Positions 1 through 64,000 of a stretch of DNA of 64,000 nucleotides are shown here, piece after piece. How positions within the stretch are numbered: position 1 is the stretch's first letter; every line of letters starts with the position of its first letter. A program made the translations under genes and the position numbers. The stretch is taken from the NCBI GenBank assembly GCA_001899315.1, contig MOYA01000001.1, positions 2,208,599 to 2,272,598 of the forward strand. The letters are read 5' to 3'. The notes below the pieces were generated by a model that saw only the letters and a program-made list of their open reading frames with translations, ran no database searches and had not been told where the DNA came from. The DNA comes from Candidatus Obscuribacter phosphatis (GTDB lineage Bacteria > Cyanobacteriota > Vampirovibrionia > Obscuribacterales > Obscuribacteraceae).

Positions 1-498
1 GGCAACATCTAGAGAGGTCAGGGGTCGCGACGCAGCCTGGTCAGCCGGCTTTGAGACCGTGTCTCCCGAGCGCGGCGCTGAGTCGTTCTGAGAACGAGCC
101 GGCACAAATGCACCGTTTGCATCTTTGACAAAACTACCGGTTGGGGTGACATAGGTCTCGTTTGTTCCCTTAGTGACCACAGAGGCCCTTACCGGGTCTC
201 CTCCCACCGATATTGTCTGCTGCCTGATTGTACCTACGGCATTTAGATCAGAGGCGACGGCTCTGGCGACGTTATTGCCTTCGGCAGCAGAGGGAGGCAG
301 CCTGAAAAGTGCAGTATCAGCCTGGAACTTACTGACGCTGTCGGGCGTGGTGGCAGGAGCTTCGGTGCCCTTATCGCTGGCTCTCGCCGCAGTGGGAGGC
401 TCGACGAAAATAGGCGTATCGATTTTGTTTGCTTGGTTTTGACCGGCGGCAGGCGCAGCCGTATCGCCAACATTGCTCTTGTCGTTTGTACCGGCCAT
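1..498 (-). CDS. Hypothetical Pro/Ala/Thr-rich protein, 3' end cut by window edge
   Basis: An open frame runs leftwards from an ATG at 496-498 to the window edge without a stop, giving at least 166 codons. The start is supported by a GAGGGGG Shine-Dalgarno about 4 nt upstream and by a near-consensus promoter at 565-593. The visible product is hydrophilic, rich in Ala, Pro, Thr, Ser and Asp, and has no signal peptide or membrane segment in its first 166 residues. Such composition suggests a disordered N-terminal region of a larger protein. I recognise no domain. The function is unknown and the missing C-terminal part would be needed to name it. Confidence 0.7.
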   Translation of the reverse strand, partial: MAGTNDKSNVGDTAAPAAGQNQANKIDTPIFVEPPTAARASDKGTEAPATTPDSVSKFQADTALFRLPPSAAEGNNVARAVASDLNAVGTIRQQTISVGGDPVRASVVTKGTNETYVTPTGSFVKDANGAFVPARSQNDSAPRSGDTVSKPADQAASRPLTSLDVA

Positions 499-564
499 TA
501 AGCCCCCTCAATCTCAATAAAGCAAAGAAATCGCCCGAATCTACTAGTAATTTGCCAAACAATA

Positions 565-593
565 ATAATATGAAACGCCGAACCGGTTGTCAA
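565..593 (-). promoter_or_regulatory. Near-consensus sigma-70 type promoter
   Basis: On the minus strand TTGACA (588-593) is followed after exactly 17 nt by TATTAT (565-570), an 11/12 match to the consensus. Transcription would start near 558, leaving a leader of about 60 nt before the ATG at 498. It is the best promoter match I found in the window and points at the truncated leftmost gene. Confidence 0.75.
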
Positions 594-762
594 CAGAACA
601 AGCGCCCACCATTTCACTGTTTCGCCCATTTTGCAGGAAAGCGGTGGAAAAAACACCGATTTAATCTTGGCAACTGTCCAGGACGGCAAACTCCGGTATA
701 GAAACGACCGTGATGCATGCATCCGATTTTCTTAAAGGCTTTGGACGAGGACGACCACCAAT

Positions 763-1776
763 ATGCGGCAAACTCATGAACGATCTAGCCCGCCACTAAA
801 CGGCAGACTATTCCACGAAATAGAAGCAGGCGAGAGCCTGGCTTCCCTAGCCATGAAAAGACTAGGAGATACTCGTTTCGCTCGCCTAATTTTCACTATC
901 AATCGCGGCGAGATACCGGTAAGATGCGATGGTTTCAACACCTACGCCTATATATATCCTGGTCAAAAGATCTTGTTGCCCACAGCCGAAGAGGCATCAG
1001 TCTATAAGAAGAACTTCCTCACCGAATCAGCCCGCAATAAATTCGATCTGGCCCACTATGCCAGACCGGCGATGCCTTCAGACAGCATCCCAGTAAGTTT
1101 CAAGAACTTGAAAGATGAAACGAAAATTGCTGAGAAATACAACTCTTTCCAGGTCATAGACTGGGGTACGCCCCACAGTGATGTCGGCAATAGTGCGGCG
1201 ACGGCGGCTCTAAACTGGCAAGACAGCAATGACAGTGCAAGCCAAACACAGGAACTAGAGCCAGAAGAAACAGGAGAAGAGAAAGAAAGGGATGAAGCTT
1301 TCGACATGGCTCCTCCGGCGCAAGAAAGCCCAAGAATTATGAAGCCTTGGCCGCAAGCTGGACAATCATACACTCGCCTGCTGGCACTCAAAACCGATGA
1401 ACAAGACTTGCTCTATGGTCAGGGCAATCTAGAAATCACCACCCTATCGCATTACTGCAGAGTGATGAAATTCGAGTCTCTGTCTGAAGAAAATGAAGTG
1501 CTAATCAAACTGCAGGTTTTCGACAATCGCCGTTGGCAAACAATCTCTTCCTATACCATCAAGAAAGACCAGACAATGCGCATTTCGCATTATGCCGACG
1601 GCACCGCCGATAGAGTCAGTATGGAAATTCCAACCAGCATCGCCCGCGAAATTTCACTTGGTGATTTCACAAAAAATTGGAAGAACTACACAAAGGTATA
1701 TTTCAATCACAAGGAAAATTCCAGACTGCAGCAAGCTTTCGGTAATTCAACCGGCAACTTCAGACAAGCGGTCTAG
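763..1776 (+). CDS. LysM-like domain protein of unknown function
   Basis: 337 aa. Residues about 12-72 look like a LysM or tail-protein-X module: an EAGESLASLAMKRLGD start followed by an INRGEIP segment and a YPGQKILLPT end, the usual hallmarks of a LysM fold. The middle (about 155-190) is acidic and low in complexity. The C-terminal half (about 200-320) is a mixed alpha/beta region with many aromatic and Lys residues that I do not recognise. No signal peptide is evident, so peptidoglycan binding is not assured; LysM-like modules also occur in phage-type and intracellular assembly proteins. The upstream Shine-Dalgarno is weak (GAGG, about 11 nt away). The TAG stop lies at the start of a TCTAGT hexamer tract. 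Confidence 0.75.
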   Translation: MRQTHERSSPPLNGRLFHEIEAGESLASLAMKRLGDTRFARLIFTINRGEIPVRCDGFNTYAYIYPGQKILLPTAEEASVYKKNFLTESARNKFDLAHYARPAMPSDSIPVSFKNLKDETKIAEKYNSFQVIDWGTPHSDVGNSAATAALNWQDSNDSASQTQELEPEETGEEKERDEAFDMAPPAQESPRIMKPWPQAGQSYTRLLALKTDEQDLLYGQGNLEITTLSHYCRVMKFESLSEENEVLIKLQVFDNRRWQTISSYTIKKDQTMRISHYADGTADRVSMEIPTSIAREISLGDFTKNWKNYTKVYFNHKENSRLQQAFGNSTGNFRQAV

Positions 1777-1808
1777 GTCTAGTTCTAGTTCTAGTTCTAG
1801 TTCTAGTT
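1772..1808. repeat. TCTAG(G/T) hexamer tandem repeat at a convergent junction
   Basis: Six consecutive hexamers, the first TCTAGG and the next five TCTAGT, begin inside the last codons of the LysM-like gene and run into the short gap before the convergent glycosyltransferase gene. The stop TAG of the first gene is part of the array. Each unit gives a TAG on the plus strand and a CTA (TAG on the minus strand), so it provides stop triplets for both strands. Confidence 0.85.
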
Positions 1809-1823
1809 CAAAATCCGCAATAG

Positions 1824-2966
1824 CTAGCTTGTCTTCTCATCTTCGCCGGTAGTTTCGACGTTCTGTTTAGCCTGCTCTTCGGCCTGCTTATCGGCATTGA
1901 GAGAAGCCAGTATCTCTGGTTCAAAGAAGACGCCCGGCGGATTGAGTTCATGGATTGAACCTTGGGCATTAGAGAGATTGAGAATCTTGGAGAGATTTTC
2001 AATTACCTCGGGCAGCATTATTCGGCCCATGCACTCGCCTGGAGAACTCGACCCGGTCAAGGTACAGTATTTAGCGCCAATGCACTCACACGATGAACTT
2101 TGATCGAGCACTAAGTTGAAATAACCATAGGGTCCACTTCTGGCTGGATAGGTTGGTCCATATAGACCAATCACCGGCGTTCCGACCGATACAGCTATAT
2201 GAGCCGGTCCAGTATCGCCCGATACTACGGCATCGCAGCATTTCAAAATGGCGGCGGTCTCATCCAGCTTAAGCTGACCACAAAAATTGAGGCAGCGATT
2301 ATCGACCTCGGCATTAATTTTCTGAGCCAGTTCAAAATCATCACTACCACCAATAAGGACTGGCTGATGACTGCCTATAGACAAGAGATGCCTGATTAGA
2401 TATATCCATCCATCGGCTATCCAGCCCCGATGGGGACGATGGGCCCCGACACCAGGGACGATACCGACCATGGGGCGCATTTCTAATTTACTGGTCTCCA
2501 CCAACTGCGGTACTAATTGCTCGGCAATAGCATCAGGAAAAATTGTAGGAAAGAGCTTATCGGGAACTTCCTTACATATTGGCATGACCGTATCAAGGAA
2601 GTTACCAACTGCATGCTGCTGGTCGGCACTGCCGGTTTCCTTCTTTTCGTACCGCAATGTCTTGATACCGGTAAAGAGAGGCATCGTCAGACCTCGGTTT
2701 GAATTGGAAAGATCGACGAATAAATCAGGCTTGTGACTGGTCAAGATCTTGCGCTGCTGGAAAAAACTCAGATTTTTATCAAAATCTATGAATTCATCTA
2801 TATGTGGACACAAGCCAAGCAAAAGCGGTCTCAGACTGGGATGTGACCAATAGGATATTTTTGCACCGGGAAAATTATATTTCAAAGTAGACGCAACAGG
2901 GGTGGCCAGCACCGCATCACCGATAGCGGCTGGATGGAATATCACTATATTGGAAATCGATTGCAT
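1824..2966 (-). CDS. Glycosyltransferase family 9 (ADP-heptose:LPS heptosyltransferase-like)
   Basis: 380 aa from the ATG at 2966; an upstream in-frame ATG at 3008 would add 14 residues but has no Shine-Dalgarno and lies beyond the usual family start. GT9 hallmarks are an N-terminal IVIFHPAAIGDAVLATPV segment (nucleotide-binding fold start), a central GIVPGVGAHRPHRGW loop, and a C-terminal VSGDTGPAHIAVSVGTPVI motif followed by GLYGPT, the donor-sugar site. Family members add heptose from ADP-heptose to the LPS inner core at the cytoplasmic face of the inner membrane. The tail after about residue 340 is a Glu/Lys/Gln-rich extension not typical of the family. No other LPS gene lies nearby, so the acceptor is unknown. 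The gene converges on the LysM-like gene across the hexamer tract. Confidence 0.88.
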   Translation of the reverse strand: MQSISNIVIFHPAAIGDAVLATPVASTLKYNFPGAKISYWSHPSLRPLLLGLCPHIDEFIDFDKNLSFFQQRKILTSHKPDLFVDLSNSNRGLTMPLFTGIKTLRYEKKETGSADQQHAVGNFLDTVMPICKEVPDKLFPTIFPDAIAEQLVPQLVETSKLEMRPMVGIVPGVGAHRPHRGWIADGWIYLIRHLLSIGSHQPVLIGGSDDFELAQKINAEVDNRCLNFCGQLKLDETAAILKCCDAVVSGDTGPAHIAVSVGTPVIGLYGPTYPARSGPYGYFNLVLDQSSSCECIGAKYCTLTGSSSPGECMGRIMLPEVIENLSKILNLSNAQGSIHELNPPGVFFEPEILASLNADKQAEEQAKQNVETTGEDEKTS

Positions 2967-3013
2967 ATACCTTGATTCACTAGACTTATTAGGAATTTGA
3001 CTTATCATTATCT

Positions 3014-3331
3014 ATGATGAATCACGAAACTTATTATGTATTAGGTTGGCCCCAGCCCTCCGGAAAAATTGCAATCCTCTGTCGATCCAGAGGAAACAAT
3101 CCCGGACCGGCTTACTGCTGGTCGAAGCGCGAAGCGATTCAGCTGCGTACCAGGTTGGCTAATGATAAGCGCGGCGAGCAAAATCCCTCGGCGCGTAGAA
3201 TCATAAGACAGCTTCTAGTGTATCGGTATCTTTCCAATCATCCGCTGCCTTGGCGCAACGGTGACCTTTGGGTCTATTGCGACCCGGGTTATCTTGAGCC
3301 TATGGAAGCTGGATTTGCACCGGCATACTAG
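3014..3331 (+). CDS. Hypothetical protein
   Basis: 105 aa, divergent from the GT9 gene by about 47 nt. The product is basic and rich in Trp, Tyr, Arg and Pro, with no signal peptide, no membrane segment and a single pair of scattered Cys residues. Its codon use resembles its neighbours, but the ORF is short and has two adjacent ATGs (3014 and 3017) with no clear Shine-Dalgarno. I do not recognise a family. It may be a small lineage-specific gene; a non-coding alternative cannot be excluded. Confidence 0.5.
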   Translation: MMNHETYYVLGWPQPSGKIAILCRSRGNNPGPAYCWSKREAIQLRTRLANDKRGEQNPSARRIIRQLLVYRYLSNHPLPWRNGDLWVYCDPGYLEPMEAGFAPAY

Positions 3332-3428
3332 ACTTGAGCCAGGCAAGCCAACAGCTAAACTTCCGCTAATTTTGGCGGACCAGTTCTTGTGCTTGTCTTT
3401 GTTTCGTCTAATATCTGCAAGTCTTCTT

Positions 3429-3434
3429 TATAAT
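3429..3434 (+). promoter_or_regulatory. Perfect -10 hexamer upstream of pit
   Basis: TATAAT stands about 93 nt before the pit start codon. There is no good -35 at 16-18 nt. Instead the upstream DNA holds TTGT-containing direct repeats (about 3386-3402), as expected for an activator-dependent promoter. A hairpin follows directly at the predicted transcript 5' end. Confidence 0.4.
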
Positions 3435-3442
3435 AGTGTTTG

Positions 3443-3467
3443 AAGGTCGGTCTCTTAGTCCGACCTT
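3443..3467 (+). other. Hairpin in the pit leader
   Basis: AAGGTCGG (3443-3450) and CCGACCTT (3460-3467) form a perfect 8-bp stem with a 9-nt loop. No T-run follows, so it is a poor intrinsic terminator. It sits just downstream of the -10 at 3429-3434 and may be a 5' leader structure, or the terminator of the small gene ending at 3331. Confidence 0.45.
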
Positions 3468-3526
3468 AACCGGCGCTTTGCTATAACCGAAATATATAGA
3501 ATCGGGTCAAGTATCATCTCAAATTT

Positions 3527-4558
3527 ATGAATATAGAAACCGTCATCGCAGTGCTCGCTATCTTGCTTGCACTTGGCTTTGATTTTGTAAACGGCTTTCA
3601 CGACACAGCCAATGCTGTCGCCACAGTAATTTATACAAAAGCCCTAAAGCCGGGCGTGGCAATCTTTATGAGCGGTGTACTCAACTTCTTGGGAGCCCTT
3701 TTGGTGGGCACCGCCGTAGCCCAAGTAATTACCAAGATCATTCCAGAAGGAACAGTGACACTACCCATGGTTGTAGCCGTACTCTTGGCGGCTGTAATCT
3801 GGAACCTGATTACCTGGTGGAAAGGTATTCCAGTATCTTCCTCACACTGTTTGATTGGCAGCCTATTTGGCGCCGGTGTCACCGCCGCCGGTATGGGCGG
3901 TGTAGAGTGGCACAAACTGCAAGAAGTCTTACTAGCCCTGCTAATTTCGCCCTTGATTGGCTTTACGGCTGGAGCCTTTACCACCTGGCTGGCGCTCAAG
4001 CTTTCCAAAGAGAAAGAGAAAGACTTATCCAAGACCACTGATCACAACCCAATAATGCGCTTGCTGCACATCTTCTCTTCGGCCTCAGTAAGCTTCAGCC
4101 ATGGCAGCAACGATGGTCAAAAGACCATGGGTATCATTGCCTTAATACTGGCAACGCACTTTTCGCAATATGGCTACACCGCCAAAGTAGTCCCGTTCTG
4201 GGTAATGTTCTCGGCCGCCTCGGCTATTGCCCTGGGAACAGTCATAGGCGGCTGGCGGGTAATTCGCACAGTCGGCACCAAGATAAGTCGTGAAAAACTT
4301 AGCCACTCGCAAGGCTTTGGCGCATCAATGAGTACAGCTTTGATTATCCTAGTCGCTTCGCACTATGGGGCACCGATAAGCACCACCCACACTCTCAGTT
4401 CGGCAGTGGCCGGCGGCACTATCCCGGTACACGGCAAAGAGAATCTCAACCCAAAAACTATGAAACTCATATTGCTAGCCTGGGTGCTAACATTACCAGT
4501 AGCGGCGACTCTTGCATCAGTCTGCTATCTCATTCTCAAATTTATTTGGCATGCCTGA
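3527..4558 (+). CDS. pit: PiT-family inorganic phosphate transporter
   Basis: 343 aa, the usual length for short bacterial Pit proteins. The N-terminal signature is clear: a first membrane helix, then GFDFVNGFHDTANAVATVI, and the second family repeat carries FSHGSNDGQKTMGI. About ten hydrophobic helices are visible in two inverted halves. Known members import phosphate (often as metal-phosphate) by proton or sodium symport in the inner membrane. No DUF47/PhoU-like accessory gene sits beside it. Instead a universal stress protein gene starts 7 nt after its stop, with its Shine-Dalgarno overlapping the pit TGA, so the two are co-translated. The leader carries a TATAAT box and a hairpin, so regulation by phosphate is plausible, but I see no recognised Pho box. 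Confidence 0.93.
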   Translation: MNIETVIAVLAILLALGFDFVNGFHDTANAVATVIYTKALKPGVAIFMSGVLNFLGALLVGTAVAQVITKIIPEGTVTLPMVVAVLLAAVIWNLITWWKGIPVSSSHCLIGSLFGAGVTAAGMGGVEWHKLQEVLLALLISPLIGFTAGAFTTWLALKLSKEKEKDLSKTTDHNPIMRLLHIFSSASVSFSHGSNDGQKTMGIIALILATHFSQYGYTAKVVPFWVMFSAASAIALGTVIGGWRVIRTVGTKISREKLSHSQGFGASMSTALIILVASHYGAPISTTHTLSSAVAGGTIPVHGKENLNPKTMKLILLAWVLTLPVAATLASVCYLILKFIWHA

Positions 4559-4565
4559 GGTGTCT

Positions 4566-5039
4566 ATGAAGTATGTAGTCGCATTCAGCTCTCCTAAAAG
4601 AAGCTCAAAAACAATCGAAACAGCTGTCAGCCAAGCGCGCAGCACCGATGCCGAAATCGTGCTTGTCAGGCTCATTCCAGACCCGGGCAAGGTGGGTATT
4701 GTTGCTCAATTGATATCGAGCGATCGCCCTCTCGACAAAGCGCGCATGCAGATAGATCAATGCGTGGAAGAATTGAAAGCAAGAGGCATCAAAGCCTCAG
4801 GCATCGTAAAAATGGGAGAAGTGGCGCAAGGCATCATCGACACAGCCAAAGAGTTAGGAGCCGATATGCTTTATGTAGGCACCACCAGCGTCGGCGGTCG
4901 GCAATTTTTCATGATGAAAAAGGACCCAATCGTGCATTATCTGGTCGAGCATTGCCCAATATCGCTCTGCCTAGTTAGACATGATATTAGTGCGGAAAGC
5001 GCCGTCGAGCACGACGAAGAAGTCGAGCTGGGTGAGTAA
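4566..5039 (+). CDS. Universal stress protein (UspA family)
   Basis: 157 aa. I chose the ATG at 4566 because a GAGGTG Shine-Dalgarno overlaps the pit stop codon and the protein then begins with the family-typical MKYVVAFSSPKRSSKT strand-loop. An Asp-rich alpha/beta fold follows, with GADMLYVGTTSVGGR near residue 105. The classic ATP-binding tail G-2x-G-9x-G(S/T) is only partly kept: after GTTSVGGR the sequence reads FMMKKDPIVHYLVEHCP without the G(S/T), so nucleotide binding may be altered. Coupling to pit suggests a role in phosphate or energy status sensing, which is inference from position. Its stop is one base from that of the convergent helicase gene. Confidence 0.85.
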   Translation: MKYVVAFSSPKRSSKTIETAVSQARSTDAEIVLVRLIPDPGKVGIVAQLISSDRPLDKARMQIDQCVEELKARGIKASGIVKMGEVAQGIIDTAKELGADMLYVGTTSVGGRQFFMMKKDPIVHYLVEHCPISLCLVRHDISAESAVEHDEEVELGE

Positions 5040-5040
5040 T

Positions 5041-7062
5041 TTAATTGCCGCGATAGTCCATGCCAAGATCTAGAAAGTCTTGCATTGCTCCAGAACCAGC
5101 GCTAGGCAGACAGCGGATGATTTTCATGGGGGGCAGACATTCTAAGATGCGGCGCCCATAATATTTCTTGGTGAGCCGGTTATCGAGAATGGCGACAATA
5201 CCTCTGTCGCGACTAGTGCGTATCAGACGCCCCACACCTTGCTTCAGACGCATGGTGGCATAGGGCAGGGCCAAATCAGTAAACCATGAGCGATCGGGAT
5301 CTTGCTCCAGAGCCTGACAACGTGCCTCATATACTGGGTCATCGGGCACCTGGAAAGGAATCCTATCGATGATCACACAGCTGAGCTGACTGCCGTCAAT
5401 CGAAACACCTTCCCAAAAGCTAGCAGTACCAAATAACACTGCATTTGGTGTCGACTTAAACCACTCAATCAACCGGGGTCTCGGCATTTCACCTTGCCTG
5501 CGGCTTTCGTAAGGTAGGCGCGGAGCCAACTCTTCATAGGCAAAATTGAGAGCATTGCGACTGGTGAAAAGCACAAAAGCGCGCCCTTCCGACAACTCTA
5601 TCAAGCGCTCAATTTCATTCATAGAATACATGGCGAAATCAGGATGATTAGGCTCGGGTAGATCTCTAGGCAGGTAGAGCAAGGCTTGATTTTCAAAATC
5701 GAAGGGGCTGCTCACCAGCTTCTGCACCACATATCTATCGGCCCCAATAGAATCTTTGAAAAACTTGAATGGATCATCGCCGGCAGTTGCCAGAGTGGCC
5801 GACATCCAGACAGATGAGATTAGTCCAGGCTTGTTCAGCACAAAGTCGGCTATATAAGGCGAGGCATCGAGCGGTGCCGCCACCACTTCTAGTTTCACTT
5901 CAGCACGGTCGGTTCGCTCTACCCAGGTAACATAATCTTGGGAAGGATCTTCCAAAAGCTTGAGACACTTTATGTAGGCAGATATGGTCGTGATCAGACT
6001 TTTCGCCTTCAGCTGGGCTTTTTCTCTAGCCATCTCGACATCAAGAATATGCGAAAAATCACAGTTCTCTAGCCAGACTCTCAACTTATCGAGGGCTTCC
6101 AAAAGCTCTTGCACACCTTCGACTGTTTCATGAAGACGAAAACGCGGCACACGAGTCATATTGTAGAGATGGAAATAGAACTGTCCGGAGGCAATCTCTA
6201 TATCGCCAAGCAAATGCGCCGGGGCATTAACTCGTTTTGCCGCCCGCGCCAGAAGGCGCTTGATGCCTCTATTGCTTACCGACAAACTAAAGGCATCGGT
6301 GGCAACATCAGGCAGGTGGTGAGCTTCATCGACTATAAGATATTGATAGGGCGGCAAAATGCCACCATGCGAGGCGGCATCAGCCAACAAGAGAGCATGG
6401 TTGACCACAATCAAATCAGCTTTCTCTGCCCTTCTTTTGGCATCAAAGTAGAAACAGCTGTTGAAATTGGGACAACGATTGCGCAAACAATCATCTGAGT
6501 CTGAGTTGATTTCCATCCAGAGTTCACCAGGAGGAAGAAATGACAACTCTGATATATCGCCGGTTTCTGTAGTATTCACCCAATCGACAAAGTCAGGATC
6601 AACCGCCTGCTCCAAGAGATGATCGTGAAAGCGTCGCATGCCTAAATAGTTGCCGCGACCCTTCAATAGAACTGCACTGAACTTGAACGGCAAAATCTCT
6701 TGCAAAGCCGGTATGTCTTTGTTTATATACTGCTCTTGCAAGGCTATGGTGGCGGTTGAGACAACCACAGTCTTGCCGCTCAATAGAGCGGGAATAATAG
6801 CGGCAAAACTCTTGCCGACTCCGGTACCGGCTTCGAAGACTCCGGTTTTACCGCTTTTAAACGAACGCGAAATTTCTTCAGCAAGCTCAAGCTGGCTTAA
6901 GCGGTTCTCATAACCACCCAGCTTCTTTGAAAGCATGTCAAAGATATCTTGAACGCTGTAATCACGCGACTCAGCAACAATCTCATCCACTAATGGAGGT
7001 AGCAAGGGCTTGGAATCTAGCGCCGCATATGATGCAGATTCGGAAGGGGCCTCGTTACCCAC
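5041..7062 (-). CDS. DinG/XPD-family superfamily 2 helicase
   Basis: 673 aa from a GTG start at 7062. Walker A GTGVGKS is at residues 79-85, a DEAH box (VDEAHHL) is near 245, and the C-terminal helicase motifs end with QGVGRLIRTSRDRG. The fold is that of DinG/YoaA, 5'-3' DNA helicases that resolve R-loops and damaged forks. The iron-sulphur insert is recognisable: Cys192-x4-Cys197-x5-Cys203 has the same spacing as three ligands of E. coli DinG. The first ligand, normally in a GRGNYLC motif, is Gly141 here (GRGNYLG), so one of four cluster ligands is missing. The gene follows the LysM membrane protein gene by 6 nt and is probably in its operon. Confidence 0.88.
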   Translation of the reverse strand: MGNEAPSESASYAALDSKPLLPPLVDEIVAESRDYSVQDIFDMLSKKLGGYENRLSQLELAEEISRSFKSGKTGVFEAGTGVGKSFAAIIPALLSGKTVVVSTATIALQEQYINKDIPALQEILPFKFSAVLLKGRGNYLGMRRFHDHLLEQAVDPDFVDWVNTTETGDISELSFLPPGELWMEINSDSDDCLRNRCPNFNSCFYFDAKRRAEKADLIVVNHALLLADAASHGGILPPYQYLIVDEAHHLPDVATDAFSLSVSNRGIKRLLARAAKRVNAPAHLLGDIEIASGQFYFHLYNMTRVPRFRLHETVEGVQELLEALDKLRVWLENCDFSHILDVEMAREKAQLKAKSLITTISAYIKCLKLLEDPSQDYVTWVERTDRAEVKLEVVAAPLDASPYIADFVLNKPGLISSVWMSATLATAGDDPFKFFKDSIGADRYVVQKLVSSPFDFENQALLYLPRDLPEPNHPDFAMYSMNEIERLIELSEGRAFVLFTSRNALNFAYEELAPRLPYESRRQGEMPRPRLIEWFKSTPNAVLFGTASFWEGVSIDGSQLSCVIIDRIPFQVPDDPVYEARCQALEQDPDRSWFTDLALPYATMRLKQGVGRLIRTSRDRGIVAILDNRLTKKYYGRRILECLPPMKIIRCLPSAGSGAMQDFLDLGMDYRGN

Positions 7063-7068
7063 GCCCTA

Positions 7069-7776
7069 TTACTGGCTAACAGAACCCGCTGGCTGAGCGG
7101 ATTGAGGAGTATAGTCGGGCAGATTGAGGGCTTGTCCTAGTTTGAGGAAGTTGGCATTTCTCAGACCATTAGCTCTGCAAATTGCATCGAGCAGTCTAGG
7201 CGATGTCTTGCCGTACTCGCGCACAGCAATGGCAGCCAGAGTATCGCCATTCTGTACTTCTACAGTGGCATGAGCAGGCTTGAGGATGGCGCTGGGATCG
7301 ATATTCTGGGGGACGAGCGGTTGCTGCGCCGCAGGCTGAGGAGCAGTGACGGCTGCCGGTTTGTCTGCTGGTTTGCCGACATTAGCCACAAGGCCCGACA
7401 CAGCTGAATAGCCCCAAATGACTATCATTGATGTGACCGCGCCGGCAAGGAAAGCGATCATCATATAGAAGCTGGGGGTGCGCTTGCTCTGAGCTTGCTG
7501 GAAGAAATCTTGGTGGACGCCCGGCCAGAGAGCCTCAAGCTCATCGGCACGAGGAGCGTGCACATCGGAAAAAATGTTGGCGAAGCCGCCGGTATCACGC
7601 TGAGACTGCCTCTCTCTGCCAGCAGAGGCAGAGACGCGCTGAGCTTCCCTCTCAGCAAGGGAGCGTGTAGATATCGAACTGTAGGATTCCCGTGCGGGGG
7701 CTTCTGTATCCCTCACATATTCGGGCAACCCTTCTACTTCCAGTTTCTCTTGGTCGTATTTGATCACTGTGTTCAT
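7069..7776 (-). CDS. Single-pass membrane protein with C-terminal LysM domain
   Basis: 235 aa from the ATG at 7776. An upstream ATG at 7812 is in frame, but a promoter-like pair at 7813-7840 places transcription start at or just after it, favouring the inner start. Residues 1-100 are hydrophilic and probably cytoplasmic, about 103-125 form one membrane helix, a Pro/Ala linker follows, and about 177-225 form a LysM domain (VQNGDTLAAIAVREYG, then a LGQALNLPDY end). LysM binds N-acetylglucosamine-containing glycans such as peptidoglycan, so the protein likely links the inner membrane to the cell wall. It lies 6 nt ahead of the helicase gene; a functional link between the two is not obvious. Confidence 0.82.
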   Translation of the reverse strand: MNTVIKYDQEKLEVEGLPEYVRDTEAPARESYSSISTRSLAEREAQRVSASAGRERQSQRDTGGFANIFSDVHAPRADELEALWPGVHQDFFQQAQSKRTPSFYMMIAFLAGAVTSMIVIWGYSAVSGLVANVGKPADKPAAVTAPQPAAQQPLVPQNIDPSAILKPAHATVEVQNGDTLAAIAVREYGKTSPRLLDAICRANGLRNANFLKLGQALNLPDYTPQSAQPAGSVSQ

Positions 7777-8237
7777 CTCTATGTAACGCCACTGGGGTAA
7801 CACTTGCAGCATATTATCCCTATTGTCACTAGAAAGTCAAACTTCTTACTTGCATCTCAAAACGCTCACCAGGTTGGCATTTCAGAGATTCGAAAATTTT
7901 TGATGAGACGGCAAACACAGGCAAGAGCCCGCATCTCAGGCTGTCATATTAATTAATTGACAACCTCTCCTATGTTTACACCCTAGTCTTAAGCCCTGAT
8001 TACAGGCGCCTTTACAAAGGTGCGAAAAGCGCCATGGCATGGCTAACTTAAGCGATCACGGCGAGGAATGCTGCATACAGCAATGCATAGCATCTAACAT
8101 GAATGCATAAACGTCACATTGACGGTAAATATACCGAAACGCGACAAATTCTGAACGCTGCTTAATTGTAAAGAAGAATACCCTCTTGACATGGCGACTT
8201 TTCTCACATTAATAAACCGCCAGGCTGTCAACAGGAA
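7777..8237. other. Intergenic stretch without a convincing gene
   Basis: About 460 nt between two same-strand genes. It holds the minus-strand promoter pair described separately, an AT-rich block with ATTAATTAATTGACA near 7948-7962, a short dyad around GCGCCTTT-ACA-AAAGGTGC (about 8006-8024), and a TTGACA with a poor -10 near 8186-8214 that would read towards no plus-strand gene. No ORF with a Shine-Dalgarno and family-like content is visible. A small RNA is possible but unsupported. Confidence 0.5.
7813..7840 (-). promoter_or_regulatory. Promoter for the LysM membrane protein/helicase pair
   Basis: On the minus strand TTGACT (7835-7840) is separated by 16 nt from GATAAT (7813-7818); each hexamer matches the consensus at 5 of 6 positions. 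The predicted start of transcription falls near 7805-7808, beyond the ATG at 7812, so translation would begin at 7776. Confidence 0.55.
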
Positions 8238-11200
8238 TCAGTCTTGTTTTAGTCCATGAATCTGACCAATGGTTTGCTTGGTGCCTGCAACCACCAGCGA
8301 TGCTCTCTCCGGTTTGAACTTCTCCTTTATAAACTTATTCAAGCCTTCAAGACTGACAGCCTTGATGCCTGCAGTAAGCTCAGGAAGCGGATTGGGCTGA
8401 TTGCTAAGCACCAAAGTCTCAAGAATCGTGCGCGCCGCCAGATGGCTATTAGACATCCAACGCACAGGCAAACCGCCATACATAAAGAGCTTTGCCTCGG
8501 CCAGTTCAGTCTCTGAAACCCCCTGCTTAGAAAAGCGCTTCAACTCGCCTTCTATATTTCTAAACACCGCCGGTAAGTTATTTGCCACCACAGGCAATTC
8601 AATAGTCCAAAGGGTGGTGCCGGGCAAGCTTTCCACATCAGAAGAGAGATCTTCGAGAGATAGGCTGCTCATCAAGCTCGACTCAGCAGATATCTTTTGG
8701 GCAAATCTGGAGAAAATCGGATGGCTGGTCAAAGCACAATCACTGAGCAAAAGTAGAGGATAGTCGGGAGCACCAGCTCCGGTATCAATCAACTTACCCA
8801 AGGTAATCATAGAGTCTGTGCGCTTCTCAACTATTATCGAGTTCTTGAGCAAGCGCTTCGGGTTAGGTTGAACCGAAACTTTCTTAGCCGCACTCTTACC
8901 GCTCCAAGCGCCAAAGTACTTTTCGCCTAAGCTGACGGCTTGGTCAAGGCTAATATCCCCGACAAATACCAAGGTGGCGGCATCTGGCTTTACGGCGACA
9001 GCATGAAACTCTTTCGCATCAGCCAACTTCAAATTTCCTATGAAGCGAGCTTTGTCAACCGGTTCCATAGGGTAAAAGCTTGTATTGGGTGCAATTAAAC
9101 CCTGCAATAGTGCTCTGTCCACCCTCTGCTCAACAGTATTTTCTTGATGCTTTACTTTCTCAACGGCGCGCGATTTAGCACTCTCAAAACTCTCTTCATT
9201 TAGCTGGGGCTCCAATAACTGCCCAGCCATAATCGAAAGAATACTGCCGGCGTCTCGCGCTAGACATTTGGCTTGAAAGCTTATCCACTGCGGTCCAGAG
9301 TCAAACTTGACCATGGTAGCCGGTGCTAGACCAAGCTCGTCTTGTTTGGTCACCGCCTGGCTGCGATTCACACCTAATGAAGCATCATTCATTAGGCTGG
9401 CATTCATTAAGCTGGCAAGCAGAGAAGAAACTCCTCTCTTGCCGACTGGTTCGTATGCCTCACCGGCCTTAACCGCGCCGGCAATCTGCACCACCGGGCT
9501 GACCTTGGTTTCTAGTACGGCAATGTTCATACCATTGCGCAACTTGCCTCTCTTGATATTATCACTGGTGCTGGGCACCTCTTTTGTATTTTGGGCAAGC
9601 AAACGACTCGGGGCACCGACTGCAGTGCCGTCATCATCTTTATATGCGCAAAGATCGCCAATCAAATCGGTCAGACTGGCTTTCTTCTTTGCTTGTTTAT
9701 TCTTGTCGGACTGCTTATTCTTCTCAGATTGCTTACTATTTTTAGCATCTTTATTTTCTTTAGAGCTTTTGCTGTCTTTCGAGTCTTTACTGTCTTTAGA
9801 GTTCTTGCTGTCTTTAGAGTTCTTGCCGTCTTTAGAATCTTTGCTCTCTTTCGACTCCTTCTCTTTAGGTTCGGACTTAGGCGCCGATTTTGGCGCAGTA
9901 CCGGCAAGAATGCCAACCACTCTATTTTCAGAAGAGAAATAACGCTTAGCCACACGCTGCACATCTTGAGCTGTGACTGCTTTGATGCGATTTTGCCAAC
10001 TATAGGCAGCCTGCCAACTTTCTAGACCATCAAAAAAGCCCAGATGAAAAGCCAGGCGATAAGGACCATCGCGTTCGACCAGTAGCTGGAACTCGGCATG
10101 ATTCTTGGCTCTTCTAAGCTCACTGTCGGAAATAGAACCGGTCTTAACCTGTTCAATGGCGCTGTCGAAACCTTCCAAAACCTTGCCGGCGCTAATGCCG
10201 CCAGCCCCTTGCAAGGTCACGGCAAAAAGACTGGGATCTCGCTTGACCTCAAAAGCCGACCTGACTGTGCTGCAAAGTTTGCCATCAATAAGCTTGCTGC
10301 GCAGCCTGCCACCTACACCAGAATAAAGCACTTTCTCTAAAACGGCTAAAGCTGCCGTGTCGGCATCGGCAAAGCCGGGAACGTGATAAGCCAAAGAAAC
10401 CACATCGCTGGCTCCACCGTACTTCATATAGATGCGTTTTTCGGCATGCTGCTGTGGTTCGGTTACTCTCACCGGCGGCGGTGCATCACCTTTAGCCAGG
10501 CTGCCAAAATATTTCTTGACCAATTCACCGGCTTTATTGCTATCGAAATCACCGACAATGACCAGGGTGGCATTACCTGGCTGATAGAACTGCTTATAGT
10601 GCCGTTTGGCATCATCGAGGGTAAGCTTCTGCACATCAGAAGGCCAGCCGATGGTGGGATTCTTATAGGGATGCCTAGTAAAGGCGGCTGAACGTACTTC
10701 TTTGACCAACAAATTGACCTGGTCTTTAGCCTCTTGCTCCAGCTCTTTCTCAATTCTTTTGATTTCTTGGCTGACATCATCGGCGCTAAAACCTGAACCC
10801 TTCATACGTGCCGATTCAAGCCGCAAGGCAAGTTCAAGTTTAGAAGGAGCCATCGTCTCAAAAAAGACAGTAAAATCATCACTGGTAAAGCCGTTAAACA
10901 TGCCGCCATTGCGCGCAATCAAGGCACCAATTTCGCCTTTTCTCAGACCACTTACTTTCTGAAAGAGTAAATGCTCAACCAGGTGCGAAAGCCCAGTCTC
11001 GCCAAGGTTCTCATTGCGCGAACCGACTTTATAAAACACCATCGAGCTAAAGACCGGAAAAGAATGCTCTTCGAAAAGCAGCACTTTTAAGCCGTTCTCG
11101 AGCACGATCTCTTTGACTTGCGGTGCGCCTGCACCATCAATTTCGCATCGAGCCGGAAGAGGCAAAAGAGTAGATAAAAGACTGAAGGCTAGAGCAATGG

Positions 11201-11240
11201 CCCCGCACTTCTTTTGTAGTTTGGATTGAATCGATTTCAT
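8238..11240 (-). CDS. Secreted M16 (insulinase/pitrilysin-type) metallopeptidase, two-domain
   Basis: 1000 aa from the ATG at 11240; a GTG three codons upstream is less likely. The first 32 residues form a signal peptide (Lys-rich start, hydrophobic core). The N-terminal M16 half holds the inverted zinc motif HLVEH (His86-Glu89-His90) and a downstream Glu-rich helix carrying the distal ligand. The second half (about 545-1000) has the same fold without HxxEH, as in the usual active/inactive pairing of the family. Between them lies a Lys/Ser/Asp linker of roughly 70 residues, encoded partly by 18-nt tandem repeats. Known relatives form clam-shell peptidases that degrade peptides in the periplasm or at the cell surface. 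A divergent feoB gene follows on the other strand. Confidence 0.92.
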   Translation of the reverse strand: MKSIQSKLQKKCGAIALAFSLLSTLLPLPARCEIDGAGAPQVKEIVLENGLKVLLFEEHSFPVFSSMVFYKVGSRNENLGETGLSHLVEHLLFQKVSGLRKGEIGALIARNGGMFNGFTSDDFTVFFETMAPSKLELALRLESARMKGSGFSADDVSQEIKRIEKELEQEAKDQVNLLVKEVRSAAFTRHPYKNPTIGWPSDVQKLTLDDAKRHYKQFYQPGNATLVIVGDFDSNKAGELVKKYFGSLAKGDAPPPVRVTEPQQHAEKRIYMKYGGASDVVSLAYHVPGFADADTAALAVLEKVLYSGVGGRLRSKLIDGKLCSTVRSAFEVKRDPSLFAVTLQGAGGISAGKVLEGFDSAIEQVKTGSISDSELRRAKNHAEFQLLVERDGPYRLAFHLGFFDGLESWQAAYSWQNRIKAVTAQDVQRVAKRYFSSENRVVGILAGTAPKSAPKSEPKEKESKESKDSKDGKNSKDSKNSKDSKDSKDSKSSKENKDAKNSKQSEKNKQSDKNKQAKKKASLTDLIGDLCAYKDDDGTAVGAPSRLLAQNTKEVPSTSDNIKRGKLRNGMNIAVLETKVSPVVQIAGAVKAGEAYEPVGKRGVSSLLASLMNASLMNDASLGVNRSQAVTKQDELGLAPATMVKFDSGPQWISFQAKCLARDAGSILSIMAGQLLEPQLNEESFESAKSRAVEKVKHQENTVEQRVDRALLQGLIAPNTSFYPMEPVDKARFIGNLKLADAKEFHAVAVKPDAATLVFVGDISLDQAVSLGEKYFGAWSGKSAAKKVSVQPNPKRLLKNSIIVEKRTDSMITLGKLIDTGAGAPDYPLLLLSDCALTSHPIFSRFAQKISAESSLMSSLSLEDLSSDVESLPGTTLWTIELPVVANNLPAVFRNIEGELKRFSKQGVSETELAEAKLFMYGGLPVRWMSNSHLAARTILETLVLSNQPNPLPELTAGIKAVSLEGLNKFIKEKFKPERASLVVAGTKQTIGQIHGLKQD
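9772..9861. repeat. Five tandem 18-nt units encoding the KDSKNS-type linker
   Basis: Units of 18 nt start at 9772, 9790, 9808, 9826 and 9844. The second and third are identical (CTGTCTTTAGAGTTCTTG) and the others differ by a few bases. They lie inside the M16 peptidase gene and encode, on the minus strand, repeated Lys-Asp-Ser-Lys-Asn-Ser-like hexapeptides. Such arrays change length by slippage, which would alter the linker without breaking the frame. Confidence 0.85.
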
Positions 11241-11361
11241 GTGCAACACGTTACCACATGCTCGAAAAACCGTTAAGAGTGGTTGAGATCTCTAAATTGG
11301 CTAGCCCGGCCAGACCAGCTCTTGATAAAATTTCTCAATAAAGTCCGCAAAGAGCGCAAAA

Positions 11362-13521
11362 ATGACAGCTCAAGATAGCGAAATACAAGCAGGTGCAAGA
11401 CAAACCGGTCTTTGCAACCAGCCCGAGCCAGGCCTCTCGAAACAAGAGAGTGAAGCCACTAGTCAAGCCTGTCAAGAAATAGACAATAAGCCGCAGACTG
11501 CTCGCCAGATAGTGCTGGCGGGCAATCCAAACGTAGGCAAATCAGTTATTTTCAACGCCCTCACCGGCGCCAACGCCGACGTTTCCAACTATCCCGGTAC
11601 CACAATCGATATTGCCCGGGGCAAACTAGGAAACGATCTGCTCTCCGACACACCGGGTGTCTATGGCTTATCGAGCTTCAACGATGAAGAGCGCACCGCC
11701 ACATCGATGATTCTCAAGGCAGAAATAGTGATAAACGTTATTTCAGCCCTGACCTTAGAAAGAGACCTCTTTCTCACCCTGCAGCTCATAGACTTGGGTA
11801 AACCGATGCTTTTGGTGATAAACCAAACCGATGAAGCCAAAAACCGCGGCATGCAACTCGATATCAACAAATTGAGCGAAGAACTAGGGCTAAAAGTAAT
11901 CAGCTGCGTCGCGGTAGAAAACCTAGGCATCGACGAAATCAAAAACAGTTTGTCACTGGCAGCAATCGGCAAGTGCATAGATGGTGCAGCCGAACAACTC
12001 AAAACACTCATGCCCTTTGTAGATGAGGGCACCATATCTAGAGGCGAAGCCCTGCTCTTGGCCGAAGGAGACGAGGACATCATCGGCGCGGTGAAAGCTA
12101 GAGCACCGCAGATATTTGCAATAGATGTCGCAGCGGGCTCAGCCAAAACAGCCATTTATAGCCAAAGGCGCAAAAAAGTCAATGAGCTAGCCGAAAAAGT
12201 GGTAGCGCGAAACAAGCACGGACAAAATCTTTCGACCAAGCTCGGCAGACTTTTGCTGCACCCTCTTTGGGGCTCAATAATTTCAATTGCCGTCTGCTAT
12301 TTGATTTTCTATCAGATGCTAGGCGTTTGGATTGCAGGCAATCTAGTCGATCTGACCGAAAAGAAAGGTATGAAGGTCTACTATGAGCCAGTGGTGCGCC
12401 GTGTTGCCGCTAATTATTTTCCCTGCTCTATAGAAGCGCAGGGAAAGACTTGGGTCTTCGACAAAGGCACAAAAGAAGAACCGGCTAAACAAGCCGAACT
12501 AGACCAAGCTATTAGACAAGTTCCAGGCAATGAAATTGCTTTTGATTTTTGGCACCACCACAACTGGCTTGCCGCCATCGGTAATACCATAGTCGGTGAC
12601 TACGGCTTAGCCACACTAACTGTCACCTATCTGCTCGGACTGCTCATGCCCCTGGTGATTGGCTTTTATCTAGGACTTTCGCTAATGGAAGATTCTGGCT
12701 ATCTGCCCAGACTGGCAGTACTAGTCGACAGACTAATGAACAAAATTGGTTTGAATGGACGAGCAATTATTCCACTCATACTTGGTCTCGGCTGTGTCAC
12801 CATGGCCACTATCACCACCCGACTTTTGACCAGCCGCAGAGAAAAAATCATCGCCACAGCTTTACTGGGGGTGGCTATACCTTGCTCAGCACAGCTTGGA
12901 GTGGTCTCGGGCACCTTAGCCAGAGCCGGAGGAGCAGCCGCCTGGGCTGTTTATCTCACCTTGGTCTTTGGCATCTTAGCCTTGACCGGCCTAATGCTGA
13001 ACGCGATTTTGCCCGGGCGCTCAAGCGGCTTGCTTATTGATTTGCCGCCCATGAGACTGCCTCGTCTCAATAATGTGCTCAAAAAAACCTGGAAGAAAAG
13101 CTGGAATTTCTTGCTCGATGCCATCCCGATGTTTTTTCTGGCTGGCTTTGTGGTCAGCCTGGCTGAGATGTCGGGTTTGTTGCAGCTCTTTATGAATCTG
13201 CTTAGCCCGCTCGTAGTGTCTTGGCTGAATTTGCCGGCCGATCCGCGCATTCCCACCACATTTATATTAGGTATAGTGCGCCGCGACTTTGCCTCTTTCG
13301 GCATTTCCGATATTCCGCTAACGGCTGTACAGGCAGTTACGGCGATGATTGTCATTACGCTTTTCGTGCCCTGCATTGCCACAGTGGGCGTGATGATTAA
13401 AGAGCGCGGTCCTAAAATCGCCTTCACCATCTGGATTGGTTCCTGGCTGGCAGCTTTCGCCATTGGCGGAATAGTGGCCAGGGTTTTACCCTTTTTCTTC
13501 AACCCGCTGGGCATTACTTAA
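11362..13521 (+). CDS. feoB: Ferrous iron transporter B
   Basis: 719 aa. The GTPase domain carries G1 GNPNVGKS (residues 54-61), an NYPGTTIDIARG switch region, G3 DTPGVYGL and G4 NQTD. A linker and a polytopic membrane domain with two gate-type halves follow; FILGIVRRDFASFGISD is the conserved second gate segment. FeoB imports Fe(II) across the inner membrane under low-oxygen conditions. An N-terminal extension of about 45 residues rich in Gln, Ser and Glu precedes the G domain. No FeoA or FeoC gene is adjacent, and the extension does not look like FeoA. A Shine-Dalgarno-like AAAGAG lies about 8 nt before the ATG. The gene is divergent from the M16 peptidase gene with about 120 nt between. 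Confidence 0.95.
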   Translation: MTAQDSEIQAGARQTGLCNQPEPGLSKQESEATSQACQEIDNKPQTARQIVLAGNPNVGKSVIFNALTGANADVSNYPGTTIDIARGKLGNDLLSDTPGVYGLSSFNDEERTATSMILKAEIVINVISALTLERDLFLTLQLIDLGKPMLLVINQTDEAKNRGMQLDINKLSEELGLKVISCVAVENLGIDEIKNSLSLAAIGKCIDGAAEQLKTLMPFVDEGTISRGEALLLAEGDEDIIGAVKARAPQIFAIDVAAGSAKTAIYSQRRKKVNELAEKVVARNKHGQNLSTKLGRLLLHPLWGSIISIAVCYLIFYQMLGVWIAGNLVDLTEKKGMKVYYEPVVRRVAANYFPCSIEAQGKTWVFDKGTKEEPAKQAELDQAIRQVPGNEIAFDFWHHHNWLAAIGNTIVGDYGLATLTVTYLLGLLMPLVIGFYLGLSLMEDSGYLPRLAVLVDRLMNKIGLNGRAIIPLILGLGCVTMATITTRLLTSRREKIIATALLGVAIPCSAQLGVVSGTLARAGGAAAWAVYLTLVFGILALTGLMLNAILPGRSSGLLIDLPPMRLPRLNNVLKKTWKKSWNFLLDAIPMFFLAGFVVSLAEMSGLLQLFMNLLSPLVVSWLNLPADPRIPTTFILGIVRRDFASFGISDIPLTAVQAVTAMIVITLFVPCIATVGVMIKERGPKIAFTIWIGSWLAAFAIGGIVARVLPFFFNPLGIT

Positions 13522-13538
13522 GGTTACAAAATATTGGA

Positions 13539-13564
13539 CCTGGCTAAACCTTGCCCCAGCCAGG
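13539..13564 (+). terminator. Hairpin downstream of feoB
   Basis: CCTGGCT (13539-13545) and AGCCAGG (13558-13564) form a 7-bp stem with a 12-nt loop, 18 nt after the feoB stop. It is followed by CAAAAG, not a T-run, so termination would be weak or factor-dependent. Confidence 0.4.
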
Positions 13565-13580
13565 CAAAAGAAATGATAGT
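13551..13580 (+). promoter_or_regulatory. Possible promoter of tRNA-His
   Basis: TTGCCC (13551-13556), an 18-nt spacer and GATAGT (13575-13580) each match the consensus at four positions. The start point would be about 12 nt before the mature tRNA 5' end. The match is modest and overlaps the feoB hairpin. Confidence 0.35.
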
Positions 13581-13598
13581 ATCTAGATCTCGCATTAT

Positions 13599-13675
13599 GG
13601 CAGGCGTCGCCAAGTGGTTAAGGCCCCGGATTGTGGTTCCGGTATGCGGGGGTTCGAGTCCCCTCGTCTGCCCCA
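13599..13675 (+). tRNA. tRNA-His(GTG)
   Basis: The full cloverleaf can be folded. The acceptor has eight base pairs (13599-13606 with 13665-13672): the extra G at 13599 pairs with C73 at 13672, the identity element peculiar to tRNA-His. The anticodon stem CCGGA/TCCGG (13626-13630, 13638-13642) encloses loop TTGTGGT with anticodon GTG at 13633-13635. The T arm contains GTTCGAGTC. CCA (13673-13675) is encoded in the DNA. A stable hairpin follows at 13703-13729. The gene borders a small accessory patch, but no duplicated 3' tRNA end that would mark an integration site was seen downstream. Confidence 0.96.
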
Positions 13676-13702
13676 TTTTCTTTTAGTAGATATCGAGAAA
13701 CT

Positions 13703-13729
13703 CGCTAGTTCATCTTTTCGGAACTAGCG
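13703..13729 (+). terminator. Terminator of tRNA-His
   Basis: CGCTAGTTC (13703-13711) and GAACTAGCG (13721-13729) make a perfect 9-bp stem with a 9-nt loop, followed by TTTCCTGCTTTTTG. It lies 28 nt after the encoded CCA. Confidence 0.7.
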
Positions 13730-14010
13730 TTTCCTGCTTTTTGCTTGATGTGCTACTTTCTCTCACGCTGCAACCTGAATATTGAAGTATCTGCTAACTG
13801 TTTGCCTTCGGTTGTCGTTATACTCGGCGGTGGCGCTGTCTATCCAACCGGTCTAATGTCGAACCAGAGTGGCCATCGTTGAAGGACCGAGCAATTTTGC
13901 AACACACGGAGGCGGAAATCCTTCAGTTTCTTTTGAAATTATGACAAGGTTAGAGAATGAACAACCGTTATTCTGCGCACCTAGGCTGCCAGGTTGCCAG
14001 ACTCACTTGC
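13730..14010. other. Gene-poor spacer between tRNA-His and the two-gene unit
   Basis: No convincing gene is seen. One open stretch from a GTG at 13869 to a stop at 14016-14018 would encode 49 residues with a HGGGNPSVSFEI segment. It has no upstream Shine-Dalgarno and is preceded by an in-frame stop, so it could be a decayed gene fragment. The stretch differs from the dense packing elsewhere in the window, which fits a tRNA-adjacent site of gain and loss. Confidence 0.4.
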
Positions 14011-14043
14011 TTTACTAACCAAGTAGTGTATATGTATTATACA
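14011..14043 (+). promoter_or_regulatory. Promoter with overlapping operator-like palindrome
   Basis: TTTACT (14011-14016), an 18-nt spacer and TATTAT (14035-14040; 5 of 6) form a promoter candidate for the two-gene unit. The dyad TGTATA-TGTAT-TATACA (14027-14043) is perfect in both arms and covers the -10, so a dimeric repressor binding there would block the polymerase. Confidence 0.5.
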
Positions 14044-14084
14044 AACAGGTATAACTGGACCGGTATCTCTTGCAGGAAAAACAA

Positions 14085-14519
14085 GTGAAACAGACTAATG
14101 CTGAAGTGTCTAGATTCTGGCGGGAATTTGATGAATCGATCAATAACCTTCAAAGCCTTGCGCTCGAAGACGAAGAAATTACCACGCCGAATGAATTTCT
14201 GATTGAAGCTACGAAGTTCTTTGTTGCCAATCTGCTGGCAGACCATAAGAAGTTAAAACGCCCTGGTTTCCACATTTCTGAAGACGGATTTGTTAGTTTG
14301 ATTTGGCGCAAGGGAGAAAGTTCCCGTCTAGACGTAGTTTTGTTTTACGAGCCGTCTGATGATACTGTGTCTGCTAAAATCATTTACAGCAACAAGAAGA
14401 ATGTAGAGTCTCAATTAGTTCCCTTGAGCGGCTGGAATCGAGCAAAAAGCCCCACGGAGCAGACCTTAAGTTTAAGGATTGCTTTAGCTCGAAAATTCGA
14501 GCTAGATCCTGCTGCATAA
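14085..14519 (+). CDS. Small protein, first gene of a two-gene accessory unit
   Basis: 144 aa from a GTG at 14085 with AGGA seven nt upstream; a TTG at 14070 is an alternative. No signal peptide or membrane segment. The N-terminal half is helical (a REFDESINNLQSLALEDEE segment). The C-terminal half has a conspicuous DGFVSLIWRKGESSRLDVVLF stretch around residue 70: a beta-rich pattern of the type DG-x-V-x-L-x-W followed by acidic-hydrophobic strands. I have seen this pattern in small uncharacterised proteins that are encoded next to a second small gene, as here. The partner starts 14 nt downstream. The function is unknown; a toxin-antitoxin-like or other paired role is speculation. Confidence 0.7.
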   Translation: MKQTNAEVSRFWREFDESINNLQSLALEDEEITTPNEFLIEATKFFVANLLADHKKLKRPGFHISEDGFVSLIWRKGESSRLDVVLFYEPSDDTVSAKIIYSNKKNVESQLVPLSGWNRAKSPTEQTLSLRIALARKFELDPAA

Positions 14520-14533
14520 ATTTGGAATTAGCG

Positions 14534-14971
14534 ATGAAGCTATACCGAGTCATTGCCCGCAGACCCAGAGAAACTGAAGAGCCAGTTCCAGCGGATCTTA
14601 AGAGACGTCAAAAACAAGGCATCTACATCGAGAATGGAATTTCCGTTTGGCGCTCAGATAAAGTAAGTAGCTATCAATCAATTCTGAAAGTAAAACTTGG
14701 ACGTAAGGCAAAAAACAATTACCGCTACGGAGTTTTGTCTTGTGAGGTCCAATCTCTGCTTTCTATGGGCTACCATGTAAAACTTGACAAAGAACACGTG
14801 AATATTCGCTGCCCAGACTGCGATATGGCTAGTTTGCCCGATATTTGCAAAAGTACAAAAACTGCATGTGCTCTTGATTTAGGTAATAGTTTTGAGCATC
14901 TTCTAGTTCTTCTCAGAGATTTCAAAACTGTAATTCCGGTACCCAAGACTTCTAACACGAGAACCAAGTAG
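14534..14971 (+). CDS. Small protein, second gene of the two-gene accessory unit
   Basis: 145 aa from the ATG at 14534, with GGA seven nt upstream; a TTG at 14522 would add four residues. The N-terminus is strongly basic (RVIARRPRETEEPVPADLKRRQKQ), followed by GISVWRSDKVSSYQSIL and a region with one CPDC pair near residue 95. The arrangement of an Arg-rich start, a GxSV motif and a later GY-x-V stretch resembles the partner protein in small uncharacterised gene pairs. Cys residues at about 95, 98, 107 and 114 might bind metal. It shares the promoter and operator of the preceding gene. No enzyme motif is apparent. Confidence 0.7.
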   Translation: MKLYRVIARRPRETEEPVPADLKRRQKQGIYIENGISVWRSDKVSSYQSILKVKLGRKAKNNYRYGVLSCEVQSLLSMGYHVKLDKEHVNIRCPDCDMASLPDICKSTKTACALDLGNSFEHLLVLLRDFKTVIPVPKTSNTRTK

Positions 14972-15251
14972 ATGCCGACAGAGTTCTAGGCAATGAGATT
15001 CACCGATATCTAAGAAAGCAGTATTCAACTGATTGTGAGTAGCCTGCCGACTCTTTTCACCTATCGGCACCAGCGGATCAGCTTTAGAACCAAAAGCATA
15101 ATACAACCGGCCCTTAGGCCTAGAGCTCAAAGACCAGCCCAGACCTCCAGAAACACCTGCCACCTTATACCCTTTGCAGGCAATCCGAAAGCACATCTGC
15201 TAGTATGAGACTGCCTTAGATTGTGCAGTTTCAGCCTCGCAGGAGCTAATC
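14972..15251. other. Spacer with a doubtful minus-strand ORF
   Basis: About 280 nt. A minus-strand frame (15196 to 14903) could encode 97 residues with a SGGLGWSLSSRPKGRLYYAFG segment, which reads like protein, but it lacks a Shine-Dalgarno and its end overlaps the preceding plus-strand gene by 69 nt. It may be a remnant. The last 11 nt hold the AGGAG used by the DUF4279 gene. Confidence 0.4.
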
Positions 15252-15713
15252 TTGACCACACAGGTTTCAGACCACGAAAATGCTATAGACACAAACCCTG
15301 AGAGGGTTAGAGCCACTTTACGCATTTATCATCCGGAACTCAATCCAGAAGAGATCACCCGCCTGATGCAGGTCAAACCGACCATGTCTTGGACAAAGGG
15401 CGACGATGCCTATGGCTGGACTAAAAGACCGGGGAAGAAGGCACCATCGGGCGGCTGGCTTTTGAGCAGCCGACAGAAAGTGAAAAGCAATAACGCTATT
15501 GCCCACCTAGATTGGCTTCTAGACCAACTTACCGGCTCGGCGTCGGTCTTGAAGCGCCTGCAAGAACAAGGCTTTATCGTCGATGTCGTGGTCGGCTGGC
15601 ATGCCACTTCTTGGAACACTACGCCAGCTCTTACCCCTGAAATTATGCGTCGACTGGCGAACAATCATCTGCCAATTTGGTTCGACGTCTATCTCTACGA
15701 CGAAGAAAACTAA
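15252..15713 (+). CDS. DUF4279 domain protein
   Basis: 153 aa from a TTG start, chosen because AGGAG (15241-15245) lies 6 nt upstream. The protein follows the DUF4279 plan: a RATLRIYHPELNPEEITRLM start, PTMSWTKGD, then a GGWLLSSRQKVKSN segment, a HLDWLLDQL helix and a C-terminal strand pair ending DVYLYDEE. The biochemical role of the family is unknown; members are small soluble proteins often found in accessory regions. It stands alone here, 280 nt after the two-gene unit and convergent with the WD40-like gene. Confidence 0.8.
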   Translation: MTTQVSDHENAIDTNPERVRATLRIYHPELNPEEITRLMQVKPTMSWTKGDDAYGWTKRPGKKAPSGGWLLSSRQKVKSNNAIAHLDWLLDQLTGSASVLKRLQEQGFIVDVVVGWHATSWNTTPALTPEIMRRLANNHLPIWFDVYLYDEEN

Positions 15714-15748
15714 GTTACCTAGCTAAGAGAACTTCCTAGGTCTCAAGT

Positions 15749-16567
15749 TTACCGATAGCCGCCGCCATACTGAACATCGGCTATTTTCTTGAACTTTCTC
15801 GGGTCCCAAAGATATGTCCACTGTTCGGTGGCAACCAACAATGTAGAGCCGTCGGGGCTGTACATACAAGCTCTAATTGGATACTCATGGGCGATGGTGC
15901 CAATCATCTGACCGTCTGAAATTCTCCACAAGGCGCAATTGCTGCCGTCCAAGACGGCAATCTGTGAAGAATCAGGGCTGATGACCAGCGAAGCAATGCG
16001 ATTTGAAAGAGGAATCTTGGTGAGCAGCAAGCCCTCAATCGAAGACCAAATTTGGATACTATCGGTGGTGACAGCAATGAGATAACGTCCGTCTAGACTG
16101 ACAATCAGCTTAAGCAGTTGGCTTTGCAAATCGCACTGTTTGCGAAATTCGCCAGTTGCCGACCAGACTCTAAGCCAGCTATTGCCGCCGGTGACAATAA
16201 AAGAACCGTCCCGAGCATAAGACATCCAGGTGATGGCCGAACCATGTTGCAGAGCCAAAAGTTGAGAACCGGTATCGGCACGCCAGAGCGATGCAGTGTC
16301 ACCAGATACGGTTACGAAATTTTTGCCGGAGGGGCTCATCAATAACACCTTCGAGCCGGCAATATAAGGCACCATTGCGCTATGATCATTGGTGGTGTTG
16401 CGCACCGGCATGCCGCCGGTTGGGTCGTCTAAATAAAGGGGAATCTTGTTGCCAAATACGACGGTGTTAAATTCGTTGACTTGGGCAAAAGCTGAGGGAG
16501 CACCGGCGAAAAGCAGCGACGATAAGGCCGCAAATTGCAAAAATTGGGAATGACGGCTTTTTCTCAT
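15749..16567 (-). CDS. Secreted WD40-like beta-propeller protein
   Basis: 272 aa from the ATG at 16567, preceded by AGGGG at a spacing of 7. The first 28 residues are a signal peptide ending ...APSAFAQ. The rest consists of repeated blades of the WD40/YVTN type: LLMSPSGKNFVTVSGD, MSYARDGSFIVTGGNSWLRVW, VSLDGRYLIAVTTDSIQIW, ISPDSSQIAVLDGSNCALW, YSPDGSTLLVATEQWTYLW. About five or six blades are visible, so it may oligomerise or be a partial propeller. Such proteins are scaffolds for protein binding. Its start codon region abuts that of the divergent PPK2 gene, so the two share control sequences. Confidence 0.82.
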   Translation of the reverse strand: MRKSRHSQFLQFAALSSLLFAGAPSAFAQVNEFNTVVFGNKIPLYLDDPTGGMPVRNTTNDHSAMVPYIAGSKVLLMSPSGKNFVTVSGDTASLWRADTGSQLLALQHGSAITWMSYARDGSFIVTGGNSWLRVWSATGEFRKQCDLQSQLLKLIVSLDGRYLIAVTTDSIQIWSSIEGLLLTKIPLSNRIASLVISPDSSQIAVLDGSNCALWRISDGQMIGTIAHEYPIRACMYSPDGSTLLVATEQWTYLWDPRKFKKIADVQYGGGYR

Positions 16568-16646
16568 GACAATGCCCCTGATTGATAAAGTCTTTCGCTG
16601 TGGCATAAGGATAGTTGAAAGCGGTGAGAAAATGAAAGAGGTAGCC

Positions 16647-17639
16647 ATGGCTCAAAACAAAAATGGTCAGACCGGCAACGCTAACCTTGAGGTAACGGGA
16701 GTTACTTTTGTGCAAGATGATAATGAAAGTGCCAAGCAAGACACAGCGGTCAACCAAGATAAGGCCAGGAAGCAGAATATCAAGAAAGCATCTTTTCAAC
16801 TAAGCCCCGAAGACCTAGGTCGACTTAATACCAATAAAGGCTTGCTGCACCTTCTCAAAGCCAAAGACATCAGGGTGCGTGATGTACTGGAAGAAATCAA
16901 GTACGAAGAAGAGCTGATCAAGCTGCAAATAGAACTGGTCAAACTGCAGCGCTGGGTGCAAAACAACAACAAGCGCGTGGTTGTCATATTCGAGGGCAGA
17001 GACGCTGCCGGTAAGGGCGGCACAATTAGAAGATTTACCGAACACCTCAATCCACGAGCGATGCGAGTAGTAGCCTTGCCTAAGCCCACCGAAGCCGAAA
17101 AAGGGCAGTGGTACTTTCAACGCTATACGGTGCAATTGCCCAATCCGGGCGAAATAGTCTTCTTTGACCGCTCCTGGTATAACCGTGCCGTGGTCGAACC
17201 GGTAAACGGCTTTTGCACCAAAACCGAATACAACCGCTTTATTCAGCAGGTTCCCGAGTTTGAGCACATGCTCTACGAAGACGGCATCACCTTAATCAAA
17301 TTCTGGTTCTCTATTTCAAAAGAAGAACAGGAAAAGCGCTTTGAATCGAGAAAAGTCAACCCGCTTAAACAATGGAAGCTGAGCCCAATTGACCAAACCG
17401 CCCAAGACAAATGGGAACTCTACACCCACTACAAAGAAGAGATGTTCAGCAAGACTCACACCTCTTATAGCCCCTGGATTTTGGTGAAAGCCAACAATAA
17501 ACTGCGGGCGAGGCTGGAGAGTATCAGGTATGTCCTCAATCTCTTGCCCTACGAAGAGAAAAACGACGGCAAAGTAAGGCTCTGCCCAGATCCAAACATT
17601 GTCAGCCGCTTCCACCGTAACGTCATCAAGATTGATTGA
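16647..17639 (+). CDS. ppk2: Polyphosphate kinase 2 family protein
   Basis: 330 aa from the ATG at 16647, which has AGAGG 5 nt upstream; in-frame ATGs at 16632 and 16566 are alternatives, the last overlapping the divergent gene. The core holds Walker A GRDAAGKGG (about 117-125), a TEHLNPRAMRVVALPKPTE segment, and Walker B plus lid FFDRSWYNRAVVEPVNGFC. These are hallmarks of single-domain PPK2 enzymes of the ADP- or GDP-phosphorylating class, which use polyphosphate as phosphate donor in the cytoplasm. The N-terminal 50 residues are polar and likely disordered. With the Pit transporter 13 kb away, it fits an organism that stores polyphosphate. Confidence 0.93.
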   Translation: MAQNKNGQTGNANLEVTGVTFVQDDNESAKQDTAVNQDKARKQNIKKASFQLSPEDLGRLNTNKGLLHLLKAKDIRVRDVLEEIKYEEELIKLQIELVKLQRWVQNNNKRVVVIFEGRDAAGKGGTIRRFTEHLNPRAMRVVALPKPTEAEKGQWYFQRYTVQLPNPGEIVFFDRSWYNRAVVEPVNGFCTKTEYNRFIQQVPEFEHMLYEDGITLIKFWFSISKEEQEKRFESRKVNPLKQWKLSPIDQTAQDKWELYTHYKEEMFSKTHTSYSPWILVKANNKLRARLESIRYVLNLLPYEEKNDGKVRLCPDPNIVSRFHRNVIKID

Positions 17640-17670
17640 TATCAAGCACTAAGTATTGAACCGGCGCTTC

Positions 17671-17676
17671 TATAAT
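17671..17676 (+). promoter_or_regulatory. -10 box placing transcription start at the first ATG of the five-gene operon
   Basis: A perfect TATAAT ends 7 nt before the ATG at 17684. No Shine-Dalgarno is present between them. Transcription would therefore begin at or within a base or two of the A of the ATG, giving a leaderless mRNA. The -35 region is weak. Confidence 0.5.
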
Positions 17677-17683
17677 TCTTTGT

Positions 17684-19057
17684 ATGAGCCGGGCCAAAGA
17701 CCTCTATACAACCGAAGCAGTGCTTGCCATGGCACCGGATGCCGCTTCTGCCAAGAACGGCAGCGACCTGGCAAACAGCCGCAAATGGCAAAACCTTGGT
17801 GCGGCCGAAAACTGCCTCTGGGGTGAATGTCAAGGCAGCGGCAGCAAGCCTTACCAGACCAGAATCGATCTAGGCGGTCCAGCCTTCAAATGTTCTTGTC
17901 CAAGCCGCAAGTTTCCCTGTAAACATGGGCTCGCCTTGCTGCTAATCGCCATAAAGGCAGATGAACTATTCAATGTGGGCGAGCCGCCTGACTGGGTGAG
18001 TGAATGGCTGGCCGCCCGAGGCGAAAGAGCAGTCAAGAAGAAGGAAAAAGAAGAGAAACCGAAAAGCGAAGAAGAACTGCAAAAGCAAGAAGCTTCAAAA
18101 GAGAAGAGAAAGCAAGGCCGCATTGACAACGTTGAAAGCGGCATCGATGAACTTGTCACCTTCATGAAAGATGTGCTTAGGCAGGGTACCGCCCAAATTC
18201 AAAACAAGCCGATAAGCTACTTTCAAGAGAGAGCAGCAAGATTAATTGATGCCCAGGCGCCGGGTCTGGCTAATAGAGTCATTGATCTATCTGCCACTGC
18301 TGGCGGTGACTGGCAAGGCAATATGCTTGCTGGGCTCGGGCAACTCTTTCTTATATGCAAAGCCTTTGAACAATCCAAAAGCAATACGGTGCCTGAATTG
18401 CTCAAGCAAGACATCTATGGTGCAATAGGCTTTAACCAGTCGCAAGAAGAATTGCTAAAAAATGAAGAAAATCGCCTTGATGGGCTTTTCTGCCTACTCG
18501 GTCAGACAGTGACGCTGGAAGACCGACTGCGGGTTCAGCGCAGCTATTTTTATCATATAGAAAGCGGCAACCTAGCTCTTGTCTTAGACTTCGCCCATGG
18601 TATCAGCCCTTTTGCTCGGGTAATGGTTCCGGGCAGCTTTTATCAAGCCTGTCTGGTTTACTTCAAGTCTTCCACTCCGCTCAGAGCCCTTATCAAAGAC
18701 ATTGGTTCCAGGCTGGAAGACTTTCATTTCGACTGGCAATTAAAAGGCGAAACAGTAGAGAGCGCAAGACATTTTCTTAGCCGTTTGCTTAGCGAGAATC
18801 CCTTTATAGACAGCCGTCCCATAATTTTCTCGCGCTGCAGAGTTTTCCATCTTAACCATAACTGGTGGCTTAGAGATAAAGAAGACAATCACCTGCCCAT
18901 AAAGACCGGCGCGCTCGACCTTTGGCCGCTTGTTGCCTTTAGCGGTGGTGGCGAGATTGACTTACTGGCAGATTTTGACGGACAGACAGCCGTGCCAATT
19001 TTAGCCGCTCATAAGGGTGAAATCTTGCGACTGGAGGCAAAGAAAACCAGTCTATGA
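17684..19057 (+). CDS. SWIM zinc finger protein (YehQ-like), first gene of a five-gene operon
   Basis: 457 aa. The SWIM motif CxCx6CxH is at Cys70, Cys72, Cys79 and His81, inside a FKCSCPSRKFPCKHGLALLL segment. A Lys/Glu-rich coiled stretch (about 117-145) follows, then an alpha-helical C-terminal region of about 300 residues without recognised motifs. SWIM fingers bind zinc and mediate protein or nucleic acid contacts. The next gene overlaps this one by 4 nt (ATGA), and the whole set of SWIM, DUF5691, MoxR, DUF5682 and VWA genes is co-directional and coupled. E. coli YehQ is a SWIM protein next to the MoxR-type YehL, so homology of the modules is likely. The role is unknown. Confidence 0.85.
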   Translation: MSRAKDLYTTEAVLAMAPDAASAKNGSDLANSRKWQNLGAAENCLWGECQGSGSKPYQTRIDLGGPAFKCSCPSRKFPCKHGLALLLIAIKADELFNVGEPPDWVSEWLAARGERAVKKKEKEEKPKSEEELQKQEASKEKRKQGRIDNVESGIDELVTFMKDVLRQGTAQIQNKPISYFQERAARLIDAQAPGLANRVIDLSATAGGDWQGNMLAGLGQLFLICKAFEQSKSNTVPELLKQDIYGAIGFNQSQEELLKNEENRLDGLFCLLGQTVTLEDRLRVQRSYFYHIESGNLALVLDFAHGISPFARVMVPGSFYQACLVYFKSSTPLRALIKDIGSRLEDFHFDWQLKGETVESARHFLSRLLSENPFIDSRPIIFSRCRVFHLNHNWWLRDKEDNHLPIKTGALDLWPLVAFSGGGEIDLLADFDGQTAVPILAAHKGEILRLEAKKTSL

Positions 19058-20694
19058 ACGGCATTCAAGATAAGAAATCGGTGCAGGAAACCTGGCAAGC
19101 TCTTAAAACCAGCTGCATTCTCGGCACGCGCCAGAGCCACAGCCTGCCTGCCGGCAGTGGTCTATTGCTTAAGAAATTGGCTTTTTTGGAAGAAGAACAA
19201 AACAAAGGTCTCTGGCAGTCGACCGAAGATCTGATGCTGGCTAGGCTCGCTCTAGCTTCTCTGGCGCTAAAGCTGAAAGCCCCGATATCAGATGCTCTCA
19301 ATCAAGAACTCAAGCAAGTAAGTTTATCGGCGGCAAAAGAAGATGACAGAGCGGAAGCGCCGCCACGAGCCCTTTCGGTCTTAAATCAATTGCTTACCGA
19401 CACATCTAATGTTGGGCAAAAGCTTATCGGCGATTGGCTCAGCCTCTGCGCCGAGCATAACTATGTCGTAAGCAGACAGAGATTACCTCATCTGCTTGAA
19501 CTCTTTAGAGACAAACCATCTTTGGTGGCAAAGTTGAAAGCTTGCGGCGGCGAGCGCCTTCGCTTTCTCTTGAGCCAAAATCAAGATTGGCACAAGCTCC
19601 TTGAAAATGAAGCTCTGGCCACCGAGAGCATAGAAGAGCTGACGGCGCTCTTTCAAGAAGGCACAGCCAAAGAGAGAACCGACGCCCTTTTGAGATTGAG
19701 AAAGCTTGATTTTACCCAGGCCGAATCTCTTATTGAAAAATGTTTTGTCAAAGAGACTCTAGAGTCAAGGGTCTCAATCTTGCTTGTGCTGGAAAAAAGC
19801 CTCTGCCAGGCAGACCAAATCTTTTTACAAAACAAAGCCCTTGCCGACAAGCGCAAAGAAGTGCGAGAACTAGCCGGGCTTTTGCTCTGCCGGCTGTATA
19901 GCTCGTCTTATAGCCAAAAACTAGTTTCTATTCTCAGGCAGCGCATCAAATTTGGGGAGAAATTTGAGCTTGATTTGAACGATATCGAGAAAGATATCGT
20001 CGACTATGAAGACCTGGTCGTCAAACAAAACACCATGGGAACTTTAGGTACAAAAGCACGCATCGTGCTGAATATGCTGGCACTTGCCGACCCGCTCATT
20101 TTTAAGACTTTCTGTGAGCCGGAAACTCTTGTGCAGCATATAAATGCCAGCGAGTGGCGAGAACCACTTTTATATGGTCTCTTTCAATGCTTGGCAGATT
20201 ATCGCAAAAGCCCCGAAAAGACCCAAGAGCGAGACCAAATTGTCAGTTATTTGACTGATTGTTTGCTTGAAAGCAATGCCGACAATCTTAGAGAATCAAG
20301 TCATGGTATCAATTTTCTAAAATCGCTCAGCCAAGAAAAGACCGAAAAACTTGTCTTGTCGCGTCTGCCTAGATGGAGCGGTAGCGGCGGTAATGCGGCA
20401 CCGCGCCTAGATATGTGGAACTATCTCATTCATCACGATGATGACTGGAGCAAGGATTTTTCTAGAACCATCGCTCAATTTATCATCAAGGAATTGTCTG
20501 AGAAGGTGCCTGCCCTTGGTTATGAGTTTACGATGAACGCAAAACAATTCGCCGCGCGCATGCACCCCGACACGGCAGAATTGGTTCCAGCCCTGCATGC
20601 AGCGGCTATAGACAAAGATTACTTTGCGCAATCGGTTAGTCAGATGGCGGAAATAATAGCTTTAAGGAAAGAACTGCAGGAAGCATTCAAATAA
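19054..20694 (+). CDS. DUF5691 family protein
   Basis: 546 aa, almost entirely alpha-helical and rich in Leu, Lys and Glu, reading like HEAT-type helical repeats. The N-terminal WQALKTSCILGTRQS stretch resembles the start of DUF5691 proteins, which I know as companions of SWIM/MoxR/VWA clusters. No catalytic motif, signal peptide or membrane segment is seen. The ATG overlaps the stop of the SWIM gene (ATGA), and 10 nt with a strong AGAGGAAAG separate its stop from the ATPase gene. A scaffold or substrate-adaptor role for the ATPase is plausible from shape and position only. Confidence 0.78.
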   Translation: MNGIQDKKSVQETWQALKTSCILGTRQSHSLPAGSGLLLKKLAFLEEEQNKGLWQSTEDLMLARLALASLALKLKAPISDALNQELKQVSLSAAKEDDRAEAPPRALSVLNQLLTDTSNVGQKLIGDWLSLCAEHNYVVSRQRLPHLLELFRDKPSLVAKLKACGGERLRFLLSQNQDWHKLLENEALATESIEELTALFQEGTAKERTDALLRLRKLDFTQAESLIEKCFVKETLESRVSILLVLEKSLCQADQIFLQNKALADKRKEVRELAGLLLCRLYSSSYSQKLVSILRQRIKFGEKFELDLNDIEKDIVDYEDLVVKQNTMGTLGTKARIVLNMLALADPLIFKTFCEPETLVQHINASEWREPLLYGLFQCLADYRKSPEKTQERDQIVSYLTDCLLESNADNLRESSHGINFLKSLSQEKTEKLVLSRLPRWSGSGGNAAPRLDMWNYLIHHDDDWSKDFSRTIAQFIIKELSEKVPALGYEFTMNAKQFAARMHPDTAELVPALHAAAIDKDYFAQSVSQMAEIIALRKELQEAFK

Positions 20695-20704
20695 AGAGGA
20701 AAGA

Positions 20705-21787
20705 ATGGACGCCCAATTACTGAGAGAACATGCCGAGAACCAGTACAAAGAAGAACTGGATGCGCTAAGCAGCGTAGATAAGAAGCAAAGACCACCGCGC
20801 TGGAAAATGTCACCGTGGGCGGTGATGACTTATTTGATGGGCGGCAAACTTGAGAACGGCTTTGAGATAAGCCCCAAATACATAGGCAACAGACGCACGA
20901 TCGAAATTGCTGTGGCCACTCTCACCACTGACCGGGCCCTCCTGCTGTTGGGGCTGCCGGGCACAGCCAAGACCTGGGTTGCTGAACACCTGGCAGCGGC
21001 CATCAGCGGCGACTCCACCTTGCTCATTCAGGGCACAGCCGGCACCTCGGAAGAGTCAGTGCGCTACGGTTGGAACTATGCCAGACTTTTGGCTGAGGGA
21101 CCATCGATGCAGGCGCTTGTGCCAAGCCCCATGATGGAAGCGATGAAGGCAGGCAAGACCGCCCGCATAGAAGAGTTAACCCGCATACCAGCTGACGTGC
21201 AGGATACTCTTATTACAATTTTGTCTGAAAAGACTTTGCCTGTGCCCGAGCTTGGCACCGAGATTCAGGCGGTCAAGGGCTTTAACGTCATTGCCACCGC
21301 CAACGACCGCGACAAAGGTGTGAACGATCTTTCCAGCGCCCTCAAGCGCCGCTTCAACACGGTGATTCTGCCGGTGCCCGCCACCATAGAGGAAGAAATC
21401 GATATTGTTACCAGACGCACCGAAGCCATGGGTAAAGCCCTGGAGCTACCGGCAGAAAAGCCCGCCATAGAAGAAATCACCAGGGTTGTGCAGATTTTCA
21501 GAGAGCTTAGAAGTGGCGCCACCCTGGACGGCAAAACAAAATTACGCTCGCCTTCAGGCTCGATGAGCACCGCTGAAGCAATTTCGGTGATGAATAACGG
21601 ACTGGCTCTCAGTGGTCATTTCGGCGACGGCGCCCTAAAAGCAGAAGACCTGGCGGCGGGTATAGTGGGAGCCGTGGTCAAAGACCCGGTGCAAGACAGC
21701 CTGGTCTTGAAAGAGTATCTAGAAACAGTTGTAAAAGAGCGTGATGACTGGAAAGACTTTTATCGCTCCATAAGGCACTTGCTCTAA
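20705..21787 (+). CDS. MoxR-family AAA+ ATPase (YehL-like)
   Basis: 360 aa. Walker A GLPGTAKT is at about residues 82-89. The Walker B region is replaced by the MoxR-type TARIEELTRIPADVQDTL, sensor 1 is in FNVIATANDRD, and the arginine-finger segment SSALKRRFN follows. A helical lid domain ends the protein. MoxR ATPases act with VWA-domain partners as chaperones that load metals or remodel complexes. Here the VWA gene is two genes downstream. AGAGGAAAG precedes the ATG, and the stop overlaps the next start (TAATG). Confidence 0.92.
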   Translation: MDAQLLREHAENQYKEELDALSSVDKKQRPPRWKMSPWAVMTYLMGGKLENGFEISPKYIGNRRTIEIAVATLTTDRALLLLGLPGTAKTWVAEHLAAAISGDSTLLIQGTAGTSEESVRYGWNYARLLAEGPSMQALVPSPMMEAMKAGKTARIEELTRIPADVQDTLITILSEKTLPVPELGTEIQAVKGFNVIATANDRDKGVNDLSSALKRRFNTVILPVPATIEEEIDIVTRRTEAMGKALELPAEKPAIEEITRVVQIFRELRSGATLDGKTKLRSPSGSMSTAEAISVMNNGLALSGHFGDGALKAEDLAAGIVGAVVKDPVQDSLVLKEYLETVVKERDDWKDFYRSIRHLL

Positions 21788-24240
21788 TGATATTCGGTAT
21801 CAGGCACCACGGACCTGGCTCGGCAGCCAGCTTGGAAAAGGCTCTGAGAGAATTTGAGCCCGACATAGTATTGATAGAGGGACCGCCCGAGGCCAACCCG
21901 CTTATCAAATATGTTGCGCCAGGCAGTGAACTGATACCACCGGTGGCATTACTCGCCTATGCCGGCGATGATGCCAGACAAGCTTGTTACTATCCCTTTG
22001 CCGAATTTTCGCCTGAATGGCGAGCTATGCTCTATGCCAACGAAAAAGGCTTGCCCTGCCGCTTTATCGATCTAGCGCAAAGCAATTGGCTGGCCCTTTC
22101 TAAACAACTGAAAGAAGAGAAAATAGCAGCGCTCAGCCAAACTGAGCTAAATAGCGACCCGAACGCAGAAAATCGAGAGAATCTAGAAGCTCCAGAAGTT
22201 TCAGACATTTTGCCAGATGCTGAAAGCGAGACAGATAACGAGGACGAAAGCTTAACCAAGCTGGACGACAGCAAAGATAAAACACCTCCGATACATAGAG
22301 ATCCAATCGGCACCCTGGCTAGAGCCGCCGGTTATGAAGACTCTGAAGTCTTTTGGGAACAGTTGATTGAACAAAGAAAACAGAAAGAAGGCAATGCCTG
22401 CGGCATATTTTCGGCACTTCTTGAGGCGATGAAAGCCTTGCGCGCGCAAGAGCTTGAGAGCAAAGAAAATGGCGATCTCAACCAAAAGAAATTAGACTAC
22501 GAAGACGAAGAAGACAACCTAATTGAACCTTTGCGTGAAATAGCAATGAGGCAAAATATAAGGCAAGCAAAAAAAGAGGGCTTTAAAAAACTCGCCATCG
22601 TATGCGGTGCCTGGCACGCCCCCGCCCTTACTGATGAAATAATCGAAGGTAAAGGACAAGCCAAAATAGACGCTGCCGCCCTCAAGGGGCTACCCAAACA
22701 AAAACTGGAAACCACCTGGATTCCCTGGACAAATGGCAGACTCTCTTTTGCCAGCGGCTATGGGGCGGGCATAACAGCGCCCGGCTGGTACGAACATATC
22801 TTTTCTACCGAAGGCGACCCCACCTTGCCCTGGCTGGTCAAGGCTGCCAGCTTTTTGCGCGCGGAAGATCTAGACGCTTCATCAGCCCAGGTTATTGACG
22901 CCGTGCGCCTGACGGAAGCCCTCACTTCTCTAAGAGAACTGCCGCATCCCGGGCTTTCTGAAATAAACGAGGCCATACTTGCTTGCCTGCTTGGCGGCAA
23001 CCCTTTACCTCTAAGTTTGATCCAAAACAAGTTGCTTATTGGTGAAAAACTCGGGCAGGTGCCGCCTGACATACCAGGCACACCGCTGACAAATGACACC
23101 TTGCGTCAAAGCCAAAAACTTAGAATAAAGCAAGAAGCACTGAGCAAGACGCTAGAGCTTGACTTGCGCAAACCCCTAGACTTAGAACGCAGCTACTTTC
23201 TTAATAGGCTGAATATATTGAACGTAGCTTGGGGAGAGAAGCAAAAGAACCGCATCAAAACGAGCACCTTCCACGAAAACTGGAAACTTGAGTGGAGACC
23301 AGAAATGAGCCTGGCTCTAATTGAAGCTTCAATATGGGGCAAGACTCTCATCGAAGCCTCTTCGAACAAACTCATGGATGCAGCGACAAAATGTACTTCT
23401 TTCAAAATTTTAGTAGTGCTGCTTGGGCAAGCACTGGAAGCCAATCTCGAAGAGTCTATAAAGGGCTCGATGCGCCTAGCCAGCGAGCGCTCGAATGCCA
23501 GCCTGGATGTTTCCGAGCTGATGAGCGCCTTGCCTGTTCTGGTGAGCATTTCTCGCTATGGCAATGTCAGAGAAATTGACGCCGAACTGGTGAAAAGTCT
23601 GGTCGGGCATCTGGCCGAAAAGGTAATTATCAACCTAGAAGCAGCACTGGTCAGCCTTGATGACGATGCCGCCCGCTCTATGATGCGACTGATTAGTGAC
23701 TGCGAAGAAGCTCTGAGAATTTACGAAGAAGATAGATATATAGGCGAACTCTATACTTTACTGGGCAGATTAGCTCGGAAGCCTTCTATTCACCCACTTA
23801 TCAGCGGCAAAACCACTAAATTATTGTTTGATGCCCGCCGACTCAATGAAGAAGAGGCTCGTACAATAATGCAGTTTAGTCTTTCAAAAGCATCAAGCCA
23901 TGCCTATAGCGGTATGTGGCTAGAAGGATTTCTCACCGACAATGCCCAAGTGCTCATCCATGACCATACTTTCTTTCAAGTGGTGGACAGTTGGCTGCAA
24001 AGTCTAGAGACTGAACAGTTTCAAGAGCTCTTGCCTCTATTGCGAAAAGTGATGGGACCTTACAGCATCGCCGAAAAACGAAATATTCAAGAGCGTGCCC
24101 TCAGTCAAACAAATTGGCAAGCCAAAGAGGAAGAAGCAGCGAGCGATAACGATCTTTTGCTCTTGCCGGTACTAGATAAGGTGCTCAGTCTTTTGGGGGC
24201 AAATCTAGCCGATCGGCAGACTGATGAGGTGCAAGCATGA
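21787..24240 (+). CDS. DUF5682 family protein (YehM-like)
   Basis: 817 aa. It opens with the family signature IFGIRHHGPGSAASLEKAL (His7, His8) followed by PDIVLIEGPPEAN (Glu31). That layout, with conserved His and Glu near the N-terminus, recalls the EreA/ChaN/TraB-type fold, in which such residues form the active site, so a hydrolase is possible. Residues about 115-165 are an acidic low-complexity insert. A second conserved segment, AIVCGAWHAPAL, near residue 278 carries another His. The remaining 500 residues are alpha-helical. No signal peptide is present. Start and stop codons overlap both neighbouring genes, implying fixed stoichiometry with the ATPase and the VWA protein. Confidence 0.83.
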   Translation: MIFGIRHHGPGSAASLEKALREFEPDIVLIEGPPEANPLIKYVAPGSELIPPVALLAYAGDDARQACYYPFAEFSPEWRAMLYANEKGLPCRFIDLAQSNWLALSKQLKEEKIAALSQTELNSDPNAENRENLEAPEVSDILPDAESETDNEDESLTKLDDSKDKTPPIHRDPIGTLARAAGYEDSEVFWEQLIEQRKQKEGNACGIFSALLEAMKALRAQELESKENGDLNQKKLDYEDEEDNLIEPLREIAMRQNIRQAKKEGFKKLAIVCGAWHAPALTDEIIEGKGQAKIDAAALKGLPKQKLETTWIPWTNGRLSFASGYGAGITAPGWYEHIFSTEGDPTLPWLVKAASFLRAEDLDASSAQVIDAVRLTEALTSLRELPHPGLSEINEAILACLLGGNPLPLSLIQNKLLIGEKLGQVPPDIPGTPLTNDTLRQSQKLRIKQEALSKTLELDLRKPLDLERSYFLNRLNILNVAWGEKQKNRIKTSTFHENWKLEWRPEMSLALIEASIWGKTLIEASSNKLMDAATKCTSFKILVVLLGQALEANLEESIKGSMRLASERSNASLDVSELMSALPVLVSISRYGNVREIDAELVKSLVGHLAEKVIINLEAALVSLDDDAARSMMRLISDCEEALRIYEEDRYIGELYTLLGRLARKPSIHPLISGKTTKLLFDARRLNEEEARTIMQFSLSKASSHAYSGMWLEGFLTDNAQVLIHDHTFFQVVDSWLQSLETEQFQELLPLLRKVMGPYSIAEKRNIQERALSQTNWQAKEEEAASDNDLLLLPVLDKVLSLLGANLADRQTDEVQA

Positions 24241-25454
24241 GCGACGACAAACAAAATCAAGTCGAGAAAGAGCATAAAGACGAGAAAGAACGTAAAGACG
24301 AGAAAGAAAGAATTAGACGCTGGCGCCTCGCCCTCGGTGCCGGCAGTGAAAGCGGTGCTCATGGTGCTGAAGAATTCGGTTTATCTGCTGATGACCTGAA
24401 TATGGACAACGCCTTGTCTCTGCTCTACGACGACGATGAAAGAAGCAAAAAAGCAGAAAGGTCGGCTGGTTTGGGAGCATCTAGCCCAAGGGTGGCCAGG
24501 TGGCTGGGTGATATTCGCAAATATTTTCCCACCACCGTGGTCTCGGTTATGCAAAAAGATGCCATGGAAAAACTCAACCTAAAAAGCATGCTCACCGAGC
24601 CGGAGTTACTTTCCACCCTCACTCCCGACATAAATTTAGTAGCCACTCTTGCTGCTTTGTCTTCGACTTTGCCGACCAAGAGTAAGAGCACGGCTCGCCT
24701 GGTAGTGAAAAAGGTTACAGACGAACTTAGTCGACGGCTGTCTAATCCGATGAGACAGGCGGTTGCCGGTGCCCTCAACAAGGCGAAAAGAAATAATCGC
24801 CCGAGACATTCTGAGATGGATTGGAATCGCACAATCAGGCTTAATCTCAAGCACTATCAGCCCCAGTTCAAAACAGTCATTCCTGAGCGAAGAGTGGGTT
24901 TCAGTCGTAAAAGATCTAGCCTGAAAGACATCATTATGCTGGTCGACCAGAGCGGTTCGATGGCTACATCTGTGGTCTATGCCAGCATTTATGCAGCAGT
25001 GCTGGCCTCAATCAGCGCCCTCAACACCAAACTTGTCGTCTTTGACACTGCCGTGGTCGATCTTTCAGATAAATTGAGCGACCCTGTCGACATTATCTTT
25101 GGCACCCAGCTTGGCGGCGGCACCGACATCAATAGCGCCGTCGGCTATGTCGAGACTCTCATCACAAGACCTAACGAAACTATTTTGGTCTTGATTAGCG
25201 ATCTTTTCGAAGGGGGTAATCAAACGCAGCTAAAGAAAAAACTCTTGCGTCTGAAAGGCATGGGCGTAAACCTCATCGCCCTGCTCGCTTTAAATGACGA
25301 CGGGGCACCGGCTTTCAACCCAGATCTTGCTGCTTTTATGGCGCAAATCGATGCGCCTGCTTTTGCCTGCACACCAGATCAGTTTCCCGAAGTAATGGCA
25401 CTGGCTCTCAACCAAGGCGATATAGCAGGCTGGATAGCAAGAGAAAAGCAATAG
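24237..25454 (+). CDS. VWA domain protein (YehP-like), last gene of the five-gene operon
   Basis: 405 aa. The first 25 residues are a charged Lys/Glu repeat, followed by a helical region and a von Willebrand A domain with a complete MIDAS metal site: DQSGSM (Asp237, Ser239, Ser241), GGGTDINSA and LISDLFEGG. The metal-bound site usually recognises an acidic residue on a partner. MoxR ATPases typically operate on such VWA proteins or their cargo. Its ATG overlaps the DUF5682 stop (ATGA). Its own stop lies 2 nt from the stop of the convergent PEBP gene, so the operon ends without room for a terminator. Confidence 0.9.
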   Translation: MSDDKQNQVEKEHKDEKERKDEKERIRRWRLALGAGSESGAHGAEEFGLSADDLNMDNALSLLYDDDERSKKAERSAGLGASSPRVARWLGDIRKYFPTTVVSVMQKDAMEKLNLKSMLTEPELLSTLTPDINLVATLAALSSTLPTKSKSTARLVVKKVTDELSRRLSNPMRQAVAGALNKAKRNNRPRHSEMDWNRTIRLNLKHYQPQFKTVIPERRVGFSRKRSSLKDIIMLVDQSGSMATSVVYASIYAAVLASISALNTKLVVFDTAVVDLSDKLSDPVDIIFGTQLGGGTDINSAVGYVETLITRPNETILVLISDLFEGGNQTQLKKKLLRLKGMGVNLIALLALNDDGAPAFNPDLAAFMAQIDAPAFACTPDQFPEVMALALNQGDIAGWIAREKQ

Positions 25455-25456
25455 CT

Positions 25457-26053
25457 TTACTTGCGCTGATAGGTACCCATAAGCTCGCCGAAAGCCAGGA
25501 TGTGACCGGCGATGGCTTTCTTGAACTGCTCTTTATCGGCGCCGGCGCTAAGAGGCAGACGGCTGTCGAGGGCATAAACTCTAAAGTAATATCGGTGGGG
25601 TTTGCCTGCCGGCGGCGAGGGTCCGTTATAGCCGGCTTTATCAAAGTCATTTTTGCCCTGCAAAAAACTGGCGGTCTTATACGACTTTTCCACGCCCTCT
25701 TTCAATGCTTGAGTGGAAGGAGCCAAATCATAAAGCATCCAATGCCACCAAGTGCCAACTGGGGCATCAGGATCTTCGCAAGAAACAGCGATACTGACCG
25801 TGCCTTTTGGTACAGCGCTCCATCTTAGCTCGGGTGAAACATCTTGACCATCGGCGGTAAAACGAGCTGGTATAGGCGCATTAGCAGCAAAAGCCGACGT
25901 AGTGAGATTGAGGCGCTCGGCAGCCCGAGCGGCAGGACCCGCCACCATAGGTGGTGCAAAGAGAGCTAAAGCAGAGAAAGCAGAGAAAGCAAAGAAAACA
26001 GAGAGAGCAATACGCCCTGCCCTGACAAATGGCGCCGCTAGTAATCTTTGCAC
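25457..26053 (-). CDS. Secreted YbhB/YbcL-type PEBP (Raf kinase inhibitor-like) protein
   Basis: 198 aa from a GTG at 26053, supported by GGAGGT inside the end of the upstream gene. A long signal-like segment (about 1-44) precedes the PEBP domain: GQDVSPELRWSAVP, the ligand-site CEDPDAP, then GTWWHWMLYDL and a C-terminal GHILAFGELMGTYQR. PEBPs bind phosphate-bearing or anionic ligands in a small pocket; the role of periplasmic members is unclear. The upstream secreted protein gene abuts it directly, with no spacer, so the two form an operon. Confidence 0.88.
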   Translation of the reverse strand: MQRLLAAPFVRAGRIALSVFFAFSAFSALALFAPPMVAGPAARAAERLNLTTSAFAANAPIPARFTADGQDVSPELRWSAVPKGTVSIAVSCEDPDAPVGTWWHWMLYDLAPSTQALKEGVEKSYKTASFLQGKNDFDKAGYNGPSPPAGKPHRYYFRVYALDSRLPLSAGADKEQFKKAIAGHILAFGELMGTYQRK

Positions 26054-26467
26054 CTAATTTACCTCCGTAATTTCTTTCACTCTCAACTCATTTCTCTTAA
26101 AGATACCGCTTATTTTAAACTTGTGCCCTGCCGCCTTCTTTGTCAGACCAAAGGCTTTCCTGGCTTTCTCGCTACCGGCAGCGTCTAAATCCAGCCACTT
26201 GCCTTCGCTGTATAACGTATAGCCGGCTTCCGAGCAAGCGGGTTCGAGACTGCAATGTTTGGTATGCCCCTTGAGATTGGCCAGGGGGTCTTTGCCTGTT
26301 TGCTTTAGCTCGGCGGCACAGGCGCGATCGAGCAGATAGCCTGTATAGGTCTTTATCTCAGCATCTTTAGCTTTATCTTGGGCAAAAGCGCAGTTGGCGC
26401 CTGCAACTAAAGAAATAGAGAGAGTAAAACCGGCGCAGCTCTTCAAAAGATTGAAATAATTTGCCAT
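26054..26467 (-). CDS. Small secreted protein of unknown function
   Basis: 137 aa with a clear signal peptide (about 1-29, ending NCAFAQ). The mature part has a GYLLDRACAAEL start, a HTKHCSLEPACSEAGYTLYSEGKW segment and an IKISGIF-like strand near the end. Four Cys including the CSLEPAC pair could form disulphides or bind a ligand. The layout reminds me of small periplasmic proteins with a repeated TGYL...C..A...H...C pattern, but I cannot name the family. Its last codons contain the GGAGGT used for the adjacent PEBP gene. Confidence 0.72.
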   Translation of the reverse strand: MANYFNLLKSCAGFTLSISLVAGANCAFAQDKAKDAEIKTYTGYLLDRACAAELKQTGKDPLANLKGHTKHCSLEPACSEAGYTLYSEGKWLDLDAAGSEKARKAFGLTKKAAGHKFKISGIFKRNELRVKEITEVN

Positions 26468-26550
26468 GATTAACCTAGCCTTCAGCTTACCAATATGAGC
26501 TTTCAGCTAAATGTTATCAGATTAGAAGGGCATTAAATAAAGGCGCCGAC

Positions 26551-27444
26551 TTGACCCCAGAAACCAACCCAGAAACCGGCATAGCTTCGCTAAAAGAAGA
26601 ACTCAACAGACTGATAGCACCTTTCAAAGAGGAAGGACGCAAGGCGGCGGCAAGCCTGCGAGAAAAAATCAGACCAAGTTTGCTTTTACTAAGTAATAAA
26701 ACTGAGCTTGCCGGAAATGGCGGGCACTCTTTCTTTGGTAGTGGTGCCGTAGCGCAAGCCAATGCTGATTTTAGAGTGCCTGTAGATAGAGAAGGCAAGC
26801 CCATGCGTTTTTTAGCCCAGCTTGATTTGCAGGCGCTTACTAATTGCGGCAAAGAGCACGGTCTGTCTATAGATTGGCTACCGGAGCAAGGGCTGCTCAT
26901 GTTTTTTGTCGGGCAAAACCGTTGCCGCGACACTGAAGGTCCAACCCTAAAGGACCGCCAGTCTTTCAATATTTCACTTAGTCTGCGCCAGCCCGAGGAA
27001 AGAAAGCCTGGAGGAAGTGAACCGGCACTGACACCGATTCGTTTTGCCTTTTGCCAGCTTTTACCTCAATCACCGCAGCCCCAAGATTTGCCGGACCAGA
27101 TGGCAGAGCCTCTAAGCCAAGCTCTTGCTGCCTTTGCCGCCAAGTTCAACCAATACACAATAGACAGCCTTGCCGGTGAAGATCTTTTTCTCGGGGCCTG
27201 GCAAGCCGAATATTTAACCGCAAGCCAAGATTTGAAAATTATGGCGTCCTTTTGTGCCAGCGGCATAGGCTTTAATCACAAGCGCAAAAACGACTGGCAT
27301 TATCAACACCTGGTACAGGAAGCACCAAACTATGCCACTGCCTTTTATTTCAAAATGCCGCAAATGCCTGAAACAGTAGTGCTAATCAAACCTGAAGACT
27401 CAAGGGCGAAAGCCTTCGAAAAGGCTTGGCTCTTTCATATCTGA
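26551..27444 (+). CDS. DUF1963 (YwqG-like) protein
   Basis: 297 aa from a TTG start; no ATG is available upstream in frame. The order of motifs fits DUF1963: GHSFFGSGAVAQANADFRVP, KPMRFLAQLDLQAL, LPEQGLLMFFVG, and near the end GEDLFLGAWQAEYLT. Family members are soluble cytoplasmic proteins of unknown function that bind other proteins in some species. No signal peptide. It is divergent from the small secreted protein gene by 83 nt and its stop is 5 nt from that of the convergent OmpA-like gene. Confidence 0.75.
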   Translation: MTPETNPETGIASLKEELNRLIAPFKEEGRKAAASLREKIRPSLLLLSNKTELAGNGGHSFFGSGAVAQANADFRVPVDREGKPMRFLAQLDLQALTNCGKEHGLSIDWLPEQGLLMFFVGQNRCRDTEGPTLKDRQSFNISLSLRQPEERKPGGSEPALTPIRFAFCQLLPQSPQPQDLPDQMAEPLSQALAAFAAKFNQYTIDSLAGEDLFLGAWQAEYLTASQDLKIMASFCASGIGFNHKRKNDWHYQHLVQEAPNYATAFYFKMPQMPETVVLIKPEDSRAKAFEKAWLFHI

Positions 27445-27449
27445 GGCTT

Positions 27450-28565
27450 TTATTTTATTTCGCGAAAAACGACTCGACGATTGCGAGCCCGACCTTGTTC
27501 GCTGGCATTTGATTTTTCCGGCTTGGTGAAACCATAACCCACAGATTGCAGGCGATTATCATCAATAGAACAGTTCTCGACTAGATAGCGCTTGACCGAA
27601 CGAGCCCTCCGCCTTGAAAGATCCATATTGTATTGATAGCCGCCAATAGTGCAGGTATGACCTTCCACCTTGAGCCTTAGACCTTTGTCTTGTTTGAGAT
27701 ATTTGCTTAGAGACAAGAGTATCTCTTTGCTTTGCGGTCTCAAAGTATCTTTGTCAAAATCAAAAAGAATTAGATAACTGGTGGCTATACCATCACGTTT
27801 TAGATGGTCGTATATATCTTTAGCCTCACGATTGGCATCGCTCAAATCGCCATTGACATTACCTAGGGAGACAACCCAACGAAAGGGGGCATTGCCCTGA
27901 ATGATCATGGGCATATGCGGATTGTCCAAGATCCAATAGGTCCAGCCGTTATCGCAAACTGCCTTGATTGCGCGCAATTCTCGAAACTGACCTTCTATTT
28001 TTATGCGCACATTTTCAGAGCCTTCCGCTCTAATTGAGCGAGGAATCTGCAAAACTTCGGCATGATTAACAATAAGCGATTCGGGACCATCGATGGCAAA
28101 GGGTGTGGTTTTACCCTCTTTGAGATCTTTGTAAAGTGCATCAGAAACTCTAAGCACATTGGTATAGCCAGCCAGGGTGCAGACTTCGTGCTTGGGATAA
28201 AAGAGAGAAACTTTATGCGAGAAGAGAACATCTCTATGGTCCACTTTGCGAGAACCACTGGCATTAGCCGGTGGGCCTATCTCCCAGTCATATATAAAGC
28301 CCTTACCTTTTGCTTCACATTCGGCCACCCTGGCGACAAAATCATAGTCTCCAACCTCTTTCCAGTGGCTATCGAGGCCCTCAAAGGTATGCACAGTCAC
28401 GGTCAAACCAGGAACTATCCTGAGGGCGGTAGTCAGGTCCGGCGCCTCAAGAATAGTGGGCGGTCTGGTCTCGGAGGCGGCAAAGGCAGAGGCTAGCGGC
28501 AGTGCCGAAGACAAAGTCAGCGCGACGAAAAGAGAAATAAGCGACTTTCTAATAAGGCTACCCAA
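27450..28565 (-). CDS. Secreted OmpA C-terminal domain protein
   Basis: 371 aa from a TTG at 28565 with GGGGG 7 nt upstream. A signal peptide covers about residues 1-29. Residues about 30-245 are an unrecognised domain with aromatic and charged segments. The last 120 residues are an OmpA-type peptidoglycan-binding domain: FDFDKDTLRPQSKEIL, VEGHTCTIGGYQYNMDLSRRRA, and GYGFTKPEKSNASEQGRARNRRV, including the Asp and Arg residues that hold meso-diaminopimelate. It probably ties the outer membrane or a periplasmic complex to the cell wall. No beta-barrel is evident in the N-terminal part. Confidence 0.9.
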   Translation of the reverse strand: MGSLIRKSLISLFVALTLSSALPLASAFAASETRPPTILEAPDLTTALRIVPGLTVTVHTFEGLDSHWKEVGDYDFVARVAECEAKGKGFIYDWEIGPPANASGSRKVDHRDVLFSHKVSLFYPKHEVCTLAGYTNVLRVSDALYKDLKEGKTTPFAIDGPESLIVNHAEVLQIPRSIRAEGSENVRIKIEGQFRELRAIKAVCDNGWTYWILDNPHMPMIIQGNAPFRWVVSLGNVNGDLSDANREAKDIYDHLKRDGIATSYLILFDFDKDTLRPQSKEILLSLSKYLKQDKGLRLKVEGHTCTIGGYQYNMDLSRRRARSVKRYLVENCSIDDNRLQSVGYGFTKPEKSNASEQGRARNRRVVFREIK

Positions 28566-28682
28566 AACGGCCCCCTACAGGCTTGCTATAAAAACGAACT
28601 ATCATTTTAAACACAAAGATGATTAAAGAAAGCTACAGTTTCGCCGTAGAGCCGCTTCGTTTTTATAGATTGAACTTAGGAA

Positions 28683-28699
28683 TCTCGCTTGCGGCGAGA
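28683..28699 (+). other. Hairpin in the dnaK 5' leader
   Basis: TCTCGC (28683-28688) and GCGAGA (28694-28699) pair around a 5-nt loop, about 48 nt before the dnaK ATG. It does not cover the Shine-Dalgarno. No CIRCE element was found. Confidence 0.35.
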
Positions 28700-28746
28700 G
28701 ACGAGATGAAATTTACCAGGTTAATAAGTTCAGAGGAAGATCATAT

Positions 28747-30681
28747 ATGTCTAAAGGAACAGGAAAAACCGGCGGAAAAGCTGTAGGTATTGACCTTGGT
28801 ACAACCAACTCGGTGGTAGCCGTGATGGAAGGCGGTCAGCCGACAGTGATTGCCAATGCTGAAGGAGCCCGCACTACCCCCTCCGTAGTTGCAGTATCCA
28901 AGTCGGGTGAGAGGCTGGTGGGACAGTTAGCCAGACGTCAAGCCGTAATCAATCCGCAGAACACTGTCTACTCGATTAAAAGATTTATGGGAAGACACTT
29001 CCAGGAAGTGGAAGGTGAGAAGAAAATTGTTTCATATAAGGTAAAGGAGAGCCCCGAAGGCGGCTGCAAAGTTCCGATGGGCGGAAAAGACTATAGCCCT
29101 GAAGAAATCTCAGCGATGATCTTGCGCAAACTCAAGGAAGATGCTGAAAAATATCTCGGAGAGAAGGTCACCTCGGCTGTCATAACCGTTCCTGCCTATT
29201 TTAACGACTCGCAAAGACAAGCCACTAAAAACGCCGGCGCCATTGCCGGTCTGGAAGTGCTGCGCATCATCAACGAACCGACTGCAGCAGCCCTTGCCTA
29301 TGGCTTGGAGAAGAAAAAGAACGAAACCATCTTGGTCTTCGACTTGGGCGGTGGTACTTTCGACGTATCTATTCTAGAAGTAGGCGACGGTCTCTTTGAA
29401 GTGAAATCAACCGCTGGTGATACCCACCTTGGCGGTGACGACTTTGACCACAAGCTGGTGCAGTGGTTTGCCCAAGAATTCAAGCAAAGCGAAGGTGTAG
29501 ATCTGACCAAAGATCCCCAGGCTTTGCAAAGACTGACCGAAGCTGCCGAGAAAGCCAAAATCGAGCTTTCTTCCGTCAACGAGACCACAGTCTCGCTGCC
29601 CTTCATCACCGCCAACGAAACCGGTCCCAAACACCTCGACATGAAACTGACTAGAGCCAAGTTCAATGAGCTCACCAGAGACCTGGTCGAGAAGCTACGC
29701 AAGCCGGTGGAACAAGCCCTGGCCGATGCCAAATTGAACTATTCCAAGATAGATGAAGTTGTCTTGGTGGGCGGTTCGACGCGCATTCCAGCCGTCAAAG
29801 AAATGGTCAAAAACCTGACCGGTGGTAAAGAGCCAAACCAGAGCGTCAACCCTGACGAAGTCGTGGCGGTGGGTGCGGCAGTACAAGCCGGTGTGTTGGC
29901 TGGTGAAGTAAGCGAGATTGTCTTGCTTGACGTCACACCACTTTCGCTGGGCATCGAGACCATGGGCGGTGTCTTTACAAAATTGGTGGAGAAGAACACC
30001 ACCATCCCCACCCACAAGTCACAGATCTTCTCTACAGCAGAAGACAATCAACCCAATGTCGATGTAATGGTCTTCCAGGGCGAAAGACCGATTGCCAGAG
30101 ACAACAAACTATTAGGCACCTTCTTGTTGGACGGCATTCCACCAGCGCCAAGAGGCTTGCCCAAAATTGAAGTTTCTTTCGACATCGATGCAAACGGTAT
30201 TCTCTCGGTCACAGCCAGAGAACAAAACACAGGCAAAGAGCAAAAGATTACAATCACTGCCTCGACCAACCTGACCAAGGAAGATATTGAGCGCATGATT
30301 AGAGATGCCGAAGCAAACGGTCAAGAAGACCAGAAGAAAAAAGCCAAGGCAGACCTGCGCAACGAAGCCGATGCCCTTATCTACTCGGTAGAAAGACATC
30401 TGCAAGAGTTTGGCAGTATCACAAGCAGTGCCGCCAAAGCGAGAGCTGAGCTACTCATCTCTGAACTAAGACAAAAGATCAAAGATGACCTCGCTTATGA
30501 AACCCTCAAGCAAGCATTGGACGATCTGGCTGCCCACCTGCGTAGTATGCAAAGTGAAGCACAAGCCGCCTCGGCTTCGGCCTCGTCGGCATCGGCGAGC
30601 GCCGACCGTGAACCGGTAGGAGCCGCAGCCGGTGGCGCTTCATCCAATAACAACGATGTGGTCGATGCCGAAATAGTCTAG
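28747..30681 (+). CDS. dnaK: Hsp70 chaperone DnaK
   Basis: 644 aa, normal length. The nucleotide-binding domain starts [17 protein letters not shown] at about residue 14, after a short Gly/Lys extension, and carries the phosphate-2 loop [13 protein letters not shown] and [12 protein letters not shown]. The substrate-binding domain and helical lid follow, with an Ala/Ser-rich tail ending [10 protein letters not shown] in place of EEVD-like or DDVIDAEFE ends. DnaK folds proteins in the cytoplasm with DnaJ and GrpE. Neither partner gene is beside it, and there is no CIRCE repeat upstream, so regulation differs from HrcA-controlled operons. AGAGGAAG lies about 6 nt before the ATG. A strong terminator follows. 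Confidence 0.97.
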
Positions 30682-30701
30682 GTCAAAAATTAAACCTGCT
30701 C

Positions 30702-30739
30702 TTCAAACCGGAAATTTAATTTTCCGGTTTGAACTTTTT
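30702..30739 (+). terminator. Intrinsic terminator of dnaK
   Basis: TTCAAACCGGAAA (30702-30714) and TTTCCGGTTTGAA (30721-30733) form a perfect 13-bp stem with a 6-nt loop, followed by CTTTTTG. It stands 20 nt after the dnaK stop and separates dnaK from the Spy-like gene. Confidence 0.85.
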
Positions 30740-30851
30740 GTTCCGAAATTACGTCTTACATATTGTGAGAACAATGCAGCGAACCGGTGAACCACTTTAC
30801 AGATAGTGGTTTGGCGGCTCTGCTTTACAGCGCTTTCAAAGGAGCAAAATC

Positions 30852-31376
30852 ATGAAAATCAAGTTTCCCTTACCCGCCCTAGCCATCGCCCTTAGTTTGA
30901 CCACCTTAGGTTCTGCCATAAGTACTTCAGCTAACTCAGCCTATGCCGAAAACAGCGATCAAGTCAAAGTTGAAACCCCAAAAGTTCATGGAAGAAAAGC
31001 CAAACTCAACCTGAGTGAAGACCAGAAAGAAAAAATGCTCTCAATCAAAAATAAATTCAAAAGCGAGATGGAACCAAAGATTGCCGAGCTAAAAGAGCAT
31101 AAACGCTCAATAAATGATCTACTCACCCGCGAAACAATAGATAAAGAGGCGATTCTCAAAGAGCAGACTAAAATCAATGCCATCATCGGCGATATCGCCT
31201 CCGCCCGCCTGGCCTACCGCATTGAAACCAATGAAAATCTCAACCCTGAACAAAGAGCCACCCTAAGAAAACTAGGAGAGGCACGTGATTTTGCAGGACG
31301 AGGAAAACATCAAGGCAAAAGAGGCGGCAAAGGCGGCCATATGAAACAAAAAGCCAGCGCCCCATCAGAAGCTTAG
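30852..31376 (+). CDS. Spy/CpxP-like periplasmic protein
   Basis: 174 aa. A signal peptide ends near residue 32 (SAYAEN). The mature protein is helical and has two LTxxQ-like motifs, NLSEDQ (about 55) and NLNPEQ (about 128), separated by long amphipathic helices, and a basic Gly/Lys-rich tail with a His. This matches Spy/CpxP/ZraP-type proteins, periplasmic chaperones or metal sensors induced by envelope stress. AAGGAG sits 8 nt before the ATG. A weak ACCACT/AGTGGT dyad (30791-30796, 30805-30810) lies in its leader. Its place after dnaK, though behind a terminator, suggests shared stress use. Confidence 0.78.
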   Translation: MKIKFPLPALAIALSLTTLGSAISTSANSAYAENSDQVKVETPKVHGRKAKLNLSEDQKEKMLSIKNKFKSEMEPKIAELKEHKRSINDLLTRETIDKEAILKEQTKINAIIGDIASARLAYRIETNENLNPEQRATLRKLGEARDFAGRGKHQGKRGGKGGHMKQKASAPSEA

Positions 31377-31397
31377 TCACTATGCCGAGAGTAAATG

Positions 31398-31432
31398 CAA
31401 CAAGAGCCTCGCTTGAGGCGAGGCTTTTGTTG
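31398..31432 (+). terminator. Intrinsic terminator after the Spy-like gene
   Basis: AGCCTCGC (31405-31412) and GCGAGGCT (31418-31425) form an 8-bp stem with loop TTGAG; outer CAACAA/TTGTTG pairs extend it. A TTTTGTTG tail follows. It lies between convergent genes and may serve both directions. Confidence 0.8.
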
Positions 31433-31461
31433 AGTTCTCTAAAATAGTCTAGGTCTTTATT

Positions 31462-31872
31462 TCAGTCACTCATAAGACTCATCGCGCTTGTCCCCGGGCT
31501 TGTGTACTGGCTCGTGTACTGGCTTGCACATCGGCTTTTATCCGGGCTTTGACAACAACCAGCTTTCTTGGTCGGCAAAACCTTGAAGCTATCTAAAAAG
31601 CAGCCGTCTTCAAAGTCTCGACAAGACGAATTACAGAGAATCACCGAACAAAAAACTGGTCTTGCAAATTGTCGGCGCCAAATAAAAAAGCTTAGCACCG
31701 GACTGTCATCGGGGACTTCAGCCTTGAGCAGACTGCGCTGCTCAGCACAACAAGAAGGTTCTCTAGAAGGTTCTCTAGAAGCTTTTTGAGTCGCTTCCAG
31801 CGACTCTTCTGCCAATACAGTGGGGCTAGCACTGGACAAAAGCAGACAGAGCAGTAAAAGTAATCTAGACAT
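31462..31872 (-). CDS. Small secreted Cys-rich protein
   Basis: 136 aa from the ATG at 31872, ten nt after the stop of the TPR gene. A signal peptide (MSRLLLLLCLLLSSASPTVLA) is followed by a mature part with about nine Cys, including two CC pairs and CNSSCRDFEDGC. It also carries two short internal duplications, SREPSREPS and SQYTSQYTS, encoded by tandem DNA repeats near 31758-31785 and 31492-31525. Many Cys in an exported protein suggest disulphides. I do not recognise the fold. Because the repeats are low in complexity and the composition is unusual, a spurious ORF is possible, but the signal peptide and coupling to the TPR gene argue for a real one. Confidence 0.55.
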   Translation of the reverse strand: MSRLLLLLCLLLSSASPTVLAEESLEATQKASREPSREPSCCAEQRSLLKAEVPDDSPVLSFFIWRRQFARPVFCSVILCNSSCRDFEDGCFLDSFKVLPTKKAGCCQSPDKSRCASQYTSQYTSPGTSAMSLMSD

Positions 31873-31882
31873 TTTGCCCGAC

Positions 31883-32764
31883 TCAAAATCCCAAACGCAC
31901 AAGACGACAGACAGGACAGTGCAAACCGGTACCGCGCAAAGCGTAGGAAGCGCCAATATTGAGAGCGGTGCCAAGGACAGCACGAGCGGCTCGATTGCTT
32001 TTCGACTGAGGCATGCTGATTGGAGCCGCCGGTTGAATTGGAATCTGTGGAGCAACAGTTTGACTGGGACTGACACCTAAAACTGGAGGCAAGAGCGCGT
32101 CCTGATTGGAGCGCAACTGGAAGACTTTACCAGCCTGCGCCACCCCAAGATCTGTTTGGGCAGGAAGAGCAGGTTGGACTAATTGAGAGTCGAGTAATAC
32201 CACATCAGCGCCAGAGGCAGGAGCTTGCATTTGCCTTGAATATGCCGGTGCAGGGACCGGTCCGGCAGTTCTAATCTGCAGAGGAGAATTTGGTCCATTG
32301 CTTCGAATGGCGCTTTCCATCGCCGCTCTCGCTTCGGCAATCTGAGAGTCGCCGGGGTTAAAGAGTGAAGCGGCGCTGTAGTGCCCAAGGGCTGCAACAT
32401 AGTCGCCCCGCCCCTCTGCCAGCGCACCCAAGTTAAAATAAGCGTCACTGTTGCGGGGGTCTTTACTCAGAACCTGGCGAAAAATCTCCTCGGCCAAAGT
32501 CAACTCTCCCCGGCGATGGCTTTCCGCTCCATAGCGCAGCAAACGTTCCACTTCAGGGTCTTTAGCACTGCCCGTCTGCGGTATGGCTGACTGACTTGTG
32601 CTGCGGAGACCAGCCGGCGCTTTAGCTATGGAAGCTTTAGGAGGCGCGGTCTTGGATTGAGTTTTTTTAGAGGCGGCGCTGCGTTTCTTTGCCAAAGCTT
32701 GAGAGCTTGGGAGGGCAAAGGAAACACAGATAATAGCCAAGATGGCCAGTAGTTTATTAACCAT
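31883..32764 (-). CDS. Secreted TPR protein
   Basis: 293 aa. A signal peptide ends near residue 25 (QALAKK). A Lys/Ala/Pro-rich linker precedes two clear TPR units at about 75-145: RYGAESHRRGELTLAEEIFRQ and AYFNLGALAEGRGDYVAALGHY, each with the W/L-G-Y/A-F-A-P pattern. The C-terminal 140 residues are Pro/Gln/Ala-rich and end with a basic segment holding a CPVC pair. TPRs bind partner proteins. It is the first gene of a pair with the Cys-rich secreted protein and is divergent from another TPR gene. Confidence 0.8.
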   Translation of the reverse strand: MVNKLLAILAIICVSFALPSSQALAKKRSAASKKTQSKTAPPKASIAKAPAGLRSTSQSAIPQTGSAKDPEVERLLRYGAESHRRGELTLAEEIFRQVLSKDPRNSDAYFNLGALAEGRGDYVAALGHYSAASLFNPGDSQIAEARAAMESAIRSNGPNSPLQIRTAGPVPAPAYSRQMQAPASGADVVLLDSQLVQPALPAQTDLGVAQAGKVFQLRSNQDALLPPVLGVSPSQTVAPQIPIQPAAPISMPQSKSNRAARAVLGTALNIGASYALRGTGLHCPVCRLVRLGF

Positions 32765-32903
32765 GACTATTCACCGAAGTGGTTTACCATTAAAGCAGTA
32801 CATAAATTAAGTACACAATTTAAGACAAGCTGACCCTATAAAATAGGAGCCTCTTAAGTAGAGTCTAAGATAATAAACTGGTTCGGCCAAATAAGCAGGC
32901 AAA

Positions 32904-34538
32904 ATGCCCATCTTTCAAGCAAAACTAAAAAAGCAGCCCATATTGGACCTTTCTTTCCTGGTCTGCTGCTTGGCTCTTTTTCAAGTAGGCACCGCCGCAC
33001 CGGCACAAGCACAGCCAAGCGATACTGACAGTCAAGCCCCCAGCCTGCAGTCGGCTCCATCCATTCAAGGAGAGATCAAAGAAGAAGTAGAGCTGGAGAC
33101 GCTGAAGAACGACTCCCTGGTTGAACCACAAGCAACCACTACCAATACGACCTCGAGAGAAGGAGCCTACAGCAAGAAGCTCTTTATTCAGGGCGAAAAG
33201 GCACTGAGAGAACGCCGCTACGAGACAGCCGCGCAGTTTCTGAACATGAGCTTGAAAGAGTTGTATAGAAGCCACGACCGCAGCCATCTCCAAGATATCG
33301 AACTGGCTAAGGCACAGCTTGACCTTGCCCTGCAACAGAATGAAAGAGCATTAAATGTGCTGAGCAAGCTGGAACGCTCACTAGGCAAAAGCGAAGAAGC
33401 CAGCTCGCTCACCACCGGCATCATTCAATCTGAACTAGCCGAAGCCGAGCTGCGCCTCGGCAAGCTGGATAATGCCGATCGCCATATCAGGGCGGCTCTC
33501 GCTTCAATCAAGAAAAGCGCCAGTAAATCAGGCACCCTGCCGCCCTCGAACGAACTAGGCAAAGCCAAGGCCAGAATGGCGAAAGTGCTTGCCCGTCGCG
33601 GTCTATCTGAAGAAGCTCGAGAGTATTTCCGGGACGCCGTAGACCTGATGGAAAAATCACCCGGCTATAAAGGGCTCGACCTTGCTGATGTGCTCAGAGA
33701 GGAAGCCCAGTTCTTTAGGAATATCGGCTTGCGCAAACAAGCGGCACAAATCTTCGACAAAGCAGCCAAAATCAAAGATGAAGCGAGCCACCCACAAAAG
33801 ACCACCGAACTAGCCGGGCAGGTAGACTATGTCTGGGAAGCCGGGGCGCCCCATTCCCATGAAATCATCGACCAAGACTTTCCACTAAGATACATCCAAG
33901 TAAACAATATAAGGGTCGCCACTACTGTCATTGATCTTTGGGAGTTGGCCGGACTTTTGATCTGTGTAACCAATGTGGATGAACATAGACATATTCTTGG
34001 TCTAGGGCAAGTTCATTTTTATAAAGTAAAGAGAGATGCCGCCACCGGGCAGGTGAAGACTTATGAAGAGATCCCGCAAGTAGATCATAGACTGATAGAT
34101 CGCATCAGAAGAGAGCGAAACATGTGGGATCTCACTCAAAATCGCCCCTGGCTTGCCAATATCCAAAAAACTAGAAATTTTCGCGGACTAGTCCCGCCGA
34201 GCGGTCATGATCTTTTCCGCGGTCCCAATGTCTTCGGTGTCTGGGGTGAATGGCCCGGGGTATCACATGTGGTGCCAACCCGGGTTTCAATTTTGCCCAG
34301 CCGCGAGAATGTTTTTTATGACGACGAACAAGAAGAAGGCACGAAAGAAGGCGGTCTCATTCGCTCGGAGGGTATCAGACAAATGGGTCTGGTTCCGATC
34401 AATATGGAGCCGCTTGAATCACGCACCGGTGAATTGTTTTATCTCTACCCCCGCGACGAAGATGTAGAAGTGAGAGTCACCGTGGGCAATACCAAATTCA
34501 GCTTTCCCTTTCACTGCCGCAAACGAAGAATAAACTAG
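32904..34538 (+). CDS. Secreted TPR protein with a distinct C-terminal domain
   Basis: 544 aa. The signal peptide runs to about residue 36 (APAQAQ). Residues about 80-290 contain TPR-like helical pairs (KLFIQGEKALRERRYETAAQFL, KARMAKVLARRGLSEEAREYF and similar). From about 310 the protein changes to a domain of about 230 residues with many aromatic residues, including VIDLWELAGLLICVTNVDEHRH and GPNVFGVWGEWPGVSHVVP, which I do not recognise and which ends in a basic tail. It is divergent from the other TPR gene by 139 nt and convergent with the SDR gene, whose stop is 2 nt away. Likely periplasmic or surface-attached; role unknown. Confidence 0.78.
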   Translation: MPIFQAKLKKQPILDLSFLVCCLALFQVGTAAPAQAQPSDTDSQAPSLQSAPSIQGEIKEEVELETLKNDSLVEPQATTTNTTSREGAYSKKLFIQGEKALRERRYETAAQFLNMSLKELYRSHDRSHLQDIELAKAQLDLALQQNERALNVLSKLERSLGKSEEASSLTTGIIQSELAEAELRLGKLDNADRHIRAALASIKKSASKSGTLPPSNELGKAKARMAKVLARRGLSEEAREYFRDAVDLMEKSPGYKGLDLADVLREEAQFFRNIGLRKQAAQIFDKAAKIKDEASHPQKTTELAGQVDYVWEAGAPHSHEIIDQDFPLRYIQVNNIRVATTVIDLWELAGLLICVTNVDEHRHILGLGQVHFYKVKRDAATGQVKTYEEIPQVDHRLIDRIRRERNMWDLTQNRPWLANIQKTRNFRGLVPPSGHDLFRGPNVFGVWGEWPGVSHVVPTRVSILPSRENVFYDDEQEEGTKEGGLIRSEGIRQMGLVPINMEPLESRTGELFYLYPRDEDVEVRVTVGNTKFSFPFHCRKRRIN

Positions 34539-34540
34539 AC

Positions 34541-35494
34541 TCAGCTAGAAGACCCGGTATAACGATTTAAGCAATCTCTATAGCCTTCGATATAGGTTGG
34601 AAAATCCAAGCTTACTTTCAGGTCTTCCAGAACCTTGCGCCCGTTCACTTGTCGATTGCCCCGCAGGGTGTGATGCACAGACCCCAAAGGCACCGAATCA
34701 GGCATGTTTAACCCCAGCTTTTCACAAAGAAAGCTCACCACATTCAGATGGGTTTCAGGTTTAAGATCACCGACCACATAAGTACTGCCGGCGCGACCAC
34801 GCAAAAAGCCCGCCTCAATAATCTTGGCCAGGTCTTTCAAATGAATTCGAGAAACATAGTTTTTACCGTCTCCGGGCAGACGATACTGACCGGAAAGCAA
34901 ACGCAGATGCAAACCGTACTCAAAATCATAAAGCCCAGGCGCCCGCAGCGTCAGTGCATCGAGAGAACGCCAGATCTCTTCAGCCTCCAGACGAAGGCGA
35001 GCACTCTCTTCCGCCTTATCTACTTCAGTGTGTTCATCGATTATGCCTTGCTGTTTGCCATACACACCGGTAGAGGAAATATAGATCAAACCAGCCAGAG
35101 GAATCTCTTGCAGAAGATCACGATAGAGCTTATCGGAGAGGCCGTCTGGAGGAAAGGAAACCAATACATAAGACTGGCGACAAGCCGCTTGCAAACGACT
35201 GCGCAGGGAGGCGGAAATACTTAGCTCAGAGGAGGCGGAGCAGATAATCGGCTCTATGCCTAAGCCCTGCAGATGGAGGGCTCGCTCTGCACTGCGCGTG
35301 GTGGCATAAAATTTATTGATACGCAAAGCATCGGTTTGTTTGAGTCTGCCGAAAACAGCTAGAGCCGCTCGCCCTGCGCCCAAAAACACTAGAGACCGCC
35401 CCTCTTTCGCCGGCTCGTCGCGAGCCGTCAGGGGCAAACGCTCAGCCTGTTCAAGAGACACTGAAGTTTGTGTTTTGACAGACTCTTCGCCCAT
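34541..35494 (-). CDS. NAD(P)-dependent epimerase/SDR-family protein (YeeZ-like)
   Basis: 317 aa. The N-terminal Rossmann motif is VFLGAGRAALAVFG (about 33-46). A central YISSTGVYGKQQG segment carries the Ser and Tyr of extended SDRs, although the Lys is replaced by Gln (YGKQQ). DLAKIIEAGFLRG and a C-terminal substrate lobe complete an epimerase-like fold, as in YeeZ-type SDRs. The reaction is unknown. The start codon overlaps the stop of the upstream gene by one base (TAATG), so it is co-translated with the MshEN-like protein. Confidence 0.82.
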   Translation of the reverse strand: MGEESVKTQTSVSLEQAERLPLTARDEPAKEGRSLVFLGAGRAALAVFGRLKQTDALRINKFYATTRSAERALHLQGLGIEPIICSASSELSISASLRSRLQAACRQSYVLVSFPPDGLSDKLYRDLLQEIPLAGLIYISSTGVYGKQQGIIDEHTEVDKAEESARLRLEAEEIWRSLDALTLRAPGLYDFEYGLHLRLLSGQYRLPGDGKNYVSRIHLKDLAKIIEAGFLRGRAGSTYVVGDLKPETHLNVVSFLCEKLGLNMPDSVPLGSVHHTLRGNRQVNGRKVLEDLKVSLDFPTYIEGYRDCLNRYTGSSS

Positions 35495-37350
35495 TACTTA
35501 TTTGCAAAACCGAGTTCGTCCAAAGCCTCACTCAGAGGCACCCTCATTCTCTGACAATAATGCAAAGAAGGCACAGCCTGCTCCAGGCGAAGCTTGCCGC
35601 CAGCCAACAACTTGGCACAGTCGAGGGCGGCTTTCATGGTCAGCTGATCAAGCTTACCCGATGCCACCAAACTAGAAGCGATATCGCCACCCTTACTTTC
35701 GGCCGCTTGCCAATCTGACTGACTCAAAAGTCCCGACTGACAAAGCAATGAAAGAGCTTCCTTAACCGGTCCATCCGCAGACGGGGTTCGATAAGAATTG
35801 CCTGAAATCATTGTCTCTGCTAACTTTTGCAGAGCTTCATCCATGTTGAGCGCGCCAGAACGCAACTGCTCTTGCAGAGACAGCGCCGTCTTCAGCTGCG
35901 GTGCCGAAATGATACCTGCCATAACCAGAACTTGCCCTATCTGCGGCTTCACCTTGACCACAGATTCTCCGGGGTTGAGCTTCAAATCGGCGGCATCGGC
36001 CTCAAGAGCAGAGCCTCTGATATGGGCACGGCGCACGGCCTCGGCTGCCTTGATAGCAGAAAGAGTGCCTTGACTGACCAAATTCTGCACCTGTAAAGCT
36101 GCTTCAATAGTAGCCTTGGGTACTAGCCCCGCATCTACAAGAAAAGTACCTAGCATGACATTGGGTCGCTTCCTGACCAGATCAGGATTGGATACCACCA
36201 CCTGTGGTGCAAACTGCTGAGCATAAGGATCAGCTACGGGTAAGCCAGGGCTGATTGGCACGGTGGAAGCTGCCGTCAGCGGATCTTGGGGAACGGGAGC
36301 CACGGGTATCGCACCATAAGCAGCACCGGGACCAGAAGCAGGCGAGCCACCATGAACTTCTCCGGCATTGCCACCGACTACACCGGGACCTACACCCGGC
36401 ACTCCGTTGGGACCAACACCAGGCACCGCACCAGGACCGACTCCAGGAACCCCATATGGATAAGGCGAAGGCGTGTAGCCGTAGGGATAACCCGGATATC
36501 CAGCTGGCGGAACCTGACCGGGGGGATAACCATAAGGATAATAACCGTATGGGTAGGGAGGATAACCAATGTTTGGATTGGGATTGGGATTGGGATTGGG
36601 ATTAGGATTTAGGGGCGCAGAAGACGGCGGCGCCACAGGGTTAGAAGGAGCAGGAGCCGAGTTTTGCTGAAGAGTCGGTGCTTGCTCTGCAGGAGTCTTG
36701 CCTGAATTAGAGACACCAGAACTGGAGACACTTGAACTAGAGGCAGTTGAAGCAGTTTCAATGGAAGCATTGGCGGCCTCAGGCAACGAATTCGCTTCAG
36801 TCATTAAGTGATTAGGATATTTCGCCTCACCTTTCTTCTTGTAATAGCCGGAGAAATCATTATCTTCCGGCTTCATCAGGGCGTTTTCATAAGAGGAGCC
36901 GGCGCTGGCATCATAGCTTCTATCGATGGAAGGTCCACTGCTAGCTTCGCTTTGTGTAGATGATTCGCCTTGACCGCGATCAAGAACACTGCGACCACGT
37001 TGACCGCCTGCAGTTTTTGGCTGTTCAGCCGGGGCAAAGATATTGGGACCATCACTAGGAAGTGAAAGAGTCAGTACGTCATACAAGAGTTCAACGTCAT
37101 CAAAGCCGGTGCTCCACATCACTCTAGATGTAGCGCCTTCGCCTTCATATAGGGTCCAAATCGGTTCTGTTGTACCGACATCGGCTCTAACTGTCAAAGA
37201 AAAAGGCAGGCCAAGATTCTCACTGCGCCATGGCAACTCCACAGTGCACGATTTGGCTTTTTTTGCCTCGTTCAAAAGATTTCGAACATCGGAAAGCCTG
37301 GGCGTTCTGGCGAGCTTATCGAGCCGAAGATACTTTTTGGGTTTGTACAT
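35494..37350 (-). CDS. Long modular protein with Pro/Gly/Tyr-rich middle and MshEN-like motifs
   Basis: 618 aa from the ATG at 37350; upstream in-frame starts lie in the region shared with proC and are less likely. Residues about 15-115 form an N-terminal domain shared with the protein at 41155 (VRNLLNEAKKAKSCTVELPW, PIWTLYEGEG, ELLYDVLTLSL). A disordered Ser/Pro stretch follows, then PNPNPN repeats, PYPYGYYPYG-like repeats and GVGPG repeats. The C-terminal 200 residues hold helical modules of the pattern LGTFLVDAGLVPKATIEAAL with a terminal YCQRMRVPLSEALDELGF. These resemble MshEN/GspE N-terminal motifs. No signal peptide is seen. It heads a pair with the SDR gene. Confidence 0.78.
   Translation of the reverse strand: MYKPKKYLRLDKLARTPRLSDVRNLLNEAKKAKSCTVELPWRSENLGLPFSLTVRADVGTTEPIWTLYEGEGATSRVMWSTGFDDVELLYDVLTLSLPSDGPNIFAPAEQPKTAGGQRGRSVLDRGQGESSTQSEASSGPSIDRSYDASAGSSYENALMKPEDNDFSGYYKKKGEAKYPNHLMTEANSLPEAANASIETASTASSSSVSSSGVSNSGKTPAEQAPTLQQNSAPAPSNPVAPPSSAPLNPNPNPNPNPNPNIGYPPYPYGYYPYGYPPGQVPPAGYPGYPYGYTPSPYPYGVPGVGPGAVPGVGPNGVPGVGPGVVGGNAGEVHGGSPASGPGAAYGAIPVAPVPQDPLTAASTVPISPGLPVADPYAQQFAPQVVVSNPDLVRKRPNVMLGTFLVDAGLVPKATIEAALQVQNLVSQGTLSAIKAAEAVRRAHIRGSALEADAADLKLNPGESVVKVKPQIGQVLVMAGIISAPQLKTALSLQEQLRSGALNMDEALQKLAETMISGNSYRTPSADGPVKEALSLLCQSGLLSQSDWQAAESKGGDIASSLVASGKLDQLTMKAALDCAKLLAGGKLRLEQAVPSLHYCQRMRVPLSEALDELGFANK
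36574..36606. repeat. GGGATT hexamer repeat, quadruplex-prone
   Basis: GGATTG is repeated about five times in tandem on the plus strand, giving four or more GGG runs separated by ATT. On the minus strand it encodes Pro-Asn dipeptides of the long modular protein. The G-rich strand is the template strand for that gene. Confidence 0.85.
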
Positions 37351-37454
37351 CAGAAGTAAAGTAGAAAACCGAATTAAGAGATTATCTTTTAATTTACCTT
37401 CCCATTCAAGGGTGATAATAACCCTACCTAAAAAGAGCCAAAATTCAAAGGACA

Positions 37455-38279
37455 ATGACAAGCATGCTTAAGGGCAAAAAACTGGCCGTTATCGGAACCG
37501 GGAAGCTGGGAGAAGCACTAATTTCTGGACTTCTCAAAAATGGTGTCCTGCAAAACGAGGACATCTGCGGCACGGTGGCAAGAGAGACTTCGATTAAGCG
37601 AGCCAAAGAAAAACTAGCCATTGAGATTACCCTTGATAACAAAGCTTGCGTCAAAGACAAAGACATCATCATTTTGGCTGTGAAGCCGCAGAATATGGAT
37701 AAGGTTCTCAAAGAACTAGCCGAGACCATCACCGAAAAACAACTTGTCATTTCGGTTGCCGCCTCTGTTTCGACTGCCTTTGTGCAAGAGCGCTTAAAAG
37801 GCAAAGTTGCCGTGGTCAGGGCCATGCCCAACACACCTTCGGTGATGAGAGCCGGTATGACCGGACTATGCGGCGGCGCGCACAGTTCTCAAAACGATCT
37901 CGACATGGCAGAAGCTATCTTTAAATGCGTCGGCGAGACAGTCTTTGTCGAAGAGCACCTTATGGATGCCGTTACCGCTCTTTCGGCCAGCGGACCAGCC
38001 TATCTTTACGTCGTTATCGAATCTCTGGCTGAAGCCGGAGTCAAGCTCGGAATACCAAGAGAGACCTCGACCTTGCTTGCCGCCCAGACAATGTATGGCG
38101 CGGCCCGTATGGTTTTGGAATCGAAAGCCCACCCGGCTCTTCTGAAAGACACGGTAACCACGCCGGCCGGTTGCACAATCGACGGCTTGATGGAATTGGA
38201 AGAAGGCAAACTGAGGGTGACCCTGATTAAGGCGGTGGTCAAAGCAGCTGAAAGAGCAAAAGAGCTGGTTCACCGCTAG
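37455..38279 (+). CDS. proC: Pyrroline-5-carboxylate reductase
   Basis: 274 aa, normal length. The Rossmann motif VIGTGKLGEALISGL starts at about residue 11. The family signature SASGPAYLYVVIESLAEAGVK and the C-terminal TPAGCTIDGLMELEEG, with the P5C-binding residues, are intact. The enzyme makes proline from pyrroline-5-carboxylate with NAD(P)H in the cytoplasm, the last step of proline synthesis. AAAGGA stands close to the first ATG (37455); a second ATG at 37464 is equally possible. No proA or proB is adjacent. The gap after the stop is filled with CTAG/CTAA tracts. Confidence 0.96.
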   Translation: MTSMLKGKKLAVIGTGKLGEALISGLLKNGVLQNEDICGTVARETSIKRAKEKLAIEITLDNKACVKDKDIIILAVKPQNMDKVLKELAETITEKQLVISVAASVSTAFVQERLKGKVAVVRAMPNTPSVMRAGMTGLCGGAHSSQNDLDMAEAIFKCVGETVFVEEHLMDAVTALSASGPAYLYVVIESLAEAGVKLGIPRETSTLLAAQTMYGAARMVLESKAHPALLKDTVTTPAGCTIDGLMELEEGKLRVTLIKAVVKAAERAKELVHR

Positions 38280-38336
38280 AAGACCGACCAAATTATCTAG
38301 CCTAGACTAAGCTAATCTGATCTAATCTAGCCTAAA
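38280..38336. repeat. Degenerate CTAG/CTAA tract at a convergent junction
   Basis: The 57 nt between proC and the convergent LRR gene contain repeated TCTAGCCTA, ACTAAGCTAA, TCTGATCTAA and CTAGCCTAAACTAA units, each 6-10 nt apart and imperfect. TAG, TAA and TGA triplets occur in all plus-strand frames and CTA/TTA in the minus frames. No hairpin of terminator type is seen. Confidence 0.7.
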
Positions 38337-39242
38337 CTAAACAACCAGCTCAATTTCGGTGGGCAAATCTTTTTTGAGCGACTCTTTTGAAAGGTCGTTC
38401 AAGCTTGTGCCTTGCAACGAAAGCTTCTTCAGTTCGCCCAGTGAAATCAAGAAGGGGACACTGGCATCATCTATTAAAGTATTGTCCAACCAGAGTTTCT
38501 CAAGACTCTTCAGACTTCTTAGTTTTTCAACAGCCTTAGAAGAAATTGGCGTGCCGGAAAGATCTAGTTCTTTCAAACCTTGCACCATAGCTAATTTTTC
38601 CGCGTCATCATCGGTCAACTTAGCATCCGAACCATCTATTGAAAAGAGATAACCGGTGGGAAACCGCTTCAAGAGACTGGTATCGACTCGTCTGTCCTTA
38701 GCTAGCTCCAATTGAAACTTCCGGCCCCGAGGCAGCAAAACCTGCCCTCTAGCTTGACATAGCGGTTCCCAGTAGTCAGGGTCGTCTGCCGACTCCACCA
38801 AAATCTCGCCCAAGCTTTCACCCTCAGGCAAGTCCACAAGGACCATATTGGCTGGTACTGCTTTAGCTTTCTCAGAAATGCCCGCCGAGGCTGCTCCTGA
38901 ACCAGCAGTAGCACCGGCATTAGCATTAAGGCTGGTGGGCGCACTAGCGACAGACTTGGTTTCCCGCCCGCCTCTAGCATCCTTAGAGCCGGCAGATACA
39001 ACCAAAACGGCTGCCGTCGCCAAGCCCAAAAATAACTCCACTGAAAGTCTGGAAAAATCGATATCGACTCTGGTGACGCCTCGGCTCATGGCCTCACGCG
39101 ATAGTGACGGCGGAGAAAAAATAGAAGCGAAACCAAGGGGACTTTCCACGGCTCCGTACTCCTTCCATGGTGGATAAATACCAATCATGGTAAGAACCGT
39201 GAGACCTAGCCATAGATTTTTGATTTGGCTTTCTTTGAGCAC
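38337..39242 (-). CDS. Membrane protein with leucine-rich repeats
   Basis: 301 aa from a GTG with GGGGTT 7 nt upstream. Two hydrophobic segments lie in the N-terminal part (about 9-24 and 70-85). An Ala/Gly-rich linker follows, then a C-terminal block of leucine-rich repeats from about 195: LAMVQGLKELDLSGTPIS, LRSLKSLEKLWLDNTLI, LISLGELKKLSLQGTSL, with the LxxLxLxxT pattern. LRRs bind proteins. The protein is likely anchored in the inner membrane with the LRR part on one side. Its partner is unknown. It is convergent with proC. Confidence 0.82.
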   Translation of the reverse strand: MLKESQIKNLWLGLTVLTMIGIYPPWKEYGAVESPLGFASIFSPPSLSREAMSRGVTRVDIDFSRLSVELFLGLATAAVLVVSAGSKDARGGRETKSVASAPTSLNANAGATAGSGAASAGISEKAKAVPANMVLVDLPEGESLGEILVESADDPDYWEPLCQARGQVLLPRGRKFQLELAKDRRVDTSLLKRFPTGYLFSIDGSDAKLTDDDAEKLAMVQGLKELDLSGTPISSKAVEKLRSLKSLEKLWLDNTLIDDASVPFLISLGELKKLSLQGTSLNDLSKESLKKDLPTEIELVV

Positions 39243-39407
39243 TTTACAACCCCACTAGCTGCGATATTTATCGCCTATTTCTTCTTTTGCATTTTATGGT
39301 AACCCTAACCTCAACCAAGTGATCTAAACTATGTAGCCAAACTAACACTGGAGTCATGAAAACACTTTTACGAGCCGCTTGGTTCGTATTGAAAAGAGGT
39401 CTTGAAA

Positions 39408-39764
39408 ATGTGGGAAAGATACAACCTCATGGGTCAAAACTCCATGAACCAGGGTAAGCCAGCCGACGCCGAAGCCCATTTCAGACTGGCTATTGCCGAA
39501 GCTGAAAAAATGGATGCTAAAGACCCCAAACTGCCGATAAGTCTCAATAATCTTGCCAACTGCCTGCGCATGCAAGGCAAGTATGCCGAGGCCGAAACCC
39601 ACTACAAGAGAGCGCTGGAAGTAAAACAGAAGGCAGTCGGACCCTTGCATGCCGACCTAATTGGCATTTACGAAAACTATGCCAAGATGCTTAGAGCCGC
39701 CGGCAGAGAGGCAGAAGCCAACAAAATGGATGCTCACGCCCGTGCCATCTTCATGAAGAAGTAG
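39408..39764 (+). CDS. Small TPR protein
   Basis: 118 aa from the ATG at 39408, with AGAGGT 8 nt upstream; a TTG two codons earlier is less likely. Nearly the whole protein consists of TPR units: YNLMGQNSMNQGKPADAEAHF, PISLNNLANCLRMQGKYAEAETHY and LIGIYENYAKMLRAAGREAEA, the Tetratricopeptide_10/12-like type with spaced HY and N residues. There is no signal peptide. The homogentisate dioxygenase gene begins 9 nt downstream, so they are probably one transcript, although a functional link is not obvious. Confidence 0.82.
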   Translation: MWERYNLMGQNSMNQGKPADAEAHFRLAIAEAEKMDAKDPKLPISLNNLANCLRMQGKYAEAETHYKRALEVKQKAVGPLHADLIGIYENYAKMLRAAGREAEANKMDAHARAIFMKK

Positions 39765-39773
39765 AGGAAAACA

Positions 39774-41093
39774 ATGACCAACTGCAAAGTGCAAAGCAAG
39801 CATAAATATCTGAGCGGCTTTGGCAATCATATGGTGAGCGAAGCCCTGGAAGGAGCCCTACCCCAGGGACAAAATTCACCGCAGGCGGTGAACTACGGGC
39901 TTTATGCCGAGCAGCTGAGCGGCTCTTCTTTCGTCATGCCCCGTCACGAGAATCTAAGAAGCTGGCTCTATCGCATCAGACCCTCTGTTTTGCACGGCGG
40001 CTTCAAACGTATCGATAATGGACTATTGAGACATCGCCCCTTTTTAGAAGCGGAGGCTACCCCCGAACAATTGCGTTGGGATGCCATCGACTTTTCAGAG
40101 AGAAAAGAAGACTTTATTGAATCTCTCAAGACCATAGCCGGCAATGGCGATCACGGCTCTTGTCGCGGCGCCGCCATTCATATCTATACCGCCAATAAGT
40201 CTATGGAAGACAGTTTCTTCTACAATTCAGACGGAGACTTTCTGGTCGTCCCTGAAAAAAACAGCCTCGTCATTGATACCGAATTTGGTGCAATGGATCT
40301 GGCGCCCGGTGAAATCGCCGTTCTGCCCCGCGGCATAAAGATGCAGGTCAGACTTGAGAATGGACCGGCCAGAGGCTATATCTTGGAGAACTATGGCGCT
40401 CCGTTCCGTCTGCCCGGGCTCGGACCAATAGGCGCAAACGGGCTGGCTAATCCTCGCGATTTTCTAGCACCTTGTGCTTCTTATGCAAACCAGGAAGGCG
40501 ATTTCCGTCTGATCAATAAATTCAGCGGTAATCTTTTTGAAGCCGAGCTAAAACATAATCCACTCGATGTGGTGGCCTGGCACGGCAACTACTTTCCCTA
40601 CAAGTACGATCTTTCGCTTTTCAATGTCATAAACACCGTCAGCTACGACCACCCGGATCCTTCAATATTTACGGTCCTCACCTCACCTTCAGAGATTCCC
40701 GGCACCGCCAATATCGATTTTGTCATCTTCCCGCCTCGCTGGATGGTGGCCGAGAAAACTTTCAGACCACCCTATTACCATCGCAATGTAATGAGCGAAT
40801 ATATGGGTCTGATTCACGGTGTTTACGACGCAAAAGAACAAGGTTTCGTCCCCGGCGGAGCATCGCTTCACAACTGTATGACCGCCCACGGCCCTGACCG
40901 AGACACTTTTAACAAAGCCTCCACTTGCGACTTAGGCCCCGTTTACCAGGGAAACACACTGGCCTTCATGTTCGAAAGCAGCCTTGTCTTTACACCCACA
41001 AGTTTTGCCATGTCTACGAAACACAGACAGACAGACTATTTAAGCTGTTGGCAAGGTCTTCCTGTAAATTTCAAACTGCCAACCAGGTCCTGA
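39774..41093 (+). CDS. hmgA: Homogentisate 1,2-dioxygenase
   Basis: 439 aa, matching the family's length. It starts with YLSGFGNHMVSEALEGALP and has LSGSSFVMPRHENLRSWLYRI. The iron ligands are conserved: His336 and Glu342 in YYHRNVMSEYMG and His372 in TAHGPD, corresponding to His335, Glu341 and His371 of the human enzyme. It opens the ring of homogentisate to maleylacetoacetate during Phe/Tyr breakdown, using Fe(II) and oxygen in the cytoplasm. No maleylacetoacetate isomerase, fumarylacetoacetase or HPPD gene lies in the window. AGGA precedes the ATG by 5 nt. The presence of this enzyme implies an aerobic phase in the organism's life. Confidence 0.95.
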   Translation: MTNCKVQSKHKYLSGFGNHMVSEALEGALPQGQNSPQAVNYGLYAEQLSGSSFVMPRHENLRSWLYRIRPSVLHGGFKRIDNGLLRHRPFLEAEATPEQLRWDAIDFSERKEDFIESLKTIAGNGDHGSCRGAAIHIYTANKSMEDSFFYNSDGDFLVVPEKNSLVIDTEFGAMDLAPGEIAVLPRGIKMQVRLENGPARGYILENYGAPFRLPGLGPIGANGLANPRDFLAPCASYANQEGDFRLINKFSGNLFEAELKHNPLDVVAWHGNYFPYKYDLSLFNVINTVSYDHPDPSIFTVLTSPSEIPGTANIDFVIFPPRWMVAEKTFRPPYYHRNVMSEYMGLIHGVYDAKEQGFVPGGASLHNCMTAHGPDRDTFNKASTCDLGPVYQGNTLAFMFESSLVFTPTSFAMSTKHRQTDYLSCWQGLPVNFKLPTRS

Positions 41094-41154
41094 CGTTTAT
41101 AAACTGGTGAATAGGGTGGAATAAGATCTAAAAAGGAACCACAGAGAGGCAGAG

Positions 41155-42750
41155 ATGAACAGACTACCGCCGAACAGACAGGGATCGGGCTCAGGAGCAG
41201 GTGAAAATCCGGCAGGGGGACCACGTCGGCTTAGATTGCCGGTGGAATCTTCATGTCCCTCTATGTCTAAAGTGCGTGTCTTGCTGGAAGAAGCGCAGTC
41301 GAAAAGGGGCACGCTGATTGAGATGCCCTGGATCCAGAATGACCGCAAGAGCTTTGTCATTACGGTGCAATGGGACGAAACTCTGAAGGACCCGGTCTGG
41401 ACTCTTTACGAAGAGTCGGAGGGGACCTCGAAAGTAGTTTGGACTCAACCTTTCGCCGCCCAAGATCTAGAGTTTATGTACGACATTCTCTCGATGTCGG
41501 CGGGCAGTGGCGCCTCTGAAATACCGGAAGAACTTAAAGTGAAGCAGCCGGAAGCTCCTAAAGTATTGGACATAGACAAGTTCAACAGCCCGGCTGCACC
41601 AGCGGCTGCTCCAAGTTTAGGCGGCGGTCTTGGCGGTCTCGGCGGCGGACTGGGTGGTGGTCTTGGCGGTGGACTCGGCGGCGGACTCGGCGGCGGCTTG
41701 GGTGGACTAAACCCAACAGCTTCTCATACAAACCTGACCCCGGCTCAACCGGCCCCAGCTATGCCTCAGCCGGTGCCTCAGCCTATGCAGCCGCCGATGG
41801 GTCAACCGATGCCGCCCCATCCAGGCTACCCGGTTCAGTATCCGCAAGGTCAATATCCTCAGGGCTATCCACAGCCGATGCAGCAGGGCATGTATCCGCC
41901 AGAAATGATGGGGGGTTATCCGTCCCAGTATCCGCCATATCCAGCTCAGCCAATGGCACCGATGCCTCAGCAAATGCCTCAGCAAATGCCGCAACCGATG
42001 CCCCAACCCATGTACCCGCAACAATCTATGTATACTCCAGTCTCGACTCCGGTGGCCTCACCTATGTCGAGTGGTCTGCAAGAGCCAAAAATTCCCCTCG
42101 ATTATCATCTAATCGATAAGCGAGCCAATGTTTTGCTGGGCACACTCCTTAGAGAGGCTGGCCTAATCTCTGAACCGACTTTGGAAGCCGCTCTCAAATT
42201 GCAGGAATTGGTCAGAGACGAAAAGCTGACACCGGAAAAGGCGCCTGATGTTTTGAAGCGCCTGCACGCCATGGGCGGCAGTATCGATCAATACTTAACC
42301 AAGGGCGACCTAGAAAAACCAGCCGGACTGGCGCAAGCAACCAAGCAAGCAGTAAGTTCCTCCAGTGGCAGCTCGAGTTCAAGCTCTAGTTCGAGCAGTT
42401 CTAGTTCTGCACCAGCCCAATCAGGGGGTCAGAAAGACTTGAAAGGAGCTTTTGATCTCTTGCAAAAGGCTCAGATTCTCACTGAAAACGATCTGACCAC
42501 AGCCTTGAATGTGCGCAAAAAGCACGGCGGTGATGTTGTGCAAATTTTGGAAGCAGCAGGCAAAGTGCACAGAAAGACAATTGATGCAGCTCTTATGAGC
42601 TTGCCCTTGATCAGAGAAGGTCTGATGAAGATTGAACAGGTAATCATGGCGCTCAATTATTGCGAGCGCATGAGAGTTGGTTTTGATGAAGCTTTGGATG
42701 AGATGGGCTGGCAGAATCCCCGTAAACTCAGGACTGATCTGCCACTATAA
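41155..42750 (+). CDS. Long modular protein with Gly- and Ser-runs and MshEN-like motifs
   Basis: 531 aa, with GAGG 5 nt before the ATG. The N-terminal domain (about 25-125) is paralogous to that of the protein at 35494-37350: VRVLLEEAQSKRGTLIEMPW, PVWTLYEESEG, EFMYDILSMS. Residues about 157-183 are Gly-Gly-Leu repeats, about 190-305 are Pro/Gln/Met/Tyr-rich, and a Ser run covers about 400-417. C-terminal modules are LLGTLLREAGLISEPTLEAAL, AFDLLQKAQILTENDLTTAL and the closing YCERMRVGFDEALDEMGW. They resemble the LGxxLxxxGxIxxxxLxxAL pattern of MshEN domains, some of which bind c-di-GMP. The GGDEF gene starts 28 nt downstream. No signal peptide is present. Confidence 0.8.
   Translation: MNRLPPNRQGSGSGAGENPAGGPRRLRLPVESSCPSMSKVRVLLEEAQSKRGTLIEMPWIQNDRKSFVITVQWDETLKDPVWTLYEESEGTSKVVWTQPFAAQDLEFMYDILSMSAGSGASEIPEELKVKQPEAPKVLDIDKFNSPAAPAAAPSLGGGLGGLGGGLGGGLGGGLGGGLGGGLGGLNPTASHTNLTPAQPAPAMPQPVPQPMQPPMGQPMPPHPGYPVQYPQGQYPQGYPQPMQQGMYPPEMMGGYPSQYPPYPAQPMAPMPQQMPQQMPQPMPQPMYPQQSMYTPVSTPVASPMSSGLQEPKIPLDYHLIDKRANVLLGTLLREAGLISEPTLEAALKLQELVRDEKLTPEKAPDVLKRLHAMGGSIDQYLTKGDLEKPAGLAQATKQAVSSSSGSSSSSSSSSSSSSAPAQSGGQKDLKGAFDLLQKAQILTENDLTTALNVRKKHGGDVVQILEAAGKVHRKTIDAALMSLPLIREGLMKIEQVIMALNYCERMRVGFDEALDEMGWQNPRKLRTDLPL
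41623..41703. repeat. Tandem GGCGGT/GGACTC-type glycine-codon repeat
   Basis: Imperfect 12-nt units encode Gly-Gly-Gly-Leu repeats in the modular protein. The tract is prone to length change in steps of whole codons. Confidence 0.75.
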
Positions 42751-42778
42751 ATCGTCCTTTAGAAATGCAGGCGGATAG

Positions 42779-44872
42779 ATGGGAAAGCAAATCGTACTTA
42801 TCGACAGTGACCAGCACTTCTTGAAACTGGTCGCTTCAGTTTTGGAAGGACGAGGGCACAAGGCTCTGCCGTGCAGCAATCTAAAAGAAGCAGACGAAAA
42901 AATCAAAACAGCCGATATGGTAATTGTCGGCAGCCCACTTAGTGAAGGGGGCGAACTGCCCTGGCTTTTAGAAAAACGCCGGGCGGGAATGACTGCCAAA
43001 CTAGTTTTGGTAGGCTCTTCGGCAAATTACATGGAAGGGCTGAAAAACAAGCTCACAGCCGATCACTCAGTCTCACTTTCAGTCCACAAACCGCTCATTC
43101 CCTATATTTTCGGAGCCCAGGTAGATCGCACCCTGGACGACGATAAATCGGAAGCAGCAGCCCAGAAGATGAAAGACTTTGAGACTATGTTTCTGGCGCT
43201 GGTAACCAAGTATGCCAGAGTTTTGCCCAATAGAATTATGGAACTGGCTGAAGCAATTCAAAAAGCCAAAAACGATCCGAGCAATGCCGAACTTACCCAA
43301 GAAGTTCGCGGACTGGCTCACAAAATCAAGGGCACTGGCGGGTCATTAGGCTTCAGAAAAGTTTCGGAGTTGATGGCTTATATCGAAGATGCGGCAGCGG
43401 AAGTGAGCAGCAAACCAAAAGACGAACAGCTGATCATTTGGTCGGAAGTTGATAGAAAACTTTTGGAAGTAAAAGAAGCAGGTGATTCGGAGTGCCAGGA
43501 AATCAATGAGGCAGTAGCCAGCTCTGGTATAAAGCCTCAACAAGCTGTGCATAATCCGGCCATGACCCGCATCTTGGTTGTGGATGAAGACCGGGGATTT
43601 TTAGATATAGTTTCTGAACTGGGCAAGCAAAGACTGGTTGAGATAGTGCGGGCAGCCGGGCTGAAAGAGGCTCTGGAACAAGCTGTAGTCTATCCTCTTG
43701 ATGCTGCCCTGATTAACGTTTTGCCGGAAAAGCCTGAGCAATGCTTTGGATTGGCGCGTCAATTGAGAGAGTTGCCGGGTTATGAAAACCTACCGCTGGC
43801 TTTCGTCTCTGGTCAGGCGCTGGTTAAGAACATGGTGGAAGCAGCCCATGCTGGGGCTTCACTTTATCTAGATAAGCCGATTGCCTCAGATGCCCTGGAA
43901 AAGGCCGTACAACACCTGGTCAATATTAGACAGGGGGGCCGCCCCCGCATTCTGATTTGCGACGACGACGAATTCTTTTGCAATACAGTCGCCTTGGTGC
44001 TGCGCAATGAAGGCATGATTGTGCGCATCCTCAATGATCCCTCCAAAATTCTCGACACCATGCAGGAGTACCCACCCGAACTCTTGCTTTTAGACGTAAT
44101 GATGCCGGGAGTCACAGGCTTTGAAGTCTGCCGCATGCTCAGACAAATTCCCCGCTGGCAAGATCTACCCATTATCTTCCTGACTGGACAGACAGGCGTA
44201 GAAGCACGCCTGGAAGCCTTTCGCTCTGGGGGCGATGACTATCTACCTAAACCAGTGGTCAACGAAGAATTGCTCACCCGCGTCAAGGTGCGACTTGACC
44301 GCTCGCGCATGCTCAAAGACCGCTCAGATAAAGATACAACCACAGGACTCTTGCTGCGCCGGGCATTCTCAGAGCAACTTGGTGCCATTCTTGCTGAGGC
44401 CCAAAGACTAAAGACTACATTTGCTATCTGCCTGCTCGATGTGGATCATTTCAAAAAAGTGAATGACACATACGGACACCTTGCCGGTGATAAAGTGCTG
44501 GCCGGGCTTGGACAACTGCTCTCTCGCCGCTTTAGAGTAGACGACCTGCGCGGGCGCTGGGGCGGAGAAGAATTTATGCTCGCCTTTAGAAGAGAAACAA
44601 AAGCCACCATGCACTTAGCCGTGCACCGAGTTCTGGAAGAATTCAGACAGATTACTTTCACCGGCGACAAAGGCGAAGAGTTCTGCAACAGTTTTTCAGG
44701 CGGCATCGCCGAGTATCCACTCGACGGCAACTCGGTCTTTGAACTGGTGAAAGTTGCCGATGCCAGACTCTATATGGCCAAGAAACGCGGCAGAAATCAA
44801 ATAGTGATCGACGACGAAGAAAATATCGAAGAGAAGAAAGAAGGCACCACCGAAGGTGCCTCCGCCCGCTAG
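42779..44872 (+). CDS. Multi-domain regulator: pseudo-receiver, Hpt, two receivers, GGDEF diguanylate cyclase
   Basis: 697 aa. Domains in order: a receiver-like fold (about 4-120) without a clear phospho-Asp; an Hpt domain with His181 in AHKIKGTGGSLG; a second receiver (about 263-380) in which the acceptor position reads INVLP, so it is probably inactive; a third receiver (about 393-510) with Asp439 in LLLDVMMP and Lys in LPKPV; and a GGDEF domain with GGEEF at 595-599 and the inhibitory I-site RVDD at 586-589. It should synthesise c-di-GMP from two GTP when the third receiver is phosphorylated, with product feedback. It lies 28 nt after the modular MshEN-like gene. The Hpt may pass phosphate from an unseen hybrid kinase. 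Confidence 0.93.
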   Translation: MGKQIVLIDSDQHFLKLVASVLEGRGHKALPCSNLKEADEKIKTADMVIVGSPLSEGGELPWLLEKRRAGMTAKLVLVGSSANYMEGLKNKLTADHSVSLSVHKPLIPYIFGAQVDRTLDDDKSEAAAQKMKDFETMFLALVTKYARVLPNRIMELAEAIQKAKNDPSNAELTQEVRGLAHKIKGTGGSLGFRKVSELMAYIEDAAAEVSSKPKDEQLIIWSEVDRKLLEVKEAGDSECQEINEAVASSGIKPQQAVHNPAMTRILVVDEDRGFLDIVSELGKQRLVEIVRAAGLKEALEQAVVYPLDAALINVLPEKPEQCFGLARQLRELPGYENLPLAFVSGQALVKNMVEAAHAGASLYLDKPIASDALEKAVQHLVNIRQGGRPRILICDDDEFFCNTVALVLRNEGMIVRILNDPSKILDTMQEYPPELLLLDVMMPGVTGFEVCRMLRQIPRWQDLPIIFLTGQTGVEARLEAFRSGGDDYLPKPVVNEELLTRVKVRLDRSRMLKDRSDKDTTTGLLLRRAFSEQLGAILAEAQRLKTTFAICLLDVDHFKKVNDTYGHLAGDKVLAGLGQLLSRRFRVDDLRGRWGGEEFMLAFRRETKATMHLAVHRVLEEFRQITFTGDKGEEFCNSFSGGIAEYPLDGNSVFELVKVADARLYMAKKRGRNQIVIDDEENIEEKKEGTTEGASAR

Positions 44873-44883
44873 TCTAAATTTGT

Positions 44884-45876
44884 CTATTGCTGGCCTCTTC
44901 TTTCTTCTAAGATGCGATAGATTAGATTGCGATTTTCTTCTGTGGCAGGTTGTCTACCATAGCTGCCGTGATAGGTGTCGAAAGCACCGCGTTTTGGCAC
45001 GGCATTCTCAATAAAGATAAGCCATTTCGAACCACGCGCCGGCATTTTGTCAGAGCCGAAAGTCCATCCGTTTGGCTGCTTCTCGCTTCCGGCTATCTTT
45101 TCATGAAATTCAAAGCGTATCGGCAAAGTGGCAGACAAGGGTGGACCCTTGAGAATTTCATCAATATGGAAAATCGCTATAGGCGGTCGAAAATAAGTGA
45201 TGTCTTTCTCTAACTGATACTTCTCATAAGTGCAAATAGCAATAAACTCGCTGCTATGCTCAAGATTGCCATAAGTAAGGGCATAGCTTGAACTACTGCC
45301 GACCGCATCGGCGAGTATTTTGGGCGGTGCAATTATTTTTACCGGTGCATCTTTTTCTATGTAAACAGGCGGAGGCAGGTCTTTTTTGGGAGCAGGCGTT
45401 CTTATTTTTGTAGAGAGCGATGCTATCTTGGCGGTAACATACTGAAGATCAGAGTCTACTGAACTCAGACCTTGACGCAAATAAGGCAAGGCTTCTTCGT
45501 ACTGACCGGACTGGGCTAAGGCCTGTCCATAATATGACTGCAAATGCAGCTTTGATTCAGGTTCGGCCTGTGACAAGGCTGAAACAGCAGCTTTAACTTC
45601 CTGCCAATTGCCGGCTTTATAGGCCGCTTGTAAAAGCCCCCAGTTTAAGTCGACCGAAGCAGAGGCTTGATTTATAGCCATGCTATAGCTTTTGCAAGAG
45701 GAGATAAAGTCTTGCCGCTCAAAAGACTTGAGGGCATCCCGGGCTAGTTTAGTGACTGTTATCGAGCCAAAAAGACCGGCATCATCAGGGCTATAGTCTG
45801 CCGCCGAGACAGCTGTACAAGAAAGAAGGAAGACGCACGAAAGAGAGATAGCGGGCGCTATCTTAGAATTCTGCAT
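44884..45876 (-). CDS. Secreted TPR protein with C-terminal FRPPIAIFHIDE domain, copy 1
   Basis: 330 aa from the ATG at 45876, which has GGGGGC 6 nt upstream; the ORF extends further but without a better start. A signal peptide ends near residue 25 (VSAADY). TPR-like helices span about 40-160, for instance LHLQSYYGQALAQSGQYEEALPYL. The C-terminal 150 residues form a beta-rich domain: FIAICTYEKY, FRPPIAIFHIDEILKGPP, GWTFGSDKMP and KWLIFIENAVPKRGAFDTYHGSYGRQ. The strand order 'IAIFHIDEILKG' recalls OB-like NTR/TIMP modules, but this is weak. The same protein plan is repeated at 46646-47650. Its stop lies 11 nt from that of the GGDEF gene. Confidence 0.82.
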   Translation of the reverse strand: MQNSKIAPAISLSCVFLLSCTAVSAADYSPDDAGLFGSITVTKLARDALKSFERQDFISSCKSYSMAINQASASVDLNWGLLQAAYKAGNWQEVKAAVSALSQAEPESKLHLQSYYGQALAQSGQYEEALPYLRQGLSSVDSDLQYVTAKIASLSTKIRTPAPKKDLPPPVYIEKDAPVKIIAPPKILADAVGSSSSYALTYGNLEHSSEFIAICTYEKYQLEKDITYFRPPIAIFHIDEILKGPPLSATLPIRFEFHEKIAGSEKQPNGWTFGSDKMPARGSKWLIFIENAVPKRGAFDTYHGSYGRQPATEENRNLIYRILEERRGQQ

Positions 45877-45910
45877 ATTGACGCCCCCAAAGAAGAAATG
45901 AAACAAAAGA

Positions 45911-45972
45911 GCAGATTTAAAATCTGCCCTCAAATCTAGATAACCGAACTGAGGAGGCGGTCCTCCTCAGTT
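45911..45972 (-). other. Two hairpins upstream of the copy 1 gene
   Basis: AACTGAGGAGG/CCTCCTCAGTT (45947-45957, 45962-45972) is a perfect 11-bp stem with a 4-nt loop. GCAGATT/AATCTGC (45911-45917, 45921-45927) is a 7-bp stem followed on the minus strand by TCTTTTGTTTC. Both lie in the 5' leader of the copy 1 gene. The second is terminator-like, so attenuation or partial read-through is possible. Confidence 0.45.
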
Positions 45973-46007
45973 ACTGCCAACAAATAAAAGCAAGCCTCAT
46001 ATATCTG

Positions 46008-46048
46008 AAAAAAACAAGAGAAGAAGTTTCTGCACTCCTTCTCTTGTT
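46008..46048 (-). terminator. Intrinsic terminator after the three-gene TPR block
   Basis: On the minus strand AACAAGAGAAG (46048-46038) pairs with CTTCTCTTGTT (46023-46013) in an 11-bp stem with a 14-nt loop, followed by a run of seven T. It lies about 45 nt past the stop of the gene at 46094. Confidence 0.85.
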
Positions 46049-46093
46049 CTAGCAAGAATCTGAAAGGTCGCCTAGGGCGAAACCAGACTATCT

Positions 46094-46633
46094 TTACTCA
46101 TCGTCATCATCACTACTCTTCTTGGTTGGTGCCGCAGCTGGTTTCTTAGCCTTGTTCTGCTGTTGCAGCATCTGCTGATATTGCTTCTGCTGTTGCAATT
46201 GCGCCACATACTTTTGAAGATTATCGAACTGTGGACGGAATCTTTCACCGGCTCTACCGTATTCCAAAAGAGCACCATTGTAATCTTTAGTCTGCATGAG
46301 CAAATTGGCAAGATTACCATGATAGTCGCCATTGGCCGGGTCTAGCTGTGAAGCCTTGCGATAGCGCGCAATAGCACCGGCGGTGTTACCAGCGGTGTAG
46401 AGATGATAACCGTAGTTGTATTGCAATACGGGATCATTAGGCTGCAAGGCTGTCAAAGTGGCGAAAGTGGAAGATACTTCTTTGGCTCGACCGAGCTTTT
46501 GATAGCAATCGAGCAAACTCTTGTAGATTGCCACTTTACGCTCAGTTGGACCTTCGGCACGAGCGGCTGAAGCAGTGAAGACCAGCGATAAACAGGCCAC
46601 AGAAAAGACAGTCGTCTTAAAAAACGGTTTCAT
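46094..46633 (-). CDS. Secreted TPR protein
   Basis: 179 aa. A signal peptide ends at about residue 27 (ARAEG). Three TPR-like units follow: YKSLLDCYQKLGRAKEVSSTF, LQYNYGYHLYTAGNTAGAIARY and YHGNLANLLMQTKDYNGALLEY. A Gln-rich coiled stretch and an acidic tail of five Asp/Glu end the protein. AGGAGC lies 7 nt before the ATG. Its start is 12 nt after the stop of the copy 2 gene at 46646, so the two are co-transcribed. It sits between the two copies of the FRPPIAIFHIDE protein and may bind them. Confidence 0.85.
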   Translation of the reverse strand: MKPFFKTTVFSVACLSLVFTASAARAEGPTERKVAIYKSLLDCYQKLGRAKEVSSTFATLTALQPNDPVLQYNYGYHLYTAGNTAGAIARYRKASQLDPANGDYHGNLANLLMQTKDYNGALLEYGRAGERFRPQFDNLQKYVAQLQQQKQYQQMLQQQNKAKKPAAAPTKKSSDDDDE

Positions 46634-46645
46634 TTACTATGCTCC

Positions 46646-47650
46646 TTACTGCTGACCACGGTGATCTTCGATCACCTTGTAGATTTTGTTGCGATTCTCG
46701 TCATTGGCTTCCTGTCTGCCATAGCTGCCGTGATAGGTTTCGAAGGCGCCGCGTTTAGGTACAGCGTTCTCGATGAAGATTATCCATTTAGAACCAGGCT
46801 CGGGTAGTTTATCTGGTCCAAAAGTCCAGCCTTTAGGCATGACCGGTGTGCCGACTTTGTCATGAAACTCATAACGAATCGGCAAAGTCGGGTTGAGGGG
46901 CGGTCCCTTCAAGACTTCGTCGATGTGGAAGATAGCGATAGGAGGACGGAAGAAGGCTGTATCGCGCTCTTTCTCGAATTTCTTATAGGTACAAATAGCG
47001 ATAAATTCTGAGTAGTGGAAAAGGTTCTCGTAAGAGAGAGTATATTTTGACTTTTCCGAAACCTCATCGGCGTGAACTAGATCACGCTCGGGAATCTTCT
47101 CGACGGCGGTGACTTCTCTGTACTTCACCTTAGACATGTCGATATCTGGCTTTTCGCCAGGCTTTTCAATTTTGATAGCCATAGCCGTCAGCTTTTCATT
47201 GAGGAAAGCATTATCTGCATCAAGGGTGGTGAGAGCCTTGTTCAAAATCGGTATAGCTTCTTCATAACGACTGACACCGGCTAAAGCGCGCCCATATTCA
47301 GCCTGCATATGCGCTTTAGCGGCAGGATCTTCGTTAAAGAGAGTCTCCATAGCCGAGAGTGCTTCATGCCAGTTATTGGCTTTAGCCGCAGCCTGCACCA
47401 GTCCATAATAGAGTTCTGGCGCTTTGACATTCTGGCTGACCGCCTTTTGATAGCGCTGCACCGCCGTCGGCCAGTCTTGGCGTTGAGCCGCTTTCAAGCC
47501 TTCTCTCGCCAGCTTGGTAACCGTAATAGACCCGAACTGACCGGCATCATCACCGGCTGTATCCATCGCTCTCACAGGCACCGAGATAGCCAGATAAGAA
47601 AGAAGAGAAACAAGAGCCGCGGCTCTGAATGCTCTGAATATCCTCATCAT
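46646..47650 (-). CDS. Secreted TPR protein with C-terminal FRPPIAIFHIDE domain, copy 2
   Basis: 334 aa, with GAGG 5 nt before the first of two adjacent ATGs. A signal peptide ends near residue 29. The mature protein mirrors the copy 1 product: GQFGSITVTKLAREGLKAAQ at the start, TPR-like helices (LYYGLVQAAAKANNWHEALSAM), and the C-terminal FRPPIAIFHIDEVLKGPP, GWTFGPDKLP and KWIIFIENAVPKRGAFETYHGSYGRQ. The C-terminal domains are nearly identical over long stretches, whereas linkers differ, so a duplication is old but constrained. A weak TTGTCG-17-GATAAA promoter may lie upstream (about 47693-47721). Confidence 0.82.
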   Translation of the reverse strand: MMRIFRAFRAAALVSLLSYLAISVPVRAMDTAGDDAGQFGSITVTKLAREGLKAAQRQDWPTAVQRYQKAVSQNVKAPELYYGLVQAAAKANNWHEALSAMETLFNEDPAAKAHMQAEYGRALAGVSRYEEAIPILNKALTTLDADNAFLNEKLTAMAIKIEKPGEKPDIDMSKVKYREVTAVEKIPERDLVHADEVSEKSKYTLSYENLFHYSEFIAICTYKKFEKERDTAFFRPPIAIFHIDEVLKGPPLNPTLPIRYEFHDKVGTPVMPKGWTFGPDKLPEPGSKWIIFIENAVPKRGAFETYHGSYGRQEANDENRNKIYKVIEDHRGQQ

Positions 47651-47901
47651 CTAACCTCGAATCGAAATAAGCGTTACCGAAAACAAAAAAACTGAATTTA
47701 TCGGAACTAGTGGATTGACCGACAACTCCATACAAAGGCCATTTTCCACGTTTGAGCCATTTTATGCCACTTGACAGTACTGTTTTTTAGATTTGCAAAT
47801 ATATTTTTGTCGAAAGCATAATTGTCACGACCGATAAAGATGTCGAGAGCCGGCTCTTTGTTCCTAAAAGCCCGACATTTAATACTTCGCTTGCTGTGGC
47901 T

Positions 47902-49428
47902 TTAAGAATTCTCCGACTTTCCTGACTTTGCCAAAGAGCGCAAGCGCAAAGAGTCGCCTAAAGCGGTGCGGTCGGGCATGAAGCGAGCCAGAAAGAGCAT
48001 AATCAGTCCAGAGAGGGAAACCCCAAGACCGAGAGGGGCAAGGGGCATATAGGTCAAGCTTGAAGTAAGCAGAAGACCGGAAACAAGTAACACACCGCCG
48101 ACCAAATAGGCAGCCCCGATAAAGCTGCCCGGCCTGCTTATATATAGTCCAGCGTCAAGAGCGTGGCGTTCGGCAAGGTCCAGCACTTCTTGATCTATTG
48201 CCGGGTCAACTAGTTTGATCAGTTCGTCATCATTCATACTAGATAGGGCGGTCCTAGTTAAATCTGTCCCTTGTGCACTTCGCCCTATCTTTTCAAGCAA
48301 ACTGTCATGAAGTGCCTTGCCACTGCCCGGCGCTGAAATGCCCTTCCTTAACCTTAAATGGTAGAGCAGTTCATCAAGCACCATCTCTTTGGTGACAGTG
48401 CCTGTCAAAGAATAAGACTGCAAAAGAGGACTATCACCATCAATGGTGGCAGGCTCAGACTTTTGGTCGGCACCAAATTTTCGACCAAACTTTTTAAATG
48501 AAAGCAAGGCAAAGAGAGTGGAGAGGGGCAACAAGAAAAGCGGATACCAGTCAAGGACAAAGTAGCCAAGCCGAAACAAGATGCCAGGATCTTTGATGAA
48601 ACCGGGAGGCAGAATATAGAGCACCTGCACCTCATCTAAAGAGGTGGCAGAGCTTGAGTGCGGCAGTGACGAAAAGCTATAGACCAACTTGCCTGGTGCC
48701 CTATCAAAGCGAGCACCGCCCAATTCGCTATCGTTCAAGCGTCGATTTTGCAGATACTCTGAATCTTTCTGCTTTTCTATAGGCTTATCTACCAGACTGT
48801 CGGTTGGCTCGGCGGGCTGGTTCTTGCTTAGAGCAAAAGCCTCTGTTTGGTGAAAGCTCAAACCTTGACTGAGTGCTTTGGGCAAATGCAAACTTACGGC
48901 GACATTATTGAAAGAAGTGCACTCCTTGGAGGGCTGCAGCCTATAGACAAACTGACTAGATTGAGGACTGTTTAAGAGGGCGTGACGCAACACATACTCA
49001 ATATCGAAAGTGACAGGCAAATTAGAGACCGACCTATGAGTATCGCCACCAGAAGAAGGAAAGGCTACTCTCAAAATCACCTGACCGCCCTCTTGCTTGA
49101 GCTGAAAATAAGCAGGACGTTTCTCTACTTTCACCGAAACAATACGAAAGCCTGAACTGCGCAGGCCCGAACAAGAAATAATTCGCTCAAAATAGCGGTC
49201 AGAGGCACCTTGTTTAACTGAGAATGTTTCATGAACAAGACAATTTGAGAGCTGGTCGGCTTCAATTTCGCTTTCAAGCGAAACTATTTGGAAGGCATCA
49301 GACTTTTGACAATTGCCCAGACAGGCAAGACAAACCAAAGCCAACCAAGATGCATAAATAAGAACTCTTCGAGAAATCAATATTCTTGAAAAAATCAAAT
49401 TTCGAGTCTGCAAAAAGTCTTGATACAC
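47902..49428 (-). CDS. DUF2207-like membrane protein
   Basis: 508 aa from a GTG at 49428 with AGG about 9 nt upstream. The frame stays open to 49641, but that part overlaps the divergent HIT gene. An N-terminal hydrophobic segment (about 28-46) acts as signal or anchor. A large extracytoplasmic beta-rich region (about 50-290) with SNCLVHETFSVKQGASDRYFERII fits the DUF2207 pattern of tail-anchored membrane proteins. One helix follows near 300-320, then a cytoplasmic-type stretch (YSLTGTVTKEMVLDELLYHLRLRKG), and two more helices close to the C-terminus. Role unknown; related proteins are predicted envelope proteins. Confidence 0.65.
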   Translation of the reverse strand: MYQDFLQTRNLIFSRILISRRVLIYASWLALVCLACLGNCQKSDAFQIVSLESEIEADQLSNCLVHETFSVKQGASDRYFERIISCSGLRSSGFRIVSVKVEKRPAYFQLKQEGGQVILRVAFPSSGGDTHRSVSNLPVTFDIEYVLRHALLNSPQSSQFVYRLQPSKECTSFNNVAVSLHLPKALSQGLSFHQTEAFALSKNQPAEPTDSLVDKPIEKQKDSEYLQNRRLNDSELGGARFDRAPGKLVYSFSSLPHSSSATSLDEVQVLYILPPGFIKDPGILFRLGYFVLDWYPLFLLPLSTLFALLSFKKFGRKFGADQKSEPATIDGDSPLLQSYSLTGTVTKEMVLDELLYHLRLRKGISAPGSGKALHDSLLEKIGRSAQGTDLTRTALSSMNDDELIKLVDPAIDQEVLDLAERHALDAGLYISRPGSFIGAAYLVGGVLLVSGLLLTSSLTYMPLAPLGLGVSLSGLIMLFLARFMPDRTALGDSLRLRSLAKSGKSENS

Positions 49429-49479
49429 CGCTTTAGACCTGCTTTTCTGTTTTTTTTGTTCTGTGCGCACCGCAAGCTG

Positions 49480-49505
49480 CCTGCTGGCAGGTCTAATTAT
49501 ATAAT
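49480..49505 (+). promoter_or_regulatory. -10 box with adjacent inverted repeat upstream of the HIT gene
   Basis: TATAAT (49500-49505) lies 40 nt before the HIT ATG; no consensus -35 is seen. Just upstream, CCTGC-TG-GCAGG (49480-49491) is a perfect dyad in the -20 to -35 region. It lies in the divergent gap shared with the DUF2207-like gene, so a regulator there could affect both. Confidence 0.4.
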
Positions 49506-49545
49506 TGCTGCAAAACTGAATGGGTCTTAAAAGAGCGGGGATTTT

Positions 49546-49980
49546 ATGGAAGAGTCGTGTCAGATTTGCCGCAAAGCCAAAGAAGAAATTGGCAAAAGCA
49601 GCTATTACTTGTTCGAGACCGAGCATTTCAGAGTAAGACATTCAGACGAAACCAAGATTGCCGGCTACTTGATAATTGAGGCAAAGCGACATTTTTTGGA
49701 CTTATCTATGGCCAAGCCGGAAGAAACAGCCGAATTCGGCGAAGTGCTCGCCAAAACCACAAAGGCTGTGCGCCAGGCAACTAAACCAATGAGGGTCTAC
49801 ACTTTCAGCCTGGCAGAAGCTGTGCCCCATTTCCATATGCACGTCATTCCCCGGCAAGAAGATATGCCAAAGCGTTATGTCGGCAGAGGCATTATGTCCT
49901 ACCCCTTAAATCCGCCCCTCGATTGCCAAAGCAGAGAGTCTGTTTCACTTTCGATCACAAGAGCATTCAAAAGCCTCTAG
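49546..49980 (+). CDS. HIT family protein
   Basis: 144 aa, typical length. The histidine triad reads HFHMHVI at about residues 97-103 (AEAVPHFHMHVIPRQ). An N-terminal CQIC pair may bind zinc, as in many HIT proteins. Such enzymes hydrolyse or transfer nucleotidyl groups from purine nucleotide conjugates in the cytoplasm. GCGGGGA lies 5 nt before the ATG. It is divergent from the DUF2207-like membrane protein gene. Confidence 0.92.
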   Translation: MEESCQICRKAKEEIGKSSYYLFETEHFRVRHSDETKIAGYLIIEAKRHFLDLSMAKPEETAEFGEVLAKTTKAVRQATKPMRVYTFSLAEAVPHFHMHVIPRQEDMPKRYVGRGIMSYPLNPPLDCQSRESVSLSITRAFKSL

Positions 49981-50075
49981 GGAAACCCTAATAAAAATAT
50001 AGCCCTCCCCAGACCTACCCGGGGCAGATGTCAGGTATCTATGTAACATGAGGTACTGTGGGGTGATGTGTTGAA

Positions 50076-51308
50076 ATGGGGACCGAAGCAGGCGGCATAT
50101 ACAAACTGAACGATGGGCAAGCTTTAACGGGCGAACTCTTCTTTCGCTCGGGTCTGATTAGTATCGACCAGCTCTGCCATGCACTTTATGTAGCACACAA
50201 AAACAGCCTGCCCATCGGGCGGGTGATGATCATGCTCGGCATAACCAAAACCAGGGTTTTGGAGGGTGCACTGACCTTGCAAAATCTGGTCAGACAAAAT
50301 CTGCTCAGTCTAGAGTTGGCAATTAAATGTATGACCTACCTCGGCACAGAAAGAGTACGTGTGGAAGAAGTGCTTTCCGAACTCGGCTGGAGCGGCAACC
50401 CGCATAAAGACGAAGGCAATTTAGGCGAAATTTTAGTAGAGGCCAAAATACTAACTAGAAAGACAGTCGATGACGCCCTCGGTCTGAGCAAGCATATCGG
50501 CTTGCCCCTTTGTCGCATCTTGGTTTTGCAGGGTATGGTCTCAAACAAGCTGCTCAGCGCAAGCTTTAAGGCGCAAGATGTAATTCGCTCGGGAAGAGTG
50601 AAAAAAGAGGAAGCCATCCAGGCTCTGGCTTCAGTGGCCAGCATGCTCGAATTTGAGAAAGCTTGCGAAAAAGCAGTCGAGCCCAAGCAGCCCTTTATCA
50701 AGCTCGAAGAACTTTTGCTCTTAGCTCGGTTAATCACAAGAGAAGATCTGTTTCGTCTAGAAAGAGAAGCCGAGAGCCGCGGATTCAAGACCATCGGTGA
50801 GTATCTGCCTGGTCTCTTCAATGCACCGATCATAGCCGGCGCTGTGCGCTTGCAAGCTATGATCGCCCGTTTCGAATTGAATCCGCTTTCGGCGGCATTG
50901 GCGCTAAGACTTATCGCCACCAAAGAAATGAGTCTCTCTGATAGTTTGAAGGAAGTCAGCAAAGAACCGGCACCCTATAATGGCGAGATCAGCCTCTACC
51001 ATTTATTGCGTCTATCTGGTTTAGTGACAGCCTTTGACCTGAGAAGGCTGGGACATTTGCCCGCCCAAAGCACCAGCGAAGCCATAGAAGAAAGACTAAT
51101 CAAGACCGGAATTTTGAACAAAGCCTCTTTGGATGCGGCAAAGAGATGTCACCTCATGATGAAAGAAGGTTTTCTCACCGCCGAACAAGCCCTAATAGTT
51201 TTACAGCACTGGTCTTGGAGCGGCGAAGGCTTAACCAGAGTACTGGAGAAACTGCACTGGGGTCCAGGCAATATGCCGACCTTGCATGCCCAGGCTTTTC
51301 GCAATTAG
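50076..51308 (+). CDS. Protein of tandem MshEN-like helical modules
   Basis: 410 aa, almost wholly composed of repeated helical motifs: LTGELFFRSGLISIDQLCHAL, NLGEILVEAKILTRKTVDDAL, a further IKLEELLLLARLITREDLFRL, and EERLIKTGILNKASLDAAK. It also has the closing elements RVRVEEVLSELGW and GLTRVLEKLHWG seen as RMRVxxxEALDELGW in the proteins at 35494 and 41155. It lacks their N-terminal domain and low-complexity linker. No signal peptide or membrane segment. The motif follows LGxxLxxxGLIxxxxLxxAL, like MshEN/T2SSE_N domains. The position of the start is uncertain because no good Shine-Dalgarno is present. Function unknown. Confidence 0.78.
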   Translation: MGTEAGGIYKLNDGQALTGELFFRSGLISIDQLCHALYVAHKNSLPIGRVMIMLGITKTRVLEGALTLQNLVRQNLLSLELAIKCMTYLGTERVRVEEVLSELGWSGNPHKDEGNLGEILVEAKILTRKTVDDALGLSKHIGLPLCRILVLQGMVSNKLLSASFKAQDVIRSGRVKKEEAIQALASVASMLEFEKACEKAVEPKQPFIKLEELLLLARLITREDLFRLEREAESRGFKTIGEYLPGLFNAPIIAGAVRLQAMIARFELNPLSAALALRLIATKEMSLSDSLKEVSKEPAPYNGEISLYHLLRLSGLVTAFDLRRLGHLPAQSTSEAIEERLIKTGILNKASLDAAKRCHLMMKEGFLTAEQALIVLQHWSWSGEGLTRVLEKLHWGPGNMPTLHAQAFRN

Positions 51309-51351
51309 CCAGTTGATTTAATCAGACTAAATTAGCGTAAATCAGCCTAAA

Positions 51352-53742
51352 TTAGCCGCGCACCCAGGCCAGAGCAGCCAACTTCACTGCTATAGACGCT
51401 TTTTTGGGGGCGATACTGATTTCTACTATCTGAGGTTTAAAGTCCACTGTCTGTGCCTCTTTTTCAAATTCTTCATTGAGGCGACTCAGTTTCTCCAGCA
51501 ATTCATCAAGATTTTCCTCGGCTTGCTGAGCGGCATCGCGCTTGCGGCTTACTTTATTGAGATCGCGGGCGGCGCTGTTTGCCTTCGAAAGAGCATTCAT
51601 CTTGCGTCCGACAAAGGCACCAAGGACAGTGGCGCCTATCGACAAAGCCGACTCCATCTCCAGACGTTTGACATCAGCTTGATGGGCCTCGGCTTTCTGC
51701 CTAGCCAGGCGCAGTTTCTCTTCTAGTCTCTCTATTTTAGGAGCATACTTCATACGCATGGTTTCAAGCTTTTCGTCTCGTTTTTCATTTAAGACCTGGG
51801 CAAGCCTCACTCTAAAGTCACGCTCACTTTCGTTTAAGTTAGAAACCAAACCGCTTACCTGATCTTTGAATAGCTTGAGTCTGGTATTGGCATAGATATG
51901 CTCTTCAAAGTCGCGACCAAATGCTTTCATAGCACTGGCTGCACTTAGTGCTTTCGGCACCGGCAGAAAACGCAAAGAGGCCTGGTCCGGCGATGACAAA
52001 AGCTGGTCATAAGTAATTTTGATATCTCTAGACTTACTGAAATCTACCGGCAACGGTGCGCCATCGGCAACAGGGGTCAAAGAGGCTTTAGTGCGCAAAA
52101 CATCGAGATTGAGCTTGCTATCGGTAAAGCGCAGTTCGGCTATGGTAAGCAAAAAAGGGCACCACTCGCCGCGTGCCGGCGTAAACTCGGCCACACAAGC
52201 CGGAATAAAGTATTGCTCTAGCCCAGGTGCAAGCAAAGGCATGACTTTATCTGAGTCGGCAATAACAGCTATAGCTGGACTGCTCGGAACTCGCTCGTTG
52301 CCTAACACAGCAGTCTCAACTACTTCACTTTTGTTTGCCCCTTTATTTTTATTTTGATAAAGCCTTCTTATATCTTGCCGCGACAGAGGTCCACGCAAGT
52401 AAGAAAGTGTCGGTCTAGTGCGAAAAAGCACCGCCCCGTCTTCATGTATATTACTCATCAAGAAAACTCTTTTGCCGAGCTTAGAGAGCAATTGTTTCAC
52501 GGAATTGCGGTCAAAGCCTTGCGCACCACCAGCGCTACCACACTGGGCAGCCAGTCCATCGAGGATGCGTTCTTTATCTTGCTCGGTTTGCAGGCGCCCT
52601 ATAAACCAAATTCCGGCATTGGCTAAGCCCTTATAGTCTAAATCGACAGGATTTTGAGTGGCTAGCATGACTGATAGACCAAAGGCTCGTCCCTGTTTAA
52701 GCATGGTCAAAAGAGGCTTCTTACAAGGGGGATTGGCCACCGGTGGGAAATAGCCGAAAATCTCGTCCATGTAAAAAATGGCACGCAGACTGCGTGTACC
52801 TGATTGACGGCGCATCCAGCTCACCATCTGGTTGGTCAAAAGTGTAACAAAGAACATGCGCTCTTCATCGCTTAAATGAGCTATCGAAAAAATTGAGATG
52901 CGCGGCTTGCCCTCTTGGGTATAGAGCATACTGTCAATATCTAAAGGCTCGCCCTCAAGCCAGGCGGCAAATGATGGCGAGGCGATAAGATTATTCAGTT
53001 TGTAGGACAGTTCAAAGCGCTCTTTTTCAGGAAAGAAAGATTCTAAATCTATGGCTCCCACCCTAGCGAAGGGTGGATTCTGAATGAGACCAATTAAGGC
53101 GGTCAAATCAATTTCTTTGCCACTTTTCCAGAGAACCGAAAAAATATTGGCCAGCAAAACATGCTCTCGACTATTTTCGAGAGCCTTAAGACCAATCAAG
53201 CTCAAAACCGATTGAGCCGCACCGGCCAGCCGCTCAACAAATATTTCGGTATCATCGATTTCATCTGCGCTGGGAGCTTTGAGAAAATGCAGAAGCGATA
53301 TGGCGCGACCAGCACTGCCGCCGGGAGTATAAATATCAAAACTGGCGTTATCATGCATTCTGGCAATGCGCTTTTCATCTTGCCCACTTTCCAAAAGGGC
53401 AGTTCTCCATTTCTCGGCTTCGGCTGCAGCGAACTGTCCAACTGAAAGTCCCTGCCGCCTAGCCTCTTCGGCGTCGACCCAGGGCTCGAAAGAGGCACCG
53501 TTCAATTCTTTGAACGAAAGCAATAGGTTGCCGATATCGCCTTTGGGATCTATGGCAATGACCGGTATACCGTCAATTGCGGCTTCTTCCAAGACACTAA
53601 GGCAAAGTCCGGTCTTGCCGCTGCCGGTCATACCGATGACAAGCGAATGGGTGACCATATCGGCACTATCGAGCAGCACCAATTCGTCGCTATCGACTTT
53701 ATGACCAAGATAAAACACACCCAACTTTTCAAAATCTTGCAT
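51352..53742 (-). CDS. HerA/FtsK-like ATPase with C-terminal coiled coil
   Basis: 796 aa. Walker A GMTGSGKT is at residues 37-44, directly after an FYLGHKVDSDELVLLD start, as in HerA/DUF853-type ATPases. A Walker B IFYMDEIFGYFPP follows near 320, and a sensor-like MLATQNPVDLDYKGLANAG with a conserved Arg (IGRLQTEQDKERI) after that. A region from about 470 is unique, and about 620-760 is a long coiled coil interrupted by a short Gly/Ala-rich hydrophobic stretch (SIGATVLGAFVG). Relatives are hexameric DNA pumps or ATPases of unclear role. No nuclease (NurA) gene is adjacent, so a housekeeping or defence role cannot be decided. Confidence 0.85.
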   Translation of the reverse strand: MQDFEKLGVFYLGHKVDSDELVLLDSADMVTHSLVIGMTGSGKTGLCLSVLEEAAIDGIPVIAIDPKGDIGNLLLSFKELNGASFEPWVDAEEARRQGLSVGQFAAAEAEKWRTALLESGQDEKRIARMHDNASFDIYTPGGSAGRAISLLHFLKAPSADEIDDTEIFVERLAGAAQSVLSLIGLKALENSREHVLLANIFSVLWKSGKEIDLTALIGLIQNPPFARVGAIDLESFFPEKERFELSYKLNNLIASPSFAAWLEGEPLDIDSMLYTQEGKPRISIFSIAHLSDEERMFFVTLLTNQMVSWMRRQSGTRSLRAIFYMDEIFGYFPPVANPPCKKPLLTMLKQGRAFGLSVMLATQNPVDLDYKGLANAGIWFIGRLQTEQDKERILDGLAAQCGSAGGAQGFDRNSVKQLLSKLGKRVFLMSNIHEDGAVLFRTRPTLSYLRGPLSRQDIRRLYQNKNKGANKSEVVETAVLGNERVPSSPAIAVIADSDKVMPLLAPGLEQYFIPACVAEFTPARGEWCPFLLTIAELRFTDSKLNLDVLRTKASLTPVADGAPLPVDFSKSRDIKITYDQLLSSPDQASLRFLPVPKALSAASAMKAFGRDFEEHIYANTRLKLFKDQVSGLVSNLNESERDFRVRLAQVLNEKRDEKLETMRMKYAPKIERLEEKLRLARQKAEAHQADVKRLEMESALSIGATVLGAFVGRKMNALSKANSAARDLNKVSRKRDAAQQAEENLDELLEKLSRLNEEFEKEAQTVDFKPQIVEISIAPKKASIAVKLAALAWVRG

Positions 53743-53810
53743 TTAACTAAAATCCTGCTTAGTCCCTGCTAATTGCTTCAGTGTAACTGTCGGTACAGAC
53801 AGAAGCGCGC

Positions 53811-53844
53811 TTGACATTACCCTAAAATCGATACAATTTTTAGG
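53811..53844 (+). promoter_or_regulatory. Promoter with overlapping dyad upstream of the FecR-like gene
   Basis: TTGACA (53811-53816) is followed after 15 nt by TACAAT (53832-53837). An alternative TATAAT lies at 53846-53851. CCTAAAA (53821-53827) and TTTTAGG (53838-53844) form a 7-bp dyad over the spacer and -10, like an operator. Confidence 0.45.
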
Positions 53845-53890
53845 CTATAATTCAGCAGAATAAAGCCATATACAGGATAAGACCGTATAA

Positions 53891-54853
53891 ATGAAGCCAG
53901 AGAACCAAAACAATCTTGACCGCTCTGTGACAATCAAGAGAAAGAAACAAATTCCTGGCATCCTGCTGGGCACTATCGGTTTGGCTTTTATTGCTCTGGC
54001 TTTCGCCGATCCGCGCTTCACTGTTCTAGGCGGACCTTATGGTCAGCCCGACCCCCAACCGGTGACACCACCGGTGGTCTTCCCTCCAGTTATTTTCCAA
54101 CCGCCGGTTGATAGACCGCCGGTGGTGGTGCCTACAGATGTCACCAATTCTCAACTGGTCGCCCCCACCGGTTTAGGCAATCTTCAAATCAATCAAATCG
54201 ATCCTCATGCCATGGCCCTACTGGGCGTGCAACTCATACCCGACAGCCAGTTTCCGCCAAATGACAAAGTGCAACAAAACGAAGACTGGATCACAGTTTT
54301 ATCTACAGAAGGTTCGGTCTTCACCAAGATCAACAACTATACAGTCGATCTTAAATCCGGCGAAATCTTAGTTTCAGTAAAGAGCCCATCAAAGATAGCC
54401 TTTGTCATCACACCCTTCGGCACCCTGGCATTCAGTGCTAATTCAGATGCAATGATCAGCTATAAAGACGGCGTTCTGCGCATAATGAATTTCGACGGTG
54501 ACGGCATGGCTATCAAAGCCCAGCTCAATAAAGGACCCTTCGGCGGTCCGGCAGATCCGACGGTAACCATAGCATCGGGCTATGAGCTTGTCGCCTCCGA
54601 AAACAAAATAGGCAATAAAGAGCTGCGCCCAAAGGACGGCATTGCCAGGCGCTATTCCAAAGTGCTTGAGGACGGTCATCTGGCTATTTCAGAGTTTAGC
54701 GTAGAAAGTGCCATGAAGAATTGCTCGATGGTGGCAGACCTATCACAAAAAACAAGCGGCGTGAAAGAGAGACGCATCTTGTCTGATATGTCAAAAATGG
54801 CTGCGGTACTGAATTACAAGCATGGTACCCAAGGTTTCAGCGCCGATAAGTAA
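53891..54853 (+). CDS. Membrane-anchored FecR-like protein with Pro-rich stalk
   Basis: 320 aa. A membrane helix at about 23-41 (IPGILLGTIGLAFIALAFA) is followed by a Pro/Val-rich stalk (about 52-85). The rest is a beta-rich domain: WITVLSTEGSVFTKINNYTVDLKSGEILVSV, FGTLAFSANSDAMISYKDGVLRIMNFDG. The pattern 'LKSGEILVSV' then 'FGTLAFSA' recalls FecR-type domains, which in other bacteria regulate sigma factors or sit in surface proteins; here it is probably extracytoplasmic. The next gene begins inside this one, overlapping by 32 nt, so the two are coupled. Confidence 0.72.
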   Translation: MKPENQNNLDRSVTIKRKKQIPGILLGTIGLAFIALAFADPRFTVLGGPYGQPDPQPVTPPVVFPPVIFQPPVDRPPVVVPTDVTNSQLVAPTGLGNLQINQIDPHAMALLGVQLIPDSQFPPNDKVQQNEDWITVLSTEGSVFTKINNYTVDLKSGEILVSVKSPSKIAFVITPFGTLAFSANSDAMISYKDGVLRIMNFDGDGMAIKAQLNKGPFGGPADPTVTIASGYELVASENKIGNKELRPKDGIARRYSKVLEDGHLAISEFSVESAMKNCSMVADLSQKTSGVKERRILSDMSKMAAVLNYKHGTQGFSADK

Positions 54854-57134
54854 AGCAAGAACCATCCTAAGCCTAGTTTGGCTGCACCTAATTTGGCTGG
54901 CGCTGCTTAGCTATCTTGTTTGGGCGCCGACAATCGCCCCTTATTTCTTGAGCGATGACTTTCTTCATCTAAACTATCTCTACCGCGTCTGCCATGGCGA
55001 GCCTTGGCTGCTTTTAGACAATTTCAAATACACCTGGCTGGAAGACCGCTCCTTTTTCAATTTCTTTCGCCCCCTAGTAGAAGTCAGTTTAGCCTTTGAC
55101 TATTTCATTGGCAAAGGCAGCCCCCTTGTCTTTCATATAACAGCTGTACTACTACATTTCAGCAATTCTATCCTGGTCTACTTCATAGCTTGCCTTCTGA
55201 CAAAAACGAATAAAACAAGTGCCTTAATTGCAGCATCACTCTTTGCCGTGGCAGCAAATCATTGCGAAACAGTGGCTTGGATATTGTCTCGCAGCGACCT
55301 GCTAGTCACCTTTTTCTATCTCGCCTCTATATTAGCCTTTCTCAAAGCCGAAACTCAGTCAGAGCAGAAAGAGAGATACTCAGGCGCCTTTAGAATTGTC
55401 TCTAGGCTGGCACTTATACTAAGCTTGCTTTGCAAAGAAGCAGCCATCTCACTACCTTTTGTCTTGCTTGTCTTTTCGCTTAGCCTAGGCACAGCCCGCA
55501 AGAATGCCAAGTTCCATATAATCAACATGTTGCTTGCCGCTTTCTATCTAATTTGGCGCAGCTTTTCAATCGGCTCGCTCTACGGCGGCTACAGCGGCTC
55601 TCTGGGCGAATTACTAAGCTCGTCTCTGGGCACACGCTGGTTCGAAAGCGAAGCCCTCTTCCAGATTTTTCATCCATTCAATCTAGCTTATTTCGACAAG
55701 ACTCACGTGCTCAGATTAGTCAGCCGCGTCACCTGGTTTGCCCTGGGTCTCTGCGTTCTAATCAATATTAGGCGCCTAGAAGAGAAACAAGCAACTTTGC
55801 TCTTTCTGCTCTTCTGGACGGTATTCAGCTTGCTGCCCAGCCTGCAAATACTGGGTGTTAACGCCTATATGTCTGGCAGCCGTATAGTTTATTTGAGTGC
55901 GGCACCCTTTATGATTTTTCTTGCCTTGATGCTGGAAATAAAACAAAGTCGATTCTCTGCCACCATATATAGAGCGGCCTTGCTCAGTCTATTTCTCACC
56001 ATGACCTGGGCCGCCAGAGTAAATAACCAAGCCTGGCTTGAAGCCGGTCGTAGCATAGAAAAACTGCAGCATCAATTGCTTGTACTGATAGAAGCAGCTA
56101 AAGGCTCGAAAGTAGTGGTTTTCGACCTGCCTCAAAATATTAAAGGAGCCCATTGTTTTGCTTATCAAGGCATCTTGAACGGCATGCTCAAACCTCCTTT
56201 GACCGCCAGCGATTTATCAAAACAAGTAATCGCCCTCGATTTTCAGCCGCTTTTTGACGGCTTTGTCGATTGCAATTCATTGCAAAATGCCCTGCAGCAA
56301 AGAGAAAAGTATAGAGTTTATCGCTATGACCGTAAGGCTGAGAAATTTGTCCCTTATGAAAAACCCGTCCAAGATCAAGAAAGCCAAGAACATAAAGAAA
56401 GCAAGAATATTCAAGGCGTCTATCAAGCAAGCAAAGATGAAGATAACAGTTTCACTTCGCTCTTTTATGACCTCAAGGGGCAATGCGACTTAAATAGCGC
56501 CTTGGCGCTAAGCCTGCCCGAGCTGAAAGTAAAGCAGAAAACCTCTCTTTATTTTGCCTGGCCAAACGACCCTGACCACGACTATAGTGCCGCCTTTCTG
56601 CCCCTAAAGCCTGAAGAAAAAAATGATCTTGTCTATATGCCTATCAGTGATTATCGCAACTGGCTAGCTTCAGAAAGGCTCAGTCTTTTGAGGCTGACCA
56701 TGCCTAAAGAAATCTATGAAACCAAGGCGACACCGACAATTACATTGCAGACACTTTCTGCGATATCGCCAAGGCTTTTGGCGGCTGATGCAGATAATGC
56801 CCATCTCAATCGTATCTACTTTACAAAAGAGTACAGCCAAAAGGAGGGCAGCTTAGACTTTGATGCCACAGCCCTGACTATAGACTGCGACGAACTGGTG
56901 CTCGAAGTTGGTAGAAAGTATGTCGCCTTCAATCATTACACTCGGCTTTCGCGCGACGATAAACCACTCAAGAAAGCCCTTATGAAAGTGCGATTGCCGG
57001 GCAAGAAAGGGCGCTATATTATCAAAGACAGCGATTTTCCTGAAAAAGGCTGGTATCAATTGCGCCTACTGCCTTTCAAAGATGGCAAACCATGCGGCTT
57101 ATCGAGCAATGTAGTGATAGTTTATAAAGACTAG
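54822..57134 (+). CDS. GT-C fold membrane glycosyltransferase-like protein
   Basis: 770 aa. About eleven membrane helices cover residues 15-420. The first loop carries LSDDFLHLNYL, an acidic DD motif, then FFRPLVEVSL and FHITAVLLHFSNSILVYF. VAANHCETVAWILSRSDLLVTFFY is typical of TMTC/PMT-like glycosyltransferases. Known GT-C enzymes transfer sugars from lipid-linked donors on the outer face of the inner membrane. The last 340 residues are soluble, with charged low-complexity segments and beta-rich stretches I do not recognise. The start lies inside the FecR-like gene in another frame. No other polysaccharide genes are close by. Confidence 0.8.
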   Translation: MVPKVSAPISKARTILSLVWLHLIWLALLSYLVWAPTIAPYFLSDDFLHLNYLYRVCHGEPWLLLDNFKYTWLEDRSFFNFFRPLVEVSLAFDYFIGKGSPLVFHITAVLLHFSNSILVYFIACLLTKTNKTSALIAASLFAVAANHCETVAWILSRSDLLVTFFYLASILAFLKAETQSEQKERYSGAFRIVSRLALILSLLCKEAAISLPFVLLVFSLSLGTARKNAKFHIINMLLAAFYLIWRSFSIGSLYGGYSGSLGELLSSSLGTRWFESEALFQIFHPFNLAYFDKTHVLRLVSRVTWFALGLCVLINIRRLEEKQATLLFLLFWTVFSLLPSLQILGVNAYMSGSRIVYLSAAPFMIFLALMLEIKQSRFSATIYRAALLSLFLTMTWAARVNNQAWLEAGRSIEKLQHQLLVLIEAAKGSKVVVFDLPQNIKGAHCFAYQGILNGMLKPPLTASDLSKQVIALDFQPLFDGFVDCNSLQNALQQREKYRVYRYDRKAEKFVPYEKPVQDQESQEHKESKNIQGVYQASKDEDNSFTSLFYDLKGQCDLNSALALSLPELKVKQKTSLYFAWPNDPDHDYSAAFLPLKPEEKNDLVYMPISDYRNWLASERLSLLRLTMPKEIYETKATPTITLQTLSAISPRLLAADADNAHLNRIYFTKEYSQKEGSLDFDATALTIDCDELVLEVGRKYVAFNHYTRLSRDDKPLKKALMKVRLPGKKGRYIIKDSDFPEKGWYQLRLLPFKDGKPCGLSSNVVIVYKD

Positions 57135-57167
57135 CACTAAAATCAGAAGTCTCTAGCGCAAATTCGA

Positions 57168-57848
57168 CTAAGAAGCTTTCAACATAATTCTGGAGTCAGC
57201 TTTTTCGATACCAAGTTCAAAGCCAAGTTGTCTGCGCAGGTCTAGGACATCATTATGCAAATGCTTGAGTAAAGTCTCAGTTGCCTCTTGCCCATCGCGA
57301 GCATAGGCATCTTTATATGAACTAACGGCTATCGGCGTGCCGATATTATAAAGAGCTTTTCTCTTACCTTGCCAATCATAGCCTGCGGCGATGGGAATAA
57401 TCGGCAGATCTAAACCAGCCTCAAGTGCGGCGAAAGCCACCTTAGCCACTCCCTTTTTAAATGGATGAGTGAGACCGTCATAGTGAACCGTACCCTCAGG
57501 AAAGATGACAAAGGGTTCGCCCTTTTCAAAGCGAGAAAGTACATGAGCAACAAAATCATAACGTGGGGAAGAGGGAAAAGCCCCGACTTTAGTAAGCAAA
57601 AAGCCTTGCAAGCCCTTTAGTTCATTGGGATGAACCATAAAGCAAGCGGGGCGATTGATGATTCGCCCAATGGTCGGGCCGTCAAAGCGCGAAGAATGAT
57701 TCGCCACACAAATAAATGGACCAGACTTAGGTAAGTTCTCGATTCCTTTGATCTGAATATTTAGATAGTTATCGAGCACTATGCGGGTCAGCCCGGCCAA
57801 TATGGCAAAGCTGAAAGGATCTTTTCCATCGACTACCTGACGCAACAT
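57168..57848 (-). CDS. 1-acyl-sn-glycerol-3-phosphate acyltransferase-like (PlsC family)
   Basis: 226 aa, with GAGGTT 8 nt before the ATG. The catalytic HX4D motif is His51-SSRF-Asp56 (ANHSSRFDGPTIG), and the FPEGTVHYDG motif, which binds the glycerol phosphate, is near residue 118. Family members acylate lysophosphatidic acid or related lysolipids at the inner membrane. The 5' part has one moderately hydrophobic segment. The NCS1 permease gene lies upstream on the same strand with a 98-nt gap, so co-transcription is possible. Confidence 0.88.
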   Translation of the reverse strand: MLRQVVDGKDPFSFAILAGLTRIVLDNYLNIQIKGIENLPKSGPFICVANHSSRFDGPTIGRIINRPACFMVHPNELKGLQGFLLTKVGAFPSSPRYDFVAHVLSRFEKGEPFVIFPEGTVHYDGLTHPFKKGVAKVAFAALEAGLDLPIIPIAAGYDWQGKRKALYNIGTPIAVSSYKDAYARDGQEATETLLKHLHNDVLDLRRQLGFELGIEKADSRIMLKAS

Positions 57849-57946
57849 CTTTTGAACCTCGTTTGAACCAACACTTTCAATTTAGTGGAAGGCACAAAGG
57901 TAAAGATGTCGCTAAACACACTTCAAAGACTGTTTTGACAAACCAA

Positions 57947-59434
57947 TTATTTGCTTGCTGCAGCGGCTTGCCTGGGCACAAGCAAAACATAAACCACGGC
58001 GGCTACGCCAAAACCGACAAACCAGCCATAGTCATACAAGCCCTTCAGTGCCGGCACAAAAGCACCGACCCAGGCAAGCAAACAGCCCAAGGCGGTAGCT
58101 GCCAAGCTTTGCCAGTTCCAGGTGGCTTTGCCGACGCTGTAAAGAGAGGCAAGATCGAGCTTGGTCTTGCGCACTAGCCAGTAATCGGCAATCAGGACGC
58201 CGGCAATCGCCCCCAAACCGCCTGAATAGCCCTGAAGCCAGAGGAAGATATAACCGGACGGATCGGCGATAAGGCGCCAGGGTTGCATGAGAATGCCCAC
58301 CAAACCGGTGATTAAGCCGCCGGTCTTGAAAGATATATAGCGGGGGAAGGCATTGGCGAAGTCATTTGCAGGCGAAACAACATTAGCCGCCACATTGACT
58401 GAAAGTGTAGCAAGAGCAACTGTGAACATCGAAATGACAACAACAACAGGCTCTTTGAAGCGCCCGATTAGTTTCACTGGGTCCCAGAGTTCGGTCAGCT
58501 GGGCATCGGGATAAATTACTATGGCCGCCGAGGTGATCATCACCCCCATGGCTGAAAACAAAGCCATTGCCGTGGGTAGGGCCACGACCTGACCAATTGT
58601 CTGTTCTTTTTGCGAATGCCCAAAGCGGGTAAAGTCGGGCATATTGAGCGATAAAGTAGCCCAGAAGCCAATCATGGCAGTAAGCGATGGAATAAAGACC
58701 TTGAAGAATTCGGAAGGGCTATTGAATTTGCTTTTTTGCTGCAGTAAATCGCCTAAACCATGGGCATGGTTAACAGCCCAAATAAGCAGGGCAAGGGTCA
58801 TAAGCAAAACAAAGGGGGCGGCAAAACTCTCTACTTTTTTGAGCAAATCCATGCCCTTATAAACAATTGCTATATTGATCAGCCAAAAGAGACCAAAAGA
58901 AAGCCATTCGCCGCCGCCATGACCGGCAAAATTGCCAAAGAGCAAAGCAAAACCGGGCAGAAAAGCACCAAACATGGTGCACAAGGCTTGACCACCGATC
59001 CAAGCTTGAATGCCGAACCAACCACAGGCTACCACAGCGCGCATTAAAGCCGGTAAATTAGAGCCATAGGTGCCATAGGCTGCTCGGGCAAAAACCGGAA
59101 AAGGGATACCATATTTGGTGCCGGGATGGGAATTGAGCAAAATGGGCAAGAGAACAATGACATTGCCCAGCAAAATAGTAAAAATGGCCTGCCAGGCATT
59201 CATACCTGAAGCAATCAGACCGGAAGACATCATATATGTAGGAATGCAAGCCGACATGGAAAACCAGAGAGCAACATAGTTATAGGTAGTCCAGTTGCGC
59301 TCCGAAACCCTAACTGGGGCGAGGTCGTGATTATAAAGAGGGCTTTCCTTGAGGGCTTCCTGACTGGCTTCAGATAGTTCCACTCGACCATCTTGATGCT
59401 CAATCAAATTTTCAGAGTTTTCTGGATCGCTCAT
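57947..59434 (-). CDS. NCS1-family nucleobase/cation symporter
   Basis: 495 aa from the ATG at 59434; a TTG at 59476 would add 14 residues. Twelve membrane helices are visible. The family start YNHDLAPVRVSERNWTTYNYVALWFSMSACIPTYMMSSGLI is clear, as are LNMPDFTRFGHSQ and VSPANDFANAFP. NCS1 transporters import cytosine, allantoin, hydantoins, thiamine precursors or similar compounds with sodium or protons. The substrate cannot be read from sequence alone. No pyrimidine or allantoin catabolic gene is adjacent. The gene is divergent from a small basic protein gene. Confidence 0.93.
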   Translation of the reverse strand: MSDPENSENLIEHQDGRVELSEASQEALKESPLYNHDLAPVRVSERNWTTYNYVALWFSMSACIPTYMMSSGLIASGMNAWQAIFTILLGNVIVLLPILLNSHPGTKYGIPFPVFARAAYGTYGSNLPALMRAVVACGWFGIQAWIGGQALCTMFGAFLPGFALLFGNFAGHGGGEWLSFGLFWLINIAIVYKGMDLLKKVESFAAPFVLLMTLALLIWAVNHAHGLGDLLQQKSKFNSPSEFFKVFIPSLTAMIGFWATLSLNMPDFTRFGHSQKEQTIGQVVALPTAMALFSAMGVMITSAAIVIYPDAQLTELWDPVKLIGRFKEPVVVVISMFTVALATLSVNVAANVVSPANDFANAFPRYISFKTGGLITGLVGILMQPWRLIADPSGYIFLWLQGYSGGLGAIAGVLIADYWLVRKTKLDLASLYSVGKATWNWQSLAATALGCLLAWVGAFVPALKGLYDYGWFVGFGVAAVVYVLLVPRQAAAASK

Positions 59435-59479
59435 TTTGTGGTATACCAGTTTTAGAGTTAAGTCTTGGGGAGTCAAAGG

Positions 59480-59731
59480 GTGAGTATACCTAAATCAGGC
59501 AAAACCACAAAGACAAGAAAGAAAAAAGCTGACGATACCCTGGCCTCATGCCCGATGAACGGACAGGGCTGGTGTCCTTATCCATTTTCAGTGGCTCAGC
59601 TCAAACGTCGGCTCAAGGCTAAAGCCCAGGCCGAAGCAGAAGCTCGCTCTGCCGAATTGGAAAATAAAGCCTCTGAAAATAAGGCTGAGACAAAGGCAAA
59701 GACCAAGAGAAGAAGAAGAAAAGCCTCTTGA
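59480..59731 (+). CDS. Small basic protein with CPMNGQGWCPYPFS motif
   Basis: 83 aa from a GTG at 59480, with GGAG 7 nt upstream. The N-terminus is Lys/Thr-rich. A compact CPMNGQGWCPYPFS motif near residue 25 is followed by a basic alpha-helical tail (AQLKRRLKAKAQAEAEA, then Lys/Arg to the end). The two Cys with Trp and Pro around them may bind metal or a partner. I do not recognise the family. Its stop overlaps the TTG start of the next gene (TTGA), implying coupling. Confidence 0.6.
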   Translation: MSIPKSGKTTKTRKKKADDTLASCPMNGQGWCPYPFSVAQLKRRLKAKAQAEAEARSAELENKASENKAETKAKTKRRRRKAS

Positions 59732-60486
59732 TTAAAAGCCTTTCTATAGTTGCCTGCCTTGTTCTTTTGCCCTTTTCACTGGGGCAGGCTTTTGCTTATA
59801 CAATTGAAGGCGGGGTGGAACATGTCGAGCGCATGCCGGCGGTGGCCCCCGAGCTTAGAGCCGGCGCCGAGTTTAACTCAGAAACACTAAAGACCTCGTC
59901 AGGCAACAATTGGATTCGCGTGCCAGCCTTTTTAGCCGGCACCTGGCTGGTGAAAAATGAAACAGCAGTCTACAGAAAAGACTTCAAAACCGGGAAAATT
60001 TATCAGTCGCCGCTCACCTTCAAATCCAGAACCGACTTTACTTATGGGCACCAACAAGACCGCCAGGGCGGAATCTGGCATTATGTAGGAGTCCCCTATA
60101 CCAGCGAAACCCGCAGTTCAGACTATATCGAATACCACAAAGTCTCACTCAAAGACTTTCAAGTGCTGACCGACAGCGAAGTAAGATTTCGCTGCCTGAT
60201 GAACGTGGTCAGGGTCTCGCACTATAACGACGATCGCATCTCGGGTAGCTTTCAACAAGAAAGCATTACCAGTTATCGCCCCCTGGAAGAGGGCACAATC
60301 GAACTTACGTCCTCCAACAAATCTTTCGACCAAGCCGGCTTGCCTAGTTTTGAAACCTGCAACAATGCCGTGATCAAGCGTTCAAAACCCTTCAAACCAG
60401 TAGCCGAAAAAGATGGCAAAGACCTGAAGGCTCTTTTTATTGAATTTCTCACTGCCACAGGTAAGAGCAATTTGTTGCCCGACTAA
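59728..60486 (+). CDS. Secreted protein of unknown function
   Basis: 252 aa from a TTG that overlaps the previous stop. A signal peptide ends at about residue 23 (GQAFAYT). The mature part is beta-rich with a WIRVPAFLAGTWLVKNETAVYRKD stretch, then EYHKVSLKDFQVLTDSEVRFR and CLMNVVRVSH. GTW after the signal region is a common start of lipocalin- or FABP-like barrels, so a lipocalin-like fold is possible; this is an inference. No catalytic motif is seen. It follows the small basic protein gene and is convergent with a hypothetical gene at 60501. Confidence 0.7.
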   Translation: MIKSLSIVACLVLLPFSLGQAFAYTIEGGVEHVERMPAVAPELRAGAEFNSETLKTSSGNNWIRVPAFLAGTWLVKNETAVYRKDFKTGKIYQSPLTFKSRTDFTYGHQQDRQGGIWHYVGVPYTSETRSSDYIEYHKVSLKDFQVLTDSEVRFRCLMNVVRVSHYNDDRISGSFQQESITSYRPLEEGTIELTSSNKSFDQAGLPSFETCNNAVIKRSKPFKPVAEKDGKDLKALFIEFLTATGKSNLLPD

Positions 60487-60500
60487 AGCTTTTGGCGGCT

Positions 60501-60848
60501 TCAGACTGGCTTGTATGGCATAAAAGAAAGAAAACCGTCGCCCTGCCACATGCCACAACTGATTGTGATCACCAGCCCCGAACCCAGATCAAGCTTGAAG
60601 TAATCACCGCGAGGGCTGGCGGCAACCCCTTTGACCTGGCGACCATAAATCCAGCTCCAATCTACCGAACAGACTGCCTCGCTTTGCTCGGGCACATCTG
60701 GGGCCGGCTTCACCGCCATGGCCACTTTCACGGCGCCGCCCACAATTTCAGCCGTAAACAAAATAGCCTTGCCGCTTTCTAAATAGATGGCAAAGGCTTT
60801 CAAACTAGACTGCGCTTTGGTTACGACTTCGCCTGTTAATACTGTCAT
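60501..60848 (-). CDS. Hypothetical small protein
   Basis: 115 aa from the ATG at 60848, with GGGAT 4 nt upstream; an upstream in-frame ATG at 60887 would add 13 residues. It is a small alpha/beta protein (LKAFAIYLESGKAILFTAEIV, FKLDLGSGLVITISCGMW) without signal peptide. The pattern of paired hydrophobic strands suggests a single compact domain. Unknown function. It is divergent from the flavoprotein gene and convergent with the secreted protein gene. Confidence 0.62.
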   Translation of the reverse strand: MTVLTGEVVTKAQSSLKAFAIYLESGKAILFTAEIVGGAVKVAMAVKPAPDVPEQSEAVCSVDWSWIYGRQVKGVAASPRGDYFKLDLGSGLVITISCGMWQGDGFLSFMPYKPV

Positions 60849-60922
60849 ATCTATCCCATCCGCCTGCGAAATAATATCATTAGTCAAATATTGGCATTAG
60901 TCAAATACTGGATGCAAACTGA

Positions 60923-62107
60923 TTGAACACCAACAAATATGACGTGATTATCATCGGCGCCGGCGGCGCAGGTTTGATGTGCGCCGCCGAAGCCGGCAAG
61001 CGGGGGCGGCGGGTGCTGGTCCTAGACCACAATCAAGAAATAGGACGAAAGATACTAATTTCTGGGGGCGGGCGCTGTAACTTCACCAATCTAGGAGCCC
61101 GCCCCGAATGTTATGTTTCAGGCAATAAGCACTTTGCCAAGTCGGCGCTCTCTAGATATAGCCCGCAAGACTTTATCAAGCTTGTCGAGAAGCATCGCAT
61201 CGCCTACTACGAAAAGAAGTTAGGGCAACTTTTCTGCCGCGACTCTGCCAGTCAAATAGTAGATATGCTGCTCAAAGAAGCCAGAGAAGTAAAGGTCGAG
61301 TTCAAGCTCAATAGACGCATAACCAAGGTGGAAAAGCCAGATCGTTTTCTAGTCAGCGATGACCGCGGTGAGCTTCACGAGGCGCCCTGCCTGGTGGTCG
61401 CCACAGGCGGTCTTTCCATTCCTCAAATTGGAGCCACCGGCTTTGGTTATGACTTAGCCCGACAGTTCGGTCTGAAAATAACCGAATTAGCCCCGGCGCT
61501 GGACGGCTTTGATTGGCGAGATTCAGACTTAAGCGAATTTACTAATTTAGCCGGCATCTCCCTTGATGCTCTGGTTTCGTGCAATAAGGCTTCCTTTAGA
61601 GAAAACATTCTTTTTACTCACAAAGGTCTATCAGGACCGGCAAGCCTGCAGGCCTCGCTCTACTTCAAAAAAGGCAGCCCGCTCTCAATTGATCTTTTGC
61701 CCGACCTTTCAGTAGAAGACTTCTTGGTTCAAGCCAAACAAAAACACGGCAAACAGGAAGTAAAAAACATACTTTCAGAGATATTGCCTAAGCGCTTTGC
61801 CGAATATTTTGCCAGACATCTAGCGATCAAAGGCACAATTGCCAATCTAGACGGCAAGAAAACAAAACTGCTCATCGATAACCTAAAAAGCTGGCAAGTT
61901 ATGCCGGGCTCGACAGTAGGATACAAGAAGGCGGAAGTCACCAGAGGCGGTGTCGAAACGGCTTGCTTATCATCGACCACGATGGAAGCAAAAGCAGTGA
62001 GTGGGCTTTTCTTTATCGGCGAAGTGGTCGATGTTACCGGTTGGTTGGGAGGCTATAACTTTCAATGGGCCTGGGCTTCGGCCTATGCTGCCGCCCAAGC
62101 TCTTTAG
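60923..62107 (+). CDS. BaiN/HI0933-family NAD(P)/FAD-dependent oxidoreductase
   Basis: 394 aa from a TTG start. The FAD Rossmann motif IIGAGGAGLMCAAEAG (Gly12 to Gly17) is followed by GRKILISGGGRCNFTNL, the family signature. A VVATGGLSIPQIGATGFGYDLA segment and a C-terminal GEVVDVTGWLGGYNFQWAWASAYAA complete the fold. Members are soluble flavoproteins; named relatives include BaiN, which reduces bile-acid intermediates, but most have no known substrate. The gene stands alone with the secreted protein gene about 110 nt downstream. Confidence 0.93.
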   Translation: MNTNKYDVIIIGAGGAGLMCAAEAGKRGRRVLVLDHNQEIGRKILISGGGRCNFTNLGARPECYVSGNKHFAKSALSRYSPQDFIKLVEKHRIAYYEKKLGQLFCRDSASQIVDMLLKEAREVKVEFKLNRRITKVEKPDRFLVSDDRGELHEAPCLVVATGGLSIPQIGATGFGYDLARQFGLKITELAPALDGFDWRDSDLSEFTNLAGISLDALVSCNKASFRENILFTHKGLSGPASLQASLYFKKGSPLSIDLLPDLSVEDFLVQAKQKHGKQEVKNILSEILPKRFAEYFARHLAIKGTIANLDGKKTKLLIDNLKSWQVMPGSTVGYKKAEVTRGGVETACLSSTTMEAKAVSGLFFIGEVVDVTGWLGGYNFQWAWASAYAAAQAL

Positions 62108-62203
62108 TGGTCTGCGCCCTATCCGGATACCCCAAAATAAGCTAAGATAGAAGATAGAAAAAATTATGACAGAATCGGAGTCTCGGTTATATCTAAATAT
62201 CAA

Positions 62204-62217
62204 AAGAGGGCGCTCTT
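62204..62217 (+). other. Short hairpin over the ribosome binding site
   Basis: AAGAG (62204-62208) and CTCTT (62213-62217) pair around loop GGCG immediately before the ATG at 62218. The GAGG of the likely Shine-Dalgarno is inside the structure. The stem is only 5 bp, so the effect on translation is probably small. Confidence 0.35.
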
Positions 62218-62997
62218 ATGCCCGGTTTCAATTTTGGGAAAGTAGAGCTCGGAAAGACTCTGGTCTGTTTATCGCTTCTCGTCTTCGCGGCAGCAAGCAC
62301 CGACTTAACCGCTGAAGGTTCAAGCAAAAATACTGTTTCAGTTACCAAAATAGAAGCTAATGTACTAAGCCACGGTCCCTGTCTCATCTATTTTAACGAC
62401 AATGGAATCAAACTGGAGTTGACCGAACAACACGTTGGCTATTACTGCTTCGCGCCTGATTGGCAGGTTGTCACCTATAATGCTCGCAATAACCTAGGCA
62501 ATGCTGTTCCTTATGAATACTGGAAGCTAAACATAGCAGGCAGAAAAGCAGCATTAACAGACAATTTAACCAGCACAAATACGAACTATTTGGGTCTGCC
62601 CGTGCGCAAGGTAGAAAGGAAAGTCTTGCCCACCGACAGCTATGTCAGCCAGGCTGAATTTATCTACAGAGACGGCTCTGATAGAGGCGATCAGATGACT
62701 TCGCAATCAATTTGGGAAACTAGCGGCTATAAATTGCAAAAGAAACAACTAGACTTCTTGCGCTGGCGTTTCGACCTGCCCACTTTGAACGGCGTCATAC
62801 TCAAACAGATAGACCGCTTCAAATCTGGCAGACAACGAACAATGTTCGAAACCAAGAAAGTCAGTCAAGTCGAAATAGCCAGAAATCAATTTTGCTATCC
62901 GAGCGGTTATACCAAGGCTAAGTCTTCTGAGGTCAAAGAAGAACACAAAAAATATAGAGAGGCGGCCGATATGTTCGGTACTCTCATGGGTGACTGA
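62218..62997 (+). CDS. Secreted protein of unknown function
   Basis: 259 aa. A hydrophobic segment (about 12-28, LGKTLVCLSLLVFAAAS) forms a signal peptide or anchor. The mature part is mixed: VTKIEANVLSHGPCLIYFND, GYYCFAPDWQVVTYNAR, LNIAGRKAAL, and helical C-terminal parts with many Lys and Arg. A few Cys are dispersed. I do not recognise a family. AGAGGG precedes the ATG. It shares the strand with the flavoprotein gene but has its own gap of 110 nt. Confidence 0.68.
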   Translation: MPGFNFGKVELGKTLVCLSLLVFAAASTDLTAEGSSKNTVSVTKIEANVLSHGPCLIYFNDNGIKLELTEQHVGYYCFAPDWQVVTYNARNNLGNAVPYEYWKLNIAGRKAALTDNLTSTNTNYLGLPVRKVERKVLPTDSYVSQAEFIYRDGSDRGDQMTSQSIWETSGYKLQKKQLDFLRWRFDLPTLNGVILKQIDRFKSGRQRTMFETKKVSQVEIARNQFCYPSGYTKAKSSEVKEEHKKYREAADMFGTLMGD

Positions 62998-63138
62998 AAT
63001 AGCAAACAAAATATTAGGAAGCCGGACTGCCAGTTTAGCCCGAAAGCAAGCAGTCGTGCATGTTTCAGACTACCGTTTCTAATTAGATGCTTTTGTGGAA
63101 TGCTAAGTTAGTCAAAGATGCTTAGCGAATAAACAGCG

Positions 63139-64000
63139 ATGAAGATAGTTCCAACATTAGTATTCTTTGTAATCTCGTACACGGCAGCCGACTGGGCGTC
63201 GGCGCAGGCGCAGCCCTTGCAGGGAGGCATTAAGAGCGACAACGAGATTAAACCATCACTGACTGTTCTGACCGGCGAAAGCAAGAAAGATATTTCACTA
63301 AAGCCGCCTCTACAAGGCTCTCTAGACCACAATTACCTGCAGTCTTCCACCTCGGTGATTCAGATTTCAGGCAACAAATATCTAAATGGTGGACCAGTTT
63401 TACAGTCTGGCACCAATCAATCATTTTTGAATATTCAGGTGCCTTCAACCAGTTATGGACCAATTCGCACTTATGGCTCAGGGGTGATTGCCCCGATAGT
63501 GACATCCCACCAAGAAGCAAGCACCCAGACTGTAAATGTGCCGGGGCAGGCAAGTTACAGCCCGGCTCGCCCAGGCGGCATCACCGATTATGGCGGAAAC
63601 CAGATCAGTTCGCCCAAACCAAGCCCGACTTTAGCAGTCTCATCGGTTAGCGGGGTGACCACTTATGTTCCTGGTTTTGAAGTAAAGACAGTAACCAGAC
63701 CAAGCAATTTGATGACTGCCTATCACTGCATTCACGGCAACCTGCCTTTTCTTTGCCCTGGTCATCACATTATTGAACCAGGCTACAAAGCCGATTACAA
63801 CACATATACGCCGGAACAAATAAGAGGTTTTGACAGCAAGAACAGCACGCCCACAACCGTGGTCGAACAAAATCAAGGCAAGGCCAGTCCAACCAGTAAA
63901 GCATATTCCAGTAGAGAAGGCATAGTTACCTGGGCACCAGGCTATGAAGTGACGGTGACGGTACCGCATACGGTTAATGATAGCCTGGGCGGCAAGTGGA
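63139..64000 (+). CDS. Secreted protein with TYVPGFEV-type repeats, cut by window edge
   Basis: An open frame from the ATG at 63139 to the window end encodes at least 287 residues. A signal peptide (MKIVPTLVFFVISYTAADWASA) starts it. The mature part is rich in Ser, Thr, Pro, Gly and Gln. Two similar segments, VTTYVPGFEVKTVTRP and IVTWAPGYEVTVTVP, suggest a repeat, and a CIHGNLPFLCPGHH stretch has two Cys. It has the character of a secreted or surface protein. The true length and any C-terminal anchor lie outside the window. Confidence 0.68.
   Translation, partial: MKIVPTLVFFVISYTAADWASAQAQPLQGGIKSDNEIKPSLTVLTGESKKDISLKPPLQGSLDHNYLQSSTSVIQISGNKYLNGGPVLQSGTNQSFLNIQVPSTSYGPIRTYGSGVIAPIVTSHQEASTQTVNVPGQASYSPARPGGITDYGGNQISSPKPSPTLAVSSVSGVTTYVPGFEVKTVTRPSNLMTAYHCIHGNLPFLCPGHHIIEPGYKADYNTYTPEQIRGFDSKNSTPTTVVEQNQGKASPTSKAYSSREGIVTWAPGYEVTVTVPHTVNDSLGGKW

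Follow-up and report, generated by a model that had tools for sequence, protein, structure and literature searches.

A widespread MoxR-VWA operon encodes DUF5682, a predicted member of the TIKI/TraB/Ere superfamily

RESULTS

A tightly spaced five-gene operon in Obscuribacterales

The window is a 64,000-nucleotide stretch of a Candidatus Obscuribacter phosphatis contig (MOYA01000001.1). It contains five co-directional genes, whose open reading frames all lie on the + strand at the coordinates given in the original prediction. The genes, their main motifs and domains, and the upstream neighbor are as follows.

16566..17639, +, PPK2 polyphosphate kinase, upstream neighbor (PF03976, 1.4e-97)
17684..19057, +, gene 1, SWIM zinc-finger protein, 457 aa (PF04434, 1.5e-5)
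17891..17926, +, SWIM zinc ligands C70-x-C72 ... C79-x-H81 (sequence; invariant in the ortholog alignment)
19054..20694, +, gene 2, DUF5691 protein, 546 aa, HEAT-like helical repeat (PF18944, 2.7e-56)
20705..21787, +, gene 3, MoxR AAA+ ATPase, 360 aa, assigned by sequence to the YehL subfamily (AAA_5, 5.3e-37)
20951..20974, +, MoxR Walker A GLPGTAKT (G83-K89 pattern in 61 orthologs)
21787..24240, +, gene 4, DUF5682 protein, 817 aa (PF18934, 5e-222)
21787..22806, +, predicted TIKI/TraB/Ere-superfamily domain of DUF5682, residues 1 to ~340 (VIA-align, hhalign, invariant residues)
23083..24237, +, C-terminal region of DUF5682, mostly helical and repeat-like (AlphaFold2 secondary structure)
24237..25454, +, gene 5, CoxE-type VWA protein (VWA_CoxE), 405 aa (PF05762, 2.3e-46)
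24945..25202, +, VWA MIDAS D237-x-S-G-S241, T296, D322 (kept in 59 to 61 of 61 orthologs)

Both the family names (SWIM, DUF5691, AAA_5 of the MoxR type, DUF5682, and VWA_CoxE in Pfam) and the four junctions agree with the original prediction; the junctions are a 4-nt ATGA overlap, a 10-nt gap, a 1-nt TAATG overlap, and a second 4-nt ATGA overlap. Spacings between about -4 and +20 nt, with a 4-nt overlap or a short gap as the modal value, are seen again in other phyla, so the coupling of the five genes is not a matter of chance.

The operon starts 44 nt past the PPK2 gene and ends 2 nt ahead of a convergent gene at 25457. The host genome is 5.5 Mb in size, and its nearest named relatives among the matches listed are Candidatus Obscuribacterales. 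PPK2 lies directly upstream of the operon, with a gap of 3 to 105 nt, in 11 Obscuribacterales loci, and was seen beside it in no other phylum among the loci examined. We considered PPK2 as a sixth member of the system and rejected it because the adjacency is restricted to Obscuribacterales. Thus, PPK2 is probably outside the system, a lineage-specific neighbor that is possibly co-transcribed with the operon. Farther upstream, a divergent WD40 beta-propeller gene (window 15749-16648) has a start that overlaps the annotated start of the PPK2 open reading frame by ~80 nt; one of these annotated starts is therefore probably wrong.

The five families travel together

Loci were located with DUF5682 alone in a scan of genome contigs, and the best 80 of at least 589 relatives were examined; gene orders were counted in these 80 plus 20 loci from relatives, two sets that partly overlap. 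The order SWIM-DUF5691-MoxR-DUF5682-VWA was found in 60 loci and, with an added DUF4132, in 8 more. Most of the other loci are contig ends that cut the operon, variant operons, or dispersed genes. Among the 80 loci, the full order spans Cyanobacteria, Chloroflexota, Bacteroidota, Planctomycetota, Acidobacteriota, Verrucomicrobiota, and Proteobacteria, among others, and all five genes stand in the same order in Deinococcus as well.

We scored DUF5682 and DUF5691 by family-model cutoffs in 146 genomes drawn evenly as a phylum sample. Both families exceeded their cutoffs in the same 8 genomes and in none besides, and these 8 also contain SWIM and MoxR orthologs; VWA is present in 7, the genome without it being 73% complete. 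The chance of an 8-for-8 concordance in 146 genomes is ~2e-13, a value without phylogenetic correction for eight genomes that represent five families. In two genomes, G061 and G121, the genes of the five families are widely separated along a single contig, and linkage therefore does not account for their co-occurrence there. Among 60 close relatives, every genome with DUF5691 also carries DUF5682. Three lineages encode SWIM and DUF5691 as a single fusion protein: an Isosphaeraceae metagenome-assembled genome, another planctomycete, and a Hymenobacter plasmid. The five proteins also diverge in step, with r of 0.76 to 0.93 between their pairwise divergences, a supporting observation made without a species-tree control.

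Thus, the five genes almost certainly constitute a single functional system. The original prediction had taken this view and made it depend on co-occurrence of the families elsewhere, which the gene order in most of the 80 loci, the shared distribution across the phylum sample, and the SWIM-DUF5691 fusion bear out.

Some loci carry additional genes. In Deinococcus (positions 11756-11992 of the locus) and Hymenobacter (9362-9973), genes of 78 and 203 aa, respectively, without a Pfam match are found between MoxR and DUF5682. Four Bacteroidota loci (Chitinophaga and Flavihumibacter; 11373-16040 in locus L126) have, on the strand opposite VWA, a gene for a DUF4011/MTES_1575 superfamily 1 helicase-nuclease whose end is 1 nt away from VWA.

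The zinc ligands C70, C72, C79, and H81 of the SWIM protein are kept in 60/60 aligned orthologs, and the Cys/His set is thus intact, as had been read from the window. In three cyanobacterial genomes (G061, G121, and G170), the SWIM ortholog matches only from about residue 141, with open frames of 320 to 391 aa; the zinc finger therefore appears to be absent from one cyanobacterial family in which the other genes are retained. The DUF5691 profile matches alphaRep/HEAT chains. It has no detectable relation to YehQ and a weak one to DUF4132, through shared HEAT-like repeats.

DUF5682 has a probable TIKI/TraB/Ere-type N-terminal domain

The full-length AlphaFold2 model of DUF5682 (pLDDT 87, pTM 0.82) has an alpha/beta domain at the N terminus and is mostly helical toward the C terminus, a part for which only weak structural matches, to HEAT/ARM-type helical repeats, were found. 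Because the helical repeats swamped the full-length fold search, the N-terminal domain was also modeled alone (pLDDT 82, pTM 0.81). Its top VIA-align matches are three depositions of the TraB family protein of the ciliate complex IV (Z of 8.8 to 8.9 over ~185 residues), followed by the Ere-family proteins BcR135 (6.0) and EreC (5.8), and the next, unrelated match falls to 3.7; the full-length model matched the same ciliate TraB chain separately (Z of 9.0). The modeled domain thus shows the superfamily's core fold, built on a parallel beta-sheet. Among viral structure models, the best match is to a TraB family protein of a giant virus, with a probability of 0.98. Foldseek E values for the N-terminal domain are weak when taken alone (best 0.22 in the PDB and 3.1e-3 among viral models), and the superfamily call by structure rests on a predicted model of DUF5682.

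Profile comparison points the same way. With hhalign, a 98-member DUF5682 profile matches PrgY/TraB with 71% probability (P of 3.6e-5), in register over GxxH...PD-x-x-x-E, compared with no more than 2.5% for any of 250 random proteins and 0.1% for the reversed alignment. DUF5682 matched neither GumN-type nor Ere alignments in hhalign, a negative that has no weight because TraB versus Ere likewise fails. Searching PDB sequences with the profile of DUF5682 gave no real match, and Pfam at an E value of 0.01 returned PF18934 alone, matching neither the TraB_PrgY_gumN model PF01963 nor Ere. DUF5682 is best placed nearest to TraB within the superfamily and, because the PF01963 model does not match, outside Pfam's TraB family; the membership holds at the superfamily level only.

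The conserved residues fit this placement. H7 (window position 21805) and E31 (21877) are present in 97/97 sequences, and R250 (22534) and H277 (22615) in 98/98; D95 and G274 are also invariant, and all six hold in every covering sequence across three operon types, including E. coli YehM. The superfamily constellation of a first GxxH, a Glu after strand 2, an Arg, and a second GxxH is present as H7, E31, R250, and G274-x-x-H277. In EreC, the active set consists of H50, E78, and H289, and R261 stabilizes the transition state (PMC7979712); the order and spacing logic of H7/E31/R250/H277 therefore match those of H50/E78/R261/H289, with the difference that the additional E47 of EreC is replaced by I5. 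The original prediction had called the N terminus His/Glu-rich; what is conserved is instead a set of specific residues in the motif GIRHHxP...IEGP...REaxM...CGxxH.

The predicted structure, the profile match, and the constellation together make it very probable that the N-terminal domain belongs to the TIKI/TraB/Ere superfamily, albeit without a Pfam TraB or Ere match and with two features that set it apart: a large helical-repeat extension and a gene beside that of an AAA+ motor. Some TIKI-fold proteins are inactive or, as with ChaN, bind heme rather than working as hydrolases, so the fold is no proof of activity. Judged by its invariant active-site residues, DUF5682 is probably catalytically active, and the earlier idea that it is the enzyme of the system gains support.

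The ATPase and VWA protein resemble known motor pairs

The GxPGTAK motif of MoxR is kept in 61/61 orthologs, in line with the Walker A originally noted; within G83-K89, only L84 varies (L/V/I). Walker A, E156/E157, sensor N200, and R215/R216 are invariant in the orthologs, and the protein is predicted to form an ATPase hexamer. YehL is one of seven MoxR subfamilies listed (PMC3893208). The window MoxR is 38% identical to E. coli YehL over its full length (366 columns, 7e-77) versus 21% over 144 aa to RavA (E value of 0.009), which by sequence places it in the YehL subfamily and not with RavA. Its Walker B (R154 to R160, window 21164-21184) reads [IV]EELTR, with E156/E157 in place of the usual DE; this is invariant in the 61 orthologs, the EE recurs in YehL, and on this comparison it is a subfamily signature. 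The VWA MIDAS, originally read as complete, is complete: D237, S239, S241, and D322 occur in 61/61 orthologs and T296 in 59/61.

MoxR ATPases act with VWA partners. RavA-ViaA of E. coli is one MoxR and VWA pair, but beyond the low similarity of its ATPase, the window VWA gave no match to a ViaA fragment. NorQ-NorD and CoxD-CoxE likewise combine a MoxR AAA+ protein with a CoxE-type, MIDAS-containing VWA protein, and by analogy the window system likely uses the same motor principle; it differs in the MoxR subfamily, in the lack of a metalloenzyme operon around the genes, and in three extra conserved partners, among them the predicted TIKI-fold protein.

The analogy raises the alternative of a maturation system, in which MoxR-VWA, like NorQD, CoxDE, and CbbQO, inserts a metal or activates a client, and DUF5682 is the client or a metal carrier and not a motor-gated protease. 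To our knowledge, a DUF5691-SWIM scaffold is part of none of NorQD, CoxDE, and CbbQO, and no metalloenzyme recurs beside the operon in the 80 loci. Established MoxR-VWA pairs do mature metalloenzymes (PMC13036017, PMC3893208), the window VWA is of the CoxE type, and TIKI enzymes have been described as metalloproteases (PMC12329661). The pair may just as well act in the maturation of DUF5682 or on a different client; however, EreC (PMC7979712) and RRSP (PMC6254334) are described as metal independent, and DUF5682 therefore need not require a metal. Maturation is, on balance, a real alternative, if a somewhat unlikely one.

Operon variants and the E. coli yehLMPQ operon

Around the MoxR-DUF5682-VWA core, two further forms were seen among relatives. 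One, DUF4132-MoxR-DUF5682-VWA-SWIM/YehQ-like, is the form of E. coli yehI-yehL-yehM-yehP-yehQ; in the other, a 371-aa protein without a Pfam match precedes MoxR-DUF5682-VWA. The 371-aa family takes the place of SWIM-DUF5691 upstream of the core in five Obscuribacterales loci. In eight Chitinophagaceae operons of the window type (type A), a DUF4132 gene with HEAT repeats lies 9 to 72 nt after VWA, which ties type A operons to those of the E. coli type, where DUF4132 comes first.

The set of a YehL-subfamily MoxR, DUF5682, VWA, and a SWIM protein is present in both the window and the E. coli loci. The original prediction had likened the whole operon to yehL/yehM/yehP/yehQ, a kinship that holds in part. 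MoxR, DUF5682 (26% identity; PF18934, 2.4e-98), and VWA (33% identity to YehP) are true homologs in the same order. A SWIM-type protein is also encoded in the E. coli operon, but YehQ is only an analog: its gene is at the 3' end, the protein is longer, and BLAST gives no alignment with the window SWIM protein. DUF5691 is absent from E. coli, where DUF4132 genes precede the operon. yehLMPQ was matched in 5301/5426 E. coli genomes, with 5320/5322 places chromosomal, and from these comparisons it is the same system core in reduced form, carried as a core chromosomal operon. E. coli DGF-298 is without yehLMPQ, making the operon dispensable in the laboratory (PMC10652928).

This core status bears on whether the genes serve in phage defense or biological conflict as one of the MoxR-vWA ternary systems of Kaur et al. 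(2020), in which case DUF5682 would be the effector. Such systems are defined by a MoxR-vWA pair plus a third component (PMC7159879), and the operon shares the pair, further components, and an effector-like hydrolase candidate; a few loci also sit on large plasmids. However, none of their third components is found here: Pfam detects no VMAP, iSTAND, or beta-propeller partner among the five operon proteins, and the bpMoxR score is under its cutoff (21.3 versus 27 bits). The proteins show conservation and not diversification, with ~74% mean identity across phyla for MoxR, and the system stands outside defense contexts. The search for co-occurring defense genes that the original prediction proposed turned up none recurrent near the 80 loci, and no PADLOC family matched the operon, the sole weak match being a cross-match to the MoxR P-loop. 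A defense system was rejected on the PADLOC result, the neighborhoods, and the core status in E. coli; a conflict role of the ternary kind is unlikely, and we rate this reading as very improbable.

DUF5682 is essentially absent from viral collections, a scan of viral contigs having found no relatives. One unverified "Bacteriophage sp." entry, a 14-kb fecal scaffold (MT835988.1), encodes a DUF5682 with 28% identity and is probably a bacterial fragment.

The DUF4132 genes that flank Chitinophagaceae type A and yeh-type loci bring in another alternative, that DUF5682 is a catalytically dead scaffold or ligand sensor, as the example of ChaN would allow, within a regulatory or assembly chaperone perhaps tied to the DNA damage response. 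In D. radiodurans, DNA damage induces the DUF4132 protein DRA0166, and LexA regulation has been described for MolR (PMC8533742); the link is suggestive only. Unless there is catalysis or metal binding, full invariance of H7, E31, R250, H277, and D95 in 97 to 98 sequences has no easy explanation, and a dead DUF5682 is accordingly improbable.

DISCUSSION

Our literature search found no paper naming DUF5682 or DUF5691 and no experiment on any member of the five families. Papers on yeh genes gave gene lists only, none assigning a role to YehL, and a broader single-name search returned mostly unrelated matches. The MoxR/VWA kind itself is already known; what is new is the assignment of DUF5682 to the TIKI/TraB/Ere superfamily. 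The earlier interpretation of the operon is supported in part: one system, a relation to yeh confined to the three core proteins, and DUF5682 as the enzyme all gain support, and a physical complex with client selection by the SWIM, DUF5691, and DUF5682 proteins is a proposal.

As the best explanation of the five genes as a whole, we propose, with middling confidence, an ATP-regulated hydrolase machine. The MoxR hexamer and its VWA partner would be the motor and coupling pair, as in NorQ-NorD, where the VWA protein extends a finger into the hexamer pore and the target is remodeled as ATP hydrolysis twists a linker (PMC13036017). SWIM and DUF5691 may together make up one subunit, in which a zinc finger serves as the recognition head and sits on a HEAT-type scaffold, and DUF5682 would carry its hydrolase domain on a helical-repeat body. 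A client held by the SWIM-DUF5691 unit and by the helical body of DUF5682 would be remodeled by MoxR-VWA, and this ATP-driven step would present or unfold the client or switch DUF5682 on; DUF5682 would then cleave a peptide or ester bond via H7, E31, R250, and H277. Here we infer a physical complex, hydrolytic activity, and the direction of coupling or gating; that the MoxR-VWA motor drives or gates the DUF5682 hydrolase is an evenly balanced proposition.

More tentatively, the operon might represent a widespread class of AAA+-gated hydrolases, in which a MoxR-VWA motor is combined with a hydrolase of the TIKI type and a zinc-finger/HEAT receptor for substrates. Such a regulated proteolysis (or esterase) system would be unrelated to Clp, Lon, FtsH, HslUV, and the proteasome and would occur, in the form of yehLMPQ, in almost all E. 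coli. The predicted catalytic fold and the named residues of DUF5682 open both a core operon of E. coli and a system found in many phyla to direct testing by mutation. If the proposal is true, these genes would reveal a new way to couple an ATP-driven remodeler with a hydrolase.
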